Part shown: positions 1-64,000 of the stretch, piece after piece
Position numbering within the stretch: position 1 is the first letter of the stretch
Layout: the number at the start of each line of letters is the position of its first letter
DNA from: Desulforegula conservatrix Mb1Pa
GTDB taxonomy: Bacteria > Desulfobacterota > Desulfobacteria > Desulfobacterales > Desulforegulaceae
Length of the DNA stretch: 64,000 bases
Direction of reading: 5' to 3'
Assembly: GCF_000426225.1 (NCBI RefSeq)
Contig: NZ_AUEY01000016.1
Coordinates: 1 to 64,000, forward strand
Made by a program: the position numbers and the translations under genes
The notes under the pieces: generated by a model
What the model saw: the letters and a program-made list of their open reading frames with translations, nothing else
What the model was told of the DNA's origin: nothing
Databases searched by the model: none

Positions 1-65
1 TCATCAATCAGGCTTATTGGCACAAGCCTGTCCTTGTGGTCTTTTCTGTAGTCTTCCATGTTCAT
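1..65 (-). CDS. Mu-like phage early protein, DUF3164-like (partial, C-terminus off window)
   Basis: An ATG at 65 preceded by GGAGGGCAATAT opens a reading frame that runs off the left edge. The visible residues include YRKDHKDRLVPISLID, which resembles the conserved N-terminus of the DUF3164 family found in Mu-like phages. The gene follows the other small early genes in the same direction. Only about 21 residues are visible, so the family assignment is tentative; function unknown. Confidence 0.5.
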   Translation of the reverse strand, partial: MNMEDYRKDHKDRLVPISLID

Positions 66-145
66 ATATTGCCCTCCTCAATGTTTTGGCTGCTCATCAG
101 ATTCCAGGAGCCACCCTGAAATGACCGCCCGAAGGCGGTTTCGCT

Positions 146-415
146 TTATTTGCTGGTCAGTTTTTCCCCGCAGAAAGGGCAGAAGTAGACAAGCATCTTT
201 TCCTTGAATATTTTCATCTTTGTTTTCCCATTCTTGAGGGTAAACTGAGCGCTGGCCTCAATGGGCATAAAAGGATGTTCATTGAGAGAGTTGCTCTCTC
301 TATGCATTGTAAATGTGTAGCCTTTAAGCACCACGGCATGATCATTGGCTTTAGGGGCCTTTTTCTTGAAGTTATCGATAAGCTGTTCTTCCATCTTTTG
401 TTTGCAATCACACAT
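146..415 (-). CDS. Hypothetical phage protein with CxC and CxxC motifs
   Basis: An 89-residue protein starting at an ATG with a strong ribosome site (AAGGAGG, 5 bases upstream). It begins MCDCK and ends with CPFCGEKL, so two cysteine pairs could bind a zinc ion, as in small phage zinc-ribbon proteins. It belongs to the leftward early-gene string of the Mu-like prophage. No specific function can be assigned. The spacer just upstream (433-460) holds a palindrome that recurs in the host at 17921-17948. Confidence 0.65.
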   Translation of the reverse strand: MCDCKQKMEEQLIDNFKKKAPKANDHAVVLKGYTFTMHRESNSLNEHPFMPIEASAQFTLKNGKTKMKIFKEKMLVYFCPFCGEKLTSK

Positions 416-432
416 ATGTGCCTCCTTGATTT

Positions 433-460
433 GGTGCGCAGGCCTTCCGGCCTGAGCACC
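433..460. repeat. Palindromic repeat shared with host locus
   Basis: Arms GGTGCGCAGGCC and GGCCTGAGCACC around a 4-base loop, followed by CTACATTT. A related palindrome with paired changes (CAAGCC/GGCTTG) and a similar tail stands at 17921-17948 near hcp. It lies between two prophage genes and could act as an mRNA hairpin. Confidence 0.55.
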
Positions 461-466
461 CTACAT

Positions 467-682
467 TTACCCCTGATATTCCAGCCCCAGATCCAGCATC
501 CTAAGTTTGGTGTTCCTGATGCCGTTCATTGCCCTTGCCACCACTGCCTTTTTAAAATTCTCATCATCCGACCGGGTTAAAACCTGCAAATCCAGCACAA
601 CCGCGTTCAGATCCGCATGGATCGCGTTTATCTTTTTCTGCCTGGACAGTCTTGCGTATATTTTTTTAATGAACTTCTTCAT
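467..682 (-). CDS. Small basic hypothetical phage protein
   Basis: A 71-residue protein beginning MKKFIKKIYARLSRQKK. The ATG at 682 is chosen because GGAAAGGAG lies just upstream; a TTG 18 bases earlier overlaps that ribosome site and is unlikely. It is rich in Lys and Arg at the N-terminus and helical in character. It overlaps the preceding gene by 17 bases, as expected for a packed phage early operon. No family recognised. Confidence 0.6.
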   Translation of the reverse strand: MKKFIKKIYARLSRQKKINAIHADLNAVVLDLQVLTRSDDENFKKAVVARAMNGIRNTKLRMLDLGLEYQG

Positions 683-896
683 AATTTCTCCTTTCCTCAA
701 TCCGGCTTTTTAATGATTCCAAAGACTTGTCATGCGCCTCGATCAACCTGACCAAACCATACTTCACACCCTGAACCATCACCGCAGCCTCGCTTTTCTT
801 CCGTGCTTCCGCCGGAAGGTTCGCCATCTGCTCGTTTACATAGTTCCCGATCCCATCTATATCTTTCAGCATTGCGAGAAGCTCTTCACGCGGCAT
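666..896 (-). CDS. Hypothetical phage early protein
   Basis: A 76-residue protein starting MPREELLAML at an ATG with GGGAGG upstream; the reading frame could extend 7 codons further but the ribosome site favours this start. The sequence is predicted to be mostly helical and contains a charged C-terminus (KSRIEERRNYEEVH). It overlaps both flanking genes by a few bases, so it is part of the same leftward transcript. Function unknown. Confidence 0.6.
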   Translation of the reverse strand: MPREELLAMLKDIDGIGNYVNEQMANLPAEARKKSEAAVMVQGVKYGLVRLIEAHDKSLESLKSRIEERRNYEEVH

Positions 897-1152
897 AATT
901 ACCTCCCTTAATATCAAGATTGCGTTTCACCACCCTTGAAGCCATCAGACCCCGACCATCATCCAGACGAATCCACACATATTCCGGCCTTTTCGGATCA
1001 AAACCCACATCCACCTGACAACCTTCGTATTCCCTGAGCCTCTGATCCGCGTAATCATTCTCATCCACCCGGATCACGCCTTTCCAGACCCTGCGCTTGA
1101 TGATTCGTATCCGAACCTTTGACCCAGGGTGCTTTCTTTTGCCTTGGTTCAT
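886..1152 (-). CDS. Small protein resembling the Mu transposase C-terminal beta-barrel
   Basis: An 88-residue protein whose middle (about residues 24-75: VWKGVIRVDENDYADQ, then VDVGFDPKRPEYVWIRLDD) follows the pattern of the small beta-barrel that ends the catalytic core of Mu-type transposases, where a strand with a Phe/Tyr-Asp-Pro motif precedes a hydrophobic strand. Here the barrel appears as a separate gene. The ATG at 1152 overlaps the stop of the upstream HTH gene (ATGA), suggesting coupled translation. The resemblance is from sequence pattern only; a role in DNA binding or transpososome assembly is inference. Confidence 0.6.
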   Translation of the reverse strand: MNQGKRKHPGSKVRIRIIKRRVWKGVIRVDENDYADQRLREYEGCQVDVGFDPKRPEYVWIRLDDGRGLMASRVVKRNLDIKGGNYAA

Positions 1153-1460
1153 CTGCCCACCTCACACGCCTTGCAAGCCTTGAAAAGTCTCACCCTCAAA
1201 GGGTTACTTGCCGAAAAAGGCTGCCTTTTGTTTTCCGCGCATTCGGCCAGATCAATTTCTCCAAGCACCGGGCAGTTTACTTTCAGGCCGCCGAAAACCT
1301 CTTTAACCTTCAATAAAACCGAGTTTAAATTTCCATTATACTTGTCGTTAATCACAAGGCTGACTGTCGCCTTTGAATATCCAAGCCGCTTTGCAACCTC
1401 TCCCTGACCAAAATCATCAACCTTCTGTCTGAGCAATCCAAGAGCATCTACTTCATTCAT
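1149..1460 (-). CDS. Phage helix-turn-helix protein
   Basis: A 103-residue protein with an XRE-like helix-turn-helix near residues 17-50 (GQGEVAKRLGYSKATVSLV). The start is set at the ATG at 1460, which has GGAGG upstream; the open frame extends further but without a start that fits. Its 3' part contains Cys residues (VNCPVLGEIDLAEC and CKAC). It overlaps the upstream winged-helix gene by 8 bases. Such proteins are common in the early region of Mu-like phages downstream of B; the target is unknown. Confidence 0.65.
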   Translation of the reverse strand: MNEVDALGLLRQKVDDFGQGEVAKRLGYSKATVSLVINDKYNGNLNSVLLKVKEVFGGLKVNCPVLGEIDLAECAENKRQPFSASNPLRVRLFKACKACEVGR

Positions 1461-2004
1461 TTTCGGCCTCCGCTCCGCCCAGATAAACAACCTTGCCTGT
1501 GTTTCTGTCGATAACCTGCACAACCCTTTTCACCGCTGGCGGCCTCGGCCCTGTGAATTTTGACTGCAAAGCCCTGTACCTGCCCAGACCATTCCGCTTC
1601 AGATAACCAGCTGATTTAAGCATACTGGCATACGTCCTGGCGTATTTTTCCTTGATCACACATTCTTCCGTCGATGACGTAACAGCCAGATCAAGAGCGG
1701 AAAATTCCTTGATTATGAAAATAGTCCGCCACATCTGCTCCTGCGCCTGCTCCCTGTCGAACTCAACCCCTGATGAATTAACAGAAGGAGCCGCTACAAG
1801 ATCCAAAGCCTTTAATCTGTATGTGATTGGCTCTTCAGATATCTTTTCGATAAAACCGGCATTTTCCCAGCCGTAAATATATTTGCGTACATTCGACTTT
1901 CCGGGAACAAGAGCATGTTTCCTGAGTTCCATTATGGTGAACTCACCCAGCTCCCGCGCCGAGTCCCATATTTTTTGCCTTGTGTTTGATGCTGCGGAGA
2001 TCAT
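1453..2004 (-). CDS. Winged-helix DNA-binding phage protein
   Basis: A 183-residue protein beginning MISAASNTRQKIWDSARELG at an ATG with AGGGAGG upstream. The N-terminal 70 residues look like a winged helix (TIMELRKHA, then KSNVRKYIYGWENAGFIEKI), and a second similar segment appears around residues 100-145 (ALDLAVTSS, then ARTYASMLKSAGYLKR), so two tandem winged helices are likely. The start overlaps the stop of the B-type ATPase gene (ATGA). It probably regulates or assists early phage functions; no specific target can be named. Confidence 0.65.
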   Translation of the reverse strand: MISAASNTRQKIWDSARELGEFTIMELRKHALVPGKSNVRKYIYGWENAGFIEKISEEPITYRLKALDLVAAPSVNSSGVEFDREQAQEQMWRTIFIIKEFSALDLAVTSSTEECVIKEKYARTYASMLKSAGYLKRNGLGRYRALQSKFTGPRPPAVKRVVQVIDRNTGKVVYLGGAEAENE

Positions 2005-2747
2005 GAATTCCTCCCTATATCCCCACCTGTATAAAAAGGAGTTTTGCCCCATTCAGCCATGCCGATTTCCTCAAGACCCATGCCCAGAGCCTTCTTTTCT
2101 ACCCTGTCAAGGTTCACGCACGCACGTCTCACTGAACCCTTGATTACCTTTGTGATTTCCTGAATCAGATCTTCCCTGATTTTAACCCTCTTGCAGTAAA
2201 ACGAGGCCAGGAGCTTGACATCCTGTGCGTCTGCTGGCTGTGCGTAGGCCCACTCAAGAACTCTTCCGTGAAACCTTTCCCAGTTATTGAGATTCCTGGG
2301 CATGTTTTCCTCTCCGATCAGCAGGATGGGCGCGTTGGAACCTTCGTAAATGTCCCTGATAATCTCAACAGCCGAGCGTTTGACAAGATAATCCATCTCA
2401 TCGATGATCAGGGCTTTCTCTGTCTTGGCGAGTTGCTCGGAAATCTGGTCAACCAGCTTGTAAACCGGGCCTTGAGCCGTAATTCCCATCTGGAGCAGAA
2501 TGGCTTCAAGCAGGGCGCGTTTTGTCCAGCTTGACTTGCATTCAACATAATAAGCCTTGAATTTATTGGCCGTAACAGCCGCAGACCAGCTTTTGCCGTA
2601 GCCGGAATACCCGGAAAAAGAGACGATTCTTGGAAGATGTGAAGGGCTGTTTATTGCACGCTCCATCACCTTGGCGCACAGCGCCACATTCTTTAGCGGA
2701 GCTATGGTATTGACTTGATGCAGTTCCTGTGTCACATTTGCCTCCAT
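2001..2747 (-). CDS. Mu B-type transposition ATPase (target DNA activator)
   Basis: A 248-residue AAA+ ATPase. Walker A is GYSGYGKS at residues 46-53 and Walker B is ALIIDEMD around residues 111-118. In Mu, protein B binds target DNA with ATP, delivers it to transposase A and gives target immunity. It stands directly after transposase A in the same direction, the canonical A-B order. A 95-base spacer separates the two genes and contains a hairpin. The C-terminal third is helical and basic, like the B C-terminal domain. The stop overlaps the next gene's start. The ribosome site is weak. Confidence 0.88.
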   Translation of the reverse strand: MEANVTQELHQVNTIAPLKNVALCAKVMERAINSPSHLPRIVSFSGYSGYGKSWSAAVTANKFKAYYVECKSSWTKRALLEAILLQMGITAQGPVYKLVDQISEQLAKTEKALIIDEMDYLVKRSAVEIIRDIYEGSNAPILLIGEENMPRNLNNWERFHGRVLEWAYAQPADAQDVKLLASFYCKRVKIREDLIQEITKVIKGSVRRACVNLDRVEKKALGMGLEEIGMAEWGKTPFYTGGDIGRNS

Positions 2748-2770
2748 ACATTTTGTTGTTGGTTATCTTT

Positions 2771-2812
2771 AAGGCCCGGTTGTGTTCCCGCACTCCGGGC
2801 CTTGCTTTTTTT
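2771..2812 (+). terminator. Hairpin with T-run, rightward, in the A-B spacer
   Basis: AAGGCCCGG and CCGGGCCTT form a perfect 9-bp stem, followed on the + strand by eight or more T. It would stop rightward (antisense) transcription entering the transposase gene; on the sense strand it is only a hairpin between B and A. Confidence 0.55.
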
Positions 2813-2842
2813 TATTCCCCCTTTTAAAGGGGGCAGGGGGAT

Positions 2843-5059
2843 TTATAACCCCCCAGCCATAAGCTGCTCAACGCCCTCATCCATCATCCTGCAAGCGTTG
2901 TAATCCTCGGTTGTCTGGAAATAGGAATGAAACCTCGCAAGCCTGTCTGATATCTTTTCACCCGCCTTGATCAGCGCATCCAGACGCTTCCAGAAATCCC
3001 ACTGATCAAACATGTTTTCAGGAATCTCCTCGTTCAAAATAGCCTGTTCAAGCATTGGAAGGATCGGAGCAGCCATCTCGGCCTCAAGCTTTGACCTTAA
3101 CTCCTCAAGTTCCGCATTCGGCCCAGGAGCAGGAAGCACATCATTCACCCTCACGCCTGTTTCGGCCTGGATCTCATCCACCTTTTTCAAGGCTCTTTTC
3201 ATTCTGCCGATTCCACGTTTTTCAAGGGCCTGCTCCTTCATGGATACAGGGAAGAAAGCCTTCTTGTTCGCGTTCCATTCAGGTATGGCAATAAGCCTTT
3301 CATTATGGTCATAAACCCATACCCTTGATGCATCGTGGACATCGTATTCAACGATCACAAGCATTCCGTGGTAATGTTCGAGGTTCTTGCTCTTGTCAAA
3401 ATAGATGTTGGTTCCAATGCTGACCTCGTTGTTTCTGGTCTGTTTTTCAATCCTTGGACGCTTAAGCGAAACCAGTTCTTCTTCAGGCAGAATCTCCGGC
3501 CTCCAGCCCTGGTCAAGATACTGCTGCCAGCGTTCAGCAGGTGTCATGTGACGTTTCCTGCCTGTCTTGGGGTCAACTATTTTCGGAAGAGACGAATGCT
3601 TGTGATAATAGTTGTACCAGACCTGAAACTGATCCATGAAATCAAGGAACTCCACCCATTCCATAGGGATGTCGCTCTTGCCTTTTTCCCGGACATCTTT
3701 ATCCATGGCCAGATACACAGAACGCTCGACATCATTGCTCATGCTTTTGCCACGGAATGTTTCAAGCAGCTTCGCCCAGTTGATGGCGTTTTTATTAAAG
3801 GCCTCTATCCCACCGCGTCCCTGGGGATTTCCCGGCCTTCCGGATTTGTGTGTAGTTCCGATTCGCTCAAAAAGGCCAGTGACGTCATCCGTCATTTCTA
3901 TTGCCTTGTTACCCGAACCTCCGTCAGTATAGAAAAATAAGGGAATCCCGCCGTAGGGCTTTTTCTCGTTCAGCGTGAGCGTGTGCCTTACGCAATCGCC
4001 CACTGTCTGGGCAGACTCCGCAAGACCCGCGCTCCACCCGACCTGCATCTTGGTGACGTTATCCACCGCGAAACATACTTCAGGGATAAAAGGCCGACCG
4101 TGGATAGGGTGATTAACTTTTGCCTTGACGCTGTGACCGTCCATCTGCACGATATCCATGGGCATGAAGCCGTCGTTGCTTCTGCGTACAAATGCTCTTT
4201 GCGATCTCAGTTCTTTAGGAGACTTGCGGCCTCTTTCAATGTCCAGTCTGCTGAAATTTTTCACGAATCTGCGTACCTGATCATAAGAAGGGATGTTTTC
4301 GCATCCCATGTATTCCATAAATTCGAGAGTCCAGTTTATTGAAGGCTTTGACGGCTTTCTGTAAATCGTAAGAAACTCTTTGGCCCATGCTGGAATGGCT
4401 ATATCCTTGTGCGGAGATTCCGGCACAAGGCCCATGTATCCGTATTTTGCGTAATCACCTGCCCAGCGTTTGAGGGTGCGTTCGGAAAGGCCGCGTTCAC
4501 AGGTTCCGCCGGATCTGTTGTTGGCCAATAAAACTGCATCAGCGAGATAACCCGGAAGCGTGCCTTGAGTCTGCATTACCAGTAGATCAATAATTCCCTG
4601 ACGCTGACTTTTTGGGTGATTCTGAAGAAACTTCACAAAAGTCAGACGCGCCGTCGCTGTGTCTTTCTGCCAACCCTTGAGGGCATGAACATCTGAAACT
4701 CCTTCCTTATTATATGTAGGTCGGGTTAGGGCGTCCTTTGCCCGTAACCCGACAGGAGGCTTTGCCACAACCGGCGCACGAAGCACGATAACCTCCGCTC
4801 CGGAAGGCTCGACATCAGCTTCCTCAACCACTGGAGCAGGGGCCAGGGATTCAAGAAGGCGGTCGGATTCGGCTTTGATTATGGCGTCCTTTATGTCCGT
4901 AGGCAGCTTGGAAGCCTTGTAAAGCTTCACCTTGCCGCCCTGAACAGACTGCTCTTCACAGATCCAGTTTTCCTTTTCCTTGCTGGCTCTTCTCTGAAGA
5001 GAAGAACGAGCAATCTGGGTTGCGTCTATTATTTCTTTAAGCGAATAAGCCGTTTTCAT
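2843..5059 (-). CDS. Mu A-type DDE transposase
   Basis: A 738-residue transposase of the Mu A family. The N-terminal ~65 residues (YSLKEIIDATQIARSSLQRR) form the end-binding helix-turn-helix. The integrase-like catalytic core carries Asp307 (VQMDGH), Asp379 (YTDGG) and Glu419 (GIEAFNK), a DDE triad. A beta-barrel follows (about 540-610) and a charged C-terminal tail that would contact B. It catalyses strand transfer for integration and replicative transposition. Residues 103-113 (VGLRAKDALTR), in the linker after the N-terminal domain, are encoded by a 34-bp palindrome that also occurs four times in host spacers. The start overlaps the upstream Ner-like gene (ATGA). Confidence 0.93.
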   Translation of the reverse strand: MKTAYSLKEIIDATQIARSSLQRRASKEKENWICEEQSVQGGKVKLYKASKLPTDIKDAIIKAESDRLLESLAPAPVVEEADVEPSGAEVIVLRAPVVAKPPVGLRAKDALTRPTYNKEGVSDVHALKGWQKDTATARLTFVKFLQNHPKSQRQGIIDLLVMQTQGTLPGYLADAVLLANNRSGGTCERGLSERTLKRWAGDYAKYGYMGLVPESPHKDIAIPAWAKEFLTIYRKPSKPSINWTLEFMEYMGCENIPSYDQVRRFVKNFSRLDIERGRKSPKELRSQRAFVRRSNDGFMPMDIVQMDGHSVKAKVNHPIHGRPFIPEVCFAVDNVTKMQVGWSAGLAESAQTVGDCVRHTLTLNEKKPYGGIPLFFYTDGGSGNKAIEMTDDVTGLFERIGTTHKSGRPGNPQGRGGIEAFNKNAINWAKLLETFRGKSMSNDVERSVYLAMDKDVREKGKSDIPMEWVEFLDFMDQFQVWYNYYHKHSSLPKIVDPKTGRKRHMTPAERWQQYLDQGWRPEILPEEELVSLKRPRIEKQTRNNEVSIGTNIYFDKSKNLEHYHGMLVIVEYDVHDASRVWVYDHNERLIAIPEWNANKKAFFPVSMKEQALEKRGIGRMKRALKKVDEIQAETGVRVNDVLPAPGPNAELEELRSKLEAEMAAPILPMLEQAILNEEIPENMFDQWDFWKRLDALIKAGEKISDRLARFHSYFQTTEDYNACRMMDEGVEQLMAGGL
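4720..4753 (-). repeat. 34-bp REP-type hairpin inside transposase gene
   Basis: Arms GTCGGGTTA and TAACCCGAC with an inner pair GGGC/GCCC around AAAGGAC. Host copies read GTCGGATTA/TAATCCGAC with GAGC/GCTC or GGAC/GTCC, so the changes here are compensatory. It is read in frame as residues 103-113 of the transposase. Confidence 0.8.
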
Positions 5060-5280
5060 GCCGCAGCCTCTTCAGGAACACAGTCAACGCCGGGCATTGC
5101 CAGCCATTCTTTAGGGCAGCCTTTGTCAGCCAGACAGCCCAAAACCCTTCTGTTATTCTTAACGCCGTGGATGGTCATGCTTACAAGCTGCTCAGATACC
5201 TCAAGCTCAGAGGCAACAGCCCTGCCGCTTATCCCGTTCCTGACCATCCAGACTTTAATTTCAAGGCTTTCCCTCTTCAT
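5056..5280 (-). CDS. Ner-like phage DNA-binding regulator
   Basis: A 74-residue protein with a helix-turn-helix in its first half (SGRAVASELEVSEQLVSMTI). Its place directly before transposase A and its size match Ner, the small repressor that turns down early and repressor promoters in Mu. The start has AGAGG eight bases upstream, and the stop overlaps the transposase start by ATGA. The Ner assignment rests on context and the HTH pattern, not on detailed alignment. Confidence 0.7.
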   Translation of the reverse strand: MKRESLEIKVWMVRNGISGRAVASELEVSEQLVSMTIHGVKNNRRVLGCLADKGCPKEWLAMPGVDCVPEEAAA

Positions 5281-5410
5281 ATAATCCTCTGTTTTACTTG
5301 CGATGCTTCATTCAATTTGATAACAGTTAAAAACTAAACACCCTTAATGGAGGCCCAGATGGACTCAACGCCAGACCCAAATGAATCCTATAAGTTCAAT
5401 AAAGAATCTC

Positions 5411-5962
5411 TCATCGATCTGTACGCTCAGGCTCATATCCTTCTTGCTCTTTTAACCGTAATCCCGCAGAAAGACTTGCAACGGTTAAAAGACCACCTTG
5501 AGCTTCAAGTCGCAACTTGCGGGCAAGAAGGTTTGCTCGGAGAGTCGAGGCTTCTTGCTCTTCAATTAGTTTCTGGAAGTCACCGTAAAGAGGACAACCC
5601 TGAAGAGTCACGCAAGCTGTTCCGTGTGATTCAAAACAACGATAAACCTCAATAGTGTTTGCTTCTGTGTTACATTTAGAGTCAGTGGACAGGCGGGATC
5701 GAAAAGACTCATATCTCGTGTACATCTTGGCAAATTCCAAGTCCTCAGTGGTCAGAAAAAGTTCCGATCCATCTTCAAGCAGGAGGCTATGAAAATGGCT
5801 GGATGAGCTACGAAGTCCTGTCAGCGCCAGACACAAATTATATGGTTCGCTTTGAGATTGAGGTGATTGATTCTTTCGATCGCAAGTATCGGAAGAAAAT
5901 TGCTCTGAAGATCTCAGATAACGTTTCCAATGAGCCAAAAAAGAACACAACCATCTCTTCAT
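5411..5962 (-). CDS. Hypothetical phage early protein
   Basis: A 183-codon open frame beginning MKRWLCSFLAHWKRYL. The ATG has GGAGG eight bases upstream and overlaps the stop of the preceding gene (ATGA), so translation looks coupled. The middle (LFLTTEDLEFAKMYTRYESF) is protein-like, but the first 60 residues are rich in Ser and Cys. A 98-codon open frame with its own GGAGG lies on the opposite strand at 5359-5655, and another convincing short frame at 5803-5961 (+). The leftward frame is preferred for its length and its fit to the operon. No family recognised. Confidence 0.5.
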   Translation of the reverse strand: MKRWLCSFLAHWKRYLRSSEQFSSDTCDRKNQSPQSQSEPYNLCLALTGLRSSSSHFHSLLLEDGSELFLTTEDLEFAKMYTRYESFRSRLSTDSKCNTEANTIEVYRCFESHGTACVTLQGCPLYGDFQKLIEEQEASTLRANLLARKLRLEAQGGLLTVASLSAGLRLKEQEGYEPERTDR

Positions 5963-6357
5963 AACGAATCCTCCATCTTCTTAAGCTTCTGTTTTGCCAT
6001 CTTCGCCTCATGATACGCCTCAGCCCAGGTCAATAATTTATCCTGCTGCTGATCAATCGCCCGGTATCCGAGAGGCCTTATCAAAATGGACAACAACTCC
6101 GTACAGTCACAATCCACGGCCCTGCAAAACACCGGGAAAAGCTTCAGCGGCATCACATGCTCGTCAGCCTGCGGATTGAGCCACTTTTCGAGCAACGCCA
6201 TACTGATCTGAGTCTTTATGCCGTGTCTGCGGCAGCTCTCCTCCATACGTTCCAGAATCTGCTCTCTGGAGTATTTGGAAGCCTTGGCCGCCGCGTTCAT
6301 AGCCAGCTTCAGATCATATGAGATGTTCAGGTTCTGCCCCCTGAATTTCAGTTCCAT
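5959..6357 (-). CDS. Hypothetical phage early protein, HTH-like
   Basis: About 132 residues from the ATG at 6357 (MELKFRGQNLNISYDLKLAM); the frame is open to a TTG at 6405. The sequence is helical (YSREQILERMEES, then SMALLEKWLNP) and ends in a charged coil (EAKMAKQKLKKMEDSL). The first gene of the leftward early transcript, opposite the repressor, it is in a position where Mu-like phages often have regulators. Its stop overlaps the next gene. Function unknown. Confidence 0.65.
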   Translation of the reverse strand: MELKFRGQNLNISYDLKLAMNAAAKASKYSREQILERMEESCRRHGIKTQISMALLEKWLNPQADEHVMPLKLFPVFCRAVDCDCTELLSILIRPLGYRAIDQQQDKLLTWAEAYHEAKMAKQKLKKMEDSL

Positions 6358-6405
6358 CTGATGCACTGTCCGAGAATTCCTTATTTGTTGTCCAAAATCC
6401 GTCAA

Positions 6406-6666
6406 TTATCTGACGTTGTAACCATGCAAAAACTGTTGTAGATTGTAGCTTCCGGTTAATTGCTTAACTTTTATGTGTCTAAATTGCTGCATTTCTGGTC
6501 ATTTGTCAAGCCTAAAAATGGGCATCTTTACTTTTTATGGTACTAAATGCCCTTTATTGCAATACCAAATGATTTCAAATAGATATGCGTGGGCATCTTT
6601 TGGAACATAATGAATTCTTTTTGGGCAGCTTCGGCTTGAGAAGCTGCCCACTTTTGAGAGGTTGAA
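6406..6666. promoter_or_regulatory. Prophage early/repressor control region
   Basis: The 260-base spacer between the divergent early operon and the repressor gene holds two direct copies of TGGGCATCTTT (6519-6529 and 6590-6600) and an inverted AAATGCCC (6545-6552), plausible repressor operators. Close to the repressor start is an 11-bp perfect inverted repeat (6622-6650). Promoter hexamers were not assigned. Confidence 0.5.
6622..6650 (+). promoter_or_regulatory. Leader hairpin upstream of repressor
   Basis: TGGGCAGCTTC and GAAGCTGCCCA pair perfectly around a 7-base loop, 17 bases before the repressor ATG and followed by ACTTTT. It may be an operator or an attenuator in the repressor leader. 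Confidence 0.5.
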
Positions 6667-7359
6667 ATGAGTGCTATTGGAGAACGACTTAGATCTATAA
6701 GAGGGGATTCAGCCCAGGTAGATTTTGCTAAAAAGCTTAATATCCATAGAAATACTTGGGTAAGATACGAAACAGGCGCAGTACCGCCAGATGCTAATGT
6801 TATTGCAGAGGTGTGCACTAAATTTGGTATTAATTCTGATTGGCTCTTATTTGGTACAGGGCCAAAAGAAAAAAGTTCACAAATACAGCATGAACCCCAG
6901 TCCAGCGTGATCTCATGCGCCGATAATACAGCCATAGACATCGATAACTACTGCTTCATACCTATGGTTGAATGCAGGCTGTCCGGCGGCAACGGTGAAC
7001 CTGTATATTCGGAGGGAATCAAGGATTATTACGCCTTCAGAAAGCGTTTCATCAATTATATAGCCACAAACGCAAAGAATCTGGTATTGATGAGAGTGTC
7101 GGGAACCTCTATGGAGCCTGAAATAAAGGACGGCGGGACTGTGATGATAGATATGGGCAGGAAACACCCTAAAACCGGCTGCTACTTCGCCCTGGGCTAC
7201 GGTGATACATTGTCAATCAAGGAACTGGAAGTACTTCCGGCTGGCATCGTGCGTGTAATCAGTAAAAACCGCAAGGATTATCCGCCATACGAAGCCAACC
7301 TGAGCGACATCCGCATAATCGGCCAGGTCGTCTGGGGCGACCGAATGTTTCCAATATAA
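6667..7359 (+). CDS. Phage repressor, HTH plus S24 (LexA-like) autopeptidase
   Basis: A 230-residue repressor. Residues 5-60 form an XRE-type helix-turn-helix (VDFAKKLNIHRNTWVRYE). Residues 95-230 form an S24 peptidase domain with nucleophile Ser148 in SGTSMEP and the general base Lys185 (LSIKELE). The Ala-Gly type cleavage site is not obvious; SCADN or LSGGN lie in the hinge. Such repressors hold lysogeny and are cleaved on DNA damage through RecA. It is transcribed away from the early genes, as Mu c is. The start has GAGAGG upstream. The classic Mu c protein lacks an S24 domain, so SOS control would be a difference from Mu itself. Confidence 0.88.
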   Translation: MSAIGERLRSIRGDSAQVDFAKKLNIHRNTWVRYETGAVPPDANVIAEVCTKFGINSDWLLFGTGPKEKSSQIQHEPQSSVISCADNTAIDIDNYCFIPMVECRLSGGNGEPVYSEGIKDYYAFRKRFINYIATNAKNLVLMRVSGTSMEPEIKDGGTVMIDMGRKHPKTGCYFALGYGDTLSIKELEVLPAGIVRVISKNRKDYPPYEANLSDIRIIGQVVWGDRMFPI

Positions 7360-7410
7360 TTTTGACAGGTTTTCTGATGAGTTTAATGATGTGTTTTGTG
7401 CTGGTTTTCA

Positions 7411-7572
7411 ATTTCAAAGTAGTGCCAAAGCTCGCGCCGATTTTTGCCCAAAAACCAAAAGTGGTGCCAAAGCTCGATTTTAACCCGAATCCCACTAAAA
7501 CCCAGCAAATCCCGGCACTTCCCACATATTTTCAGCTATATCCTATGGTGCCAAAGCATTTGCTGGGTCACA
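7411..7572. repeat. Phage end with three transposase-type binding repeats
   Basis: GTGCCAAAGC occurs at 7422-7431, 7464-7473 and 7548-7557, all in the same orientation and spaced 42 and 84 bases apart. The first two share the longer core AAAGTRGTGCCAAAGCTCG. The last copy lies 15 bases from the terminal CACA at 7569-7572. This arrangement resembles the L1-L3 sites that Mu transposase binds at the phage left end. Confidence 0.75.
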
Positions 7573-7612
7573 CTTTTTTCAAAAAGCGACCCGCCGGAGG
7601 CCGCTTTTTATT
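7573..7612 (+). repeat. Host hairpin repeat interrupted by prophage
   Basis: CTTTTTTCAAAAAGCGACCC followed by GCCGGAGGC matches the right part of the host module that elsewhere begins GCGGAGC (9655, 27259, 38632, 54856). The missing left part is taken to lie at the far end of the prophage. Confidence 0.65.
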
Positions 7613-7782
7613 AAAAGTATTAGTTCGTTTCCCAAAAACTTCATGTTGTTTAATATCCGTATTCGGGAATCAGATATAGATACCTTTTATAAGCGATATT
7701 TGAGTACAAAACGGATAATCCAGCAAATCCAAAAGTTTTTTGCCAAGCTTTTTTTCAAAAAAGCGATCTTTACCAGTTGCTT

Positions 7783-7835
7783 AATAATTATGAATAATGG
7801 GAACTTAAAGTCCCCATTTATAGTTCATAATTATT
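7783..7835. terminator. Long AT-rich hairpin after the chemotaxis receptor gene
   Basis: AATAATTATGAA and TTCATAATTATT form a perfect 12-bp outer stem; inside, AATGGGAACTT pairs with AAGTCCCCATT with one bulge. It lies 25 bases past the leftward receptor gene and probably ends its transcript. Confidence 0.55.
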
Positions 7836-7859
7836 GTATCAAATCAATAGATCACATAA

Positions 7860-9338
7860 TTATTTCCCAACGATCTTTGTTGTTCTCTGAAGCTCTTCCG
7901 CAATTTCAGCCAGAATCTTTGAAGATTCGACTATTTCTTCAAGCTCGTGTTCAACTGTGGAAACTGAATTTACAAGAATTTCAGCACCTGTTGCTATGTG
8001 ATCACTTTTTCTTGCCGAATCCGATGTGATCGATGCAATGCTTCTGATAGTGTCGCTTTGAGAAGTCAGGTTCTCATGAATGTAAACCTGCATTTTGCTG
8101 ATTGTATCAATTATTTTTTCAATCTCGTTATTTTTGGTAACAACCTTTCCAACTGTATCATCATTAACCTTGATTCTTCCGTGAATCTCGCCAGTGGCTT
8201 CCCTTGTCTTTATGGAAAGATTCTTGATTTCATCTGCGACAACGGCAAAGCCTCTTCCTGCTTCTCCGGCCCTTGCTGCCTCTATGGTTGCATTCAAGGC
8301 AAGCAGATTTGTCTGGTCGGATATATCTCTAATCATTTCAGTGACTTTGCTTATTTCTATACTGCTCTGACGAAGGTCTGATATCAGTGCTTCGGCTTCT
8401 TTTGTTTCGTGGACAGCCTTATCAGCAACCTTTGAAGCATCTTCAACCTTTGTAAGTACAGATTGGAGCGACTGAGCGGCTTTTTCAATGGAAATCGAAA
8501 CATCCTGGAGATTAGCATTTATTTCAGAAGTGTTGCCAGAAACGATTCTGCTCTGGCCGGAAGCTTCCTGGAATCCACCTGCTATATTTGATCCGCTTTC
8601 TTCCAGTTTTTTGGATTCAGAGTTGAGAAGATCTGCCTGGGATGACATTCTTTCAAATGCAATTTTTAATTGGCTTGCTGTTTTTTCAAGTTCTATCTGG
8701 GATTTTTTTTGCTCTTCAACTGATTCAAGCTGCTTTTCAATAGCCTCGTTTTGTTCGTCTTTTGCTTTTAATCTGTCCTTTTCAACAATATAAAGGATGA
8801 GAGTCAAGGCTAATACTTGTTTTATGAAATTTTCAGTCCTGAAGGCAACAAGTTGCATCTGATCATAATCAAGGATGTTAAAATCCATGCCTTTTGCTTT
8901 CATGATTTTAAGGGCTATTATTTGAAGTATGGATAGGCAGGCCCAAGTCAAGGCGCTTTTATTCCCGTGTAGAAGCACTGCAATCAGAGGAACCGACATC
9001 AACCAGTAAATTGACGAAGAATTAATGCCACCAGAAAAAATATTGTACACGCTCATGTATAGAAATAATGATGAAATCAGGGCCTCAGTCGCAAATTTGA
9101 GAGATTTTGTAAGCTTGAGGGCGAAGGCGCAGGCAAATATGAGAAACATGGCCAGAACAATATTGCCAATAAGAATTGTCTGATGCTCTTTTATCCATTT
9201 AATGATTGTTATAAGAAAGAATGGCTGAAGGAGAAAACAGGCTGATACCAGAAGTTTAGCCTTTCGCCTTATTTCTGCTTCAGAGGTCAGTTCTTCAGGG
9301 ACAAACCAGTTAATCAGCTGAGCATAAAAATTCGACAT
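7860..9338 (-). CDS. Methyl-accepting chemotaxis protein
   Basis: A 492-residue transducer. The N-terminal 190 residues hold about six hydrophobic segments (for example [20 protein letters not shown]) with no large periplasmic loop, so the sensor is membrane-embedded. A coiled coil follows (about 200-230) and then the conserved signalling tip around residues 340-380 ([20 protein letters not shown]), which binds CheA and CheW. Methylation helices flank the tip. No HAMP domain is evident. AAGGA stands before the ATG. It is a single gene between the prophage and a repeat-filled spacer; its ligand is unknown. Confidence 0.9.
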
Positions 9339-9540
9339 GATTCTAAATCCTTGGGGAATAGAGTTCTTACCTGGGTTTTAAAGAGAAACGTTGTTTTCAT
9401 ATCATAAAAAGAAACTAATTCAAAAAATAAACGTCAATTTAAATAAAAATTTTGTAACTATTTCCTATAATGACTTTTAATAGATTTTTTTTGAAAGAAG
9501 TTCTTCAAAAAAATGCAGTAAAATAAATGATGGACGAATT

Positions 9541-9897
9541 AATTTATGTGGTTATGCTCAATTCTCAGTAACATTTGAAAGTTCATGGGCTTAACATTTT
9601 TAAAACTCTAAAAATATCAGTTTTTTGCCTACTAACAAAACCATAAAGTTTTTGCGGAGCTTTTTACAAAAAGCAACCCGCTCGAGGCACTCCCCTATCA
9701 ACTTCAAAACAGCCGAAAGAATACGCTTCATCTGATTTTGGTCTATTGGGTTATAAAGCCTCGCCGGAGGCACTCGGCTTAACGTCGGATTACGGACAAT
9801 GGGCGTCCTAATCCGGCCTACGCATCACCCTTTTTTGATGGCAAATTAACCATAAAAGGCACTTCTTAACTGAAAATCAGGCAGAGCCACATTAATT
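9541..9897 (+). repeat. Composite ~350-bp repeat element, copy A
   Basis: About 355 bases closely match 54741-55098 (roughly nine in ten bases by eye). The ends are imperfect inverted repeats (ATGTGG-N4-GC-N3-ATT-N-TCAGT on one side and its complement on the other). Inside are a GCGGAGC/AAAAAGC hairpin module (about 9655-9690), a CGCCGGAGGC block and the 34-bp hairpin. No open frame of note. It fills the spacer between the chemotaxis and CoA-transferase genes. Confidence 0.75.
9784..9817 (+). repeat. 34-bp REP-type hairpin
   Basis: GTCGGATTA c GGAC, AATGGGC, GTCC TAATCCGGC. The inner pair GGAC/GTCC differs from GAGC/GCTC in other copies by two compensating changes; one outer mismatch. Confidence 0.75.
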
Positions 9898-9947
9898 TAT
9901 ATAATGAGAAGTTATTATGATAAAATTCTGTGGTTTTTGAAAGCCTT

Positions 9948-9974
9948 GGGGGAACTTTTTACAAAAGTTCCCCC
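9948..9974. terminator. Hairpin after CoA-transferase gene
   Basis: GGGGGAACTTTT and AAAAGTTCCCCC form a perfect 12-bp stem with a 3-base loop; T-runs in both strands make it a likely bidirectional terminator for the leftward CoA-transferase gene that ends at 10065. Confidence 0.6.
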
Positions 9975-10064
9975 ATAACCCAAAATGATTTGTTCCATAG
10001 ATTTAAACATTTAGCCGGATCATAGCTTTTTGCGAGCCTATTATACCCGGATCGTGCCGATCGA

Positions 10065-11414
10065 TCAGAAGGAATGCCCCCTTTTACCCCATAATCCCAT
10101 TTTATCAGCTTCTTTTATCATATCCTCCCTGAAGTCAGGATGACTTATGCTGATGAGGGCTTCGGCTCTTTCCTTTGTGTTTTTCCCTTTTAGCTGGACA
10201 ATGCCGTTTTCGCTTACCACATATTGAACTATTGATCGTGGAAGCGTAACAATGGCCCCTTGTGACAGAACGGGCCTGATAGTTGATTTGAGCTGGCCGT
10301 CTTTGTCGTTGAAGGTCGATTTCATGGCTATTATGCCTTTGCCGCCTCTTGAAAGGAATGCGCCGTATATGTAATCAAGTTGGCCACCTGTGCCTGAAAT
10401 CTGTTTGTGACCGGATGACTCCGAGCAGACCTGACCAGTGAGATCAATCTCAAGCGCATTGTTTATGGCAACGACATTGTCGTTCTGGGATATGATTTTT
10501 GCATCATTTATATAATCCACAGGATATGACGCGCAGGCCGGATTATTATTTAAAAAGTCGTAAAGCCTTTTTGTTCCCATTGCAAATGTGTATGTCATCT
10601 TGCCTTTGTCAGTATTTTTTTTGGCACCGGAAACGAGTCCTTTTTCATAAAGATCGGCAAACGAATCCACCATCATTTCTGTATGGACTCCCAGATCCGG
10701 AATTCCCATCTCTCCTATGATTCCTCCAATCAGATTGGGCAGACCTCCTATACCTAACTGAAGACAACAGCCCTCACGTATCTCATTTATGATGTAGGAC
10801 GCAATTTTTTTGTCTTCGTCCGAGGCCTGTTTCATGCTTGTTTCTGCAAGGGCAGGGTGCTCACCTTCGATTATATGATCTACTTTGGAAACATGAATAA
10901 ATTCCTGGTTACCTCCAAGGCATCTCGGAATGTTTTTATTGATTTCGACAATTATTTTTTTTGATTTGGATATTGCGGCAGAAGACATTGAATTGGAAAT
11001 GCCTATGTTGAAATTTCCGTTTTTACCCATGGGAGCGGCAGAAATGAATGCCACGTCGTAATCAATATACTTGCGTATTATATGCGGTCCCTGGTGATAG
11101 GTCATCGGAACGTAGCTGATAAGACCCTGTTCTCCAAGTCGTCTTGATACCGCGCTGAAATGCCAGTCACTGGTTGTTACTCTTTTCTGTTCAGGGTCAG
11201 CTTTTATTACTTCAGGTACTTTTATAAGGCATACCACTGAAAGTTTCAGATTTTCCAGTTCACCGTCCATTATTCGTTTTGATAGTGCAAGATCCAGGGA
11301 GTGAGGAAAGAGTGTGAATTCACTGTAATAAATGTTGTCTCCTGTTTTGACCATGGCCGCAGCTTCTTTGGCTGTAATCACTTTATTCTTGTATGACTGT
11401 TGATGAATATTCAT
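10065..11414 (-). CDS. Acetyl-CoA hydrolase/CoA-transferase family protein
   Basis: A 449-residue family I CoA-transferase of the acetyl-CoA hydrolase / 4-hydroxybutyrate or butyryl-CoA:acetate transferase type. Residue Glu246 in GVHTEMMVD is the likely catalytic glutamate that forms the CoA thioester. Glycine-rich stretches (LQLGIGGLPNLIGG, GTGGQLDYIYGA) fit the two-domain fold. It would exchange CoA between acetate and another short acyl group in fermentation or fatty-acid use. GGAGG lies 7 bases before the ATG. It stands alone, so the partner acid cannot be named from context. Confidence 0.87.
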   Translation of the reverse strand: MNIHQQSYKNKVITAKEAAAMVKTGDNIYYSEFTLFPHSLDLALSKRIMDGELENLKLSVVCLIKVPEVIKADPEQKRVTTSDWHFSAVSRRLGEQGLISYVPMTYHQGPHIIRKYIDYDVAFISAAPMGKNGNFNIGISNSMSSAAISKSKKIIVEINKNIPRCLGGNQEFIHVSKVDHIIEGEHPALAETSMKQASDEDKKIASYIINEIREGCCLQLGIGGLPNLIGGIIGEMGIPDLGVHTEMMVDSFADLYEKGLVSGAKKNTDKGKMTYTFAMGTKRLYDFLNNNPACASYPVDYINDAKIISQNDNVVAINNALEIDLTGQVCSESSGHKQISGTGGQLDYIYGAFLSRGGKGIIAMKSTFNDKDGQLKSTIRPVLSQGAIVTLPRSIVQYVVSENGIVQLKGKNTKERAEALISISHPDFREDMIKEADKMGLWGKRGHSF

Positions 11415-11686
11415 GTAAATCCTCCTTCATAAAACAGATAAAACCATGGAACGTAAATTTGAAAATGCCGAATCAGGGCTGGAAAATCTGATGTCAGCAA
11501 TATCAGCAACATTGTTTTCATGCCAAAGATAGCATTAAGCGTGCCATCTGGTTCATTGATGGCAAATGAGAGTGGAGTTGTGATTGCGGTGTTATTTAAG
11601 CATTGTATTATTTGAAATGATGTAACCATATTTTACAATCTGTAAAACAGGGTAGATGTAGCTCTGGAGTCGGTTCCTGATTTGGG

Positions 11687-11723
11687 AAAACTGCATCCGG
11701 CTTTTAAAACCGGACGCAGTTTT
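11687..11723. terminator. Terminator after octaheme cytochrome gene
   Basis: AAAACTGCATCCGG pairs with CCGGACGCAGTTTT (one mismatch) around a 9-base loop; the symmetric A/T ends make it usable in both directions. It lies just past the stop of the leftward cytochrome gene. Confidence 0.65.
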
Positions 11724-11733
11724 CTTCTAAAAG

Positions 11734-13134
11734 CTATTTCTTGTTTTTGGTATCCTCAGCTGCAATAGGGATGGGCGGTATTGTGGTTCCTGTCGCATTC
11801 GGATAGTTTTCAAATTTAGCAGCTTTTTTGTTTTCTTTTATGAGTTCTCCAGCTTCATGCATCAGTAGATTGAAGCGTTTCTTGCATTCATAAAAACCAT
11901 GCCACCAGGCGTAATCAGGAGCCATCATGGCTGTTCCCATTCTTGCTCGCCTACCTTCATGGTGCCAGAGTTCATAAAATTCGGTTTCAAGTGACTCGTC
12001 GAACTGCTTGGAAGAGTCAAGGAGGCCTTTTTCATAAAGGCTCTCCATCATTTCCTTGGCTGGTTTGAAGTATACATTGTTGTATTCGTCAATGACCTTG
12101 TCCAGCTTGCTGTAATGGGCGTCGACCCATGTAGCTCCATGGCACTGCTGACAGACTTCCTTCATCTTGGTTCTTTCTTCTTTCCAGCTTGTTTTTGCAG
12201 GGAAGGCCTTGAATTCCTCGGGTCTTATGGACATATTGGTCTGTAGTTCCCAGGAAAGCCTTTCCGTAACATCGTGGGTGGTCTTGGTCTTGCCGGAGCC
12301 TGACATATGGCATGAAGAACAAGTAGGCGCCCTATAGTCAACTCCAGGCGTCCACATTCCAGGAGGAGAATCCCATTTGAATTTGTTGCCTGTCGCATCG
12401 TAGATGTCGCCGTGCTTTGATTCCTTGTAGATTTCTATCTGTGGATGATCAGGGCCTAAATGGCATTGACCGCAGGCCTCTGGCTTTCTTGCCTCTTCAA
12501 TTGAAAACTGGTGTCTTGAATGGCAGCTTGTGCAACTACCCTTGCTTCCGTCGGGGTTGACTCTGCCGACGCCCACATTAGGCCAAGTATCCGGGTCAAG
12601 CTCACCTTCTTTCATGGCTATTACTGTGCCATGACAGTGATTGCAGCCCGCATTTCTTTCAGTGTTGCTGTTCAGTCCCTGTTTGAGCCAAGGGTCGACC
12701 TTCCACATGATTTCGACTGTATTGGCATGTTTGCTGATACTGTACTGTTTTGCTTCGTCAGGATGGCATCTTGAGCAGTCTTTTGGCGTAACAATGCCGG
12801 AAATAGGCACTTTCAGGGATGAGGGCGCATAAGGTGCATCAGGTTTTCCGTATTGCTTGTCATGTTTGGCGCTGATGTCTGTGTCGCCTGGTTCTGCCTT
12901 GTGGCAGTCATAGCATGTGATTCCTGCATTTGCGTGACGACTGGAGGCCCAATCTGAAACTATGCCTGGATGTTCCTTCTGGTGACACTGGATACAGGCC
13001 GATGCTTCAGGAGGCATGCTTCTTTCAAGATTGAACGACTTTATTTTTGAAAAATTGTCAGCGCCGACAAGGACTGCAAACCCCAGGCATAAGAAACATG
13101 AAACAATACCGGTTTTCAATTTGAAGAAACGCAT
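11734..13134 (-). CDS. Octaheme cytochrome c, hydroxylamine oxidoreductase (HAO) family
   Basis: A 466-residue exported protein: a signal peptide (residues 1-25, GIVSCFLCLGFAVLVGA) and eight CxxCH heme sites (CIQCH, CYDCH, CSRCH, CNHCH, CTSCH, CGQCH, CSSCH, CQQCH). Number and spacing match HAO-family octaheme proteins, including the C-terminal block HHEGRRARMGTAMMAPDY. In anaerobes, members of this family linked to a NapC/NrfH-type protein are thought to reduce nitrite or hydroxylamine, the reverse of nitrifier HAO. That partner lies 38 bases upstream. Whether the P460 crosslinking tyrosine is present needs an alignment. Confidence 0.85.
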   Translation of the reverse strand: MRFFKLKTGIVSCFLCLGFAVLVGADNFSKIKSFNLERSMPPEASACIQCHQKEHPGIVSDWASSRHANAGITCYDCHKAEPGDTDISAKHDKQYGKPDAPYAPSSLKVPISGIVTPKDCSRCHPDEAKQYSISKHANTVEIMWKVDPWLKQGLNSNTERNAGCNHCHGTVIAMKEGELDPDTWPNVGVGRVNPDGSKGSCTSCHSRHQFSIEEARKPEACGQCHLGPDHPQIEIYKESKHGDIYDATGNKFKWDSPPGMWTPGVDYRAPTCSSCHMSGSGKTKTTHDVTERLSWELQTNMSIRPEEFKAFPAKTSWKEERTKMKEVCQQCHGATWVDAHYSKLDKVIDEYNNVYFKPAKEMMESLYEKGLLDSSKQFDESLETEFYELWHHEGRRARMGTAMMAPDYAWWHGFYECKKRFNLLMHEAGELIKENKKAAKFENYPNATGTTIPPIPIAAEDTKNKK

Positions 13135-13172
13135 TTCTTCCTCCTTAATATTTGCGTGATGATTTTAAAAAA

Positions 13173-13694
13173 TCAATTATTAGCTTTGAACAGACTCTTT
13201 TGTTTATGAACCAGATTTCGATGGCATAGAAAACAGCTTTTGCCTTTGCCGTTATCCCCAAAAATTGCGGAACGATGAGCCAGCATTGCACCTCTTTTTT
13301 CAGAAATATACAGGATGTTCTGATGACATTTAAGGCAGTTTTCATTGGTCATGCTTGAATACACAATTTCTCGCCTCTTGGTGGAATCGTATGGCTCACC
13401 AAAAAAATGACCCCAGAAGTCCTTGATTCCGTGTTTTGTTTTGGAAAAAAAGAAGTTCACTGTCTGTTCAGGAGGCGGAAGATGACAGTCTATGCAGCTG
13501 GCTGTGAATCCCTTGGAGTTGGATGCGTGGGATGATGTTCTCCATGCCTCCACGGCTGGTTTGATTTCATGGCAAGAGGCGCAGAATGCCGGAGTTGAAG
13601 TGTCAACCATGATTTTGTACCCAAGATTCATCAATGGGAACATCGACAATGCAATTAAGAATATTATAATGGAAAACCAGATCAGTTTCTTCAT
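13173..13694 (-). CDS. NapC/NrfH-type tetraheme quinol dehydrogenase
   Basis: A 173-residue membrane-anchored cytochrome: one transmembrane helix (residues 4-26), then four heme motifs CASCH, CIDCH, CLKCH and CFLCH. This is the NapC/NirT/NrfH family, which takes electrons from menaquinol and passes them to a periplasmic multiheme partner. The partner is the octaheme protein just downstream in the same direction; the pair resembles the cycX-hao arrangement of epsilonproteobacteria. The gene starts ATGAAGAAAC at 13694 with GAGGATG upstream. The promoter should lie in 13695-13930. Confidence 0.85.
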   Translation of the reverse strand: MKKLIWFSIIIFLIALSMFPLMNLGYKIMVDTSTPAFCASCHEIKPAVEAWRTSSHASNSKGFTASCIDCHLPPPEQTVNFFFSKTKHGIKDFWGHFFGEPYDSTKRREIVYSSMTNENCLKCHQNILYISEKRGAMLAHRSAIFGDNGKGKSCFLCHRNLVHKQKSLFKANN

Positions 13695-13930
13695 TTACAT
13701 CCTCTGGCAGAGTGTTTGTGTTAGTTTTATTGCAGGGAAAGTTATTTTGGCTTGTCTGGAACGTATTAGTGGGACTAAAATAGTTATATCGAATATTATT
13801 ATTCGTTTCGGACGGTTTTATAAAGAAAAAAATGTCATGTGGTGCGAAGCAGAAGCAAAAAAATGTCATTTTGATTTGGTCTGCGGCTCTGCTTAACATA
13901 GCTGTCCGCTAATTTGCCAGAACCATTTCG

Positions 13931-14584
13931 GTGCTGGATTATAAACAATTGAATGGTTTAAATAACGGTGATGATTTTCAAATGGATGACATATTAACTG
14001 CGGGCCAGTCCGGTGATGCCGGAACAAGAGTATTCAGCCTTTGTTTTGTTTGTGTTTTTCTTGTTGTTCTGATTTTTTCGATGGATATGGCGATCCCTCT
14101 TGGGGTTGCCATGGGGGTTCCATATCTGGTTGCTGTACTGATTGCTCTCAAGTCTCCAGGTAAAAAATTAACAGTTATCATAACCGTAATCTGTTCTTTA
14201 CTTACGATCGGCGCATTTTTATATAAACCGGCTGTTGCAGAGATGTGGAAGGCTGTTTTTAACAGGGCGATTGCCTTGTTCTCTATCTGGGTGACTGCCA
14301 TACTTGGGCTTCAAAAGAAAAATATTGAGGAAAAACAAGATGCCGCCCTTCGCCAGCGTGAAAAGGCACTGGAAGAAGTACGGATACTAAGCGGACTCCT
14401 GCCTATCTGCTCTTCATGCAAAAAGATCAGGGATGATAAAGGCTACTGGACCCAGATAGAATTTTACATAAAAGAACATTCAGAGGCGGATTTCACACAC
14501 GGAATTTGTCCTGAATGCACAAAAGAGCTTTATCCTGAATTCTACGAAAAAAAGTATGGCTCGGGCAAAGGTTCTGAGATCTGA
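13931..14584 (+). CDS. Membrane protein with C-terminal Cys-rich (CxxC-CxxC) domain
   Basis: About 217 residues. Four hydrophobic segments (residues 35-130) precede a short coiled coil (KQDAALRQREKALEEVRIL) and a domain with paired cysteines: LLPICSSCKKIRDDKGYW, then GICPECTKELYPEF. This last domain is often attached to sensor kinases and response regulators in deltaproteobacteria, but no kinase or cyclase output is present here. The GTG start at 13931 has a poor ribosome site; an ATG at 13982 is an alternative. It is divergent from the cytochrome pair and may sense redox state; this is inference. Confidence 0.65.
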   Translation: MLDYKQLNGLNNGDDFQMDDILTAGQSGDAGTRVFSLCFVCVFLVVLIFSMDMAIPLGVAMGVPYLVAVLIALKSPGKKLTVIITVICSLLTIGAFLYKPAVAEMWKAVFNRAIALFSIWVTAILGLQKKNIEEKQDAALRQREKALEEVRILSGLLPICSSCKKIRDDKGYWTQIEFYIKEHSEADFTHGICPECTKELYPEFYEKKYGSGKGSEI

Positions 14585-14647
14585 TTATATTTTGCCATGT
14601 TCCCCTTAGATGTTGAAAAGCGATATAATAAACCTTGTCAATAATTG

Positions 14648-14777
14648 ATGGTCTCGCAAAAAGCCCCAAAAAGGCGCCGCGTCATACCGGACTTGACCCG
14701 GTATCCATTTTTTTCAGCTACTTATGGATTCAGGCCTGCGCCGGAATGACGGGAATCGGACTTTTAGCGGCCTTGTC
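14648..14777 (+). repeat. MITE-like element (GATGG..GTC family), copy 1
   Basis: Ends GATGGTCTCGCAAAAAG and CGGCCTTGTC with internal GTCATACCGGACTTGACCC and GCGCCGGAATGACGGGAATC palindromes. No clear flanking duplication. Confidence 0.8.
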
Positions 14778-14807
14778 AATAAATGCCTCCGTATATTGAT
14801 ATTCTTC

Positions 14808-15356
14808 TTATATCCAGAACTCAGGATATTTCCTGCTTTTCGAGATGTTGTTTATTATAAGAGCGACAGCCAAAAGAAGCATGGCTCCTGCGCCGGCAGG
14901 AAAAAATACATATAGAAATCCGAGCGCCTTTATTTTTTCGCCTCCTGTGACTGCAATCAGGGCAGTTGCTCCTCCTGGCGGGTGGAGGGTTTTTGTTGCA
15001 TGCATAACTGCTATGGCTGTCGCAACTGAAATTCCTGAGCTCAACCACATCGGATCTGGTATCAGCTTGAGAGTCGTGACACCTATTAATGCTGAAATCA
15101 TATGACCGCCAATGACATTTCTTGGCTGGGCAAGCGGACTTTTTATTGCTCCGTAAACAAGAACTGCAGAAGCCCCGAAGGATCCAATGAGCATCACAAG
15201 GTCTGATGGCACGAAAAATCTGTAGTGAACGATTCCTACCAAGGAGATCCCAAGAAAAGCGCCGATCCATGACCATAATATTTCCGCAATACTGACCCTG
15301 GGAGGGCTCTTGGTTACGCCTTTCATTTTAGTAAAATAACTCCGAATCAAACTCAT
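14808..15356 (-). CDS. HPP-family integral membrane protein
   Basis: A 182-residue protein with four to five hydrophobic segments and the family signature LHPPGGATAL (His125-Pro126-Pro127) before the last membrane span. Plant and cyanobacterial HPP proteins have been linked to nitrite transport. It is fused by a 4-base overlap (ATGA) to the upstream CBS gene, a common pair; in many bacteria the two domains are one polypeptide. Lying near the octaheme cytochrome and Hcp, it could move nitrite or another small anion, but this is inference from context. Confidence 0.85.
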   Translation of the reverse strand: MSLIRSYFTKMKGVTKSPPRVSIAEILWSWIGAFLGISLVGIVHYRFFVPSDLVMLIGSFGASAVLVYGAIKSPLAQPRNVIGGHMISALIGVTTLKLIPDPMWLSSGISVATAIAVMHATKTLHPPGGATALIAVTGGEKIKALGFLYVFFPAGAGAMLLLAVALIINNISKSRKYPEFWI

Positions 15357-15964
15357 TGATTTGTCCTTAAAGTATAAGCCCTGACGAGATCAGTCCTTGA
15401 TATTATTCCCACAAGCCTGTTTTTTTCGTCAGTCACAGGAAGCCTGTTTATTTTATGGATGTTCATCAACGCAGACAGTCTGAAAAGGGGCGTTTCCGCG
15501 TGACAGCTTATTGCAGGGTAGGCCATGATGTCGCCCGCCTTTTCTGCATTTATGGTGGAAGATAGGCATCCTTTGTTGCCAAGGCATTCTGAAATTACTG
15601 ACATGAAATTTTGAGGCAAAGATGTGACCATTCTGCGCAGAAAATCCTTTTCAGAAATCACACCAATGATTGTCATGTCCTGCGCAACGACAGGAACACC
15701 AGAGACGTCGAATTTTGCCATAAGCTTCGCAACTTCAATAAGGCAAGTGTCCCTGCCGACTGAAATAACTTCCCTGGTCATGATGTCACTTGCCTTAACA
15801 GAATGTTCATATCGATGTATGGCATGGCCGTAAGCTTTAAGATAAAGCTCTCTGAAGTCGGATAAAGATATGTCAAGATAGCCATCTATTTCCTTCATGG
15901 CCTCATAAACGTCTTCGTCTGAAATTTCAGGAGCTTTGATTCTTTCTTCGTGATTCACCGGCAT
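15353..15964 (-). CDS. CBS-domain protein partnered with HPP membrane protein
   Basis: A 203-residue cytoplasmic protein. The N-terminal 55 residues are acidic and helical; two CBS motifs follow (about 60-120, VKASDIMTREVISVGRDTC; and 140-200, AGDIMAYPAISCHAETPLF). CBS pairs bind adenosine ligands and gate enzymes or channels. The stop overlaps the HPP gene start, so it probably regulates that membrane protein. GGAG stands before the ATG. A perfect palindrome upstream (16037-16058) may be its operator. Confidence 0.85.
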   Translation of the reverse strand: MPVNHEERIKAPEISDEDVYEAMKEIDGYLDISLSDFRELYLKAYGHAIHRYEHSVKASDIMTREVISVGRDTCLIEVAKLMAKFDVSGVPVVAQDMTIIGVISEKDFLRRMVTSLPQNFMSVISECLGNKGCLSSTINAEKAGDIMAYPAISCHAETPLFRLSALMNIHKINRLPVTDEKNRLVGIISRTDLVRAYTLRTNQ

Positions 15965-16036
15965 TTGTTGCTCCGTGTTTTATCTGTATTTGTCCTGATT
16001 CATTTTTATTTCTGATTGGCTATGTTACTACTAAGT

Positions 16037-16058
16037 TTGGAATAATTTATTATTCCAA
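16037..16058. promoter_or_regulatory. Perfect 10+10 bp palindrome upstream of CBS-HPP operon
   Basis: TTGGAATAAT, two T, ATTATTCCAA. It stands 73 bases before the CBS start in an AT-rich stretch, the size and symmetry expected for a dimeric regulator's operator. The regulator is not known. Confidence 0.5.
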
Positions 16059-16121
16059 TAATTAATATTCTTAATAAAAAAAGGATTTGTATGGTTGGTT
16101 TGCCATAAAAAACGCCATTTA

Positions 16122-16156
16122 GTCCGGATTAGAGCGTCCTTTGCTCGTAATCCGAC
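16122..16156 (-). repeat. 34-bp REP-type hairpin (reverse)
   Basis: On the minus strand GTCGGATTA c GAGC, AAAGGAC, GCTC TAATCCGGAC: the same hairpin with one extra base in one arm. It lies in the spacer after the VOC gene. Confidence 0.75.
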
Positions 16157-16235
16157 ATTGATCTGAAAATGGAGTTATTGTCATCTTGTCATAATTGGAA
16201 TAAAAAACTTCCGGTAATGAATTAATACAATCCAG

Positions 16236-16598
16236 TTATAACCAAAACTCAAGTCTGTTGCCTTCAGGATCAGAAAAATAAATCACCTTTGATCCCCAAG
16301 CATGCTCTTTGACGGTTGCGTCTTTAAGCCCGTTTTCCCTTAGAAAGGCGCATGCTGTTTCAATGTCATCGACCTTCATAGTGATGGTGATGCCTTTGCC
16401 TGCCGAAGATCCAACAGATGTTTTCGATGCGTCGGCTATGCTCAGTCTGGACGTCCTGTTCAGCTCAAATTCCACAAACCACCCAAGTGAAGAGGTCTCT
16501 GGAAGCTTCAGCGTATTCTTGTAAAATGCGACAGTTTCCTGCCATTTTTCGCAATAAAGGATTGTGTTAACTATTTGTATATCCATTTTGATATTCAT
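16236..16598 (-). CDS. VOC-fold (glyoxalase/bleomycin-resistance-like) protein
   Basis: About 120 residues from ATG 16598 (MNIKMDIQIVNTILYC); ATG 16610 or 16586 are alternatives, and all sit around the stop of the ferredoxin gene. The pattern WQETVAFYKNTLKLP, then FSDPEGNRLEFWL at the C-terminus is typical of one vicinal-oxygen-chelate module pair. Such proteins bind a metal and act on small molecules or sequester drugs; substrate unknown. It follows the ferredoxin in the same direction and is probably co-transcribed. Confidence 0.75.
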   Translation of the reverse strand: MNIKMDIQIVNTILYCEKWQETVAFYKNTLKLPETSSLGWFVEFELNRTSRLSIADASKTSVGSSAGKGITITMKVDDIETACAFLRENGLKDATVKEHAWGSKVIYFSDPEGNRLEFWL

Positions 16599-16602
16599 GG
16601 CT

Positions 16603-16788
16603 TTACTCATGGGATATGGCGCCTGCCGGGCAGCCATCTTCAGCGCTTAGGGCTTTTTCCTGGAATTCTTCAGGAACAGGATTAATCTTGACACTCGACT
16701 TTTCATCAACAAGCTCGAACACTTCGGGACATGTACTTTCACAGGCTCCGCATCCTATACATAATTCTTGATCAACCTTGAATTTCAT
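16603..16788 (-). CDS. Small ferredoxin, single [4Fe-4S]
   Basis: A 61-residue ferredoxin from the ATG at 16788, chosen because GGAG lies 7 bases upstream; the frame is open further but without such a site. Cysteines are CIGCGACESTCPEVF near residues 10-24 and a fourth in DGCPAGAI near the end, so one [4Fe-4S] cluster. It may carry electrons for the hybrid cluster protein encoded upstream; the intervening Fe-S protein supports a shared electron-transfer route, but that is inference. Confidence 0.85.
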   Translation of the reverse strand: MKFKVDQELCIGCGACESTCPEVFELVDEKSSVKINPVPEEFQEKALSAEDGCPAGAISHE

Positions 16789-16853
16789 TTTATTGCTCCA
16801 GTGCAAATTAATGTTCTTTTGTGTTTTGCTTAACCAGAAATTATCCTGATATT

Positions 16854-17633
16854 TTACCCTGAGCACCCGCAGCCATGGGACATTATTTTTTGCATTGTTT
16901 CTGCTTTTGCTCTGTCTCCGTTTCTTGTTATGATTTCCTCTGAAACAGGGATAGAAGTTTTTGCCATTTTCTGGGCTTCACTCACAAGTACAACCATTCC
17001 CGCGCAGCAAGGTACTTCCATTCTTGCTATGGTAATAGATTTTATGCCATTTCCTGCAAAAATCTGGGCAAGTTTTTCTACGTGCATTTTGCTGTCATCG
17101 AATTTCGGGCAGCCCATTAATACGATCTTGTCTTTTATGAAGTCTCTGTGCAGATTCGCGTATGCAGCAGCAGAGCAGTCAGCCAGAATAAGAAGCTCGG
17201 CATTTTTCAGATAAGGCGCGTTCGGAGGAACAAGTCTTATCTTGAGAGGCCAGTTGGCCAGTTGGGATTCTGCTATCGCCGTGCCATGATTGCTTGCAGC
17301 TTCTGGCTTAGCCATAGGCTTTAATGTCATGATTGAAGAAGACGGACATCCGCATCCTGTGTGCTTTGGATGCTCTGATTTCTTCTTCATGTCCTCAAGA
17401 TGCTTGTGTACTGCTTCTTCATCAAACGGATCAGCTTCTCTTTCTATGATTTTGAGAGCGTCCTGGGGGCATGAGCCCATGCAGGCTCCGAGTCCGTCAC
17501 AGAACATGTCTTTAATAACCTTTGCTTTGCCGTTTATTATCTGTATCGCGCCTTCAGCACATGAAACCACGCAGTTGCCGCATCCGTCGCATTTGTCTTC
17601 ATTTATTTCTATTATTTTGCGTATTGTTTTCAT
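16854..17633 (-). CDS. Ferredoxin-domain iron-sulfur protein next to hcp
   Basis: A 259-residue protein. The N-terminal 70 residues form a ferredoxin domain: first motif CDGCGNCVVSC, second CDGLGACMGSCP, where the second cysteine is replaced by Leu. A Cys-containing linker (HTGCGCPSSS) leads to a C-terminal domain (about 120-259) with CPKFDD, VPCCAGM and the terminal HGCGCSG. Proteins of this type are often found next to hybrid cluster protein in anaerobes and probably feed it electrons. The start codon and direction match the hcp transcript, with a 329-base spacer rich in hairpins between them. Confidence 0.78.
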   Translation of the reverse strand: MKTIRKIIEINEDKCDGCGNCVVSCAEGAIQIINGKAKVIKDMFCDGLGACMGSCPQDALKIIEREADPFDEEAVHKHLEDMKKKSEHPKHTGCGCPSSSIMTLKPMAKPEAASNHGTAIAESQLANWPLKIRLVPPNAPYLKNAELLILADCSAAAYANLHRDFIKDKIVLMGCPKFDDSKMHVEKLAQIFAGNGIKSITIARMEVPCCAGMVVLVSEAQKMAKTSIPVSEEIITRNGDRAKAETMQKIMSHGCGCSG

Positions 17634-17689
17634 TTTCTTTCTCCTTCATTTTAAAACTTGATGGCCTCATATTTTATATTTGGGCCACG

Positions 17690-17872
17690 GAAAACACGAA
17701 ACATACGAAAAAGTCGATTATTGCTAAGTTTTTTTCAGAAAACCCTTTCTTCAAATAAAGTGTTTTCCGAACCTTTCCCCAAAAAAATTCGGTTAATAAA
17801 AAGTTTTTGAGGGGTGTGGGGAACTTTTTACAAAAAGTTCCCCGCGTTTTTCGTGTCTTTAGTGTGTTTCGT
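17690..17872. repeat. Palindromic element between hcp and Fe-S gene
   Basis: Ends are imperfect inverted repeats: CCACGGAAAACACGAAAC on the left and GTGTGTTTCGTGG on the right. Inside, GGGGAACTTTTT and AAAAAGTTCCCC (17818-17843) form a perfect stem. The hairpin could end or attenuate transcription after hcp. Confidence 0.55.
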
Positions 17873-17920
17873 GGTTTCTCCCTCTCCATAATCTTGCCGG
17901 AGAGGGAGGTGTTCTTATGT

Positions 17921-17948
17921 GGTGTGCAAGCCTTGAGGCTTGAGCACC
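17921..17948. repeat. Palindromic repeat, host copy of the 433-460 element
   Basis: GGTGTGCAAGCC and GGCTTGAGCACC around TTGA, then TTACGTTTT. It stands 15 bases past the hcp stop and may serve as its terminator stem. Confidence 0.5.
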
Positions 17949-17962
17949 TTACGTTTTATGTC

Positions 17963-19588
17963 TTAGCCGAGTATTGCCTTAAGGTCTTCATCAGCGGTCT
18001 TGATCGGCATGATGTTGAAGTTTTTAACCAGAACATCAATAACGTTCGGACTCAAGAATGCAGGAAGTGATGGCCCGAGTCTTATGTCCTTGATTCCGAG
18101 GAAGAGCAGGGTCAGAAGAATCGCTACTGCTTTCTGCTCATACCATGAGAGTATGAAGGACAGCGGCAGATCGTTGACTCCGCACTCGAATGCTCCAGCA
18201 AGGGCAACCGCTATCTGAACAGCTGAGTAAGCGTCGTTGCACTGGCCTACATCGAGAAGTCTCGGGATTCCGCCTATATCGCCAAGCTGCTTGTCAAAGA
18301 ATCTGAACTTTCCGCATGCAAGGGTAAGAATCATGCAGTCCTTGGGCACTTTTTCAACAAATTCAGTGTAGTAGTTGCGGCCAGGTTTTGCGCCGTCGCA
18401 GCCGCCCACAAGGAAGAAGTGGCGGATTGCCTTGCTTTTAACGCCTTCGATTACCTTGTCTGCAACGCCAAGAACCGTATTTCTCGCAAAGCCAACCATT
18501 ACGGACGCGCCTGCCTTGTCTTCCGCAAATCCTGGCATATCAAGAGCTTTTTTGATTACAGGACTGAAATCCTTGCTTGCAATGTGCTCAACTCCTGGCC
18601 AGCCAACAAGACCCGTTGTGAATATATGGTCTTTATAAGTTTCTTTTGGCTTCTGGATACAGTTTGTGGTCATGAGTATCGCACCAGGGAACTCGTCGAA
18701 CTCCTTTGCCTGATTCTGCCATGCTGTTCCGTAATGGCCGAAGAAATGGCTGAATTTCTTGAGCTCAGGATAAGCATGGGTCGGCAGCATTTCACCGTGG
18801 GTATAGATGTTGATGCCCTTGCCTTCGGTCTGCTTAAGAAGCTCATACATGTCTTTAAGATCATGGCCTGAAACAAGGATGGCCTTGCCTTTTTTTGTTC
18901 CAAGAGGAACGCTGGTCGGAACCGGATGCCCGTAAGTTCCTGTGTTGCCTGCATCAAGAAGTTCCATTGCCTTGAGGTTGATTTCGCCGCATTTGAGAAC
19001 AAGGCCTACTAGTTCATTAACACCAAGGGTGTTATCAAGGGTAGCTGCCATTCCTTCATAGAGGAAATCATAAACAGCCTGATCTGTTTTGCCGAGAATC
19101 GCAGCATGGTCGGCATATGCTGCAACTCCCTTGATACCATAAATCAAAAGCTGTCTGAGCGATGTGATGTCAACATTTGCGTCGAGTTCCGCCTTGAAGC
19201 TGGTTTTTTCGCCTTCAGCAATAAGAGCTGCGGTGTTAAGTCCTTTGTAGCTTCCCTTGTACTGCGGGAAACTTGTGTTTCCGCCCTTTGCAGTAATTTT
19301 TTCTTTCATTGCAGCCATGCGGGTTTCTGCTTCCTGCATGAGCTTGGTGAATCTTTCAGGATCAAAGTCAACGTTTGTAAGGGTTGAAAAAATTGCCTGA
19401 CATGCGAAATGATCGTCTTCAGGAGTCTTTGCGCCGTGCTTTGCAGCTTCAAGAGCCACAAGGGAGAATCCTTTCATTGTATGAACCAGAAGATCCTGAA
19501 TTGCCGCTGTTTCAGGGGTTTTTCCGCATACGCCTATCTTGTCGCATCCTGTACCTTTTGCAGTCTGTTCACATTGAAAGCAAAACAT
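17963..19588 (-). CDS. hcp: Hybrid cluster protein (Hcp; hydroxylamine/NO reductase)
   Basis: A 541-residue Hcp. The N-terminal cluster ligands are Cys3, Cys6, Cys15 and Cys21 (CxxC-x8-C-x5-C), the spacing of the [4Fe-4S]-binding class found in Desulfovibrio and other anaerobes. The hybrid-cluster half includes GEMLPTHAYPEL, TTNCIQKP, GGCDGAKPGRNYYTEF and the C-terminal DVGQCNDAYSA. It reduces hydroxylamine in vitro and NO in vivo and protects against nitrosative stress. A divergent Crp/Fnr regulator (19728) with an FNR-type box (19694-19709) makes an HcpR-hcp pair. The ribosome site is AAGGAGAAATA. Confidence 0.95.
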   Translation of the reverse strand: MFCFQCEQTAKGTGCDKIGVCGKTPETAAIQDLLVHTMKGFSLVALEAAKHGAKTPEDDHFACQAIFSTLTNVDFDPERFTKLMQEAETRMAAMKEKITAKGGNTSFPQYKGSYKGLNTAALIAEGEKTSFKAELDANVDITSLRQLLIYGIKGVAAYADHAAILGKTDQAVYDFLYEGMAATLDNTLGVNELVGLVLKCGEINLKAMELLDAGNTGTYGHPVPTSVPLGTKKGKAILVSGHDLKDMYELLKQTEGKGINIYTHGEMLPTHAYPELKKFSHFFGHYGTAWQNQAKEFDEFPGAILMTTNCIQKPKETYKDHIFTTGLVGWPGVEHIASKDFSPVIKKALDMPGFAEDKAGASVMVGFARNTVLGVADKVIEGVKSKAIRHFFLVGGCDGAKPGRNYYTEFVEKVPKDCMILTLACGKFRFFDKQLGDIGGIPRLLDVGQCNDAYSAVQIAVALAGAFECGVNDLPLSFILSWYEQKAVAILLTLLFLGIKDIRLGPSLPAFLSPNVIDVLVKNFNIMPIKTADEDLKAILG

Positions 19589-19693
19589 ATTATTTCTCCT
19601 TAGATTTTGTATTAACGGTTTTTATATTTATGTTATCTGTAAATTCATTTCCGCGCTGTTGGATATCTTTTAGCACTGCGTTAAAATGAAAAC

Positions 19694-19709
19694 CTTGACC
19701 TGAATCAAG
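19694..19709. promoter_or_regulatory. FNR/HcpR-type operator candidate
   Basis: CTTGA-CCTGAA-TCAAG, a perfect 5+5 palindrome of the TTGA-N6-TCAA type bound by Crp/Fnr-family regulators. It lies 19 bases before the regulator start and about 106 bases before hcp, so it could serve autoregulation and hcp control. Confidence 0.6.
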
Positions 19710-19727
19710 AAAACGGAAAAAAATGAA

Positions 19728-20423
19728 ATGAATAAAAGAATAATTGGAATTATTTCTTCGGCACCTTTGTTTTCTGGCCTGCCTGAAGATGATATTGCCG
19801 AAATAGCAGGCATTCTGAAGCAAAAAGATGTTCTTAAGGGTGAAATGATCTTCTCGGACGGCGAACCTTCGAGCGGGTTTTATATTGTAGCAAGCGGAAG
19901 CGTAAAGATTTATAAACTCGCTCCTGACGGCAAGGAGAAAATTCTCCATATATTCGGCAAGGGGCAGCCTTTTGCCGAAGTCGCAGTATTCAGCGGTGAT
20001 CCTTACCCGGCCAATGCTCTTGCTCTCCAGAAAAGTCATCTTCTCTTTTTTCCTAAAAAAGAGTTTATAGATCTTATCGCAAAAAAACCTGGACTCGCGC
20101 TTTCCATGCTTGGCGTAATGGCCGCAAGGCTCAGGCAATTCTCGGTTCAGATTGAAAATCTTACTTTAAAAGATGTCCCTGCAAGGCTGGCAGGATATAT
20201 TCTTTTTCTTGTGGAAGAACAGAGTGACAATAAATCTGTGGAACTTGACGTTTCAAAAAACCATCTTGCAAGCATACTTGGAGCCACGCCTGAAACACTT
20301 TCAAGGGTTATGGCCAGAATGGCCCAGGAAGGTCTTATAAATGTTGATGGAAGAATAATTTCAATAATTGATAAAACCGGCCTTGAGAATCTTTCGTCTT
20401 CAGGTCGTGGAGGGCTTGAGTAA
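19728..20423 (+). CDS. Crp/Fnr-family regulator, HcpR-like
   Basis: A 231-residue regulator: cNMP-binding-like beta-roll (about residues 10-125), dimer helix (PARLAGYILFLVEE), and a winged helix-turn-helix (KNHLASILGATPETLSRVMA). No Fe-S cysteines like those of FNR are present. Its divergent position beside hcp and the palindrome in between match HcpR regulators of anaerobes, which respond to NO or nitrite. The ATG at 19728 has only a weak GGA upstream. HcpR assignment is from context plus family. Confidence 0.82.
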   Translation: MNKRIIGIISSAPLFSGLPEDDIAEIAGILKQKDVLKGEMIFSDGEPSSGFYIVASGSVKIYKLAPDGKEKILHIFGKGQPFAEVAVFSGDPYPANALALQKSHLLFFPKKEFIDLIAKKPGLALSMLGVMAARLRQFSVQIENLTLKDVPARLAGYILFLVEEQSDNKSVELDVSKNHLASILGATPETLSRVMARMAQEGLINVDGRIISIIDKTGLENLSSSGRGGLE

Positions 20424-20578
20424 AGGGGGCACCTTTAAAAATTGTCTTTTTGCGCGTTAGTTGCGTCAGCGTCGTACTCGAATCCTCATTTATACCTCAT
20501 AAACTCGGGTTCTCCGTGCGCCGCTTCCTTGCATCCATATCAAAAATTCTATTTTTTAGAGGCGTCCTAAAATTAAAA

Positions 20579-20607
20579 GGCGTTTCCTTTATTTTCAAGG
20601 AAACGCC
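20579..20607 (-). terminator. Terminator of rubrerythrin-like gene
   Basis: GGCGTTTCCTT and AAGGAAACGCC form a perfect 11-bp stem with a 7-base loop; on the minus strand it is followed by TTTTAATTTT. It lies 15 bases past the rubrerythrin stop. Confidence 0.8.
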
Positions 20608-20621
20608 TCGGACTGGTTTTA

Positions 20622-21098
20622 CTATTTTACTTCAATAAGTTTTTTGCTGAGCAATCTGATGTGAGACATTTCTTCCTTGATGATTGCATCAACTTTGGCC
20701 TGTCCTGCGCCAGGAGCAACAAGGTCTTTCATTCCAAGATAGAAAACTATGGAATCTTTTTCAGCAGTTATAGCTGCCTTGAATATTTCTTTGAGAGAAG
20801 TTGAATCAATTTCTTTTTCATAAAACACTCTGGTGTCAGCAAGCGACTTGAGATAAAGCACTGCTTCGTTCTCAGGGTCGAAAACCTTGGACTTTTTCAG
20901 TTCTTCAGTAAGTTCAGACTTCATTTTTTTGAAAGTGTTTTCATGGTCGTCTTCCATTGCAGCAAGCTCAAGAAGAAATTTCTTAGCATCTGCGTCACTA
21001 ACGCTTTCAGCTGCTTTTCTGTAAAATTTGGCGCCGTTCACTTCGATCTGAACCGCCATTTCAAAGATTTCATCCGCGTTAAAATCATATGCCGCCAT
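20622..21098 (-). CDS. Rubrerythrin-type ferritin-like protein (no rubredoxin domain)
   Basis: A 158-residue four-helix diiron protein: EMAVQIEVNGAKFYRKAAE carries the first Glu ligands, EDDHENTF the second ExxH, and EEMSHIRLL the last ExxH near the C-terminus. The rubredoxin Fe-Cys4 domain of full rubrerythrin is absent. Such erythrins detoxify peroxide or store iron in anaerobes. The neighbours hcp and hcpR suggest a shared oxidative and nitrosative defence role. The start has AGGACC upstream, and a perfect terminator follows. Confidence 0.85.
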   Translation of the reverse strand: MAAYDFNADEIFEMAVQIEVNGAKFYRKAAESVSDADAKKFLLELAAMEDDHENTFKKMKSELTEELKKSKVFDPENEAVLYLKSLADTRVFYEKEIDSTSLKEIFKAAITAEKDSIVFYLGMKDLVAPGAGQAKVDAIIKEEMSHIRLLSKKLIEVK

Positions 21099-21296
21099 GT
21101 TTGGGTCCTTTCCTTTTTATCCTGAAGTTTTATGCTCTTGCTTAATAACTTGGGTTATGAGGCTTTTTAGGTTTAAAGCCTGCTATTGTGTCATTATAGG
21201 TTTTATTTCTAATTAAGACACATTTTGTCAATATAAAAGTGGCTGTCCTCAATTATTAATGGGGAAGTCTCTTATTCAGGAACAGACCACGCATTT

Positions 21297-21509
21297 TTAT
21301 TTTTCCTTTGCGAGTTTGCATTCAGCATCCCACTCAGGGCAGGCGTTCTGTATATCTTCTTCCCATTTGGCAAGGCACTCATTGCATTCAAGTTCAATAT
21401 TTTTGATATGACCGTATTTTTTTATCATTTCATCCCTTGTCATATCGGTAATCTGGCTGCATCCGCACTGTGGGCATCCTGAAGTAATCTTGAAGCGTTC
21501 TTTTTTCAT
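21297..21509 (-). CDS. Small zinc-ribbon-like hypothetical protein
   Basis: A 70-residue protein with CPQCGC near residue 12, CNEC near 42, and two more Cys (ACPEWDAEC) near the end. The first two pairs would form a zinc ribbon. AAGGAGG-like sequence (GGAGGATAAAAC) stands before the ATG. It lies in a loose group with rubrerythrin and hcp. Function unknown. Confidence 0.7.
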   Translation of the reverse strand: MKKERFKITSGCPQCGCSQITDMTRDEMIKKYGHIKNIELECNECLAKWEEDIQNACPEWDAECKLAKEK

Positions 21510-21742
21510 GTTTTATCCTCCTTATTCATGTTTTATACGAAAGTAAGTGTTTTTGACTGAAAGTCAAAGTCGTTAAACGTGTTGAAAAGAATTATTATGG
21601 AGTCAATTTCGTTGAATATGATATTTAAATAGCATTTTCCTGAGTTTAGTAAAAGACGAAGTTTTGCATTTGCATAAAAAATAATTTTATGTCCACTCAT
21701 TTTATAGCCTGATTAAGCGGGGTTATATTTTGCCTTGCGTCA

Positions 21743-22852
21743 TTAATCCTTTTGGGAGATGGCATGATCTGCCGGGCCAGAGAAAAAGACCCTGTAAAGG
21801 ATAAAAGCGTAACTGATTGTGGCTGCAATCGCAAACTCCTTTGAAAACGCTCCTATTGGTGCTGTTATCAGAACCGTGAACCAGTGGAAGGCTATCAGGC
21901 GTCTTGAGTGAAGCTGAATAGGGAAATCATTATATCTTATTATTACAGACAGACCGCTGAGGTTCCATCCGTAAAGGGAAGTGAACGTATGCAGCTTCAG
22001 GAGGAATTTCATTATCTGTGGATCTCTGTTTGGATAAAATTCAAGAACTATGTAAGCGATTCCGGTTATGGCTGTCATGACCAGAAAAAACATGCCTGAT
22101 GTCAGGAAGTTTTTCTGCTGAATAGCTTTTCCATCCCTCATGTACAGAAAAAATATAACAATAACAGCAATAAACAGCATTCCTGAGATTAAAAGCTGGG
22201 CCACCATTTTTTCAAAAAGAATAAAAAGGAAGAATATGATTACCCCAAGGTTAATAGCCCAGAATCCGGCTTCTTTCAGAGAGTGTGATTCTATATGCAG
22301 ATGCTCCGGTATAAGAGCAAACATCAGGCTCATTGTGATGAGAGACAGGGGAAATGAAAAACCCAGGAAAAATGTGTCTATGACAAGTTTTTTCATGCTT
22401 ATAAGATACAGGTACTCGTTATTTATGATAACAAGTGTCGAAATGACAAGGCCAAGCGAAAGACATAGCATGGAAGCCTGATGAAATTTTTCGCTTACGC
22501 TCACATCTTTTTTGAAGAATCCGGGAATGAATCCGAATCGTCTGATTCTTATTGATGCGACAATGGATGCAAGAATAAAGCTGCAGACCATGGCCGGAAT
22601 ATATAGATTAAAAAATGCAAAAAAAGCATATATAATTGATATTATGATAAAAAAAACTACAGGCGCCGTGATTCTTTTTTTGCCTATTGTGTAATATAAA
22701 ATTATGCTTCCACCGCTGCAGAGATTGAACAGAAAAACATGAAGCCGTTCGAAATTGTAAGGAATCTGAACCGTCATGAATTGCGGAAGAAATCCGCAGA
22801 AGAGTGCGATGGTCATGATTACGAGAAAGAAAGCCTTGGAACCTGAGTTCAT
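21743..22852 (-). CDS. Polytopic membrane protein of unknown function
   Basis: A 369-residue protein with about eleven hydrophobic segments along its length (for example APVVFFIIISIIYAFFAFF and LLISGMLFIAVIVIFFLYM). Histidines cluster near the membrane surface (PEHLHIESHS, LKLHTFTSLYGW, HSRRLIAFHW), which could bind heme or metal, reminiscent of NnrS-like or oxidase-like folds, but no family is recognised with confidence. Hydrophobic residues dominate and no signal-peptide cleavage site is clear. It is a single gene between intergenic regions. Confidence 0.7.
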   Translation of the reverse strand: MNSGSKAFFLVIMTIALFCGFLPQFMTVQIPYNFERLHVFLFNLCSGGSIILYYTIGKKRITAPVVFFIIISIIYAFFAFFNLYIPAMVCSFILASIVASIRIRRFGFIPGFFKKDVSVSEKFHQASMLCLSLGLVISTLVIINNEYLYLISMKKLVIDTFFLGFSFPLSLITMSLMFALIPEHLHIESHSLKEAGFWAINLGVIIFFLFILFEKMVAQLLISGMLFIAVIVIFFLYMRDGKAIQQKNFLTSGMFFLVMTAITGIAYIVLEFYPNRDPQIMKFLLKLHTFTSLYGWNLSGLSVIIRYNDFPIQLHSRRLIAFHWFTVLITAPIGAFSKEFAIAATISYAFILYRVFFSGPADHAISQKD

Positions 22853-22976
22853 ATATTTAAGCCTCTAAAAATAATAGCTGCAATGATTTTGGGCCGCATG
22901 ATTTTTGATTTTAGAATTTGGATTTATGGTTGATGGTAAAAGACCAATACTTCAAAAATCGAAAATCATAACTCCT

Positions 22977-23003
22977 GCGGGTTGCTTTTTGGAAAAGCTC
23001 CGC
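22977..23003 (-). repeat. GCGGAGC/AAAAGC hairpin module (reverse)
   Basis: On the minus strand GCGGAGCTTTTCC, AAAAAGCAACCCGC: the same module found in the composite repeat and at 7573, 27259 and 38632. It lies after the leftward epimerase gene region. Confidence 0.6.
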
Positions 23004-23151
23004 AATCATTTTCATAAAGCTCAAGTATGTGCAGATATAAATTTGTCTGTAAAGTCCCTTAAGAACGATTGTCTCTAAAAAGGTTTTCCACCATATCCAT
23101 AAATTGTCTGACCGGCTTTTTTCCAAAAAAGCGAACAATCAGAAGTTCGCT

Positions 23152-24537
23152 CTACAAAGAGCAAGTTCTGCCAAGCGTATGCCTGAGAGCTGTTTCAAGA
23201 TCCGGTTTTAAGAATACATAACCTGATCCGAGCAATTTTGACGGAATAACACGGCTACTGGCAAGAAGAATTTCGTCTGCCATCTGTCCGAATGCGGCTT
23301 TAAGTATTATTTCGGGAATATCAGTAAATGCCGGTCGTTTCAGAATCTTTGAAAGAACTTCAACGAGCATTTTGTTTGTAACTGGTTCCGGGGCAACAAG
23401 ATTAACTTTGCCTGTCAAGGAATCATTAAGCATTATATGGTAAATTGCTCCGATTACATCATCCATGGAAATCCACGCCATATACTGATTCCCATTTCCT
23501 GTTTTTCCGCCAAACCCTGCCTTGAAAACTGGAAGCATTTTGGATAAAGCTCCGCCTTCCGGAGTCAGAACAACACCAATTCTGGCAATAACAAGCCTTA
23601 TACTCTTTTTAAGATTGTCAGATGCTGATTTTTCCCAGGCATCACAGAGATCTGATATAAACAGATTTCCCTTGGACGTTTTTTCGGAGAGAATTATATC
23701 TCCCCTGTCTCCATAAAAGCCGGTTGCAGAAGCAGAAATAAAGACTTTTGGCGGGTTTTTCAGGGTATTTAAGGCCTTTGCCAGAAGAGCTGTTCCTTTG
23801 GTTCTGCTTTCTATGAAAACTTTCTTTTTTTCAGGAGTCCATTTGCTGTCGCCTATGTTTTCACCTGCAAGATGAATTATGGCGTCAAATCCTTCAAGTT
23901 CGTCCGAATTAATAATTCCCTCTGACGGATTCCAGAAAATCTCATTTTTATTAAAAGGCTTTCTTCTAACCAGTTTATAGACCTCATGGCCTCCTGTCGT
24001 AAAAAAGGGAGCCAGATTTGATCCTATAAGGCCGCTTGCCCCGCTTATCAGAATCTTCCATGTTCCGTGCTTTTTTTTGAACTCCATGTGTCTGGAAATA
24101 TCGCTGGTAGTCAGCTCATGTCTGTATCTGAAAATTTCAGTCAGCTTTGAGCGGATTTTGCCCTCAAGCAGAAAGTCTCCCAAATAAGAAAAAGGAGCTT
24201 CTAATTCAATTTCGTCTGTCAGCAGGCATTTGCCATCAGAAGAATCACTGAATATATGAGTATGCCTCCAGCTCTTCAGCGGGCCATGTATCTGAATATC
24301 CCTGAACATGCTGTTTATTTCATAATCAGTGTGAAGGGCTGTCCATCTGTAAGGAACCGGCCCTTCGTGCATGATCATTTTTGTTATTGATCCTGGCGAG
24401 ATTCCACCTTTTCGAATGATCTTCAATGGATCCCAGGGAGGGCTAAGCCTTTCAAGTGCTCCGTCCCTTTCGTGCCAGGAAAAAAGCTCGTGCTTAGGCG
24501 CGTCCATTATAGAACTGTATCTGAATATTTTTTTCAT
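23152..24537 (-). CDS. SRPBCC domain fused to TIGR01777-family NAD-epimerase
   Basis: A 461-residue fusion. Residues 1-150 form an SRPBCC/START-like ligand cavity (FRYSSIMDAPKHELFSWHER, LKSWRHTHIF). Residues 160-461 form an SDR epimerase: ILISGASGLIGSNL (NAD site), IIHLAGENIG, SASATGFYGDRG and the C-terminal DUF1731-like segment. The single-domain form is known as YfcH/SDR39U1; the N-terminal fusion is a recognised variant. Substrate unknown. It starts 2 bases after the stop of the serine acetyltransferase gene, so the two are co-transcribed. Confidence 0.85.
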   Translation of the reverse strand: MKKIFRYSSIMDAPKHELFSWHERDGALERLSPPWDPLKIIRKGGISPGSITKMIMHEGPVPYRWTALHTDYEINSMFRDIQIHGPLKSWRHTHIFSDSSDGKCLLTDEIELEAPFSYLGDFLLEGKIRSKLTEIFRYRHELTTSDISRHMEFKKKHGTWKILISGASGLIGSNLAPFFTTGGHEVYKLVRRKPFNKNEIFWNPSEGIINSDELEGFDAIIHLAGENIGDSKWTPEKKKVFIESRTKGTALLAKALNTLKNPPKVFISASATGFYGDRGDIILSEKTSKGNLFISDLCDAWEKSASDNLKKSIRLVIARIGVVLTPEGGALSKMLPVFKAGFGGKTGNGNQYMAWISMDDVIGAIYHIMLNDSLTGKVNLVAPEPVTNKMLVEVLSKILKRPAFTDIPEIILKAAFGQMADEILLASSRVIPSKLLGSGYVFLKPDLETALRHTLGRTCSL

Positions 24538-24539
24538 TT

Positions 24540-25490
24540 TTACCTGAATATAAGCTTTGGATTTTCAATAAATACCCTTGTGCCAGGCGGAACTGATTCA
24601 GTAAGCCAAACATTGCCGCCAATTACAGATCCTGAGCCGATCACTGTTCCTCCACCGAGTATGGTTGCGCCGGAGTAAATTACAACTCCATCCTCAATTG
24701 TCGGATGCCTTTTTATTGTTTTGAGTTCATCCATTTTATCTTTTGGCAGAGAAAGAGCACCAAGCGTAACGCCCTGGTAAATTCTCACATTATTGCCGAT
24801 ATTTGTTGTCTCGCCTATGACGACGCCTGTTCCATGATCTATGGCAAAGCTTTTGCCTATTGTGGCTCCAGGGTGAATGTCGATTCCTGTCACTGCATGT
24901 GCGTATTCCGACATCATTCTTGGAAGAAGAGGAACCTGAAGTTCATAGAGTCTGTGTGCGGCTCTGTGAACCATTGTTGCAAAAATGCCGGGATAACTGA
25001 AAATTATTTCGTCATGGCTTTTTGCGGCAGGGTCTCCATCGTACATTGCCTTTATATCAAGGGCGAGCATTTTTCTGATTCCGGGGATGGATTCGAAAAA
25101 TTCAAGCGCAATTTCAGCGCCCTTGTTTCTGCAATCATCGCACAGACGTTCAAATCTGGAACATTCATGCCTTGTAGCGCAGACAATCTGTTCGTAGAGC
25201 AAGTCAAAAAGAATGGAAAGAGATTGCCCCATATTGTAGTTCATGTTCTGGGGCGTCATTCTTCTTCTGCTGAAAAACCCAGGGAAAAAAATATTTCTAA
25301 GCCTGTTTATTATCTGGATCACGTTTTCCTGGGACGGGATAGGCTCGAAATCTATGTGAGTATAAATATCCGGATCAAGCGTGGAGTCTATGATTCCGTT
25401 TATGAGCGAGTGCAGCTTGGTCTTCGCATTTTCGAGACTGTCTGTGTTGCATTCGCACTGAATGCTTCCCGAATCTCTTAATATTATCAT
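24540..25490 (-). CDS. cysE: Serine O-acetyltransferase (CysE/EpsC type)
   Basis: A 316-residue enzyme. The N-terminal half is helical; the C-terminal 130 residues are a left-handed beta-helix of hexapeptide repeats (IDIHPGATIGKSFAIDHGTG, IGETTNIGNNVRIYQGVTLG, IEDGVVIYSGATILGGGTVI). The DH and HG around GTG carry the catalytic His. It makes O-acetylserine from serine and acetyl-CoA for cysteine synthesis. The long N-terminus resembles EpsC/SrpH-type SATs. It precedes the epimerase fusion by 2 bases. Confidence 0.87.
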   Translation of the reverse strand: MIILRDSGSIQCECNTDSLENAKTKLHSLINGIIDSTLDPDIYTHIDFEPIPSQENVIQIINRLRNIFFPGFFSRRRMTPQNMNYNMGQSLSILFDLLYEQIVCATRHECSRFERLCDDCRNKGAEIALEFFESIPGIRKMLALDIKAMYDGDPAAKSHDEIIFSYPGIFATMVHRAAHRLYELQVPLLPRMMSEYAHAVTGIDIHPGATIGKSFAIDHGTGVVIGETTNIGNNVRIYQGVTLGALSLPKDKMDELKTIKRHPTIEDGVVIYSGATILGGGTVIGSGSVIGGNVWLTESVPPGTRVFIENPKLIFR

Positions 25491-25537
25491 GGCTTGTCTC
25501 CGATTTAGAGTTTATCCTGCTCTTTGAGATAATTCTG

Positions 25538-25690
25538 ATGGTCTTGCAAAAAGTCAGAAAAGAACGCCAGCGTCATGCCGGACTTGATCCGGCATCTTTG
25601 TATTTTCAGGTGATTCTGGATTCCAGCTCCCGATTTTCACAGGGACAGGCCCCGCTGGAAGACGGTAATCGGACTTTTTGCTACCTTCTC
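25538..25690 (+). repeat. MITE-like element, copy 2
   Basis: GATGGTCTTGCAAAAAGTC to CTACCTTCTC, about 153 bases, slightly longer than the others. Flanked on both sides by AATTCT, a perfect 6-bp direct repeat. Confidence 0.85.
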
Positions 25691-25960
25691 AATTCTAATC
25701 TCTGATTGAAATATGGCAACCCATGCTTTCTGGTTTGGATTATCTGTTTTTTTCTGGCTTAAAAAAACAAGCCATAAACTTACAATACTTTTTGTTTTTT
25801 GTCGTCTGAAGACTGACTGTCATGATCAATAAAGGAAAAAGATTAAATTTCTTTAAAAAATGACCAGTCTGATTTATGGGTATATGATCGTATATAACAT
25901 GAATTTTGCCACGGCTTTTTCTTATATTTAAACCAATAAAAAGCATTAACGGAGGGACAT

Positions 25961-26320
25961 ATGACTAATAATGTCGTTATTACAGTATCATGCGGAACAG
26001 ACGATCCTAACCGCGCCACAAGGGCTATTCATTTGGCGACAGTCGCGCACAGGGAAGGCCGGAACGTTACCCTGTTTCTTCTCGATGAAGCGGTTTATCT
26101 TGCGAAGGAAGGCCTTCTTGAAAATCTGAAGGCGGCCACAGGAGATTCAGCAGACGATCTGATGACCTATCTCCAGGCTAACGGCGTGCCTATTTTGGCA
26201 TGTACTCCATGTGCAAAGGCAAGAAGAATCACAGATGCTGATCTTATTGAAGGAGCAAGGATGGGAACAGCGGTTGAGCTTATCAATCTTATTGCGGATG
26301 CTGCAGTTATAAATCTCTAA
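25961..26320 (+). CDS. DsrE-family protein
   Basis: A 119-residue protein of the DsrE/peroxiredoxin-like fold: VVITVSCGTDDPNRATRAIH with a beta-alpha start, and ILACTPCAKARRI around residue 75, where paired cysteines may handle sulfur. DsrE-type proteins carry persulfide in sulfur relay. GGAGGGACAT stands before the ATG. It is single, facing right, between the cysteine-synthesis gene and a frameshifted J-domain gene. Confidence 0.8.
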   Translation: MTNNVVITVSCGTDDPNRATRAIHLATVAHREGRNVTLFLLDEAVYLAKEGLLENLKAATGDSADDLMTYLQANGVPILACTPCAKARRITDADLIEGARMGTAVELINLIADAAVINL

Positions 26321-26344
26321 GTTTTCTTTATATGCTTTAACCAT

Positions 26345-26476
26345 GATGGACTCGCAAAAAGTCTGAAAATGGCTTAATCGTCATGATGGACTTGATTATG
26401 ATCTTTGTAATTTCAGCCGCTTATGGATTCAGGCCTGCGCCGGAATGACTGTAATAGGACTTTTTGCGACCTTGTC
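26345..26476 (+). repeat. MITE-like element, copy 3
   Basis: GATGGACTCGCAAAAAGTC to GCGACCTTGTC. Flanked on both sides by AACCAT, a perfect 6-bp direct repeat. Confidence 0.85.
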
Positions 26477-26547
26477 AACCATGTTTATCCGGGCCGGGGT
26501 TTCCAGATCCCTTCCCGGACAACTTCAAGTATTTTTTGTGGCAGTTT

Positions 26548-26885
26548 ATGACTCATACAGACAAATTATTAAAAGACAGGGCCATTGCAGTTATGGGAAT
26601 TCCCCCCGGCACAGATGAAAGCGGACTCAAATATGCCTATTACAGGCTGATGTTTCAATATCACCCTGACAGAAATCCAAGCAAAGAATATGCCCATGAG
26701 ATGACCTCACTTATTTCAGAAGCCTTTCAGGAAAGAATATCAAACCTATTCTTTTGCATGATTTTGATCTTGTTTCCAAGATTGCAGGGAAACCGCCAGA
26801 AGAGATAAAAGGTATGATGACCTATGATGAATGGCTCAGGAATCAGTTTTATAATATGGAGGGTAAATCCATCTGGTCTTATTGA
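26548..26885 (+). pseudogene. J-domain (DnaJ-like) protein, frameshifted
   Basis: The first frame from ATG 26548 encodes a J-domain with the HPD motif (MFQYHPDRNPSKEY). Around 26728-26734 (GAAGCCTTTCAGG) the likely continuation moves to another frame: SGKNIKPILLHDFDLVSKIA followed by GMMTYDEWLRNQFYNMEG and a stop at 26885. One missing T would restore a single protein of about 112 residues. Either a real one-base deletion or an assembly error. J-domain proteins stimulate DnaK. Confidence 0.65.
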
Positions 26886-27099
26886 TCGGGTGGATTAGAG
26901 GGTTCTTCCATAGTCCTATACAAGTTCGATATGCCACATAAACAACTGCATCAACTGAGCCTTCATGAAAAGGCATTTCTTCGGCTCTTACGATGATTTT
27001 TTTCATCTCGTCGGTTGCAGAGCCTATTGCCTCTTCAGATATGTCGAGACTATATATATTTTTTAAATATGACCGGGCCGCAGCCTTGTGCTGAGAACG
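26886..27099 (-). pseudogene. Degenerate SAM methyltransferase fragment
   Basis: On the minus strand one frame reads YSLDISEEAIG followed by RAEEMPFHEGSVDAVVYV, the motif post-I and motif II/III pattern of class I (methyltransferase type 11) enzymes. Upstream the reading is broken by frameshifts and stops (WNRNEIALINAGYILIHLG lies in another frame), and no start is found. It is a remnant beside the frameshifted J-domain gene, so this stretch looks like decaying sequence. Confidence 0.6.
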
Positions 27100-27610
27100 T
27101 CATTGGTTTTACCAAGATGAATTAGAATATACCCCGCGTTAATCAGAGCTATTTCATTTCTATTCCAAAAGTCAATATTTGTATTTCAGATCTGATTTCT
27201 GGAAATCCATTCTGGGAAAAACTTTGATTTTTGGTGAATCCATATCATGAAATTTTTTGCGGAGCTTTTTCAAAAAGTGACCCTCCGGCGGCCTTTCAAA
27301 TCAATGCACTCTCGATTTAAAATTGAAATTGCTTCTTGCCAGAAATTGATCTGACCCAATTTATATAGCGTTTTGTGTCTTCAGCATCCATTTTTGCCCC
27401 AGTTTTTATTGCCTTCAAAGCTTGACAAAATTATATATGGGCATATGCTCATAATGAGAATTAAAAAACAAGATTAGAGTTGGTTTATGATTTTGAAGCT
27501 TAGATGTTTTAGAGAGTTTGCACAACGGGCGAACGAATATATGGCAGTCAGGGTGAAGCCTTTTTTGAACAATAAAGTGATTGGAGCTAATGCTCAAGTC
27601 TATCAATTTT
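27100..27610. other. Intergenic stretch without recognisable gene
   Basis: AT-rich sequence with a GCGGAGC..AAAAAGTGACC hairpin module at 27259-27292 and no convincing open frame. The short leftward frame ending at 27415 has poor composition and overlaps repeat sequence. Confidence 0.5.
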
Positions 27611-27743
27611 GATGGACCAGCAAAAAGTCTAAAAAGGGCATTGGCGTCATGCCGGACTTGATCCGGCATCTTTGTATTTTTAATTCTTTCTGGGTTCCGG
27701 CCTTCGCCGGAATGACGGGAATCGGACTTTTTGCGGCTTTGTC
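27611..27743 (+). repeat. MITE-like element, copy 4
   Basis: GATGGACCAGCAAAAAGTC to GCGGCTTTGTC, with GTCATGCCGGACTTGATC and CTTCGCCGGAATGACGGG inside. Flanks AATTTT and AATCCT match at four of six positions. Confidence 0.82.
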
Positions 27744-27915
27744 AATCCTGATGGCTTTGGCAATAGTGGGCGGCAAAGGATGCTGTCCGCAGATACTTTT
27801 GATTGTTTTGATGGGAACCAGACCGAAAGCTGCACATAATGTTTTTTAGAGAAAAAAGAATTGTGCTTATGGGACAGTTACCATGGCTGATATTCGAAGA
27901 TATGGAGACTAAAGA

Positions 27916-29613
27916 ATGGAAAAACTAAAGATTGTAGTTATTGGTGGAGTCGCTTGCGGCCCAAAAACCGCGGCAAGGATAAAAAGGCTTAAACCAGATG
28001 CCGACGTAACCGTAATTGAAAAGAAAGAGCTTCTTTCATATTCGGGATGCGGACTTCCTTATTATCTTTCAGGGGAGATCAAAGATCACAAAGAACTAAT
28101 GGCAACTCCAGTCGGAATAGTAAGGGACACACATTTTTTCAAGGTTGTGAAAGATATTCGTGTTTTGAACCAGACATTTGCCAAGTCTGTGGCCAGGGCC
28201 GCAAAAAAAGTCACGACTGTAAATACGATGACAGGCGAGATAATTGAAATACCCTATGACAGACTTGTCCTTGCCGTAGGGAGCACCCCTTTTCTTCCTG
28301 AAATAAAAGGTGTTGATCTTAAAGATGTCTACACCCTGTCAACGGTCGAAGACGCAAGGGAGATCAGGGACAGGCGCGAAAGTCTTAAAGGGAAGAAAGC
28401 CGTAATAATCGGTGGCGGTCTTATTGGCCTTGAAGTTACCGAGGCGTTCAGAATCCAGGGAATGGATGTCACGATTGTTGAAAGGGAGGATACTGTTCTT
28501 CCGTCCCATTCAGACCCCGAAATGGCTTTTCATGTTCATAACGAGTTGAGAGCCAGGGGGGTAAAACTTGCACTGTCTTCCGCAGTCAGTGAAATAAAAG
28601 GCGATGACCAGGGCAAAGTAGTCTCTGTGGTTACCTCAAAAGGCGAAATTCAGGCCGACATTGTTCTTGTTTCTGTGGGCGTAAGACCTAATTCCAGCCT
28701 TGCTAAACAGATGGGCCTTGAAATAGGAACGACCGGAGCCATAAAAACCGATGAATATTTAAGAACGTCAGATCCTGATATTTACGCGGGAGGAGACTGT
28801 TCAGAAGTCTGGAGCAGACAGACAGGAAAGCCGATCTACGCACCGATGGGATCAACCGCAAACAAGCAGGGCAGAATAATTGCCGATAATATCTGCGGAA
28901 TTCCCACAAAATTCAGGGGCGTTCTTGGAACAGTAATCATAAAGATTTTTGGACTGACTTTTGCCTGTACAGGAATGACAGAACGCCAGGCTAAAAATGA
29001 AGGACTTGATTATCTGACCGTTCTGAATCCTTCTCCTGACAGGCCGCATTTCATGGAATCAGCAAAGCTTCTTATCATAAAGCTGATTGTTGACAAAAAA
29101 ACGGGAAAAATTATCGGATCGCAGATGACCGGCCCGGGAGAGGCTGCAAAGAGAATGGACGTGACCGTTTCTGCCATGAGCCAGAACGCCAATGTCTATG
29201 ATCTCGGCCAGTATGACCTTGCCTATGCTCCACCTTATTCTCCGGCCATGGACAACATCATAACCGCGGCAAATATTGCCGAAAACAAGATCTCAGGAAT
29301 TGCAAAGGGCTACAGCCCTGCCGAAGTAATGGAAAAAATCAGAAAGGACGATGACTTCATTTTTCTTGATGTGAGAACCCCGGACGAATTCGCCCAGGTC
29401 AGGATTCCTGACAAACGCGTTAAACATATTCCGCTTGGGAAACTGAGACAGGCCGTGGGGGATCTGCCAAAAAACAAGGAAATAATTACTTTTTGCAAGA
29501 TTTCATTAAGAGGCTACGAGGCCCAAAGAATCCTTGAAGGTGAAGGTTTCGGGAATGTTTCCTTTCTTGATGGCGGAGTGGTTTGCTGGCCTTATGAAAA
29601 AGAAGGCGTGTAA
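27916..29613 (+). CDS. CoA-disulfide/persulfide reductase with C-terminal rhodanese
   Basis: A 565-residue flavoprotein. FAD-binding VVIGGVACGPKTAA at the N-terminus, redox-active Cys45 (SYSGCGLPYY), NAD-binding VIIGGGLIGLEVTEAF near 160, YAGGDC near 295, a dimer domain, then a rhodanese domain (about 455-560) with Cys527 (TFCKISLRG). It belongs to the CoADR-Rhd / NADH-dependent persulfide reductase family, which reduces CoA disulfide or persulfides and polysulfide. The next gene starts 2 bases later, so it is in the same transcript as the MinD-ferredoxin pair. This ties sulfane-sulfur chemistry to the ORP-like genes downstream. Confidence 0.9.
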   Translation: MEKLKIVVIGGVACGPKTAARIKRLKPDADVTVIEKKELLSYSGCGLPYYLSGEIKDHKELMATPVGIVRDTHFFKVVKDIRVLNQTFAKSVARAAKKVTTVNTMTGEIIEIPYDRLVLAVGSTPFLPEIKGVDLKDVYTLSTVEDAREIRDRRESLKGKKAVIIGGGLIGLEVTEAFRIQGMDVTIVEREDTVLPSHSDPEMAFHVHNELRARGVKLALSSAVSEIKGDDQGKVVSVVTSKGEIQADIVLVSVGVRPNSSLAKQMGLEIGTTGAIKTDEYLRTSDPDIYAGGDCSEVWSRQTGKPIYAPMGSTANKQGRIIADNICGIPTKFRGVLGTVIIKIFGLTFACTGMTERQAKNEGLDYLTVLNPSPDRPHFMESAKLLIIKLIVDKKTGKIIGSQMTGPGEAAKRMDVTVSAMSQNANVYDLGQYDLAYAPPYSPAMDNIITAANIAENKISGIAKGYSPAEVMEKIRKDDDFIFLDVRTPDEFAQVRIPDKRVKHIPLGKLRQAVGDLPKNKEIITFCKISLRGYEAQRILEGEGFGNVSFLDGGVVCWPYEKEGV

Positions 29614-29615
29614 AA

Positions 29616-30476
29616 ATGAAAATTGCTGTGGCAAGCGGTAAGGGCGGAACAGGGAAAACCACGGTGGCTTTGGCACTTGCATCATCATTTGAAGGAGAGA
29701 TCATTTATCTGGATTGTGATGTTGAAGAACCAAACGCTCATCTTTTTCTTAATCCTGAGGTGGAAAAGGCTGAAACCGTTTATTCCTTCGTTCCCCTTGT
29801 GAATGAGAGCAAATGCACTTTATGCGGAAAATGTGATGATATATGCAGATTCAGCTCTATCGTCATAATGGGCAGGAAACTTGTCACTTATCCTGCCATG
29901 TGTCACGGTTGCAGAGGTTGCGAGCTTGTATGCCCTGAAAAGGCTATCACCGCCGGCAAGAGAGAGCTTGGGACAATTGCGCAGGGGCGTTCCGGGAATA
30001 TTAACCTTCTTACAGGCAGGCTCAGAATAGGCGAAGCCATGTCTCCGCCGCTCATCAAGCATCTCAAATCACTTATCCCTGAATCTGCGAAGCATATAAT
30101 TTCAGATGCTCCTCCGGGTGCCTCATGTCCTATGGTGGCAACAGTCAGGGACGCTGACTTTGTGCTCCTTGTCACTGAACCCACGCCATTTGGCATAAAC
30201 GATCTTTCAATAGCTTTTGAGGCCCTGAGGGAAATGAATCTTCCATGCGGACTCATAATAAACCGCTCCATGCCGGGAAACAGGACAGCGCATGAATTTG
30301 CGGAAAAGAATAATATCAGAATTCTTCTTGAAATCCCGGATGACAGGGCCATAGCCGAAGGATATTCCAGGGGCGCCCTTATCACTGAAACAAGACCTGA
30401 GCTCAAGTCCGGGTTTATTTCAGTATTCAAAAAGATCGGCGAAATAATATCCGCTGGCAGGGAGGCATACCCATGA
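29616..30476 (+). CDS. MinD/ParA-family ATPase with inserted 2[4Fe-4S] ferredoxin domain (ORP-type)
   Basis: A 286-residue P-loop ATPase with deviant Walker A GKGGTGKTT (residues 8-16) and an inserted ferredoxin domain at 65-112: Cys67/70/73/77 (CTLCGKCDDIC) and Cys96/99/102/106 (CHGCRGCELVC). Switch II is DAPPGASCP. Pairs of such proteins belong to the orange protein (ORP) complex of Desulfovibrio and relatives. It starts 2 bases after the CoADR-rhodanese gene and its stop overlaps the paralogue start by 4 bases. Likely handles metal-sulfur cluster delivery or cell-division-linked positioning; the exact role is not known. Confidence 0.88.
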   Translation: MKIAVASGKGGTGKTTVALALASSFEGEIIYLDCDVEEPNAHLFLNPEVEKAETVYSFVPLVNESKCTLCGKCDDICRFSSIVIMGRKLVTYPAMCHGCRGCELVCPEKAITAGKRELGTIAQGRSGNINLLTGRLRIGEAMSPPLIKHLKSLIPESAKHIISDAPPGASCPMVATVRDADFVLLVTEPTPFGINDLSIAFEALREMNLPCGLIINRSMPGNRTAHEFAEKNNIRILLEIPDDRAIAEGYSRGALITETRPELKSGFISVFKKIGEIISAGREAYP

Positions 30477-31345
30477 AGGAACTTGTCGTAATAAGCGGAA
30501 AAGGCGGGGCGGGCAAAACAAGCATAACAGCGAGCCTTGTCGTTCTTGCCGGAAAAAGTGTTATCGTGGACGCAGACGTTGACGCGGCTGATATGCATCT
30601 TGTGCTGCCCCTGAAAGAAACGTGCAAATTTCCTTTTGAGGCAGGTTTTGCTGCTGTTCTTGATACGTCAAAATGTACTGAATGTGGCTATTGCCGGGAA
30701 GTCTGCCAGTTTTCTGCAATTAACGAAAAATACGAAATAGACCATATTCTCTGCGAAGGATGTGGAGTCTGCGCCCATTTTTGTCCTTCGGGCGCAATTT
30801 CCATGCAACTTAAAACATGCGGTGACTGGTTTGTGTCTGAAACCCCTTTCGGAACCATGATGCACGCAAGACTTTTCCCAGGAGAAGAAAGCTCAGGGCT
30901 TCTTGTCAGCAGACTCAGACAGGAAGCAAGAGCCAGGGCGGAAGCCGGCGCTATTGATCTTTGCATAACAGATGGGCCTCCTGGCATAGGGTGCCCGGTA
31001 ATTGCTTCTATAACAGGGGCGAGTCTTGTTCTTGCCGTGGCGGAACCAACCATATCGGGCATTCATGACGTTAAGAGAGTTAAGGAGCTCGCCGGATTTT
31101 TCAGAATTCCCGTGGTTCTATGCATAAATAAAAGCGGCCTTAATCCTGAAATTGAAACAGAATTCAGAAAATGGGCTGCGGTCAACAAGGTGCCTGTTGT
31201 CGGAGAGATTCCATATGACAGCGATGTGACAGCAGCCATGATGGCAGGCAAAACAATCGTTCAGCATTCCGGCGGCAAACCTTCCAGAGCGATCAGCCTT
31301 TTGTGGGAGGAATTAAAGGCGAGCCTTGAATTGGGCGGCGTTTGA
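30473..31345 (+). CDS. MinD/ParA-family ATPase with ferredoxin domain, second copy
   Basis: A 290-residue paralogue: Walker A GKGGAGKTS at residues 9-17, ferredoxin insert Cys68/71/74/78 (CTECGYCREVC) and Cys94/97/100/104 (CEGCGVCAHFC), switch II DGPPGIGCP. The ATG overlaps the previous stop (ATGA) and has GGGAGG upstream. The two differ enough to suggest a heterodimer, as proposed for the ORP ATPases. The operon appears to pause here: a MITE copy and a strong hairpin lie before the NifX-like genes. Confidence 0.88.
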   Translation: MKELVVISGKGGAGKTSITASLVVLAGKSVIVDADVDAADMHLVLPLKETCKFPFEAGFAAVLDTSKCTECGYCREVCQFSAINEKYEIDHILCEGCGVCAHFCPSGAISMQLKTCGDWFVSETPFGTMMHARLFPGEESSGLLVSRLRQEARARAEAGAIDLCITDGPPGIGCPVIASITGASLVLAVAEPTISGIHDVKRVKELAGFFRIPVVLCINKSGLNPEIETEFRKWAAVNKVPVVGEIPYDSDVTAAMMAGKTIVQHSGGKPSRAISLLWEELKASLELGGV

Positions 31346-31350
31346 TAGTT

Positions 31351-31483
31351 GACAAAGTAGCAAAAAGTCAGATTGCCGTCATTCCGGAGCAGGCCGGAAT
31401 CCAGAAGTGGCTGAAATTACAAGGATGCAGGCTCAAGTCCGGCATGACGCTAAAGCCATTTTTTGACTTTTTGCGAGTCCATC
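31351..31483 (-). repeat. MITE-like element, copy 5 (reverse)
   Basis: GACAAAGTAGCAAAAAGTC to GCGAGTCCATC. Flanked on both sides by ATAGTT, a perfect 6-bp direct repeat. It begins six bases after the second MinD gene. Confidence 0.85.
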
Positions 31484-31526
31484 ATAGTTGGCACCTGAAT
31501 CAAAATGGGAGGTCTTGCAAAAGCAG

Positions 31527-31551
31527 GGTGCGTGGCGCTTTCCCACGCACC
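31527..31551. terminator. Strong GC hairpin between MinD pair and NifX-like genes
   Basis: GGTGCGTGG and CCACGCACC pair perfectly around a 7-base loop. No T-run follows, so it may be a processing or pausing site rather than a classic terminator. Confidence 0.4.
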
Positions 31552-31640
31552 GCCTTCGCCAAGCAAGTGGTGCGTGCAAGGACGGCACACCCTACAGTGC
31601 ATGGTTAATAAATGGAATAAACCTTTTATAGGAGGATCAT

Positions 31641-32003
31641 ATGAAAATAGCAGTATCATCAAAAGGGACAGATCTTACATCTGAAATCGATTCAAGATTC
31701 GGTCGCGCGGCTTTTTTTGTGGTCGTGGACTCAGAAACCCTCGATTTTACGGCTGTAGAAAACACCCAGAACCTGAATCTGCCCCAGGGAGCGGGAATTC
31801 AGTCAAGCAAGACTGTGGCTGGGACAGGAGCCGAAATAGTCGTGACTGGAAACTGCGGCCCAAAGGCTTTCACTGCTTTATCAGCGGCCGGAATCAGGAT
31901 CGCGGTCGGATGTACGGGGCGGGTTATTGATGCGGTTCAGCAATGCAAAAATGGCCTTCTTTCATTTGCGGATGAAGCCAATGTCGAAGGTCACTGGATA
32001 TAA
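31641..32003 (+). CDS. NifX/NifB-type (dinitrogenase Fe-Mo cofactor family) protein, ORP-like
   Basis: A 120-residue protein of the MTH1175/NifX fold: MKIAVSSKGTDLTSEIDSRF, then GAGIQSSKTVAGTGAEIVVTG and a C-terminal helix. The orange protein that binds a Mo-Cu-S cluster in Desulfovibrio belongs to this family. AGGAGGATCAT stands before the ATG. It is followed 22 bases later by a second member. Together with the MinD pair and Mrp it forms an ORP-type set; metal content cannot be told from sequence. Confidence 0.85.
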   Translation: MKIAVSSKGTDLTSEIDSRFGRAAFFVVVDSETLDFTAVENTQNLNLPQGAGIQSSKTVAGTGAEIVVTGNCGPKAFTALSAAGIRIAVGCTGRVIDAVQQCKNGLLSFADEANVEGHWI

Positions 32004-32025
32004 AATCTAAAAAAGGAGTAATGCA

Positions 32026-32358
32026 ATGCGTTTTGCCATACCAGTAGCAGATGGAAAGTTAACCCTTCATTTCGGGCACAGCAAGGAATTCATTTTTATT
32101 GATGTTGAAGACGGTGTTTTCAAAAAAACCCAGACCCTTGAACCTCCTCCCCATGAACCAGGTGTACTTCCAAAATGGATGCACGATAACAATGTCAATG
32201 TGATAATAGCTGGTGGAATGGGGCATAAGGCCAAGGAGTTTTTCCTGGGATACGGCATTGAAGTGGTTGTTGGGGCGCCCCAGATTGCAGCAGAAGAACT
32301 TGTTTCAGGGTATCTTAACAAAACCCTTGTTTCAGGACCTAATGCCTGTGATCATTAA
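32026..32358 (+). CDS. NifX-type protein, second copy
   Basis: A 110-residue member of the same family (MRFAIPVADGKLTLHFGHSK, then IIAGGMGHKAKEFFLGYGIE). The two His of LHFGHS and the EPPPHEPG segment could bind metal. AAAAGGAG lies 7 bases before the ATG. It differs clearly from its neighbour, so the pair probably have separate roles in the complex. Confidence 0.85.
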   Translation: MRFAIPVADGKLTLHFGHSKEFIFIDVEDGVFKKTQTLEPPPHEPGVLPKWMHDNNVNVIIAGGMGHKAKEFFLGYGIEVVVGAPQIAAEELVSGYLNKTLVSGPNACDH

Positions 32359-32388
32359 AAAACTGATTATTCTTGTAAATGTATAATT

Positions 32389-32520
32389 GATGGTTTCGTA
32401 AAAAGTCAAAAAAATGCTCGGCGTCATGCCTGACCTGATTGGGTATATTTGTATTTTTAGATATTTCTGGATTCCGGCCTTCGGCTGAATGACGGTAATC
32501 GGACTTTTTGCGACGTTGTC
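32389..32520 (+). repeat. MITE-like element, copy 6
   Basis: GATGGTTTCGTAAAAAGTC to GCGACGTTGTC. Flanked on both sides by ATAATT, a perfect 6-bp direct repeat. Confidence 0.85.
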
Positions 32521-32593
32521 ATAATTTGTCATCTGTTAGTTTTGAGACCCTATTTGTGTGTTAAGCAAAAGTTTTTTAAGGAGTAAGTCAGTA

Positions 32594-33460
32594 ATGATTC
32601 ATGAAAAAATGCCTGATTCAAAATCATCATGCAGCAGCGGATCCTGCGCAAGCTCTAAAAATAATGCGGTCAAGACAAGCGAGGAACTGTCAAAGATTGC
32701 CCTGTCCAGAATCAAATACAAGCTTGTTGTAATGAGCGGAAAAGGGGGCGTCGGTAAAAGCAGCGTAGCCTGCAATCTGGCCGTTTGTCTCGCAAAAAAG
32801 GGATTTAAGACAGGCCTCATGGATGTGGATGTGCATGGGCCAAGTGTAGGCAAGATAATGGGCATGAAGGGCCTCCTGGACGCAAGCGATGATCATATGC
32901 TTATCCCCATGCCTTTTGGTGATAATCTGAAGGTTGTTTCCATGCAATCTCTCCTTCCCCATGAAGATCAGCCCATAATATGGCGAGGGCCGGCCAAGGG
33001 CAATATGATCCAGCAGTTCATAGGTTCGGTTAAATGGGAAGACCTTGATTTTCTTATAATTGACGCTCCTCCCGGAACAGGCGACGAGCCTCTTACTGTA
33101 ATCCAGACAGTGGAAGACGCAAAAGCAGTGATCGTAACCACTCCCCAGGATGTTGCACTTGCAGACGTGAGAAAATCCATCAATTTCTGCAAGACCGTAA
33201 ACATGGAAATCCTGGGTCTTGTTGAGAATATGGGGCCTTTCCCTTGCCCCCATTGCGGAGAGGTCGTCAGCCCGTTCAGCAGCGGCGGCGGTGAAAGAAC
33301 AGCAAGTGAAATGGGTATAATGTTTCTTGGCTCTGTTCCATTTGATACCCAGGTGGTGACTTCATGCGACATGGGCGTTCCCATTGCTGACACCCATACA
33401 AACGGGCCTTTTATGGGAGCTTTTGACGCAATAGTGGAAAAGGCGTTAAAGAATCTCTGA
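32594..33460 (+). CDS. mrp: Mrp/NBP35-family Fe-S cluster carrier ATPase
   Basis: A 288-residue P-loop protein. Walker A GKGGVGKSS near residue 47, DAPPGTGDEP (switch II), and the CPHC pair (FPCPHCGE) near residue 227 that binds a bridging [4Fe-4S] cluster in Mrp/ApbC/NBP35 dimers. An N-terminal Cys segment (SSCSSGSCASS) is an added feature of the anaerobe type. The ATG at 32594 follows AAGGAG. In Desulfovibrio an Mrp-type ATPase is part of the ORP gene set; here it follows the NifX-like pair, separated by a MITE. Confidence 0.92.
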   Translation: MIHEKMPDSKSSCSSGSCASSKNNAVKTSEELSKIALSRIKYKLVVMSGKGGVGKSSVACNLAVCLAKKGFKTGLMDVDVHGPSVGKIMGMKGLLDASDDHMLIPMPFGDNLKVVSMQSLLPHEDQPIIWRGPAKGNMIQQFIGSVKWEDLDFLIIDAPPGTGDEPLTVIQTVEDAKAVIVTTPQDVALADVRKSINFCKTVNMEILGLVENMGPFPCPHCGEVVSPFSSGGGERTASEMGIMFLGSVPFDTQVVTSCDMGVPIADTHTNGPFMGAFDAIVEKALKNL

Positions 33461-33490
33461 TGTTGATTATTTAGTGCTTGTATAAGTATT

Positions 33491-33621
33491 GACAAGGTCT
33501 CAAAAAGTCAGATTTCCGTCGTTCCGGCGCAGGCCGGAATCCAGAAGTATCTGAAAATAATGGATGCCGGATCAAGTCCGGCATGACGCCGCAACCTTTT
33601 TGGGACTTTTTGCGGCCTTGT
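33491..33621 (-). repeat. MITE-like element, copy 7 (reverse)
   Basis: GACAAGGTCTCAAAAAGTC to TTTTTGCGGCCTTGT. The right end differs from the usual GACCATC, so both ends resemble the GACAAGG type. No clear duplication. The following 175 bases (33622-33797) are AT-rich with nothing recognised. Confidence 0.78.
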
Positions 33622-33797
33622 TGCTTTTTCGAATGATCGTCTTTTTCCTCAAGCTCCCATGCCTGTTTGCATCATATTCAAGTTAATCTGTTGTAATCAC
33701 AAAAACAATATACTATATTGCCCGATTCCGCTTCTGACAGCTTGCTTTTTTATCAGAAGTGAATTTTTGAAATTGATAATATTATTAGAGAGTTCTT

Positions 33798-34688
33798 ATG
33801 CGAATAATCACCAGACCCGACTTTGACGGGCTTGTTTGCGCCGTTTTTTTAAAAGCCGCCCTTGGCAAGGATATCCCGGTTTTATGGGTTGAGCCTGATG
33901 CAATAAGGCATTGTGGTCTTGAGGTAAGGCAGGGGGACATAATCGCTAATCTGCCGTGGAAATCCGGGTGCAGCGTCTGGTTTGATCATCATGTCACAAA
34001 CCGTATTGATGAAAAATTCGAGGGCGTTTATGAAATAGCTCCTTCAGCAGCCGGTCTGATTTACACATATTATAAGGATAGGTTCAAAACGGATTTTGCA
34101 GAACTTTCAGCTGCCGCTGACAAAATTGATTCTGCCAATCTGACTGTCGAAGAGGTCTTAAGGCCCGAAGACAATTCTTATCTGCTATTGTCCATGACCA
34201 TAAAGAACCGGGCTGAATGTGAGAAGCATTACTGGGACAGGCTTTGCGATCTATTTCTTGAAAATGGCATAGACGATGTGATGAAAGATTGGGATGTAAA
34301 GGCAAGATGCGATGAGGTCATAAGAGAAAATTCAGAATATAAGGAGCATCTATCCAAGAGGACACAAATAGACCAGGGCGTGGCCCTGACGGATTTTTCT
34401 GATTTGATGATAGCTCCCCAGGGCAATAGATTTCTCGTTTATGCTCTTTATCCTGAAACCCATGTTGCGGTGAAGATAAGGCGTGATTACCATGAAACTG
34501 ACAGCGTTATTGTAAGTGTGGGACATAGTATTTTTAACCGCACCTGCAATGTTAACACAGGATTTCTTCTTTCAAGATTCGGAGGAGGGGGCCACAGGGG
34601 CGCAGGTGCATGCAAGATGAAAATATCCGTGCTGGAAAAGGCTCTGTTCGAGATCATGAATACTCTGAAAGAAAACAAGGCAAGCTGA
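33798..34688 (+). CDS. DHH-family phosphoesterase-like protein
   Basis: A 296-residue protein. N-terminal RPDFDGLVCAVFLKAAL, DHH motif in VWFDHHVTNR and a C-terminal DHHA1 glycine motif FGGGGHRGAGA. The first motif has TRPDFDG instead of the common SHxxPDxDA, as in 'exopolyphosphatase-like' members of the family. It should hydrolyse a phosphoester or phosphoanhydride with Mn; substrate unknown. GAGAG stands before the ATG. A second DHH protein follows at 36220, flanking a Fe-S protein. Confidence 0.8.
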   Translation: MRIITRPDFDGLVCAVFLKAALGKDIPVLWVEPDAIRHCGLEVRQGDIIANLPWKSGCSVWFDHHVTNRIDEKFEGVYEIAPSAAGLIYTYYKDRFKTDFAELSAAADKIDSANLTVEEVLRPEDNSYLLLSMTIKNRAECEKHYWDRLCDLFLENGIDDVMKDWDVKARCDEVIRENSEYKEHLSKRTQIDQGVALTDFSDLMIAPQGNRFLVYALYPETHVAVKIRRDYHETDSVIVSVGHSIFNRTCNVNTGFLLSRFGGGGHRGAGACKMKISVLEKALFEIMNTLKENKAS

Positions 34689-34743
34689 TTTTAAAACATT
34701 CATAGAACATGATGCTTTACTTCATGGTTTTTCAGCAGGTTTT

Positions 34744-34876
34744 GACAAGATAGCAAAAAGTCCGATTTCCGTCATTCCGGTGCAGGCCGGAATCCAGAAG
34801 TATTTGAAAATACAAAGATGCCGGATCAAGTTCGGCATGACGCCGACGCCTTTTTCTGACTTTTTGCGAGACCATC
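34744..34876 (-). repeat. MITE-like element, copy 8 (reverse)
   Basis: GACAAGATAGCAAAAAGTCC to GCGAGACCATC. It ends 29 bases before the start of the Fe-S protein gene; an open frame reads through it, but the gene start is placed after it. Confidence 0.82.
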
Positions 34877-34905
34877 AAGTTTTGAAAGCCAAAAGGACGG
34901 ATCGT

Positions 34906-36210
34906 TTGAGCCAGATAAAGGAAATTGCTTCTTCGATAAAAGCTCTTGAGAATGACCTTTCACTCTGCACAAGATGCGGAATGTGTCAGTCAGTGTGTCC
35001 TCTTTATACTGAAACAGGGAGAGAGCCTGACTCTGCAAGGGGGAAACTTGCGCTGCTCGACGGATTGAGATTTTCTCTTCTTTCAAAACCTGATGGCGTG
35101 ATGGATCTGCTTCAGAGATGTCTTCTTTGCGGAGCTTGTGCTTCGCATTGTCCTCGAAAGGTAAACAGTATTTCTGTTTTTCTAAGGGCAAGGATGATCA
35201 TAGCCGGAATTACAGGTCTTAATCCATTCAAGAAAGCCATATTAAGGGCTGCGTGCAATAATCCCCGGGTTTTTGACATGATTCTTGATACGGCAGGTTT
35301 TTTCCAAAAAAAACTATCGGCGGATATTGCCGGAACGTCTGATTTTTCCTGCATAAGGGATGGATTTAGAAGCAAACAGAGGATTTCCAGAAATTTTGCT
35401 CCAAAGTCGTTTTCTGAAATAACAGGAACGGTCGATTACAGAAGGCAGGGCTCAAAGGGTCGCGTCGCTTTTTATCCAGGCTGCCTTGTCAACAGAATGT
35501 ACCCTTCCATTGGAACCGCCTCGCTTAATGCCATAATAGACTGTGGATACGATGTTGTGATTCCTGATGGTCTTGTCTGTTGCGGAATGCCTGCGGCTGC
35601 ATCCGGTGATATGGGATCAGCCAGGATTGCTGCTGAAAAAAATGCCGAGATTCTAAAAAAAACAGATTGCGACCTGATAGTAACATCCTGCCCGACCTGC
35701 GGTTATGCGATGAAAAAACTCTGGTCTGTGTTCGCAGAAAAATCAGGGCATAATGACTCTTTTGATTATGTTTCTGAAAAGATTTCAGATATTTCAGATT
35801 TTATTATAAGGTATGGAGAAAAAAAATATACCGCCCCAGGGCCTGATTCCGGGTCAGATGACAGAAAGACAGTGACAGTACATGATCCCTGTCATCTTAA
35901 ACGCAGTCTTGGCATTTATAAAGAGCCGAGAATCATCCTTGAAATGGCCGGATACAAAGTGAGGGAAATGAAGAATTCTGACAGATGCTGCGGCATGGGC
36001 GGAACCTTTTCAATCTCGCATTATGACCTGTCAATGTCAGTGGCCGAAGAAAAGAAAAAAGCGGTTATGGACTCAGGGGCTGACGTCCTTGCAGCCGCAT
36101 GTCCTGCCTGCATGATGCAGATTGGGGGGGGGCTTGCTGCTGACGGGTCTGAAATAGATGTACGGCATCCTGTGGAAATTTACGCGGAAAAGATACCTAA
36201 TGTCTTTTAA
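34906..36210 (+). CDS. GlcF/LutA-type iron-sulfur protein with two CCG domains
   Basis: About 434 residues from a TTG at 34906, chosen because AAAAGGACGG lies just upstream and because the frame before it is encoded by a repeat element. Two ferredoxin motifs (CTRCGMCQSVCP and CLLCGACASHCP) are followed by two CCG domains (FYPGCLVNRM to LVCCGMPAAA; VHDPCHLKRS to RCCGMGGTF), the layout of glycolate oxidase subunit GlcF, lactate-utilisation LutA and HdrD-like proteins. It passes electrons from an oxidoreductase; no flavoprotein partner is next to it. It is followed 9 bases later by a DHH gene. Confidence 0.83.
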   Translation: MSQIKEIASSIKALENDLSLCTRCGMCQSVCPLYTETGREPDSARGKLALLDGLRFSLLSKPDGVMDLLQRCLLCGACASHCPRKVNSISVFLRARMIIAGITGLNPFKKAILRAACNNPRVFDMILDTAGFFQKKLSADIAGTSDFSCIRDGFRSKQRISRNFAPKSFSEITGTVDYRRQGSKGRVAFYPGCLVNRMYPSIGTASLNAIIDCGYDVVIPDGLVCCGMPAAASGDMGSARIAAEKNAEILKKTDCDLIVTSCPTCGYAMKKLWSVFAEKSGHNDSFDYVSEKISDISDFIIRYGEKKYTAPGPDSGSDDRKTVTVHDPCHLKRSLGIYKEPRIILEMAGYKVREMKNSDRCCGMGGTFSISHYDLSMSVAEEKKKAVMDSGADVLAAACPACMMQIGGGLAADGSEIDVRHPVEIYAEKIPNVF

Positions 36211-36219
36211 AGAGGGGCA

Positions 36220-37209
36220 ATGAACAATTCGGCATCAGAAAAGCTGAGGAAATTTTACGGCAGATTCTCAAATGATGACAGGGTGCTTATCCTTATCAAT
36301 GCTGATCCTGACGCTATTGCCAGCGCCATGGCCGTCAAAAGACTCTTGTGGCGGAAAGTGGCTTCCTCCTGCATTGCCTCTGTGAATAGAATCAAACGCT
36401 CTGATAACCTTGCAATGATAAAGCTGCTTGGCGTCAAGATTAATTATATTTCAGAAATTGATCCTTTCAGATTTACAAAATATGTAATTGTCGATTCCCA
36501 GCCCGATCATCATGACTGCTTTGGACTTTTCAGACCCTCTGTTGTTATTGATCATCATCCTGAAACATGTGTCTTTGGAGATTTTGTAGATATAAGACCG
36601 ACCTATGGCGCAACAGCTACTATCATGACTGAGTACTTGCGGGCCGCTGCCATCAAACCTTCTGAAAAACTTGCGACCGGTCTTTTTTATGCAATCAAGA
36701 CTGATACGGGTAATTTCGGTCGTCAGACACTGATGAAGGACATAGAGGCTTTTCAGTATCTTTTCAGATTTGCCAATCATCAGCTTGAAAGAAAAATCGG
36801 CCAGACAGATCTCCCCATTGATTTTCTTCCTTATTTTGAAAAAGCTCTCAAGGAAAAGGTTATAAGACGTCATAAGGTCTATGTTCATTTAGGAGATGTT
36901 CCCAATCCTGATGTTTGTGTCCAGATTGCGGATTTTTTCATGCGCCTCAATTCCATGACTTGGAGCATTGTTTCCGGCCTTTTCGATGGAAAGCTCGTCA
37001 TTGTTTTCAGAAACGACGGAATAAGAAGAAGCGCCGGGAATGTGGCCTCTGGAGGATTCGGGGCATATGGGTCGGCCGGAGGGCATAAAAGCATGGCAAG
37101 GGCAGAAATCCCGGTTGATTCTCTTCCTGATTGCGTCAAGCTTACAAGAAAAAGTGATGTCATCAAATGGATCATAAAAAGGGTGACAGCAAGGGCGGGA
37201 AAGTCTTGA
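36220..37209 (+). CDS. DHH/DHHA1 phosphoesterase, NrnA-like
   Basis: A 329-residue enzyme: LINADPDAIASAMAVKRLL near residue 26, VIDHHPETC near 110, TDTGNFGR near 160 and the DHHA1 motif GSAGGHKSMA near the C-terminus. This order is that of NrnA-type nanoRNase / pAp phosphatase proteins. It would remove short RNA dinucleotides or 3'-phosphoadenosine phosphate, the latter a by-product of sulfur metabolism. It follows the Fe-S gene by 9 bases and precedes a metallo-beta-lactamase gene by 13. Confidence 0.83.
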   Translation: MNNSASEKLRKFYGRFSNDDRVLILINADPDAIASAMAVKRLLWRKVASSCIASVNRIKRSDNLAMIKLLGVKINYISEIDPFRFTKYVIVDSQPDHHDCFGLFRPSVVIDHHPETCVFGDFVDIRPTYGATATIMTEYLRAAAIKPSEKLATGLFYAIKTDTGNFGRQTLMKDIEAFQYLFRFANHQLERKIGQTDLPIDFLPYFEKALKEKVIRRHKVYVHLGDVPNPDVCVQIADFFMRLNSMTWSIVSGLFDGKLVIVFRNDGIRRSAGNVASGGFGAYGSAGGHKSMARAEIPVDSLPDCVKLTRKSDVIKWIIKRVTARAGKS

Positions 37210-37222
37210 TGCGGAAGCAGCC

Positions 37223-38008
37223 ATGAAAATAACCATAATCGGATCAGGAACCTGTGTACCGTCACTCGTAAGGAGTTCTTGTTCTGTTCTTGTTCAGGCA
37301 GGAGACAGCAGTATCCTTCTGGATGTCGGTCCAGGAACAATGCACAGGCTGCTTGGGGCAGGGCATCTTATTTATGATGTTGACGCCATCTTATTAAGTC
37401 ATTTCCATCCTGACCATTGCGGCGAGCTGGCTAATTTTCTTTTTTCCACAAAATATCCCCACGCAGGACAGAGGATGGGCAGACCACTAGTTCTTGCAGG
37501 AGGCCCGGGTCTAAGCAGGTTCTATTTTGGTTTGAGAAGCGTTTTTGGGGACTGGATGGACACACCTTGCGGGATTTTCCAGAAAATAGAAATCAGTAAT
37601 GGCATTCCTGAAAGCATAGCTATTGGGGATGCAAAAATATATGCCGCTAAAGTTGAACACAAGCCGGAAAGTATAGCGTATAGAATTGAGTGCGGCGGAA
37701 AGTCCGTGGTTTATTCAGGAGATACTGACTATTCTGAAAGCCTGATTGAACTGTCTATGGGATGTGACGTCCTGATCTGTGAATCTGCAATGCCTGACGA
37801 GAAAAAAGTACCTGGACACCTTACTCCGTCCCTTGCCGGGGAAATTGCCGAACAGGCAGGTGTCAGCCATCTCGTGCTTACGCATTTTTATCCTGAATGC
37901 TCGGAAGTAGATATTGAAAAACAGTGCAGAAGGACATATTCAGGCAAGATAACCTTGGCAGAGGATTTGATGGCTTTGGATTTATGCCTGATGCGGTCTA
38001 ATATATGA
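37223..38008 (+). CDS. Metallo-beta-lactamase fold hydrolase (RNase Z-like)
   Basis: A 261-residue hydrolase. HFHPDHCGEL near residue 60 is the metal-binding HxHxDH motif; SGDTDYSESL gives the bridging Asp and LTHFYPE the last His. The size and motif order fit the ribonuclease Z/phosphodiesterase group, but the tRNase Z exosite is absent, so substrate is uncertain. It is in a run of closely spaced genes with two DHH proteins, suggesting nucleotide or RNA turnover. The stop overlaps the next start (ATGA). Confidence 0.83.
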   Translation: MKITIIGSGTCVPSLVRSSCSVLVQAGDSSILLDVGPGTMHRLLGAGHLIYDVDAILLSHFHPDHCGELANFLFSTKYPHAGQRMGRPLVLAGGPGLSRFYFGLRSVFGDWMDTPCGIFQKIEISNGIPESIAIGDAKIYAAKVEHKPESIAYRIECGGKSVVYSGDTDYSESLIELSMGCDVLICESAMPDEKKVPGHLTPSLAGEIAEQAGVSHLVLTHFYPECSEVDIEKQCRRTYSGKITLAEDLMALDLCLMRSNI

Positions 38009-38478
38009 AACCTGAATTAGCGGAAATTGGTGATATAAGACAGCTTGCAATACATCACAGAAATATGTTTGAAGAAATATGGGATCAAAAGGGGCTGCTA
38101 TTAGAAGACGCCAAAGCTTTGGAGCTTGAAAAGGCATATTTTGAAAAACTGGAAAAACAGATTCCGGAAGGCATTTGTAAGGCTTGGGTGGTTAAAAAGA
38201 ACGGTCATATTTTGGCAAGCGGAGCAATTACAATTATAAGTCTTGTACCTGTGCCGAATGACATAAATTATAATATTGCCTATATGCATAGTGTATACAC
38301 AGAAAGAGAGTTTCGTGGCAGAAAGCACGCCAGGCAGATAATAGAAAGAGCAATAGATTATTGTAGGGGGAATGGAATCAAAAGAGTGCTTCTTAATGCC
38401 AGCGATGAAGGAAAACCAATATATGAAAAATGTGGTTTTGTTTCGGTTGCAGAGACAATGAGATTGTTTATTGAATAA
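38005..38478 (+). CDS. GNAT-family N-acetyltransferase
   Basis: A 157-residue acetyltransferase: motif A is about residues 95-115 (VYTEREFRGRKHARQIIERA), followed by LLNASDEGKPIYEKCGF, the usual motif B region. It transfers an acetyl group from acetyl-CoA to an unknown amine. It overlaps the metallo-beta-lactamase gene by 4 bases. It is more AT-rich than its neighbours. Confidence 0.83.
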   Translation: MKPELAEIGDIRQLAIHHRNMFEEIWDQKGLLLEDAKALELEKAYFEKLEKQIPEGICKAWVVKKNGHILASGAITIISLVPVPNDINYNIAYMHSVYTEREFRGRKHARQIIERAIDYCRGNGIKRVLLNASDEGKPIYEKCGFVSVAETMRLFIE

Positions 38479-38523
38479 AAAGCTGCAACTTTACGAGCAG
38501 TCTATCCAAGGCACAAGGCTGAC

Positions 38524-38557
38524 GTCGGATTACGAGCAAAGAACGCTCTAATCCGAC
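38524..38557 (+). repeat. 34-bp REP-type hairpin
   Basis: GTCGGATTA c GAGC, AAAGAAC, GCTC TAATCCGAC; perfect outer and inner pairs. Confidence 0.8.
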
Positions 38558-38631
38558 CTACGAATCTGATTTTAAATATATCTTTTCGATCAAAAATCAG
38601 ACTTCTGAAATCGAAAATCATGGTTTTTTTA

Positions 38632-38669
38632 GCGGAGCTCTTTTTTCAAAAAAGCGACCCGCCGGAGGC
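38632..38669 (+). repeat. GCGGAGC/AAAAAAGC hairpin module
   Basis: GCGGAGCTCTTTTTTC, then AAAAAAGCGACCCGCCGG. It ends 15 bases before the siroheme gene, so the only nearby GGAGG is supplied by the repeat. Confidence 0.65.
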
Positions 38670-38684
38670 AGATATTAGCAAGTG

Positions 38685-39371
38685 ATGAATTACTATCCGG
38701 TTAATCTCAAGATAAAAGACAGGCCATGCCTTGTTGTCGGCGGCGGAAAAGTCGGGACAAGAAAGGTTAAGGGACTTATGCAGTGCGATGCCAGGGTTGT
38801 TGTTGTGAGCCCTGTTGTGTCGCTTGCGATAGAGCGGCTTGCCGGGCAGGGCAGGATTGTATGGAAAAAAAAGGATTATGATCCTTCGGATCTTGATGGT
38901 TTTTTTCTTGTCATAGGCTCGACCAGCAATCAGGACGTAAACTGGCAGATAAGCAGGGACGCTGAAGAAAAAGGCATGATCTGCAATATTGCTGATGTTC
39001 CTGACGCATGCAATTTTATTCTTCCCTCTGTGATAAGAAGGGGGCCGCTTACAGTGACGGTCTCAACGTCTGGTCAGAGTCCGGCCTTTTCAAAGAGCCT
39101 TAGACGGCAGATGGATTCCATGTTCGGCCCTGAATACGAGATGTTTCTTTCCATAATGGGCGGAATAAGAAAGACTCTGCTTGCCGAGGCCCATGACCAC
39201 GAGGCTCACAAACCACTTTTTGAGGCAATAATAAAAGGCGGGCTGCTTGAGCTTTGCAGGACAGGCGACCTTGAAGCCATAGACAGTCTGCTTTTCTCCG
39301 TGCTTGGTGAAGGGTATTCATGTGCCAGGTATATTGATGATAAAGAAGATCAGGAGCTAAAGAATGCTTGA
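38685..39371 (+). CDS. Precorrin-2 dehydrogenase/sirohydrochlorin ferrochelatase (siroheme synthase N-domain)
   Basis: A 228-residue CysG N-terminal / Met8-type protein. NAD site VVGGGKVGTRKVKGL, then VVVVSPVV and NIADVPDACNFILPSVIRRG, and TVSTSGQSPAFSKSLRRQ. It turns precorrin-2 to siroheme or the didecarboxysiroheme heme route used by sulfate reducers. The ATG at 38685 (GTG at 38682 possible) has GGAGG 17 bases upstream, further than usual. It is the first of three porphyrin genes; its end overlaps the next gene by 8 bases. Confidence 0.9.
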   Translation: MNYYPVNLKIKDRPCLVVGGGKVGTRKVKGLMQCDARVVVVSPVVSLAIERLAGQGRIVWKKKDYDPSDLDGFFLVIGSTSNQDVNWQISRDAEEKGMICNIADVPDACNFILPSVIRRGPLTVTVSTSGQSPAFSKSLRRQMDSMFGPEYEMFLSIMGGIRKTLLAEAHDHEAHKPLFEAIIKGGLLELCRTGDLEAIDSLLFSVLGEGYSCARYIDDKEDQELKNA

Positions 39372-40182
39372 AATTGCACTCGCTTTTTATATTTTCAGCT
39401 CGATATCTTATATTGTTTATTTCTGGGATCAGAAGGCCATACATCACAAGTCAGGATTTATACTTCTTCTGGCGGGATTTGTATGTCATCTCGGGAGTTT
39501 GGCCGCAACAGTCATTCATCTCGGATATATGCCTGTTTTCAGTCTCAGGGGAGTTCTTTCCTTCTCTTCGATTTCTGTCACCGCAATTTTCATTATTATA
39601 AGAATACTTTTGAATATAAGGATTATGGGCGTGCTTGCATCATGTCTGTCAGCCCTTGTCCTCGGAGCTTCAATGATAGTTCCCGGATACCAGTTCGCTT
39701 CGACAGGCGGAAGCTACAATGATTTTTTACTTATTATCCATGTAGTTATCACATTTACAGGGGATGCAGCTTTTGTGATGGCTGCCGGCGCAGGCTTTCT
39801 TTACATACTTCAGGAAAACGCGATCAAGGCAAAAAGAAAAGGAATTTTTCTAAGGCGCCTTCCATCCCTTGAACTGCTTGACAGCACAGGATACTCCTGT
39901 CTGAAGCTCGGATTCTGTTTTCTTACCATTGGTCTTGCCGCAGGAATGGCTTACGCAAAAATTACATGGGGCAGATTCTGGGGGTGGGATGTCAAGGAAA
40001 TCTGGTCAGCCGCCACCTGGTTTTTATATGCGGCCATATTGCATGGAAGAAAAGCCTCTGGCTGGCGCGGCAGGCATGCGGCAATAATGTATATGTTCGG
40101 CCTTGCAGTGGCCCTTTTTACCTTCTTTGGGGTCAATTTTTTGATGGGCGGGCATCACGGTGATTTTACAAGGTTCAGATAG
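39364..40182 (+). CDS. HemX/CcsA-type cytochrome assembly membrane protein
   Basis: A 272-residue protein with eight membrane segments and the Trp-rich motif WGRFWGWDVKEIWS near residue 200, the WWD region that holds heme in CcsA/CcmC/HemX proteins. His residues in other loops (LIIHVVI, GGHHGDF) would be axial ligands. Beside hemA, this family is often called HemX. The start lies inside the last codons of the siroheme gene with GGAG upstream. Confidence 0.87.
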   Translation: MLEIALAFYIFSSISYIVYFWDQKAIHHKSGFILLLAGFVCHLGSLAATVIHLGYMPVFSLRGVLSFSSISVTAIFIIIRILLNIRIMGVLASCLSALVLGASMIVPGYQFASTGGSYNDFLLIIHVVITFTGDAAFVMAAGAGFLYILQENAIKAKRKGIFLRRLPSLELLDSTGYSCLKLGFCFLTIGLAAGMAYAKITWGRFWGWDVKEIWSAATWFLYAAILHGRKASGWRGRHAAIMYMFGLAVALFTFFGVNFLMGGHHGDFTRFR

Positions 40183-40271
40183 TGTACGGTTTTTATACAT
40201 AGGGCGTTCATATTTTATGGATTATCATCTGCCCTGCGCGTACTAAAAAAATAATGATGGGTTTTTGAGTT

Positions 40272-41600
40272 ATGAATGAAATTCTGCTTTTGGGACTAAG
40301 CCATAAGACTGCATGTGTTGAGCTGAGGGAAAAGCTTGCCTGCTCCAAGGATGATGCTGTTTCTCTTCTTGAAAGGCTTAAGTCCGAAGATTGCATTGAC
40401 GAGGCTTATGTCCTTTCCACATGTAATAGATTTGAAATTGTCGTTGTATGCGAATCTGCTGATCTTGCGTCTGGATCTGTTATGTCAGTAATTTCAGATT
40501 ACAGAAATATTCCTTTATCTGATTTTGAAGGCGCTTTTTACAGCCATACAGGAGATGAGGCCGTAAAACATATTTTCAGGGTTGGGGCAGGGCTTGATTC
40601 ACTTGTTCTTGGAGAACCCCAGATCCTGGGGCAGATAAAAGATGCATATCACCTTGCCGTGGCCAGAAAAAGTTCGGGAATGATCCTTAACAGGCTTTTT
40701 CACAGGGCTTTTCAGACCGCAAAAAGAATAAGAACAGAGACAGGAATAGGCGGGAGCGCCGTATCCATAAGCTATGCAGCCATCGAGCTTGCCAAGAAGA
40801 TTTTCGGAAGCCTTGAGGGTAGAAGAGTTCTCATGATAGGAGCCGGAGAGATGGCGGAACTTGCAGTGGCTCATCTTATAAGGCAGAAGGTCGGGCAGGT
40901 TACTGTCGCGAACAGAACTCTTTCACGGGCTGTTGATCTTGCATCAAGATTCGGCGGTAAAGCGGCCTCAATTGAAGAGCTGCCCTCTCTTCTTGTGGAC
41001 GCGGACATAATACTCAGTTCAACCGGAGCTCCTGGATTTGTCATAGAAAGGGATGTCGCAAAGAGTGCAATGAAGAAGCGTGGCAACAAACCCGCTTTTT
41101 TCATAGATATTGCCGTGCCAAGGGATATTGACCCTGAAATTAACAGGCTGACCAATGCATATGTATATGACATTGATGATCTAAAGGGCGTTATTGACGA
41201 GAACCTTGAAAGCAGAGGCAAGGAAGCTGTCAAAGGCGAACGAATTGTTGACGAGGCATCCATTAAGTTCAGGAAATGGTTGAATGGACTCGATATAGTG
41301 CCGACAATTGTGGCTCTTAAAAACAGGCTTGAGGATATTGCTGATTTCGAGCTTTCAAGAACCCTTCCAGGTCTGAAAAGCCTGACAGAAAACGAGCAGG
41401 ATGCCCTTAAAAGAATGACCCAGGGACTTGTGAGCAAAATACTTCACAACCCCATCCAGTTTCTAAGGAAAACGAGTCACAAGGGCAATGAGTCTCTTTA
41501 TATAGGCATAATCAGAAGTCTTTTCAATCTTGATGAAGATGAACGTTTAGAAACAGAAAGCGTGGATGAAGATAATTCAATGTCTGGCAGGGCCTCCTGA
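40272..41600 (+). CDS. hemA: Glutamyl-tRNA reductase
   Basis: A 442-residue HemA. The catalytic Cys lies in VLSTCNRFEI near residue 50, GLSHKTACVELREK starts the catalytic domain, and VLMIGAGEMAELAVAHL is the NADPH site. It reduces glutamyl-tRNA to glutamate-1-semialdehyde, the first step of C5 tetrapyrrole synthesis. It follows the HemX-like and siroheme genes, a common anaerobe order. The Nudix gene starts 2 bases after its stop. Confidence 0.95.
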   Translation: MNEILLLGLSHKTACVELREKLACSKDDAVSLLERLKSEDCIDEAYVLSTCNRFEIVVVCESADLASGSVMSVISDYRNIPLSDFEGAFYSHTGDEAVKHIFRVGAGLDSLVLGEPQILGQIKDAYHLAVARKSSGMILNRLFHRAFQTAKRIRTETGIGGSAVSISYAAIELAKKIFGSLEGRRVLMIGAGEMAELAVAHLIRQKVGQVTVANRTLSRAVDLASRFGGKAASIEELPSLLVDADIILSSTGAPGFVIERDVAKSAMKKRGNKPAFFIDIAVPRDIDPEINRLTNAYVYDIDDLKGVIDENLESRGKEAVKGERIVDEASIKFRKWLNGLDIVPTIVALKNRLEDIADFELSRTLPGLKSLTENEQDALKRMTQGLVSKILHNPIQFLRKTSHKGNESLYIGIIRSLFNLDEDERLETESVDEDNSMSGRAS

Positions 41601-41602
41601 TT

Positions 41603-42145
41603 GTGTCATCATTTGAGAATGTACTCACTTATTGCCCAAGATGCGGAAAAGGTGGGATTACATTAAATTCATCCGGCGGACTTCTATGCCCAGCCTGCGA
41701 TCTGGAATTTTTCTTTAATACCGCGGCAGCTGTCGCAGCACTTATAACGGACGTTGGAGGAAGGCTTCTGCTGACGGTAAGAAAAAATGATCCTGGTAAG
41801 GGAATGCTTGATCTTCCCGGAGGCTTTGTGAATCATGATGAGTCAGCAGAAGATGCCCTGAGAAGGGAAGCCCTAGAAGAACTTGGAATTGAAATAACCA
41901 ATTTAAGATACTTTGGTTCATGGCCAAATTCCTATGAATATTCAGGGCTTCAATACAAAACCCTGGATCTTGCATTCATTGCAGATATTGCCGGCGATTC
42001 TGATATTATTCCAGGCGATGATGTCTCTGATTATGTTTTCATGAATTTGGACAAGATCAGCCAGGACGACATTGCATTTGATTCCATCAGGTTTATCATA
42101 TCATCTTTCCTGCAAAATACAGCCGGGTTCAATAAAAAAGCCTGA
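41603..42145 (+). CDS. Nudix hydrolase with N-terminal zinc ribbon
   Basis: A 180-residue protein from a GTG 2 bases after hemA. An N-terminal zinc ribbon (CPRCGKGG, then CPACDLEF) precedes a Nudix fold with the full box GGFVNHDESAEDALRREALEE. The zinc-ribbon Nudix group includes NADH pyrophosphatases and related enzymes; substrate not predictable. The ribosome site is weak, so translation may be coupled to hemA. Confidence 0.87.
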   Translation: MSSFENVLTYCPRCGKGGITLNSSGGLLCPACDLEFFFNTAAAVAALITDVGGRLLLTVRKNDPGKGMLDLPGGFVNHDESAEDALRREALEELGIEITNLRYFGSWPNSYEYSGLQYKTLDLAFIADIAGDSDIIPGDDVSDYVFMNLDKISQDDIAFDSIRFIISSFLQNTAGFNKKA

Positions 42146-42544
42146 TTACTTTTTTCTGTTCGTGTTCAATACATATATGGATGTCATATGTTGATTTTTA
42201 TCATATAATCCATATGTTATATCAGAAACTAAAAATCCTTTATTGTGAATAGACTTTCAGGAATATTTGAGCAGTTTTGTTATTTTGCGACACAAGAATG
42301 AAATAATGATTCTATATATATTTACTTGAAATAATAGATAAGTATTTAACATTTGGCCATATTGCGCGGCCAAAGCCGGTTTTTTTGGCTTTACAAGAAA
42401 ACTGCAACATGATATCGACGAATACTTTTCCGGTTGTTATTTTTAGTAATATGCGACTTTTCCGCAATCTTCATTCATTTTGTAGTGCATCTTGGTTTTT
42501 TGTGACCGGAAAATCATGAAAACTGTCAGCAGAAGGGAGAGAGT
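42146..42544. other. AT-rich spacer upstream of dksA-like gene
   Basis: About 400 bases without a convincing gene. It holds a partial inverted repeat around GGCCATATTGCGCGGCC (about 42355-42371) followed by GGTTTTTTTGGC. A promoter for the DksA-like gene should lie here. Confidence 0.5.
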
Positions 42545-42907
42545 ATGGATAAGGAACAACAGGAGCTTTACAGAGGGCTTTTGCTGCAGCAGCTTCAGGA
42601 ATTGCTCGAGCATGCTGATGACACAGTGGTTGATATGACAAATCAGGCGGAGAGTTATCCAGATCCGACTGACAGGGCAACCCACGAGTCAGACCAGAGT
42701 TTCACGCTCAGAATCAGGGACCGTGAACATAAACTCATCAAGAAGATCAAACAGGCAATCGAAAGAATCGATAATGGTAATTTCGGAATCTGCGAGAGCT
42801 GTGGTGAGGATATTTCATTCGAGAGGCTGAAAGCAAGACCTGTGGCAGAGCAGTGCATAGAGTGCAAAACAAAGGCAGAAGCACTGGAGAAAGTGCTTGG
42901 CGTCTAA
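42545..42907 (+). CDS. dksA: DksA/TraR-family transcription factor
   Basis: A 120-residue protein: N-terminal coiled coil, and zinc finger CESCGEDISFERLKA with CIEC at the end (Cys4). An acidic residue pair typical of the coil tip is visible as HADDTVVDM. It binds the RNA polymerase secondary channel and adjusts transcription with ppGpp. GGGAGAGAGT stands before the ATG. The next gene begins inside its last codons. Confidence 0.9.
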   Translation: MDKEQQELYRGLLLQQLQELLEHADDTVVDMTNQAESYPDPTDRATHESDQSFTLRIRDREHKLIKKIKQAIERIDNGNFGICESCGEDISFERLKARPVAEQCIECKTKAEALEKVLGV

Positions 42908-43775
42908 TTTGTCAGGGCTCATAGACCTGCATATTCATTCCAATGCCTCAGATGGGACTAACAGCCCTGAGGAAATAATTGATATCGCTGTAAGATCAGG
43001 GATTTCGGCTATTTCCATTACAGATCATGACACGCTTGACGGCGTGAAAAAGATTCTGGAAAAAGGAATACCGGACTCCCTGGATTTTTTGACCGGCGTT
43101 GAGATCAGTTCGGCTCCTCCAAAAGGATGTTATTGTTCTGGCAGTTTCCACATTCTAGGTTACGGAGTCGATCCTGACAACCGTGAGTTGCTTGATGTTT
43201 TGACTAAGCAGAAACAAGCCAGACTGGATCGTAATCCCAAGATGCTTGACAGATTGAGTTCGCTTGGGCTAAAAATCGCTCTTTCGGATGTTGAAGCCGA
43301 AGCATCCGGGGGGCAGCCAGGGAGACCACACATAGCTGTGTGCATGGTAAAGGCCGGTTATGTAAGATCCCTGGAAGAGGCTTTTGATAAATATCTGGCA
43401 AAGGGCAGGCCCGCATATGTCGAAAAAGAAAAGATTCCATGCGACAAGGCCATATCTGTAATATCAAAAGCTGGCGGCGCGGCTGTACTTGCGCATCCAG
43501 GATTATTGAGATGCCCACACGACAAGCCATTTCAAAGTCTGTTCGATTGTCTTTGTGATATGGGTATTGCCGGCCTTGAGGCTTATTACAGCGGACACTC
43601 AGAGAGCCAGGTGTCAATGTTCGAAGGTTTGGCGAGGCGAAAAGGTCTCATTGTCACGGGTGGTTCTGATTTTCACGGTGAAATGAAGCCTGATATAAAA
43701 ATAGGTACAGGCAGGGGATCTCTTCGGGTTCCCTATTTATTTTTTCTTGATTTAAAAAAGGTTTTGTCTTCCTGA
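42897..43775 (+). CDS. PHP-domain phosphoesterase (RnaAM/TrpH-like)
   Basis: A 292-residue PHP protein: IDLHIHSNASDGTNSPEE and SITDHDTLDGV are the first metal motifs, HPGLLRC and GSDFHG the later ones. Members hydrolyse nucleoside 3',5'-bisphosphate or trim RNA 5' ends. The TTG start at 42897 is chosen because GGAGAAAGTGC is just upstream; it overlaps dksA by 11 bases. It directly precedes rnc, again in an RNA-turnover setting. Confidence 0.85.
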   Translation: MASNLSGLIDLHIHSNASDGTNSPEEIIDIAVRSGISAISITDHDTLDGVKKILEKGIPDSLDFLTGVEISSAPPKGCYCSGSFHILGYGVDPDNRELLDVLTKQKQARLDRNPKMLDRLSSLGLKIALSDVEAEASGGQPGRPHIAVCMVKAGYVRSLEEAFDKYLAKGRPAYVEKEKIPCDKAISVISKAGGAAVLAHPGLLRCPHDKPFQSLFDCLCDMGIAGLEAYYSGHSESQVSMFEGLARRKGLIVTGGSDFHGEMKPDIKIGTGRGSLRVPYLFFLDLKKVLSS

Positions 43776-44525
43776 GTGTCTAATTCCTGCCCAATGAAAG
43801 CTTCCAGAGATTATAATCTCCTTGAGAACAACATAGGTTATTCTTTTAAAGACCGCTCGCTTCTTCAGAATGCTTTGCGCCACAGCTCATATGTCAATGA
43901 GAAAGCTGACCACGGAAGTGATAACGAACGCCTTGAGTTCCTCGGTGACGCAGTGCTCAACCTTGTAATAGGTCATCTTCTTATGGATAGATATCCTGAC
44001 CAGAAAGAAGGTGTGCTTTCAAAAATGAGGGCTAATCTTGTGAATGAGGTGAGGCTTTCCGAGATTTCAAGGGCCATGGGCTTAGGGCCCTTTCTCCTCC
44101 TTGGCAAGGGTGAGCTTATCACAAACGGAAGGGAGAAAAATTCCATATTGGCAGATGCGTTTGAGGCCATTATTGCATCTGTTTATCTGGATGGCGGTTT
44201 TGAATCCGCATTTTCAATGGTTAGAAGGCATTTCCAGGACATTATAATAGATACAAGGCCAGAAGACAGAACTTATGTGTTTGACGCCAAAAGCAAGCTT
44301 CAGGAAATGGTTCAGACAATGTTCAGGGAGACCCCTGTATACAGAATCGTTGATGAAGAAGGGCCTGACCATGATAAGACCTTCAAGGTTCTTTTAAAGT
44401 TTTCTGATATGTCCGCAGAAGGCGCCGGGAAAAGTAAAAAAACGGCTGAGCAGGAAGCCGCAAGAAAGGGCCTTGACATGATTTCGGATAAAACAGTTGA
44501 AAAAGAAACAGATGAAAAGGACTGA
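43776..44525 (+). CDS. rnc: Ribonuclease III
   Basis: A 249-residue RNase III: catalytic motif NERLEFLGDAVLNL near residue 50, second acidic cluster ADAFEAIIASVYLDGG near 130, and a C-terminal double-stranded RNA-binding domain (SKLQEMVQTMF to KKTAEQEAARKGLDMI). It cuts double-stranded RNA in rRNA and mRNA processing. GTG at 43776 directly follows the previous stop; ATG at 43794 is an alternative. Confidence 0.94.
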   Translation: MSNSCPMKASRDYNLLENNIGYSFKDRSLLQNALRHSSYVNEKADHGSDNERLEFLGDAVLNLVIGHLLMDRYPDQKEGVLSKMRANLVNEVRLSEISRAMGLGPFLLLGKGELITNGREKNSILADAFEAIIASVYLDGGFESAFSMVRRHFQDIIIDTRPEDRTYVFDAKSKLQEMVQTMFRETPVYRIVDEEGPDHDKTFKVLLKFSDMSAEGAGKSKKTAEQEAARKGLDMISDKTVEKETDEKD

Positions 44526-45609
44526 GAGTCCATTTGTAATTCCATTCTTTATACCCCATGCAGGCTGTCCTCATCAGTGTTCATTCTGTAACCAGAGAAC
44601 AATATCAGGCAAAAAAACGGACAATCCAATATCTGATCATTCCATTGAAGATGCGGTGAATCTTTATCTGGGATATTCCGGAGATGTTCACAATCATGTT
44701 CAGCTTGCTTTTTTTGGCGGCAATTTTTTGGGAATTGGAAAAGCAGCTGTCGGAAAATATCTTGATCAGGCAGGATTTTTGTTTGAAAAAAAAATGATCC
44801 ACAGCATCAGATTTTCAACACGTCCTGATACTGTCACTCCTGAAATGATGGCACTGATAAGGGATTATCCTGTAAAGACAATTGAAATAGGAACACAGTC
44901 CATGGACCCTCGTGTTCTGTCTTTATCTAACAGGGGACACAGCCCTGAAGATACGGCCTTGGCAGCAAAACTTAGTCGATCTGAGGGATATGAGACAGGA
45001 CTCCAGATTATGATAGGACTGCCTGGAGAAGATGAAGCTTCATCTGTTTTTACAGGAAATGCAGTTGCAGATTTGTCTCCTGATTTTGTGCGTATTTATC
45101 CTACGGTTGTGGTTGATGGGAGTCCTCTTGCGGAATCATACAGAAAAGGACTCTATATCCCCCTTGAAATTGAAGAGGCTGTGAAAAGGGCCAGAAATCT
45201 TCATGCTGTTTTCACAGGCAGAAATATAAAAATAATAAGGATGGGCTTGCAGGCAACCGATGATTTGATCCCTGGTACAACAGTCCTTGCAGGGCCATAT
45301 CATCCGGCTTTTGGCCATCTTGTTTTGTCATCAATCTTTTATGAAAAAATCATTGCAAGGATCAGCGCTGATTTTCCCTGTATCAGTCTTGATGGGAAAA
45401 ATCTGGAAATTGCATGTAACAACAAAAGCATTTCCAGGGTCAGGGGCAATAAAAATGAAAATATAAAATCTCTCCTGATCAAATACGATCTGGCTGGAGT
45501 TTCGGTTGTTTCAGATCCAGCCCTTGATGTCGAAGATTTTCATTTGAGGGTGGTTGCGCCGGAATCAAAAAAAAGGTCGGCTTTATTTGTTGAAAGCCTT
45601 AAGCCTTAG
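44512..45609 (+). CDS. Elp3-like radical SAM protein
   Basis: About 365 residues from ATG 44512 inside the end of rnc. The motif CPHQCSFCNQ (CxxxCxxC) binds the radical SAM cluster; QLAFFGGNFLGIG is the GGE-like strand and IGTQSMDPRVLSLSNRGHS fits the Elp3/HemN-like group. The acetyltransferase domain of true Elp3 is absent. Likely a tRNA or small-molecule modification enzyme; substrate unknown. It is convergent with fliW, whose stop overlaps by 4 bases. Confidence 0.83.
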   Translation: MKRTESPFVIPFFIPHAGCPHQCSFCNQRTISGKKTDNPISDHSIEDAVNLYLGYSGDVHNHVQLAFFGGNFLGIGKAAVGKYLDQAGFLFEKKMIHSIRFSTRPDTVTPEMMALIRDYPVKTIEIGTQSMDPRVLSLSNRGHSPEDTALAAKLSRSEGYETGLQIMIGLPGEDEASSVFTGNAVADLSPDFVRIYPTVVVDGSPLAESYRKGLYIPLEIEEAVKRARNLHAVFTGRNIKIIRMGLQATDDLIPGTTVLAGPYHPAFGHLVLSSIFYEKIIARISADFPCISLDGKNLEIACNNKSISRVRGNKNENIKSLLIKYDLAGVSVVSDPALDVEDFHLRVVAPESKKRSALFVESLKP

Positions 45610-46055
45610 CTCTGGATATTAAGGTTGTAATCCATTGCTGTCAGGATTTTTTGGTATCCTCTCATGCTTTCTATGTTTATAACCACAGGTCCCGCAATAT
45701 TTGCCACAATTGACCCCTTCTTGTTTTTTTCGGTCTTCTTTTCTTCAGAATCTTTTGCAAGTACAAGAAATACAATTATTTCAGACGTTTCACCGGCTTC
45801 TATTATGGATGTTTCTTCATCAGAAAGCTCAATATCATAACTGATGCCGAATGTGTGCGGAAGAACGACCGGAATATTAAGATCTGGCTTTTCAACGGAT
45901 TGAAGTATGAACACAGAAGGATTAAGAGGCTCTTTAAGGAGCCTGAAAGTTTTAAGATCCTCAAACCCGGGAATTCCGTTTGGAAATAAAATGGTTTTGT
46001 TCTGATTGTTTCCGTTGTCAAGGAGAGCATCAGGGCTAGGCTTTTCAGATTTCAT
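45606..46055 (-). CDS. fliW: FliW flagellar assembly factor
   Basis: A 149-residue protein with the FliW pattern FPNGIPGFEDLKTFRLL near the N-terminus and GPVVINIESMRGYQKIL near the end. FliW binds flagellin and CsrA and couples flagellin level to translation. No csrA or flagellar gene is nearby. An 18-residue Asn-rich N-terminus precedes the domain. AAGGAG lies before the ATG. Confidence 0.88.
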   Translation of the reverse strand: MKSEKPSPDALLDNGNNQNKTILFPNGIPGFEDLKTFRLLKEPLNPSVFILQSVEKPDLNIPVVLPHTFGISYDIELSDEETSIIEAGETSEIIVFLVLAKDSEEKKTEKNKKGSIVANIAGPVVINIESMRGYQKILTAMDYNLNIQS

Positions 46056-46109
46056 ATTTTTCTCCTTACTATTTGTGCATTGTTATTGTTGTTTGTTATT
46101 ATACATCAA

Positions 46110-46541
46110 CTATTTAACTTTTGGAATGAAGGGTTTTGGGTGTATATTGATCGATGCTTTTAGCAATTTGCGGTATTCTTTGTTTCCTTTGACTATTTTG
46201 TAGGCTTTAAGGAACTGGGACCAATTTTTGTTGCTGGTTTTAAAATCGCTCATCACAGCGTCAGATTCTTTACCCATAGAGGCTGCAAGATAAGAAATAA
46301 CAAAAACTTCAGATACTTCAATCTTCTCGTTATTCATGTATCCGATTAATTTATCAGCAGGCTGATTAAAACGGGTGGCCAGATTCACCTTGATAAATTC
46401 CTCTGGTTTTTCCACCTGCTCTGTTAGAGAATTCAATGATTCATCAAGGGAATCATCTCCTGTTCTTATGGTTCCAGCAAAGGCTGTTGCAGTGATAAAA
46501 ACAAAGCATATGGCGATGAAATATATGTACTTTTTTTTCAT
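46110..46541 (-). CDS. Secreted hypothetical protein
   Basis: A 143-residue protein with a clear signal peptide (MKKKYIYFIAICFVFITATAF, cleaved near Ala22). The mature part is charged and mainly helical (SLDESLNSLTEQVEKPEEFI, LKAYKIVKGNKEYRKLLKA). GAGGAAC stands before the ATG. It lies between fliW and a PBP1A gene in the same direction. No family recognised. Confidence 0.7.
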   Translation of the reverse strand: MKKKYIYFIAICFVFITATAFAGTIRTGDDSLDESLNSLTEQVEKPEEFIKVNLATRFNQPADKLIGYMNNEKIEVSEVFVISYLAASMGKESDAVMSDFKTSNKNWSQFLKAYKIVKGNKEYRKLLKASINIHPKPFIPKVK

Positions 46542-46612
46542 TAGTTTAGTTCCTCATCATAAAGGTTATCTTTTTTTATAGAACAGTCTGGATTCGTAAA
46601 GAAAACGGGTTA

Positions 46613-49003
46613 CTACAGTTCTGATTTAAAAAGAGTTTCTGTATCAGTAACAACATCTTCCTGTGGATCACCTGTAGTGCCATCTGGAAGAGTCGTAGCT
46701 GTAGCTGAAGCAGGCTCGGTACCCTCCTTAAAGCATTCCAGTCGTTTACCTGAGGAATCATAAACTTCTGCAAATACGACATTCTCAGGAGCCTTGAAAA
46801 CTTCCACAGGTTTGTCCTTGAGAGCCTCTTTCATGAAATCAAGCCATATGGGGCTGGCTGATTTGCCGCCTGTCTCGCCATCGCCCATTGTTTTTTCATC
46901 ATCAAAGCCTACCCATACTCCGGTCGAATACTCAGGAGTAAAGCCAATGAACCAGGCATTAAAATACTCATTGGTTGTGCCTGTTTTGCCGGCTGCAGGT
47001 CTTCCAAGGGCTTTTATATTTGTGGCTGTTCCTTCATTTACGACGCTTTCAAGAAGACTCGTCATAATGTAAGCTGAGGCAGAATCTATGACCTGAGCCC
47101 TTGCCGGAAGATTTTCCTCAAGAACATTACCATTTCTATCTATGATTTTTGTTACAAAGACGGGTTCTGCCTTATATCCCATGTTTGCAAAAACTGAATA
47201 TGCGTTTGTGATTTCAATGAGAGACACTCCTGAAGAACCAAGTGCGAGCGAGAGATTTTTCTCGAGCGGTGATGTGATTCCAAGGTTCTTCGCATATGAA
47301 ATTACCGTATCCACACCTATGTCCTGAAGGATTTTTATGCTGATGATATTCCTTGAGAGAGCCAGAGCCTTGCGAAGAGTGACAGGCCCCATGAATTTTT
47401 CATTATAATTCTGAGGTGACCAGACCTTGTCTCCAATTTTGAAGGATATTGGCGCGTCAACAATGGTTGTTATAGGAGTATAGCCTTTATCAAGAGCTGC
47501 CGCATAAACAATAGGCTTGAATGAAGATCCAGGCTGTCTTTTGGATTGTATGGCCCTGTTGAACTGGCTTGATTTGAAATCATTTCCACCTATGAGGGCT
47601 TTGACATAACCAGTGGAATTTTCCATGCAAACAAGTGATCCCTGAACTTCAGGCTTCTGCTCAAGGCTCGCTTTCCAGGACCCAGTACCTTCATCAGGAG
47701 AGATGAGCTTGACTTCGATCATATCTCCGGATTTGGGGGGCGATTTATAGCCTTTTCTTGATGAATCCTTGCCTGGTCTGAGTGCCCAGGACATGTCTTC
47801 CTTGCTCACAATTGCCTGGGTCTTTCCTATATTTACAACAAGGCCGCCCTTGCTTTTTCCTGAATCTGAAACTAAACCTGCTACAATATCACCTTCGGAA
47901 AAGCCGGATTTGCCGACGTCTCTGATGATATTTCCAGGTTCCATATTCTGCGCTTGGTCTGAAGATGGTTTTTCAATGGTTTTGAATCCCTGGCGTTTGT
48001 CAATTACTCTAACGCCTTTGTCAACCGCCTCGAAAGCCTGTTTCTGAGTCTCCAGATTTACTGCGGTATAAATCTTGAGGCCACCTTCATAAAGGGTTTC
48101 CGGTCCGTATTTTGTTTCTATATATCTTCTTACATGTTCTATGTATTGCTGGGCTGATTCGTGGATTTCTTCTTTTGCGTGGTTAAGCTTTATTTCCGCA
48201 GCAAATGCTTCATCAGCCTCTTTCTGTGTTATGTATTTTTCTTCGACCATCTGTTTAAGAACATAATGCTGCCTCTCTTTTGCCAGTTTCATGTTTTTCA
48301 TTGGGGAATACTGGCTGGGTGCCGGAGGAAGTCCTGCAAGAATAGCACATTCAGCAAGGCTCAGATCCTTTAGTTTTTTTCCGAAATAAGTATCTGCAGC
48401 AGAAGCGACACCGTATGCGCCTTGTCCCAGATAGATCTGGTTAAGGTAAAGAAAAAGGATTTCGTTTTTTGTGAAGCCCTTGCTTATTCGATACGATAAT
48501 ATCGCTTCCTTGATCTTTCTTGTATATGTTTTTTCAGGGGTAAGGAGGAATGATTTAACCACCTGCTGGGTAATTGTGCTGCCGCCCTGTTTTAATTTAC
48601 CTTCGGAAAGATTTTTTACAAAAGCTCTGAATATGCTTGTGAAGTCAATTCCCTGATGTTTGTAAAACCTGGAATCTTCTGCCGCAATGAATGCTTTTAG
48701 AAGCAAGTCAGACATGTCGGACAAGGGAGCGAGAATTCTTTTTTCGTGGGCGAACTCACCAATTTTTGCCTGGTCATCTGAAAAGACCGTTGAAACCAGC
48801 GGCGGCCTATAATCTCCGAGCGTTGAAATTTTGGGCAGTTCCTGACTGTAATATTTGTAGGTCAAAAATATTACCCCTGCTCCGGATACTGCCCCAAGCA
48901 GCACGAGCGAAAAGAATATTTTAAAAAAAACGCCTAAAAAACTTTTCTTGGTTTTTTTTGCTCTTTTTTTCATTACTTCTGTATAAGATCTTTGATTCTT
49001 CAT
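46613..49003 (-). CDS. Penicillin-binding protein 1A (bifunctional transglycosylase/transpeptidase)
   Basis: About 796 residues. A short basic N-terminus and one membrane span (FFKIFFSLVLLGAVSGAGVI) precede the glycosyltransferase domain (EDSRFYKHQGID, QGGSTITQQ). The transpeptidase domain has SxxK in PGSSFKPIVY, SRN in LALSRNIISI and KTG in AGKTGTTNEYF. It builds and crosslinks peptidoglycan. The ATG at 49003 has a weak GGGAA site; a GTG-like start 9 bases earlier is possible. A C-terminal tail rich in Thr and Glu is disordered. Confidence 0.93.
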   Translation of the reverse strand: MKNQRSYTEVMKKRAKKTKKSFLGVFFKIFFSLVLLGAVSGAGVIFLTYKYYSQELPKISTLGDYRPPLVSTVFSDDQAKIGEFAHEKRILAPLSDMSDLLLKAFIAAEDSRFYKHQGIDFTSIFRAFVKNLSEGKLKQGGSTITQQVVKSFLLTPEKTYTRKIKEAILSYRISKGFTKNEILFLYLNQIYLGQGAYGVASAADTYFGKKLKDLSLAECAILAGLPPAPSQYSPMKNMKLAKERQHYVLKQMVEEKYITQKEADEAFAAEIKLNHAKEEIHESAQQYIEHVRRYIETKYGPETLYEGGLKIYTAVNLETQKQAFEAVDKGVRVIDKRQGFKTIEKPSSDQAQNMEPGNIIRDVGKSGFSEGDIVAGLVSDSGKSKGGLVVNIGKTQAIVSKEDMSWALRPGKDSSRKGYKSPPKSGDMIEVKLISPDEGTGSWKASLEQKPEVQGSLVCMENSTGYVKALIGGNDFKSSQFNRAIQSKRQPGSSFKPIVYAAALDKGYTPITTIVDAPISFKIGDKVWSPQNYNEKFMGPVTLRKALALSRNIISIKILQDIGVDTVISYAKNLGITSPLEKNLSLALGSSGVSLIEITNAYSVFANMGYKAEPVFVTKIIDRNGNVLEENLPARAQVIDSASAYIMTSLLESVVNEGTATNIKALGRPAAGKTGTTNEYFNAWFIGFTPEYSTGVWVGFDDEKTMGDGETGGKSASPIWLDFMKEALKDKPVEVFKAPENVVFAEVYDSSGKRLECFKEGTEPASATATTLPDGTTGDPQEDVVTDTETLFKSEL

Positions 49004-49242
49004 TTCCCACAAGGCTTTGGTTTTTTCTGGCTAAGCAGAAGTTATTTTTGTCATTCAGGTTCATATTCTGGCCCTGATTTAGTTATGGAAATCTAACAGA
49101 AGAGATACCCATAAGCAAGTGGAGTATTTAAGAAAATACCGGAATAAGAGGAAAAATACGTTGACTGGGCTTTTTTAAATGTTTAGTTAGTTTGTTTGCC
49201 GTTTTTTATTAAGAGTTTTTTATCAGAAATATTGGAGAGATT

Positions 49243-49620
49243 ATGGAGCTAAAGCTTGACTTTAAAAAAGCCGGCGGGCTCATTCCTGTGATTGCCCAGG
49301 ATTATGCCACCGGTGAAGTGCTTATGCTGGCTTATATTAATGAAGAAGCCTGGACGAAAACCCTTGAAACAGGAAAAATGACTTATTTCAGTCGTTCTAG
49401 AAATAAGCTTTGGCTGAAGGGTGAATCTTCGGGCCATGTTCAGATAGTGAAAGAAATCAGGATTGACTGTGATTCTGATACCGTACTTGTAAAAGTTGAG
49501 CAGCTTGGCGGGGCAGCGTGTCATGAAGGATATAAATCGTGTTTCTTCAGAAAAGTTGAAAACGGAAAGCTGAATATTGCTGATAAGTTGGTTTTTGACC
49601 CAAAGGAGGTTTATAAATAA
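49243..49620 (+). CDS. hisI: Phosphoribosyl-AMP cyclohydrolase
   Basis: A 125-residue monofunctional HisI. Conserved parts are [30 protein letters not shown], the metal-binding DCDSDTVL and [13 protein letters not shown]. It opens the purine ring of PR-AMP in histidine synthesis. GGAGAGATT stands before the ATG. The stop overlaps hisG by one base, so the two are translated together; other his genes are not in the window. Confidence 0.95.
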
Positions 49621-50495
49621 TGAGTTCTAAGCTTAAATTAGGTGTCCCTAAAGGAAGTCTTCAGGACGCTACCATTGCGCTTTTTAAAAAATCAGGCTGG
49701 AAAATATCAGTAAGTGGCCGCAGTTATTTCCCGACCATTGATGATGATACCATCGAATGTTCGCTCTGCCGGGCCCAGGAAATGGCAAGAAACGTCGAGA
49801 ACGGAACAATGGATGTTGGTCTTACAGGCAAGGACTGGATCGCGGAGTATGGCTCTGACGTTCATGTTGTCAGTGACCTCATTTATTCAAAGGTAAGCGC
49901 AAAACCAGCAAGATGGGTAATTGCGGTCAGCCACGATTCTCCTGTTAAAAAGCTTGAGGATCTTGAGGGCAAGAAAATTTCCACAGAGCTTGTAGGATAT
50001 ACCAAAAGATATTTTCAGGAACGCGGCATAAATGTTGATGTGGAATTCTCATGGGGAGCCACTGAAGCAAAGGTTGTCGCAGGTCTTGCAGACGCAATAG
50101 TTGAGATAACCGAGACAGAGAGCACCATAAAGGCCCATGGACTTAGGATCATACATGAGCTCATGCAAACAAACACCCAGCTGATTGCAAATAAAGAGGC
50201 CTGGAAGAATCCTGAAAAGAGGGCAAAGATCGAGCAGATGGCCATGCTTCTTCAGGGTGCGCTCGTGGCAGAGAAACTCTCCGGTCTTAAAATGAATGTA
50301 CCGGCTGACAGTGTTGATAAAATAGTTTCAATGCTTCCTTGTCTTAAAGGCCCAACAGTCTCTCATCTATATAATTCAGATTGGTTTGCCGTTGAAAGTG
50401 TTGTAGAAACAAGTGTTGTTCGTGATATTATTCCTGCGCTAAAGGCTGCGGGAGCCCAGGGAATAATTGAATACTCCCTGAATAAAGTTATTTAA
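49620..50495 (+). CDS. hisG: ATP phosphoribosyltransferase, long form
   Basis: A 291-residue long-form His[33 protein letters not shown], then [19 protein letters not shown] at the phosphate site, and a C-terminal regulatory ACT-like domain (about 215-291). This form is feedback-inhibited by histidine without HisZ. GGAGG precedes it within hisI. Confidence 0.95.
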
Positions 50496-50575
50496 AATAA
50501 AAGTAAAATAATTAAAAATCCTGGCCGGGACCTTTTTTAAAGGGGTTCCGGTCTATGGTTTTATGGAAAGTGTGA

Positions 50576-51193
50576 ATGATAATTAAAACAGCTGAATTTA
50601 TAAAAAGCGCTGTTACCCCGTCCCAATACACGGATGCGTTGCTACCGGAAATAGCCTTTGTCGGCAGATCAAATTCCGGGAAATCCTCCTTGATTAACGC
50701 TCTGCTGAACAGAAAGAATCTGGTAAAAACCAGTTCAAATCCTGGATGCACCAGACTGATCAATTTTTTTCTTATTAACGACAATCTTTCTTTTGTCGAT
50801 CTTCCTGGTTACGGATATGCTAAGATTTCCAAAGATATCCGTAAGACCTGGGGCAAGATGATAGAAGACTATCTTGAAAAAAGGGTGACCCTTAAGGCTG
50901 TCGTTCTCATAATGGACATCAGAAGGCTTCCTAGCGAGGATGAACTCAGTCTCATCGCTTGGCTTTCCGAACGCGGCAGACCATGCATTCCTGTTCTCAC
51001 GAAAGCCGATAAGCTTTCGGGCAACGGCAGAGTCAAATATATCAAGGCCGCCTCGGAAGTCATCAATATGCCGGTAAAAGATCTTGTTGTTTTTTCCTCA
51101 AAGACAAGGGCAGGCAGGGAACGTCTATGGGATATTATTAATGAGCTGACCGTTGCTTCTGAATGGACCGACGAAGAGCTTGGAAAGGAGTAG
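50576..51193 (+). CDS. engB: Ribosome biogenesis GTPase EngB (YihA/YsxC)
   Basis: A 205-residue GTPase: G1 GRSNSGKSSL, G3 DLPGYGYAKI, G4 TKADK, G5 FSSK. EngB takes part in large-subunit assembly. The start ATG 50576 has GGAAAG upstream. It is followed 3 bases later by era, a natural pairing of ribosome-assembly GTPases. Confidence 0.93.
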   Translation: MIIKTAEFIKSAVTPSQYTDALLPEIAFVGRSNSGKSSLINALLNRKNLVKTSSNPGCTRLINFFLINDNLSFVDLPGYGYAKISKDIRKTWGKMIEDYLEKRVTLKAVVLIMDIRRLPSEDELSLIAWLSERGRPCIPVLTKADKLSGNGRVKYIKAASEVINMPVKDLVVFSSKTRAGRERLWDIINELTVASEWTDEELGKE

Positions 51194-51196
51194 CGG

Positions 51197-52087
51197 ATGG
51201 GCATAAAAGAAGAGCACAAATGCGGATTCATAGCTATAGTAGGAGCGCCTAATGCAGGCAAGTCCACTCTGCTTAATAAGATTATAGGCGAGAAGATAGC
51301 AATAACCTCCAAAAAACCGCAGACCACCAGGAATAGGATTTTAGGAATTCTGAACAGGCCGTCTTCACAGATGATTTTTGTCGATACACCAGGAGTCCAT
51401 AAAACAAATAAGGTTTTTAACGCGCGGATAGTCGATACGGCAATCTCCGCAATGGGCGACGCTGACCTTATACTGCTTGTGGTTGATGCTTCTGAATCTG
51501 ATCGTGAGGCCGAAGATTATACCGCTACTAAACTTAGAGAGTTTAACAAGCCTGTTATTCTTGTGCTTAATAAGACAGATATTGTCCATAAGCCAGCTCT
51601 GCTTGAAATGATAAAAAAGTGGACCTGGAAATATGAATTTTTGGAAATAATTCCTGTCTCGGCTGAAAAGGGTGATCAGGTTGACGTGCTCATTGATTCA
51701 ATGGAGAAGGCTCTTCCTGAAAGTCCTGCTCTTTTCCCAGAGGACCAGCTTACTGACCTGCCTGAAAGATTCCTGTGTGCGGAAATAATACGCGAAAAGG
51801 TTTTCAGGCTGACAGGCGATGAAATTCCATATGCCACGGCAGTAACCATAGAAGTTTTTTCAGAAGAGGCCAAGCTCGTCAGGATTGAAGCTGCAATCCA
51901 TGTCGAGAGAGATTCCCAGAAGGGCATAATAATAGGGAAGGGCGGTCTGAAGCTTAAGGAGATTGGATCTGCTGCAAGGGCTGACCTCGAAGTCTTTCTC
52001 GGCACCAAGGTTTTTCTCCAGACCTTTGTCAGGGTTCAGAAAAACTGGACAAGAGATGGCAAATCTTTAAGAAATTTTGGTTATTAG
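51197..52087 (+). CDS. era: GTPase Era
   Basis: A 296-residue Era: G1 GAPNAGKSTL, G3 DTPGVHK, G4 NKTD, and a C-terminal KH domain with IIIGKGGLKLKEIGSAAR. Era binds the 3' end of 16S rRNA and checks small-subunit maturation. AAAGGAG lies before the ATG. rnc lies 7 kb upstream in the same direction, though not in one operon. Confidence 0.96.
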   Translation: MGIKEEHKCGFIAIVGAPNAGKSTLLNKIIGEKIAITSKKPQTTRNRILGILNRPSSQMIFVDTPGVHKTNKVFNARIVDTAISAMGDADLILLVVDASESDREAEDYTATKLREFNKPVILVLNKTDIVHKPALLEMIKKWTWKYEFLEIIPVSAEKGDQVDVLIDSMEKALPESPALFPEDQLTDLPERFLCAEIIREKVFRLTGDEIPYATAVTIEVFSEEAKLVRIEAAIHVERDSQKGIIIGKGGLKLKEIGSAARADLEVFLGTKVFLQTFVRVQKNWTRDGKSLRNFGY

Positions 52088-52096
52088 GAGTTCTTT

Positions 52097-52402
52097 GTGT
52101 CTTCCTTCGGATATGACTGGGATGATGATGATATAAGGCGAGAGAAGCATAAAGCCAGAGAACTTAGAAATTCCGAATGGTGGAAGCGCAAGTGCTCCCA
52201 GGGGAGATGCCATTATTGCGGGTCTTTGGCCCCTGCGGCTGAACTAACCATGGATCACATTGTCCCGCTTGCAAGGGGCGGCAGATCCACCAAGAATAAT
52301 GTAGTCCCTGCATGCAAGGAGTGTAATAACAGAAAAAAACTGCTCTTGCCCATGGAGTGGGAAGAATACATACATGGTCTTAATAAAGATGGGCATATCT
52401 GA
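52097..52402 (+). CDS. HNH endonuclease-like protein
   Basis: A 101-residue protein from a GTG with GGAG upstream. CHYCG and CKECNNRKK bind zinc and [11 protein letters not shown] carries the HNH histidines. Small stand-alone HNH proteins are common next to housekeeping genes; their natural substrate is mostly unknown. It follows era by 9 bases and is probably co-transcribed. Confidence 0.85.
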
Positions 52403-52414
52403 TAAAGCATTAAC

Positions 52415-52546
52415 GATGGACTCGCAAAAAGCCGAAAAAGGGCGGCGGCGACATGCCGGACTTGATCCGGAATCCAGGATTCTCAGATACTTCTGGATTC
52501 AGACCTGCGCCGGAATGACGAAAGTCGGACTTTTTGCGACGTTGTC
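52415..52546 (+). repeat. MITE-like element, copy 9
   Basis: GATGGACTCGCAAAAAGCC to GCGACGTTGTC. Flanks ATTAAC and ATTAAT match at five of six positions. Confidence 0.82.
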
Positions 52547-52549
52547 ATT

Positions 52550-52589
52550 AATAAAAGCGCCCCAAGCACTCCTTTGAGGCGCTTTTATT
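52550..52589. terminator. Bidirectional terminator between HNH and solute-binding genes
   Basis: AATAAAAGCGCC and GGCGCTTTTATT form a perfect 12-bp stem with T-runs on both strands; it lies between two convergent genes. Confidence 0.85.
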
Positions 52590-52599
52590 TTGAGGCCCG

Positions 52600-53346
52600 T
52601 TATTTTTTTATTCCATATTGTTCCAGGATCTTTTTCATTGTGCCGTCATCAGCCATCTGTTTTATGGCCGCATTGAATTCATCCATGATTTTCTGTCCGT
52701 TTGGCAGAGCTTTTGAGATGCAAAGGTAAAGATCCTTATTTTCAAGTCCAGGCTCTACGAACTCAACTTCTCCGGCACTTTCCTTTAATTCTGTTTTTAG
52801 CAGATGCTCACCGACATATTTATCGCAGACAATCAGTTCTATCCTTCCTGCAATGAGTTTTTTAAAATTTGTAAGATCGTCCTTTGCTTCATCTTTTTTA
52901 AGATATGCAGCCGCGTCGAATTCAGCTGTATTTACATAGCCGCGAACAACGCCGATGCTGTAAGGTTTGAGATCTTCGAGTGTCTTGAATGTTATTTTGC
53001 TGCTTTTCTTTTTGAAGAATCCGAGGGGGCCTCCCGGAAATGGAGCTGACAATATGAAATCTTTTTTAAGATCCTCGGAATAGTATTCTGGCAAGTAACC
53101 GGCATAATCGCCATCTTTTGCCATTTTTACAGCCCTTGCCCAGGGAAGATAATCTATCTGCGCGATTTTTCCATTTTTTTTAAAAGCCTCAGTTACTATT
53201 TCTGCTACATAGCCTCCACCAGGCATTTTAGGGCCTATATATGGTTCCCACTCGAGACTTGCAAGCTTTATTGTCTCGGCAGCCATCAAATTTGAGCAAA
53301 GAAAGACCAAGAAGAGAGAAATCATTACAACCATTCTTCTAAACAT
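52600..53346 (-). CDS. Periplasmic solute-binding protein (family 3-like)
   Basis: A 248-residue protein from ATG 53346, which has AAAGGAG upstream; the open frame extends 16 codons more. A signal peptide (MVVMISLFLVFLCSNLMAA) is followed by IKLASLEWEPYIGPKMPGGG and GRIELIVCDKYVGEHLL, typical of the amino-acid/polar ligand family. No permease or ATPase is adjacent, so it may serve a sensor or a distant ABC system. The ligand is unknown. Confidence 0.85.
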   Translation of the reverse strand: MFRRMVVMISLFLVFLCSNLMAAETIKLASLEWEPYIGPKMPGGGYVAEIVTEAFKKNGKIAQIDYLPWARAVKMAKDGDYAGYLPEYYSEDLKKDFILSAPFPGGPLGFFKKKSSKITFKTLEDLKPYSIGVVRGYVNTAEFDAAAYLKKDEAKDDLTNFKKLIAGRIELIVCDKYVGEHLLKTELKESAGEVEFVEPGLENKDLYLCISKALPNGQKIMDEFNAAIKQMADDGTMKKILEQYGIKK

Positions 53347-53439
53347 AAAAACTCCTTTCATTGATTTGGTTTCAGTTTTGCCGGTAAAAAACAAGGATGA
53401 TATCTGGATTTTATAAATTGAACTTGGGGTGATAAAACT

Positions 53440-53528
53440 GACAAAGTCTCAAAAGGACCGGCTTTCCTCATTCAGGCCCAGGCCAGCATGACGCCGAAGC
53501 TCTTTTTTTTGCTTTTTGCGGGTTCATC
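53440..53528 (-). repeat. MITE-like element, copy 10 (internally deleted, reverse)
   Basis: GACAAAGTCTCAAAAGGAC to GCGGGTTCATC, only 89 bases; the middle is lost. Flanks AAAACT and AAAATT match at five of six. The right flank is also the left flank of copy 11. Confidence 0.75.
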
Positions 53529-53534
53529 AAAATT

Positions 53535-53641
53535 GACAAGGTCGCAAAAGTCCGATTTCAAGTCATTCCGGCGCAGGCCGTAAGCCAGAAACCTTTGATA
53601 ATACTGGATGCCGGATCAAGTCCGGCATGACGAAAAAGCCC
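53535..53641 (-). repeat. MITE-like element, copy 11 (right end missing, reverse)
   Basis: GACAAGGTCGCAAAAGTCC, then CATTCCGGCGCAGGCCG and GCCGGATCAAGTCCGGCATG; the terminal inverted repeat at the right is absent. It begins exactly 6 bases after copy 10. Confidence 0.75.
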
Positions 53642-53889
53642 TAAGGTTGTGTATGCACTGTCTTATTACTTTTAGGTTTTTAAGGAGCTTTTTTATGAAA
53701 AATATTAGATAGCTATTGGAGTTATAAAGAATCCCACACTTAACTGGAACAGAGCCAAATTAAAAAGCGCGCCTGGAACAGTTATGAATGCAATTTTGAT
53801 AAGATCACAAACGCGCTTTTTACAAAGCATTACTATCAAAAGTGATTTCAAATGGGGATATGAAAGAACTCTTTTGCTTGAATGAATAT
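53642..53889. other. Spacer without recognisable gene
   Basis: AT-rich sequence with two short stretches that repeat AAAAAGCGCG and ACGCGCTTTTTA (53763-53822), a possible long-range stem. No open frame of note. Confidence 0.4.
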
Positions 53890-54339
53890 TTATGAAAGAA
53901 GAGTCTTCAAGATATCCTCTTTCCCGATAACTCCAACCAGTACTTCATTTTCAACAACAGGTATTGTATGAAATCTTTTGTCCACAATAAGGCTTGCGAC
54001 TTCTTCAATGGTCGCTTCTGGCGATACTGTTTCAGGATTTTCAGTCATCGCATCCGCAACTGTCATTGCGGACATTTTTTTTATTTCAGCTTCCATATTT
54101 TTTACAGAGCCGATTTGGATAAATCCATCAAGAAAGGCGAATACTGATGGCATATTGATTTTTTTCTGCTGGGCAATCAGATCGCTTTGACAGATTATTC
54201 CGAGTACCTGACCGTCGTAGTCCAGAACAGGAGCTCCGTTGATATGTCTTTCAAGGAGTAATTTTGCTGCGTCCTTAATTTTCATGTCAGGAGTCATCGT
54301 AATTACATCTTTTTCCATTATATCCTTGGCTTTTATCAT
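53890..54339 (-). CDS. Two-CBS-domain protein
   Basis: A 149-residue protein made of two CBS motifs (KDIMEKDVITMTPDMKIKDA and ADAMTENPETVSPEATIEEV) with a linker around residues 70-90. CBS pairs sense adenine nucleotides. No partner enzyme is adjacent. AGGAGG lies before the ATG. Confidence 0.88.
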   Translation of the reverse strand: MIKAKDIMEKDVITMTPDMKIKDAAKLLLERHINGAPVLDYDGQVLGIICQSDLIAQQKKINMPSVFAFLDGFIQIGSVKNMEAEIKKMSAMTVADAMTENPETVSPEATIEEVASLIVDKRFHTIPVVENEVLVGVIGKEDILKTLLS

Positions 54340-54495
54340 AATTACGCCTCCTATGATTTAAATTTATGGGTTGAAAACCTTGTTATTCTTATATTTACTC
54401 CCAAAACCCATGGCGAGTCAATCTGTTTGATAGTTCTGTTTGATAGTTTTGCTACCGCCAGATAATGATAATGATGAAATATAAGGAAAAAAGTT

Positions 54496-54626
54496 GATAG
54501 TCTCGCAAAGAATCAAAAAAGTCATACGCGCCATCCCTGACTTGATTAGGTTTCCGGTATTTTGAGAGACTTCTGGATTGCGGTCTGCGCCGGAATGAGG
54601 CGCGTCTGACTTTTTACGGCTTTGTC
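54496..54626 (+). repeat. MITE-like element, copy 12 (diverged)
   Basis: GATAGTCTCGCAAAGAATC to ACGGCTTTGTC, with several changes from the consensus. No clear flanking duplication. Confidence 0.72.
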
Positions 54627-54740
54627 TGTCTTGATATAAAATTGGATTGGTCTTTGGTGACAGAAAGGAGGATGGCGCACTTTGGAACCAGTTTATTCGC
54701 TCATAAATTGAGAACCTGTACGCCATTAAACCGGAAAATA

Positions 54741-55098
54741 AATTTTGTGGCTATGCTCAATTCTCAGTAATATTTGAAAAGGTCATGGCCTGAACATTTG
54801 TAAGACTCTAAAAATATCAGTATTTTTGTCTACTAACAAAACCACAAAGTTTTTGCGGAGCTTTTTCCAAAAAGCGACCCGCTCGAGGCACTTGCCCTAT
54901 CAACCTCGAAACAGCCGAAAGAATACGCTTCGTCTGACTTTGGTCTATTGGGTTATATAGCCTCGCCGGAGGCGCCCTGCTTAACGTCGGATTACGGACA
55001 AAGGTCGTCCTAATCCGACCTGCGTATCGCCCTTGTTTTGATGGCAAATTAACCTACAAGGCACTTTTTAACTGAAAATCAGGCAAGGCCACAATAAA
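54741..55098 (+). repeat. Composite ~350-bp repeat element, copy B
   Basis: Matches 9541-9897 along its length. Ends: TTGTGGC-TAT-GC-TCA-ATT-C-TCAGT at the left and the complement of TTGTGGC-CTT-GC-CTG-ATT-T-TCAGT at the right. It contains the GCGGAGC hairpin module, CGCCGGAGGC and the 34-bp hairpin. It lies just past the FmdB-like gene, whose stop (55101) it nearly touches. Confidence 0.75.
54986..55019 (+). repeat. 34-bp REP-type hairpin
   Basis: GTCGGATTA c GGAC, AAAGGTC, GTCC TAATCCGAC; both stems perfect. Confidence 0.8.
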
Positions 55099-55100
55099 TT

Positions 55101-55364
55101 TTAATTTCCAGGGACTGTATATGTTGTGCAGCTTCCACCTGAGCAGGATCTTGTTTGCGTGTATGGTGAGGTGGCTGTTGAAGCTGATTTACATGAGGCT
55201 CCGCCTCCGTCTTTCATATTGTGGCTTGTAACGCTCAGAACTCTTTCAAACTCCTGGGCGCCGCATTTCGGGCACATAATTTCATCTTCATCACTTGATG
55301 ATCCCATTACAAGCACTTCCACAAATTCACCGCATTTTACACATTTGAATTCAAAAATTGGCAT
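55101..55364 (-). CDS. FmdB-type zinc-ribbon protein
   Basis: An 87-residue protein: MPIFEFKCVKCGEFVEVLV and IMCPKCGAQEFERVLSV form the zinc ribbon of the FmdB/CxxC regulatory family. The C-terminal tail is rich in Ser, Thr, Gly and Cys and likely disordered. Function of the family is poorly known. AGGAG lies before the ATG. It is followed by the composite repeat. Confidence 0.85.
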   Translation of the reverse strand: MPIFEFKCVKCGEFVEVLVMGSSSDEDEIMCPKCGAQEFERVLSVTSHNMKDGGGASCKSASTATSPYTQTRSCSGGSCTTYTVPGN

Positions 55365-55437
55365 TTTTTACTCCTGTTACTCCAAGGCAGAGTTTTATAA
55401 TAAATTTTGAATACATTTATCATTATGAATGAACGTG

Positions 55438-57162
55438 TCAATGGCTGTATTTATTTTCTGCCCCTGTTTTTGAAAGAAGCTCCCTGGCATGATTAATAGT
55501 TGCCTCTGTTATTGTCTGGCCACCTATCATGCGTGCGATCTCATCAACCCTTTCATTTTCTGACAGTTCCTTTATGAGTGTCGTAGTACGGTCGCCAATA
55601 ATCTGCTTTTCGATGGAAAAGTGGTGGTGTCCGAATTTTGCGATCTGGGCAAGATGCGTTATGCATATAACCTGACGGCCAGAAGAAATGGCGGCTATTT
55701 TTTCGCCCACCGCCTCTGCTGTGGCTCCTCCGATTCCTGTGTCAACTTCATCAAAAACAACTGTCTCAACCTGTCCGTCACTTGTCATTGCGGATTTTAT
55801 GGCAAGCACCACCCTTGAAAGCTCTCCGCCAGAGGCAGTCATGGAAAGGGATTTGAGACTTTCTCCCTTGTTAGGTGCAATCATGAACACAACCTTGTCC
55901 ATGCCATGATCGTTAAGCTTTAAATCCAGATCAGGAAAAAGGCTTGGTTGAAGAGGGCTCGACGCGAGGTTCGATATCTTGGTGCAGAAAGTTGTTCCTT
56001 TCATGTATAGAGACGCCAGTTCGTTCTCCACTGCTTTATCAAGCTTGGCCGCTGTTTTTTTTCTTTTGTCAGATAGCTCTTCGGCAAGTCCGGCAAGTTT
56101 GCCATATTTTGCAGCAATATCCTTTTCAAGTCTTATTATTCTTGCGTCAATGTCATCAAGGATTTCGAGCTCTTTTGATATTTCGTCCAGATGGGTTAAT
56201 ATGGACTCAATCGTTCCGCCGTATTTTCTTTTCAGCTTTGTTATGAGATCAAGCCTGTTTTCTATTTCTTCTAGTCTTTCCGGATTTGTTTCAAGCTTGT
56301 TCTGATACGTTTGAAGTTCAGATGAAATATCTTCAATCCTGTATATTATCTCATCCGTTTTAGTGATGAATTCTTTAAGTTCTTCATCTGCCTTGGAGGA
56401 CTTCTCAAGAAGTCTGCGGATTTCCATGAGAGTCGTGAAAGCCGAGTTCTGTCCGGAATAAATACCAGTTAAGCATTCATAGGCAGTCTGCTGAAGCATA
56501 ACCGAATTTTTGAGTCTGTGGCGCTCCTTAGAGAGTTCTTCATCCTCGCCTTGTTTAAGGGACGCATTTTCTATTTCATTTTTCTGGAACAGAAGCAGCT
56601 CATTCTGCTGATTCCTCGAATGATTGAGTTTTTTCAGTCTTTCAAGTTCTTCAGTCATTGGAATGAAGTCATTGAATTCGCTTTGGTATGAGGCTCTTTC
56701 TTCGACGAGGTCACCGAACGAATCGAGTATTTCTATATGTTCTTCTTCTTTCATGAGAAGCTGGTGGGCATGCTGGCCGGAAATGCTCGCAAGATGCTCG
56801 GATATTTCCGAGAGTATTTGAACAGGCGCGAGCCTGCCATTTATGTAGATCCTGTTTTTGCCTGTTGCGGATATGATCCTTCTGATCATGATTCCGTCAT
56901 CAATGGCAATGTCATTTCCGCTTATAATCTCAAGTGGCTTGCTGTTTTCCGGTACATGGAAAAGGGCCTGGATTTCTGCTTCTGTGGCGCCGTTCCTGAT
57001 AAGCGACGCAGATGGTCTGCCTCCAAGAATAAGATTGAGGGCGTTGATTATGATTGATTTACCCGCTCCTGTCTCGCCGCTTAGAATATTTAAGCCTTCG
57101 TGGAAAGATATGGTCAGGTCGTCTATAATAGCGAAATTTTTGATATTAAGTTCAGACAGCAT
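55438..57162 (-). CDS. recN: DNA repair protein RecN
   Basis: A 574-residue SMC-like ATPase: Walker A GETGAGKSIIINAL at residue 30, coiled coil in the middle third, signature SGGELSRVVLAIKS and Walker B VVFDEVDTGIGG near the end. RecN gathers broken DNA ends for recombination. It is transcribed leftward; the FmdB-like gene follows in the opposite sense of order but the same strand. Confidence 0.95.
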   Translation of the reverse strand: MLSELNIKNFAIIDDLTISFHEGLNILSGETGAGKSIIINALNLILGGRPSASLIRNGATEAEIQALFHVPENSKPLEIISGNDIAIDDGIMIRRIISATGKNRIYINGRLAPVQILSEISEHLASISGQHAHQLLMKEEEHIEILDSFGDLVEERASYQSEFNDFIPMTEELERLKKLNHSRNQQNELLLFQKNEIENASLKQGEDEELSKERHRLKNSVMLQQTAYECLTGIYSGQNSAFTTLMEIRRLLEKSSKADEELKEFITKTDEIIYRIEDISSELQTYQNKLETNPERLEEIENRLDLITKLKRKYGGTIESILTHLDEISKELEILDDIDARIIRLEKDIAAKYGKLAGLAEELSDKRKKTAAKLDKAVENELASLYMKGTTFCTKISNLASSPLQPSLFPDLDLKLNDHGMDKVVFMIAPNKGESLKSLSMTASGGELSRVVLAIKSAMTSDGQVETVVFDEVDTGIGGATAEAVGEKIAAISSGRQVICITHLAQIAKFGHHHFSIEKQIIGDRTTTLIKELSENERVDEIARMIGGQTITEATINHARELLSKTGAENKYSH

Positions 57163-57296
57163 GGCTTCCAGAATTTATGTATTTAAATGGTCAGGCTATA
57201 CCCATTGATGAATAGCGGATATCCAAAAACAGAAATTGTTTAACTGTGGTTTTTATATGATTCCTGTGGATTTTGAAAGATATACTGTGAATGAAT

Positions 57297-57893
57297 TCAA
57301 AATTTACTTTTTGGGACGGTTGGTTGACATTCAGCATGCCTGAAGCAGGAGACAAGATGGTCATTTACCATTCCGACCGCCTGCATCATGGCATAAATAA
57401 TTGTCGGGCCGACAAAGCTGAATCCTTCTTTTTTCAGATCCTTGCTGATTTTTTCAGAAAGCTCTGTGGATGTGGGTATCTCGCTCATGGAATTCCATGT
57501 ATTAACAATCTGCTTTCCTTCTGTATATCTCCAGAAATAGCTGCTGAAACCACCATGTCTTTCATTTATTTTCATGAAAGCCGAGGCATTTTTAATGGCA
57601 GATTCAACTTTTTTCCTGTTTCGTATGATCCCCTCGTTATTAAGCAAGGCTTCTGTTCTGGAATTATCGTATTCAGCTATTTTGGCAGGATTAAAATTGT
57701 CAAAAGCCTCTCTGTATGAGTTTCTTTTTTTTAGAACGGTAATCCAGCTGAGACCAGCCTGGGCACCCTCAAGTATAAGAAATTCGAAAAGAGCATTATC
57801 GTCAAATACAGGAACTCCCCATTCTTTGTCGTGGTAATCAATATAAATGGGGTCAGGACCTGCCCATGGGCATCTAATTAAATCTGTCTTCAA
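57297..57893 (-). CDS. tag: DNA-3-methyladenine glycosylase I
   Basis: A 198-residue Tag: RCPWAGPDPIYIDYHDKEWG with zinc-binding Cys and His, FEFLILEGAQAGLSW, FVGPTIIYAMMQAVGMVNDH and the C-terminal CFRHAEC. It removes 3-methyladenine from alkylated DNA. The start lies within the last 20 bases of a small membrane protein gene. recN follows, so the pair may be a DNA-repair group. Confidence 0.93.
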   Translation of the reverse strand: MKTDLIRCPWAGPDPIYIDYHDKEWGVPVFDDNALFEFLILEGAQAGLSWITVLKKRNSYREAFDNFNPAKIAEYDNSRTEALLNNEGIIRNRKKVESAIKNASAFMKINERHGGFSSYFWRYTEGKQIVNTWNSMSEIPTSTELSEKISKDLKKEGFSFVGPTIIYAMMQAVGMVNDHLVSCFRHAECQPTVPKSKF

Positions 57894-58053
57894 TGTTTAC
57901 TCCGCATGTTTCTTTTCGATTTTTTTCCTGTAACTCGCAGCCTCTGCATCCCGAACAACAGTGGTTTTTTTTTGTCATTGTCTTTACGAATCTATTAACA
58001 AGAAATAATACAGCGGTGGTTATAATTAGAAGTATAAATATTTTTTCGAACAT
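57874..58053 (-). CDS. Small Cys-rich membrane protein (FeoB-associated-like)
   Basis: A 59-residue protein: one membrane span (KIFILLIITTAVLFLVNRFV), then basic residues and a Cys cluster (HCCSGCRGCE, then ETCG). This layout matches the FeoB-associated Cys-rich membrane proteins. GAGGCAACT stands before the ATG at 58053. Its last 20 bases overlap the start of tag, so the two are probably co-transcribed. No feoB is near, so the iron link is only by resemblance. Confidence 0.72.
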   Translation of the reverse strand: MFEKIFILLIITTAVLFLVNRFVKTMTKKNHCCSGCRGCELQEKNRKETCGVNIEDRFN

Positions 58054-58103
58054 AGTTGCCTCATCTGTTTTTAGCTAAAGATAATTAATCTTATTAAAGC
58101 AGT

Positions 58104-58135
58104 CAATCTTTTTTAGGAGATCCTAAAAAAGATTG
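58104..58135. repeat. Perfect 15+15 bp AT-rich inverted repeat
   Basis: CAATCTTTTTTAGGA, GA, TCCTAAAAAAGATTG. It lies between the hairpin terminator at 58146 and the small membrane protein gene and may reinforce termination or form an operator. Confidence 0.6.
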
Positions 58136-58145
58136 TAATAAAAAA

Positions 58146-58167
58146 GGCACTGCCGTTTGACAGTACC
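58146..58167 (-). terminator. Terminator of the 213-residue protein gene
   Basis: On the minus strand GGTACTGTC and GGCAGTGCC pair (one G-U) around a short loop and are followed by TTTTTTATT. Confidence 0.65.
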
Positions 58168-58252
58168 TCTTTGATTATATGAGACTAAGCTGAACCCAAT
58201 GATTCAGCTGTTGGCTTCTATTCTTATATTTGTCTATACTTCTATTTGCTGA

Positions 58253-58894
58253 CTACTGGCAGAGTCTGTGAATGGTCTGGGCGTGCCATCTTCCCCTTCC
58301 GGAGAAAGTAGTATAGTTGTTATTTGTAAGGAAGTCAGCGATTTCATTATAAGTCGCGCCCTTGTCCCTGAGCTCCATGATTTTGTCAAGAACAACGCGT
58401 CTTTCATCTGTGATTACGCGTTTTCTTGTTCTTTTTTCAGGCTTTTGAGCAAATACGTCTGCCGGAATTCCTAGGGCTTCAACAAGTGATGTCTGTCCTT
58501 CAAATACAGATTTAATAAGATCACCAATCTGATTAATCTGGAAAGCTACGGCCTCAAATGCTTCTGCTTTCCTTTCTTCGGCAATGGCGTTTCTTTCCAT
58601 CGCAATTGATATTTTTCTCTGGCTGTTTTCAATACCAAGGAGCAAGTCACGGATTGAGTCTATCAGTTCATCTCCCTGGGGCAGCTGGTCTGTCTCCGGT
58701 CTGGAGTATGGCTTGTTGTTGCTATAGTAAGAGGACTGTCGTGTATTTCGTCTGTCCATGCTTGCCCTTCTGTCATTCGCATAAGTACCGTTATCATACT
58801 GGCGTCTGTTGCCTGCAAATTTCTGTTTTTCATTCTGCTGCTGATTCTGGCCTGGCTGGGCGTTTGTGCGCAGGTTGTGTAAAAAGTCGTTCAT
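58253..58894 (-). CDS. Hypothetical protein with recombinase-like C-terminal helix-turn-helix
   Basis: A 213-residue protein. The first 75 residues are Asn, Gln and Arg rich and look disordered; residues 75-135 are helical. The C-terminus (VLDKIMELRDKGATYNEIAD, then FSGRGRWHAQTIHRL) resembles the DNA-binding segment of large serine recombinases, but no catalytic domain is present. It ends with a good terminator. It may be a DNA- or nucleoid-associated protein; this is inference from the C-terminal pattern. Confidence 0.7.
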   Translation of the reverse strand: MNDFLHNLRTNAQPGQNQQQNEKQKFAGNRRQYDNGTYANDRRASMDRRNTRQSSYYSNNKPYSRPETDQLPQGDELIDSIRDLLLGIENSQRKISIAMERNAIAEERKAEAFEAVAFQINQIGDLIKSVFEGQTSLVEALGIPADVFAQKPEKRTRKRVITDERRVVLDKIMELRDKGATYNEIADFLTNNNYTTFSGRGRWHAQTIHRLCQ

Positions 58895-59077
58895 TATAAA
58901 GCTCCTGGTGTTCCGGGAATATTAACCCCATATGTTGATTACAAATATAAAACGCTGTTTAAGATTTAGATATATAATACAAAAAAATGCAAGTTAAATC
59001 GTAATGCTGTTATAAAGATATTAGTAGGTTGCAAAACATATCAGGCTTTTTATGAAAGACTTTTGGTAAAAATAAAA

Positions 59078-59104
59078 AACCCCCTGGAAAAATACCAGGG
59101 GGTT
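59078..59104 (-). terminator. Terminator of first FadL-type porin gene
   Basis: AACCCCCTGG and CCAGGGGGTT form a 10-bp stem with a 7-base loop, followed on the minus strand by TTTTTTATTTTT. Confidence 0.85.
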
Positions 59105-59122
59105 ATTTATTGAATTTAGGGC

Positions 59123-60613
59123 TTAAAATTTGTAGTTCATTGTTGCGCTGTATCCCCAAAGATTGCCGTCTGCTTCGAGTGTTACATCTCTTGCGCCATT
59201 GTCAAGGCCGTATTTCATGAGAGGGTTGTATGTATCATTCAGGTTATGACCGCTCTCCCCGCCAATTATTCTTCCAGCTTCTGCTATGGCATACTGGAGG
59301 GCGGTATCAATCGTGATGTTTTTTCCGCAGTTGAAACCAAGACCTATTGAATAGGTTTTTCTGTCAGCGTCAGGCCACATGATGTCAAATGTATCGTCTG
59401 GTATCGGGGACGGATCGTAAAAATATCCGGCTCTTACGGTCATGTAATCAAGGGCTTTCCATTCTATGCCGAGTCTGAGCTGATTGGTGTTGTTCCAGTC
59501 CCTGTCATATGTTTTTTCCGTGACAGTCGGAACTATAAGATAAGGCTTGAAGTATTCTCTCTGGTATTCATTGTGTCTCCAGTATGTCCACACTACGTCA
59601 GCTTCCATTGATACTTTGTCATTCGGCTGATATCTTACGCCGGCCTGGATCTGATCAGGATGGTCATAATCCAGTTCTGCATTTGCCACTTTTACATTGT
59701 TGATTTTAAGCGGGCCGTCAAATTCTGCATCTGCCTTGCTTCTGTATGTAAGGCCGAGCGAGACGCTATTTACTGGTTTATACATGAATCCGATATTGAA
59801 GGAATAGTTGAAATCGTCTTCCATCTCGGCTTTCATAAGGCTGTCATTGTATGAATTTGTGGTCTGGACAAGAAGGAGGGACTGATAGGTCGAGTCGGGG
59901 ATTGCAGCCAGTGCCGGAGGTTTTGTTGCCGGAAGAGTACCGCCCACCATTGTCATTATTGCGTTCGCCTTAGCTGCCGCTGCCGCTGATGACATGCCTT
60001 GGTCAATAAATCCCTTGGTCATTGCCTGGGTGGCGGTGGTCGGATAATAGACCACTCTTTCCGCTCCTGATTTGGATTTTCCAAGAGAAACGCCAAGACC
60101 GATTGAAAACTGGTCGTTCACTTTATATGCTACTGTTGGTGTTACAACTTCTCTCATATAATATGAATGGAACCAGTTGTAAGCGGCCGGGTTCTTTGTC
60201 GTATTAGGGCTCCATTCCACATCAAGTCCGTAGGGGACATAAGCGGCCATACCAATCGATATCTGCTTGTTTACGGGCATAGCAAAACCCATATGAGGAA
60301 CGAATAGATCATCTGATTCGTCTGCTATTCCTGTAGGTCCAAAGACCGGATTCCCGTCACTTCCCTCAACCGTGAATTTGTGTGCTTTCAAATTTGGGTC
60401 CATGACTGATAAGCCTGTAGATAACATTGGGCTGTCAATCTGGGTAAGGCCAGCCGGGTTGTAGTATGCTGCATAAGGATCGTTGGCTGTGGCAGAAAAT
60501 GCTCCGCCCAATGCAGTTGCCCTGGCGCCTATTCCAAAGGATTCAACATTGCCTGCAAAAGATTGGCCTGTCATGGTTAGAAGAATGGCAGAAACCGTTA
60601 TAAATTTTTTCAT
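59123..60613 (-). CDS. OmpP1/FadL/TodX-family outer-membrane transporter
   Basis: A 496-residue outer-membrane protein. A signal peptide (residues 1-20, ending SFA) is followed by the plug-like N-terminus NVESFGIGARATALGGAF and AYYNPAGLTQID, typical of FadL. The C-terminus ends in an aromatic beta-strand (YSATMNYKF). FadL-type proteins move hydrophobic compounds such as fatty acids or aromatics through the outer membrane. A near-identical-in-layout paralogue (61196-62683) lies upstream in the same direction. AAGGAGG stands before the ATG. Confidence 0.9.
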   Translation of the reverse strand: MKKFITVSAILLTMTGQSFAGNVESFGIGARATALGGAFSATANDPYAAYYNPAGLTQIDSPMLSTGLSVMDPNLKAHKFTVEGSDGNPVFGPTGIADESDDLFVPHMGFAMPVNKQISIGMAAYVPYGLDVEWSPNTTKNPAAYNWFHSYYMREVVTPTVAYKVNDQFSIGLGVSLGKSKSGAERVVYYPTTATQAMTKGFIDQGMSSAAAAAKANAIMTMVGGTLPATKPPALAAIPDSTYQSLLLVQTTNSYNDSLMKAEMEDDFNYSFNIGFMYKPVNSVSLGLTYRSKADAEFDGPLKINNVKVANAELDYDHPDQIQAGVRYQPNDKVSMEADVVWTYWRHNEYQREYFKPYLIVPTVTEKTYDRDWNNTNQLRLGIEWKALDYMTVRAGYFYDPSPIPDDTFDIMWPDADRKTYSIGLGFNCGKNITIDTALQYAIAEAGRIIGGESGHNLNDTYNPLMKYGLDNGARDVTLEADGNLWGYSATMNYKF

Positions 60614-60971
60614 TTTCCCTCCTTGCCTTTGCGTTGTTATATCGCCAGAAAGAATGTCCTTTTTATGGCTCCAAGGCGTTAATTTCCGGTCAATCGGTAT
60701 AACTCATCCATTTGAGTACGATTACAGTAAAACTATTTACCAGCTTAATAATCTAAGATCAACTAAATAAACCATGTTTATCAAGCAGGTGTTAAATTTG
60801 GTAAAATTTGAGTTTATTCCTGCTCTTTATTATATATGGCATCAATATGGCCTGGGCATGCCATATAAATATGCTTAACTACTCGGTTTTATGGCCGATA
60901 AATCAGGAGGTATATGCTCATGATTGCATGGAGAAAAATATTGAGGCCGCGTCTTGAAATTGCCTTTTGCC
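60614..60971. other. Spacer between the two porin genes
   Basis: About 360 bases, AT-rich, with no full gene. At 60904-60916 a very good ribosome site (AGGAGGTAT) precedes an ATG and about 20 codons (MLMIAWRKILRPRLEIAF) before the frame enters MITE copy 13, so this may be the start of a gene cut by the element. Confidence 0.4.
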
Positions 60972-61087
60972 AAAGTCACAAAAAGTCAGATTCCCGTCAT
61001 TCCGGCGCAGGCCGGAACCCAGAAGATATGAAAATACAAAGATGCCGGATCAGCTCCTGCATGACGCTGAAGCAACGCGAGACCATC
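60972..61087 (-). repeat. MITE-like element, copy 13 (left end diverged, reverse)
   Basis: GTCACAAAAAGTCAGATTCC to GCGAGACCATC, with CATTCCGGCGCAGGCCGG inside; the outermost GACAAGG end is altered. Confidence 0.75.
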
Positions 61088-61139
61088 AAAATATAATCAG
61101 GCTTTGCTGGTATGTTGGAGAGGATCTTTATGATGAAAA

Positions 61140-61170
61140 AAGCCTCCGGACCAAGATAATCCGGAGGCTT
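61140..61170 (-). terminator. Terminator of second FadL-type porin gene
   Basis: AAGCCTCCGGA and TCCGGAGGCTT form a perfect 11-bp stem with a 9-base loop, followed on the minus strand by TTTTTCAT. Confidence 0.85.
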
Positions 61171-61195
61171 AAAAAAAGTGATCTTAATGATATTT

Positions 61196-62683
61196 CTAGA
61201 ATTTATAGTTTACAGTTGAAGAAAAGCCCCAAAGATGGCCGTCGCATTCCGCGTTTACGTTTCTTGATCCATTATCAAGGCCATATTTTTTGAGCGGATT
61301 ATATGTTTCGTTGAGGTTATTGCTTTCTCCACCAATTATTCTTGATGTTTCAGCTATCGCGTACTGCATGCCTGCGTCAAGTGTCCAGTTTTCACCGAAA
61401 TCAAAACCAGCGCCTATTGAGTAGGTCTTTTTGTCAGCGTCAGGCCACATCATGTCAAATGTGTCATCTGGTATTGGAGATGGATCATAGAAGTATCCTG
61501 CTCTTAAAGTCATAAAGTCAAGAGCCTGCCATTCAATACCGAGACGGACCTGGTTTGTGTTATTCCAGTCTCTTTCATATTTTTTTGAAGTTACGTTTGG
61601 AAGGACAAGGTACGGGCTGAATTCTTCTGTCTGGTATTCGTTATGTCTCCAATATGTCCATACAAGGTCAGCTTCCATGGATACCTTGTCATGCGGCTTA
61701 TAGCGTATACCTGCCTGGATCTGATCAGGGTGGTCATATTCCATTTCAAGATTTGCAACCTTTACGTTGTTGATTCTGACATCACCGTCAAAGTCAGCAT
61801 CAGTCTTGCTTCTGTAGGTCAAGCCGAGGCTTACCGAGTTTATGGGTTTGTACATGAAGCCTACGTTGAAAGAATAGTTTACATCATCTTCCATTTCTGC
61901 TTCGAAAATACCGTCGTGGACAGAATTTGCGGCCTGAACAAGAAGCAGTGACTGATAGCTCGCATCAGGCATAGCCGCAAGGGCCGCAGGTTTGGTTTGT
62001 GGGAGGGTTCCGCCCACCATTGTCATTATTGCTGTCGTTTGGGCAGTGGCCGCCGCAGCTGACATTCCCTGATCCATGAAGCCCTTGGTCATTGCCTGGG
62101 CTGCGGTGGTGGGATAATTAATTACTCTGCTTGCGCCTGATTTAGACTTACCAATTGAAACGCCAACACCCAAAGAGAATTTTTCATTTATCTTGTATGC
62201 TACGCTTGGGGTTACAACTTCACGAGTATAGTAGGAATGAAAAAAGTTGTAAGCTGCTGGGTTTTTTGTCGTGTTTGGGCTCCACTCAATGTCAAGTCCA
62301 TAAGGTACGTATCCTGCTATTCCAATGGACATGTTTTTGCCAACAGGCATTGCAAAGCCTGCGTGTGGAACATAAAGATCGTCTGATTCATCGGACATTC
62401 CGGATGGCCCGTAATTAAGTCCTCCGTCCTTGTTCTCGACCTCGAATTTGTGAATCTTCAGTTCTGGATTAAGCATTGTAACACCGGCTGATAACATTGG
62501 CCTGTCAATTTGAGTGAGGCCTGCCGGGTTGTAATAGGTTGCAAAAGGATCGTCAGCAGTCGCAGTAAATGCTCCGCCTAGAGTAGCCGCCCTTGTTCCA
62601 ATGCCGAAAGTGTCAACGCAGCCTGCGTGGGCTGATGCTGACATGGCTAATATTGTGGCTGAAATAACAAAAAATTTTTTCAC
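61196..62683 (-). CDS. OmpP1/FadL/TodX-family outer-membrane transporter, paralogue
   Basis: A 495-residue paralogue of the protein encoded at 59123. Signal peptide (ending SAHA), CVDTFGIGTRAATLGGAF, TYYNPAGLTQID and the C-terminal FSSTVNYKF. Differences concentrate in surface stretches such as VENKDGGLNYGPS. The start is a GTG with GGAGGATTT upstream. Each copy has its own terminator and probably its own promoter, so the two may be expressed separately. A tandem duplication is the simplest origin. Confidence 0.9.
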   Translation of the reverse strand: MKKFFVISATILAMSASAHAGCVDTFGIGTRAATLGGAFTATADDPFATYYNPAGLTQIDRPMLSAGVTMLNPELKIHKFEVENKDGGLNYGPSGMSDESDDLYVPHAGFAMPVGKNMSIGIAGYVPYGLDIEWSPNTTKNPAAYNFFHSYYTREVVTPSVAYKINEKFSLGVGVSIGKSKSGASRVINYPTTAAQAMTKGFMDQGMSAAAATAQTTAIMTMVGGTLPQTKPAALAAMPDASYQSLLLVQAANSVHDGIFEAEMEDDVNYSFNVGFMYKPINSVSLGLTYRSKTDADFDGDVRINNVKVANLEMEYDHPDQIQAGIRYKPHDKVSMEADLVWTYWRHNEYQTEEFSPYLVLPNVTSKKYERDWNNTNQVRLGIEWQALDFMTLRAGYFYDPSPIPDDTFDMMWPDADKKTYSIGAGFDFGENWTLDAGMQYAIAETSRIIGGESNNLNETYNPLKKYGLDNGSRNVNAECDGHLWGFSSTVNYKF

Positions 62684-62872
62684 AAATCCTCCTTACCCGC
62701 ATTGTTTGGTTTCAGAAAACAGAAATGTTACCATGGTTGTAATGGATATCGATGTAAACCTTTGGCGCTTACTGTTTCATAGGGACTTTTCATATGTTAA
62801 GAAGTCAACCTTTGTCAATACCTCAATCCTCGGTAAATCACATGAACATTGATTTTTTTAGGGTGGAAAATT

Positions 62873-63005
62873 TATGGTCTCGTAAAAAGTCAAAAAAAGG
62901 CGGCGGCGTCATGCCGGACTTGATGGGGCATCTTTGTAATTTCAGCCATTTCTGGATTCAGGTTTTCACCGGAATGACGGTGATAGGACTTTCTGCGACC
63001 TTGCC
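62873..63005 (+). repeat. MITE-like element, copy 14
   Basis: TATGGTCTCGTAAAAAGTC to GCGACCTTGCC. Flanks AAAATT and AAAACT match at five of six positions. It lies upstream of the second porin gene. Confidence 0.8.
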
Positions 63006-63098
63006 AAAACTATATCGTCGAAAGAATAAAGTGGATCAATATTCGGATGGTGATAATGCTTTTATTTGATTTGCGCGATCCGGGGCTTATTGAAGGGA

Positions 63099-63138
63099 AT
63101 GCCGGACACAGGTCTGGTGTGCCCGGCATGGTTTTTTT
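63099..63138 (+). terminator. Hairpin with rightward T-run at the window's last gene
   Basis: ATGCCGGACAC and GTGTGCCCGGCAT pair with one bulge, then GGTTTTTTT on the + strand. It lies at the stop of the leftward gene and would stop rightward transcription. Confidence 0.5.
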
Positions 63139-64000
63139 ATTTTATGACTTTGGCTATTTTTTCAGGCAGCTTGATTCCTGCAAGATATCCTTTGCTCTTG
63201 AATGCTGATTCAATGGACGCAGCAAAAACTATGTCTTTCAGCCCGTCACCGTCAACATCGTAAAGACAGAAATCATGTATGCCGCCAGGGATAGCTTCCG
63301 AGCTCCATATTTCCTTGAGGCCTATTCCTGACCAACCATATATTATGGCCTTGCCGCTTGTGAATTTTTTATACCCTGACAGCATTCCCTTTGCGATGTC
63401 CTCGTTTTTTACGGTGAGAATGTATGTCCTGCCGCTCTGGTCGCAGAAACCTATCAATCTTTGCTTGAAGTATTTTCTTTCGGTTTCGTCTTTCTTGCTT
63501 CCCTCCATCTGCTTTTCCATGGACTCCATGCTACCGCCGAATTTCTCATCGCCCTCCCATTCGGCTTCGCCTTTCTCGTTTCTTAGTGCCATCTTGCTGT
63601 CGCTGTCATAGTTTAACCACATATTGGCCGGTTTTTCGGTTATCTGGCCAAATATAAAGTTGTCAAGATGGATATCCGTAGGGCTTTTGAATACCGTTCT
63701 GTCATCCAGGCTTTTGCCAGTAATCTGGAATATCTCTCCTGAATAAAGATTGTTGCCCCTGTCTTCTTTCTGTATCAAAAGGATTTTCTTGCATTTAAAA
63801 TACGCAGTCGCTGAAAAGAAACCGGATTCAGATTTTGAAGGGACAAGTTTGCCTCCTTCAATAGTATTTGATGATACCACCGGAGACATGAAGTTGGTGT
63901 TCAAGCATGTGGTGAAAATTTCGTCTTTACCGTCACCGTCCATGTCAATGGCGTCCACGCGGAGATTGCGTTGGCCTGCGGGAGGTTCTGATTTGCTCGA
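63137..64000 (-). CDS. FG-GAP/VCBS-like repeat protein (N-terminus off window)
   Basis: The frame is open to the right edge; about 287 residues are visible, with no start codon needed inside the window (a GTG at 63958 is in frame but not supported). Asp-rich calcium-type loops DMDGDGKDEI and DVDGDGLKDIV are FG-GAP/VCBS-like repeat signatures of beta-propeller proteins. Such proteins are usually exported and bind ligands or surfaces. A Met/Lys-rich segment lies in the middle (GGSMESMEKQMEGSKKDETE). Function not known. Confidence 0.75.
   Translation of the reverse strand, partial: SSKSEPPAGQRNLRVDAIDMDGDGKDEIFTTCLNTNFMSPVVSSNTIEGGKLVPSKSESGFFSATAYFKCKKILLIQKEDRGNNLYSGEIFQITGKSLDDRTVFKSPTDIHLDNFIFGQITEKPANMWLNYDSDSKMALRNEKGEAEWEGDEKFGGSMESMEKQMEGSKKDETERKYFKQRLIGFCDQSGRTYILTVKNEDIAKGMLSGYKKFTSGKAIIYGWSGIGLKEIWSSEAIPGGIHDFCLYDVDGDGLKDIVFAASIESAFKSKGYLAGIKLPEKIAKVIK

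Follow-up and report, generated by a model that had tools for sequence, protein, structure and literature searches.

A GTAG-tagged REP element within a Mu-like transposase gene of Desulforegula conservatrix

The hairpin repeat in the window and in the genome

The window, a stretch of 64,000 nucleotides from Desulforegula conservatrix Mb1Pa, carries a Mu-like transposase gene with a short hairpin repeat inside its reading frame (Table 1). Further copies of this repeat, here called REP-B, lie elsewhere in the window, together with the starts of two copies of a second repeat, REP-A, and a type II hammerhead ribozyme. A sequence-only reading had described the repeat as a 34-bp hairpin with five copies, at 4720, 9784, 16122, 38524 and 54986. 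All five were recovered at these coordinates, but not all are exact 34-mers, as the copy at 16122 has an extra base and that at 9784 has an altered loop and one altered end pair. The copy at 4720 combines the outer arm GGGTTA/TAACCC with the inner stem GGGC/GCCC, which no other of 103 surveyed copies does.

Table 1. Coordinates of the REP copies, the transposase gene and the hammerhead ribozymes (positions in the window unless a contig is named)
Feature	Position	Strand	Remarks
Type II hammerhead, Mu-like early region	84..146	-	No adjoining REP; paralogous copies have one
REP-A copy start, GTAGGGTGCTCAGGCC	449..464	-	
Mu-like transposase, 738 aa	2843..5059	-	ORF intact across REP; PF09299 C-terminal domain
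GTAG tag	4716..4719	+	Directly 5' of the 4720 hairpin
REP-B copy in transposase gene	4720..4753	+	GTAG-first strand; antisense to gene
REP-B copy, extragenic	9784..9817	-	CTAC tag at 9818-9821 (+ strand)
REP-B copy, extragenic	16122..16156	+	Extra base in outer arm; tag degraded
Second REP-A copy start, GTAAGGTGCTCAAGCC	17937..17952	-	
REP-B copy, extragenic	38524..38557	-	CTAC tag at 38558-38561 (+ strand)
REP-B copy	54986..55019	-	Tag altered to CTGC, 55020-55023 (+ strand)
Type II hammerhead, between Mu-like early genes	C174:17396-17458		
Type II hammerhead, between Mu-like early genes	C106:6071-6130		
Type II hammerhead, between Mu-like early genes	C94:5741-5800		
Type II hammerhead, between Mu-like early genes	C94:4971-5033		

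Searching the 4.47-Mb genome with the 34-mer pattern (at most 3 mismatches) gave 143 matches, compared with 0 for a reversed-pattern control, so that REP-B is a family of more than 100 copies, far above chance. The survey below covers 103 oriented copies of at least 143, drawn from fetched stretches with those nearest to the consensus taken first. On one strand the consensus is GTAG-GTCGGRTTAGRRCG....TTTGYYCGTAAYCCGAC, which forms nine outer pairs, a bulged G, four inner pairs and a 7-base loop, and the bulged G is almost invariant among the aligned copies. The GTAG tag, which was overlooked in the sequence-only reading, stands directly 5' of the hairpin; it is exact in 76 of the 103 copies and one change away in several more. 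The tag positions carry 1.2-1.5 bits of information, and the value falls below 0.5 bit immediately beyond them. With coding regions called by a home-made hexamer score and ORF model, which makes the in-gene count approximate, 101 copies lie outside coding-looking ORFs and two inside, and the coding share of the window is estimated at about 76%.

The repeat is a GTAG-tagged REP, a small mobile bacterial DNA of a well-known kind, with about 140 copies, because its tag, bulge, length, copy number and bias against genes match those elements. Published precedents are PMC3733652, PMC2817692 and PMC8266576. The GTAG-tagged REPs of Di Nocera et al. (2013, PMC3733652) likewise have a terminal GTAG outside an imperfect palindrome of 20-40 bp, a range that includes the 34-bp hairpin with its high copy number. 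They also form subfamilies with alternative complementary stem residues and are mainly intergenic, with some genic copies in frame, as in the mostly extragenic REP-B. Several REP families per genome, sometimes without a RAYT, are a further likeness.

Stem pairing and the associated RAYT genes

The covariation test that had been proposed for all genome copies was run on the 103 oriented copies (57 distinct sequences), in which standard pairs make up 97% of stem-pair cells. Two-sided changes occur at three of the 13 pairs, namely 5-28 (A-T/G-C), 10-22 (A-T/G-C) and 11-21 (G-C/A-T). Among the 57 distinct sequences, 41 cells are two-sided, whereas 1000 column shuffles gave 13 such cells on average and never more than 24, although REP-B copies are kin and 41 against 24 is therefore no simple probability. 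The covariation inside the Desulforegula genome stems from a few subfamilies, which appear to have been amplified and afterwards left to decay freely. In other genomes, pair 5-28 was A-T in 87 cases and G-C in 86, with two unmatched or wobble cases, which gives independent support for covariation.

It had been claimed that pairing, not sequence, is kept. Pairing is indeed kept, but the statement is too strong, because there is little variation at the remaining ten pairs, where almost all changes are single and uncompensated; sequence is thus conserved there as well. In other genomes, the inner closing G-C beside the bulge is found in 196 of 198 copies. Conservation of both fold and bases would be expected for an element that a protein reads through both (cf. 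PMC8266576). In vitro, E. coli TnpA-REP depends on GTAG and on a bulge in the stem (PMC8266576), and REP-B has both. Group 2 TnpA-REP recognises the stem bulge, and judged by its sequence REP-B would present a suitable structure.

The search for a RAYT, also proposed earlier, found a single one above the family cut-off in the genome (C3:77948-78397, 188.6 bits, cut-off 80). It is flanked by an inverted REP-A pair, GTAGGGTGCTCAAGCC-GCAA-GGCTTGCGCACC, and no RAYT above the cut-off in the genome is flanked by REP-B. The REP-A start (at most 2 mismatches) occurs at 59 places in the genome, compared with 5 for the control. Elsewhere, inverted pairs of the REP-B type flank homologous RAYT genes, at a distance of 19 bp in Zoogloea (L167) and of 11 bp in a Methylococcaceae MAG (L198). 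This is the arrangement of REPtrons (Nunvar et al. 2010, PMC2817692; PMC8266576), from which the Desulforegula genome differs in that its only RAYT adjoins REP-A. The RAYT belonging to REP-B may have disappeared from this genome, or both families may depend on the one that is present. Matches to PF01797 were rejected as RAYTs; they all belong to a single IS200/IS605 TnpA family, a multicopy transposase family located at the ends of many contigs (e.g., L031, L032). The REP-B type occurs widely; Pseudomonadota and Nitrospira are among the groups with matches. No REP-B was found in 57 relatives of the same order, where the sole match, in G008, is unpaired and was taken as chance.

The copy inside the transposase gene

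The REP covers codons 103-113 of the transposase, as had been stated, and extends by one base into codon 114; the residues at its place are VGLRAKDALTRP. The segment had also been placed after the end-binding domain; however, Pfam detects no such domain in this protein. The predicted structure had a pLDDT of 35 and the model was set aside. The aligned sequences suggest a variable region at about residues 75-125. D307, D379 and E419, the presumed catalytic triad of a DDE transposase, are invariant in the alignment, and the transposase is therefore probably functional.

Four paralogous transposase matches with about 74-81% amino-acid identity are present in the genome, three of which (C106, C174a and C174b) cover the linker. 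In the alignment with relatives that had been proposed, these three match on both sides of the linker and lack the REP segment, as does a remote relative in G351 with a still shorter linker. The paralogs have 11 linker residues unrelated to the REP, reading like KLPSPRMPSMLAP-YNKEG, compared with 15 in the window, of which 13 are REP-derived (AKPPVGLRAKDALTRPTYNKEG). Immediately beyond REP and tag, the window and paralog genes have the DNA TATAATAAGGAAGG in common. The net difference is 12 nt, with about nine linker residues replaced by 13, so either the REP and tag took the place of these residues or the linker was already shorter when they entered it. The junction shows unrelated linker sequence and no simple insertion, so deletion or recombination may also have been involved, or the ancestral linker may have been different. 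No close relative of the transposase and no empty site were found in the genome contigs, viral contigs, phage records, the 57 relatives or 388 genomes of the class.

The second in-frame copy, at C78:2520 (L098), lies in a glycosyltransferase ORF (C78:1010-2938, - strand) and is read in a frame other than that used in the transposase. One homolog of this gene, in G135, was compared for an empty site, and it aligns only loosely around the REP. Three of the six frames run through the full tagged element without a stop.

Two explanations had been offered for the copy in the phage gene, namely that a REP-like element moved in without breaking the frame, or that phage and host share the structure for a reason. 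The second is unsupported for this copy, as the structure is present in one of the four linker-covering transposases. The first is supported by the GTAG tag, the bulged hairpin, the more than 100 mostly intergenic copies, the presence of a RAYT in the genome, the RAYT adjoining this REP type in other genomes and the REP-less paralogs. It is very probable that a GTAG-tagged REP entered the variable linker of the Mu-like transposase gene after the split from the paralogs and survived in frame. REPs are non-autonomous elements that are believed to spread in the form of folded single strands of DNA on which a RAYT (TnpA-REP) acts. One copy would have reached the variable N-terminal linker once this gene and its paralogs in the genome had diverged, mobilised by a RAYT, as a gain and not a loss. 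Its survival would be explained by an element without stops in the frame concerned, a net change in length that leaves the frame unbroken and a tolerant linker, and the insert would be neutral.

A REP inside a phage transposase is mostly ordinary, as in-frame intragenic REPs have been published (PMC3733652). That work describes REP-decorated proteins from many genes and offers, as one explanation, that flexible linkers are tolerant. The main text of PMC3733652 does not contain the word "phage", whereas the copy described here lies in a phage gene. Rickettsia palindromic elements in protein genes (cited in PMC3733652) are likewise palindromes read in frame within proteins, but they belong to other sequence families, and only 2 of 103 REP-B copies are genic.

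The segment may instead have arrived by recombination with another REP-bearing sequence, not by RAYT insertion, with REPs travelling together with Mu-like phages. The unclean transposase junction fits this course, and so does the distribution of the GGG/CCC subtype, which is found in 7 of 8 copies in Mu-like prophage regions compared with 5 of 95 elsewhere (Fisher p 3e-7, which overstates the real strength because copies in related prophages are non-independent) and in 21 of 23 among viral contigs. However, except on the same contig, no other phage gene with the same REP at the same place was found, and this route is considered unlikely.

Much less probable is that the hairpin is a selected phage regulatory element, whose mRNA fold slows ribosomes or blocks access and so limits transposase, with the likeness to host copies being secondary. 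The RNA fold is very stable (-21.8 kcal/mol, z -5.3), its pairing is perfect except for the family bulge, and no other of the 103 copies has G-C at all three variable pairs. Nevertheless, three of the four linker-covering transposases manage without the hairpin, which lies 300 nt into the gene in a variable linker and has the GTAG tag as in host copies. A chance palindrome or conserved protein motif without any mobile element, about which the five window copies by themselves leave some doubt, has a negligible probability and is refuted by the 143 copies against 0 in the control and the GTAG border, the tag and bulge being fixed and the two in-gene copies using two different frames.

REP copies and hammerhead ribozymes in Mu-like prophages

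Insertion of a mobile REP into the linker is thus the preferred reading for the transposase copy, and REP copies also occur beside ribozymes of Mu-like prophages. The type II hammerheads that Rfam detected in the genome number nine, and each lies close to Mu-like early genes. In four of the nine, at two gene junctions, the REP ends 3-4 nt upstream of the ribozyme; the same two junctions occur without a REP in other prophage copies. Hammerheads flanking prophage genes are known (PMC3088659), and no report of a REP beside a hammerhead was found in the open-access literature. After self-cleavage of the hammerhead, a REP in this position would lie at the 3' end newly formed on the upstream phage mRNA and guard it. 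It is a speculative proposal, and rather improbable, that a REP subtype particular to the Mu-like phages of this host serves them as a functional RNA part, protecting the 3' end of cleaved mRNA in this way, and that such phages ferry REPs from one genome to another. Viral contigs with the REP-B type and Mu-like genes showed no hammerheads. Extended REP flanks were rejected as degenerate hammerheads, as no ribozyme core follows them and the nine Rfam hammerheads, all near Mu-like genes, are the only ones.

Window positions 1-1000 are nearly identical to G000:C18:1-1000, so that the assembly breaks here at a prophage end made up of repeated sequence. A group II catalytic intron match (L285, 5320-5396, - strand) lies on C174 with two Mu-like transposase genes. 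CRISPR-DR4 repeats (L144, 5799-6006) were observed on a viral contig that also has Mu-like genes and the REP-B type.

The transposase gene of the window, with its REP and with REP-less paralogs in the same genome, is a well-supported example of a REP taken up by a phage gene, and one stem pair of the REP-B hairpin shows covariation across bacterial genomes. Phage REPs beside hammerheads offer a testable lead on how transcripts may be cut and stabilised, and on how REPs may move between hosts.

Follow-up and report, generated by a model that had tools for sequence, protein, structure and literature searches.

The window, 64,000 nucleotides of the Desulforegula conservatrix Mb1Pa genome, carries an ORP-type set of genes for a metal-sulfur cluster, to which a persulfide reductase of the CoADR-rhodanese type is joined. 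The genes are identified, the catalytic cysteines are in place, the reductase gene ends 2 bases from the set, and members of this CoADR subfamily are recurrently linked to ORP sets in other genomes. Functional coupling of the two is well supported. Its likeliest mechanism is a local supply of sulfide: the enzyme would release it from persulfide beside the cluster builders, a reading that we favour tentatively, as falling a little short of an even chance.

Composition of the gene set

Six genes, all open and on the forward strand, occupy positions 27916-33460 of the window (Table 1). They follow one another in the order CoADR-rhodanese fusion, ATPase A, ATPase B, 120-residue ORP-like protein, 110-residue Di-Nase protein and Mrp. 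Open frames and the identities assigned by Pfam and NCBIfam profile searches confirm the set that a preliminary description had read here; the coordinates likewise uphold its placing of the fusion 2 bases ahead of the first ATPase, counted from the stop codon to the ATG of ATPase A. The two ATPase genes overlap by 4 bases, and a gap of 295 bases, holding a copy of a genome-wide repeat, separates ATPase B from the 120-residue gene. This repeat-bearing gap, along with the repeat copy before Mrp, led us to reject a single uninterrupted operon for the whole set. A DsrE gene (25961-26320) was also rejected as a member, because it lies 1.6 kb upstream with repeat copies in between and its SaoD match, 21.8 of 169 bits, is far under the cut-off.

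Table 1 Genes and repeat copies of the ORP-type locus, in positions of the window.
Feature	Coordinates	Strand	Length	Remarks
137-bp interspersed repeat copy	27609..27745	+	137 bp	shortly upstream of the CoADR unit
CoADR-rhodanese fusion, persulfide reductase type	27916..29613	+	565 aa	Pyr_redox_2, Pyr_redox_dim and Rhodanese
ATPase A, MinD-type with inserted 2[4Fe-4S] ferredoxin	29616..30476	+	286 aa	Orp3/Orp4-like
ATPase B, MinD-type with inserted 2[4Fe-4S] ferredoxin	30473..31345	+	290 aa	
137-bp repeat family copy	31348..31484	-	137 bp	between ATPase B and the 120-residue gene
ORP-like Di-Nase/NifX-type protein	31641..32003	+	120 aa	PF02579, E 1.2e-19
PF02579 protein	32026..32358	+	110 aa	stand-alone counterpart of the MrpORP C-terminal Di-Nase half
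137-bp repeat family copy	32386..32522	+	137 bp	before Mrp
Mrp/NBP35 ATPase	32594..33460	+	288 aa	counterpart of the MrpORP N-terminal half; C-x-x-C retained (CPHC)

The fusion protein contains the motif GGVACGPK, the CoADR cysteine within SYSGCGLPY and the rhodanese loop CKISLRG. Its best solved relative is Npsr/NoxA-3 of A. fulgidus (6pfz, E 2.4e-148), matched over residues 5-558 of 565; as in Npsr, a CoADR fold with its catalytic cysteine is followed by a C-terminal rhodanese with a cysteine of its own. Against the NCBIfam equivalog for CoA-disulfide reductase, TIGR03385, it scores 396 bits, below the curated cut-off of 578.8. The passages of PMC7969121 that deal with Npsr describe how it converts persulfide or polysulfide to H2S by way of its rhodanese cysteine, CoA and the active-site cysteine, and also speak of a possible metabolic role yet to be identified.

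Both ATPases are recognized by Pfam and NCBIfam as CbiA/ParA proteins with 4Fe-4S pairs, as befits an ORP set, and share 33% identity. All eight Fe-S cysteines of ATPase A are invariant across 59 aligned sequences. Its predicted fold (pLDDT 96) consists of a MinD/NifH-like core with the ferredoxin insert; the nearest folds are ApbC/MinD/NifH-like, with chains of BchL and NifH among the best, close to MinD, HypB and ApbC. Such a model would suit an electron input, in which the flavoprotein, drawing on NADH, would reduce the ferredoxin domains of the ATPases and ATP would drive onward transfer as in the nitrogenase Fe protein, while the rhodanese part would sense or tune. We hold this to be very unlikely: the fold match is common to the entire MinD superfamily, CoADR-family enzymes are two-electron thiol/persulfide reductases, and none of them is known to have ferredoxin-reductase activity.

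The 120-residue protein is ORP-like (Orp8), its best solved relative being the ORP of D. gigas (2wfb, E 1.6e-20). The 110-residue protein and Mrp match positions 265-365 (E 6.8e-35) and 1-250 (E 3.3e-108) of the MrpORP model NF041136, respectively: here the halves of this two-domain protein exist as separate genes. With these three matches the name ORP-type, given beforehand, holds. The 110-residue protein retains HFGH and the final CDH and has lost the cysteine of HFGHC, as have 4 of 34 aligned relatives. For Mrp, the ATG at 32594, after AAGGAG, was judged the best start, over the listed GTG at 32558. MrpORP hands Fe-S clusters to Orp3-Orp4-Orp8, as stated in the part of PMC6345978 devoted to it.

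Regulatory signals

The lack of an adjacent sigma-54 activator and of a clear sigma-54 promoter, both remarked upon earlier, was borne out by the gene check and by a scan. No such activator adjoins the ORP set of the window. A search of the whole window for TGGCAC-N5-TTGCW with at most 2 mismatches gave 25 matches against 37.7 expected, no excess over chance, and none falls in the gaps immediately ahead of CoADR, the 120-residue gene or Mrp. A missing sigma-54 neighbour is not unusual: of 127 ATPase loci, only 27 have a member of the ORP-type activator family nearby. Elsewhere in the genome, unlinked to the set and beside a degenerate NifX-type gene, there is an activator of the ORP-linked type. 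A promoter scan stayed near the shuffled mean (17 against 13.9), and an Rfam search of 24500-38000 gave zero matches. Terminator-like sites numbered 17 against 8.9.

Recurrence of the CoADR-ORP linkage

In the window's class, the survey covered 199 genomes with a located ATPase, including 40 chosen genomes that were looked up. Among the matches listed, 3 of 41 CoADR genes have an ATPase within 10 kb (expected at most 0.19) and 38 stand away from ORP sets; at none of the 124 other ATPase loci of the class is CoADR directly upstream of the ATPase. Within the class the linkage is thus rare, and the pairing seemed nearly confined to this genome, an impression that the wider sample overturned. Outside the class, 19 of 52 CoADR genes of this subfamily, scoring at least 435 bits, are found within 10 kb of an ATPase, in 9 families (expected at most 0.36). 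The 435-bit line was set after viewing the list; if it is dropped, 19 of 74 genes from 59 genomes are linked, and 19 of 84 once 10 further genomes are added, whose CoADR positions were compared by eye, the nearest at about 30.6 kb. The lower-scoring paralogues outside the class are never linked (0 of 22, plus 0 of 10 in the further genomes). Per genome, only 4 CoADR candidates were scored in the class survey and only 3 in the wider sample. The neighbourhood survey therefore finds the pairing within 10 kb in 22 other genomes, 3 of the class and 19 outside, and in 12 family-level groups: the 9 outside the class together with the window's, that of G012 and that of G177/G088. A reductase beside these ATPases in this genome alone, which the preliminary description would have taken as a refutation, is accordingly not what was observed.

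Counted from the other side, CoADR genes above 290 bits occur at 6 of 127 ATPase loci, where an estimated gene density predicts 0.53. These loci remain from 130, 3 having been dropped because they were without an ORF labelled MinA; L159 and L267 (G649) are probably one genome, as their gene lengths are the same. NifU-type scaffold genes lie near the ATPase at 30 of the 127.

Among the 20 loci that were fetched, 12 have CoADR within 500 bp of a gene of the ORP set. One locus (L263) has the order NifX-MinA-CoADR-NifU-MinB, in which the genes for MinA and CoADR overlap, so that Fe-S scaffold and reductase stand together. Codirectional neighbours of CoADR in linked loci include some 58-59 bp apart and one overlap, and divergent arrangements are seen in L264-L270, L273 and L274. 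Among the tight layouts are MinA-MinB-Mrp-NifX-CoADR (f100 type) and a divergent one (f141 type). The exact order CoADR-MinA-MinB recurs in no other locus among those surveyed. On the CoADR tree, linkage changed at least 9 times, 6 of the changes being forced by starred branches; the tree omits distant or low-scoring rows (L060, L064, L086, L169 and L172) and free rows below 400 bits, and 13 duplicate loci were dropped ahead of it.

It is conceivable that these genes of anaerobic sulfur metabolism share a regulator or a neighbourhood without any biochemical contact, the junction seen here being perhaps a chance rearrangement between repeats. Repeat copies do flank the CoADR-MinA-MinB unit, the window's CoADR is placed among mostly unlinked orthologues of its class, and the divergent layouts could merely share a promoter region. 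Recurrence in many families and in several layouts, with such close or overlapping codirectional neighbours, is however hard to obtain by chance, and we regard common regulation alone as unlikely. The reductase also has a life of its own: 21 of 80 genomes encode this kind of CoADR and have no ATPase match at all. Of 20 orthologue loci, 5 differ in their surroundings and carry a divergent sigma-54 activator.

A proposed role for the reductase in cluster assembly

Since the pairing recurs in distant relatives, it suggests that the enzyme works for the metal-sulfur assembly machinery. In the proposed course of events, the rhodanese cysteine would accept sulfane sulfur, either from polysulfide or from a persulfide that the NifS desulfurase of the cell has made. 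Bound CoA would move this sulfur to the cysteine on the flavin side, and NAD(P)H would free it as sulfide close to the proteins that build clusters. Metal-sulfur clusters would be assembled or loaded, using ATP, by Mrp and the two ferredoxin-MinD ATPases, and the two Di-Nase proteins would hold the finished product. We infer the interaction of the products, sulfide as what passes between them and the cluster that is built. The interpretation in the preliminary description is in part supported: the set is ORP-type, a feeding of the cluster by sulfane sulfur or thiol balance is putative, and so is a Mo-Cu-sulfide cluster in this organism. The genome encodes NifS, so the reductase is not the sole route for sulfur, which counts against local sulfide supply, as do the many unlinked orthologues of the class, the genomes with CoADR but no ATPase match and the lack of the order CoADR-MinA-MinB at other loci. 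Because NifS is present, we rejected CoADR as a stand-in for the cysteine desulfurase in this organism.

The same gene data and the same linkage are also compatible with protection, where the reductase would clear persulfides and polysulfides and keep the cysteines of the ferredoxin-MinD ATPases and Mrp reduced, supplying no sulfide to assembly. A sulfate reducer would already be rich in sulfide, a point in favour of this role. The A. fulgidus enzyme has moreover been proposed as a guard against S0, in the same passages of PMC7969121. A general protector, however, need not sit inside ORP operons, and the paralogues that are never linked might protect equally well. We rate protection as rather unlikely.

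Local supply of sulfide may have a more specialized form. The CoADR-rhodanese subfamily with the loop CK[IVL]S[LM]RG would be the dedicated sulfur supplier of an ATP-driven cluster factory, made of the ferredoxin-MinD pair, Mrp, Di-Nase proteins and often NifU, in which the sulfide that NAD(P)H releases from persulfide would build thiometallate clusters such as Mo-Cu-S. This is possible, though we doubt it; if true, persulfide reductases would have a physiological task in organisms that do not respire sulfur.

Both partners have been orphans. For the ORP complex, with its strange metal cluster, neither a role nor a source of sulfur is settled. Their recurrent joining in 12 family-level groups assigns each a testable task and points to the layouts with tight operons. 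Our literature search found no paper tying a CoADR-Rhd reductase to the ORP set; the set is already known, and its recurrent reductase partner looks new.

Comparison with known systems

The ORP complex of D. vulgaris Hildenborough (Orp3, Orp4, Orp5, Orp8 and Orp9) shares with the window two ferredoxin-MinD ATPases, an ORP-like Di-Nase protein, Mrp and the Di-Nase domain of Mrp. In contrast, the window has CoADR-Rhd joined in front, and its MrpORP is split into two genes. The Desulfovibrio sets are arranged in divergent operons with an adjacent sigma-54 activator and sigma-54 promoters, whereas the genes of the window run in one direction and have neither. MrpORP (Orp9) itself is a fusion of Mrp and Di-Nase; such fusions account for 7 of 46 Mrp-type ORFs in the fetched loci, whereas here both halves are present unfused and the 110-residue protein lacks the HFGHC cysteine.

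IssA, the thioferrate protein of Pyrococcus furiosus, belongs to the same Di-Nase family and binds metal sulfide, according to the sections on it in PMC6345978 and PMC9431491. IssA is archaeal, and by eye neither the 110- nor the 120-residue protein has a cationic tail. Npsr of A. fulgidus is the counterpart of the reductase: the flavin-side and rhodanese cysteines are both kept in the protein of the window, while the rhodanese loop is CKISLRG here and CAIGLRS in the solved chain. What distinguishes the window's enzyme further, with its predicted reductase activity, is that it adjoins ORP genes.

Organisation of the gene set

The six genes of the preliminary description were recovered as open reading frames at the positions it gave, and Pfam and NCBIfam return the same names for them. 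The CoADR-rhodanese fusion gene (CoADR-Rhd) lies, as it stated, 2 bases ahead of the first MinD-type ATPase (ATPase A, or MinA), which overlaps ATPase B (MinB) by 4 bases. A 295-base gap holding one copy of a 137-bp repeat then precedes the 120-residue NifX-type gene, and a second copy precedes Mrp. With this gap and these copies between the blocks, the layout alone suggests that CoADR-MinA-MinB form one unit, NifX-NifX and Mrp being additional ones.

Features of the window and of the same genome
Feature	Position	Strand	Remark
CoADR-Rhd	27916-29613	+	stop at 29613
ATPase A	29616-30476		ATG at 29616
ATPase B	30473-31345
NifX-type, 120 residues	31641-32003
NifX-type, 110 residues	32026-32358
Mrp	to 33460
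137-bp interspersed repeat	27609-27745, 31348-31484, 32386-32522, 33488-33624, 34742-34877		others in window
DsrE-type gene	25961-26320		stand-alone, upstream of ORP set
ORF	26464-26900		resembles truncated J-domain by eye
Similar stretches, ~365 bp (families D7-D10)	9537-9901, 54736-55103		85-94% identical in pieces
Ferredoxin-like match (L008)	17433-17663	-	one in-frame TGA; may be stop, alignment overrun or selenocysteine
Sigma-54 activator (L234)	contig C1, about 95475-97286
PF02579 match (L233)	contig C15, 8615-8869		C-terminal in 423-residue protein; N-terminal part resembles NifB-type radical SAM enzyme by eye

The repeat occurs between most gene blocks of the window. At least 41 matches were found in the genome; since only 40 of 581 first-look candidates were scored, its copies may number hundreds.

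Protein features

CoADR-Rhd aligns over residues 5-558 with the persulfide reductase Npsr of A. fulgidus (6pfz; E 2.4e-148) and retains both Npsr cysteines. GGVACGPK and the rhodanese loop CKISLRG characterise its group; the loop recurs in a sister group, which carries GGSAAGPK and SMASCGYPY. Such a reductase may serve to protect cysteines. All eight Fe-S cysteines of ATPase A are kept among 59 aligned sequences, and its predicted structure (pLDDT 96) is a MinD-type core with an inserted ferredoxin, close to ApbC (Z 23.7, 216 residues, 2.9 Å), with FleN, HypB, MinD and BchL scoring just below. The reductase may instead feed electrons into the ferredoxin domains of the ATPases.

The best solved relative of the 120-residue protein is the orange protein (ORP) of D. 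gigas (2wfb). The 110-residue protein and Mrp align to positions 265-365 and 1-250, respectively, of the NCBIfam model of MrpORP, which is thus split here into two genes. The 110-residue protein contains HFGH and CDH; the cysteine of HFGHC is serine, and is cysteine in 30 of 34 aligned relatives.

Linkage across genomes

ATPase A occurs in 50 of the 58 genomes sampled from the order, the window's own counted. Fifty neighbourhoods from 49 other genomes, together with 80 named loci taken from a broader scan, made 130 fetched loci, 127 with a usable ATPase A. CoADR stands directly upstream of it in none of the 124 fetched loci with an upstream gene; a CoADR-type gene above 290 bits lies in the fetched stretch of six of the 127 (L061, L086, L139, L151, L159, L195). 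Among 291 genomes of the class, 30 further ones match CoADR at E 1e-150, 20 of them with at least 59% identity; within the stretches fetched, the ORP set is present in only one of these 20 (G012). In G177 and G088, which belong to another family, a codirectional CoADR of 48% identity follows MinA-MinB-NifX-NifX, a row headed by Mrp in G177. The linkage is therefore not confined to this genome; such confinement is what the preliminary description named as refuting its reading. Within the class, 41 CoADR genes score at least 440 bits, and three of them are no more than 10 kb from the ATPase (at most 0.19 expected).

The neighbourhood survey proposed in that description gives a different picture outside the class, with 19/52 linked versus 3/41 inside. 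CoADR was found at E 1e-123 in 98 of 395 genomes of the phylum, 93 of them outside the class; all 93 were searched for ATPase A, as sets of 80 and 13, and it is present in 59 and 10. In the 59 genomes, 52 CoADR genes score at least 435 bits; of these, 19 are found no more than 10 kb from ATPase A (at most 0.36 expected) and 15 no more than 5 kb. Of 22 lower-scoring genes, none is within 10 kb (at most 0.17 expected). No CoADR lies within 10 kb in the further 10 genomes, by comparison of positions by eye. Twenty out-of-class loci were fetched, the 19 linked ones and G654 (10.3 kb apart); in 12, CoADR is at most 500 bp from an ORP-set gene.

Layouts comprise NifX-MinA-CoADR-NifU-MinB (L263), MinA-MinB-Mrp-NifX-CoADR (L277, L278), MinB-CoADR (L271), Mrp-NifX-CoADR (L282) and a divergent CoADR beside NifX-MinA-MinB-Mrp-NifX (L264-L270); the precise order in the window appears to be unique to it. 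A 72-row CoADR tree, made by a quick method and with some long branches, requires at least nine linkage changes, six forced by starred branches, and places the window's CoADR among mostly unlinked relatives of the class. Many layouts across many families, as found, are expected if two functions belong together; CoADR and the ORP set may also be merely co-regulated.

Other neighbours and regulation

Near ATPase A we found DUF5320 (34/127 loci), a NifU-type scaffold (30), which supports a cluster-assembly theme, a response-regulator-like protein (20), and MBL-fold (14), radical SAM (12) and CGGC (12) proteins. A sigma-54 activator is near in only 27/127 and is thus optional beside these genes. 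The activator on contig C1, which shares 36-40% identity with most of the ORP-linked activators, lies apart from the ORP set; a degenerate NifX-type gene, scoring 22.1 bits and so under the Pfam cut-off, follows it after 18 bases. As this activator is of the ORP-linked type, regulation of the ORP set from a distance is possible. A divergent sigma-54 activator also lies at most two genes from an ORP-unlinked CoADR-Rhd orthologue at five of 20 class loci (L121, L123, L124, L125, L128).

Comparison with known systems

CoADR goes unmentioned in the Introduction of PMC3897727 and in the excerpt of PMC6345978, and a literature search that did not extend to the 2011 description of the orp operons in D. 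vulgaris found no publication joining CoADR or Npsr to ORP. According to PMC7969121, Npsr takes sulfane sulfur onto the rhodanese cysteine and passes it via CoA to the flavin-side cysteine, releasing H2S; according to PMC6345978, MrpORP passes Fe-S clusters to Orp3-Orp4-Orp8. When the two chemistries are joined, the simplest reading is that CoADR-Rhd would make sulfide on site for metal-sulfur assembly by the ORP-set proteins. The NifS desulfurase encoded in the genome could provide the persulfide, or render CoADR-Rhd needless. Both components of the on-site sulfide reading, the ORP set and Npsr, are already known.
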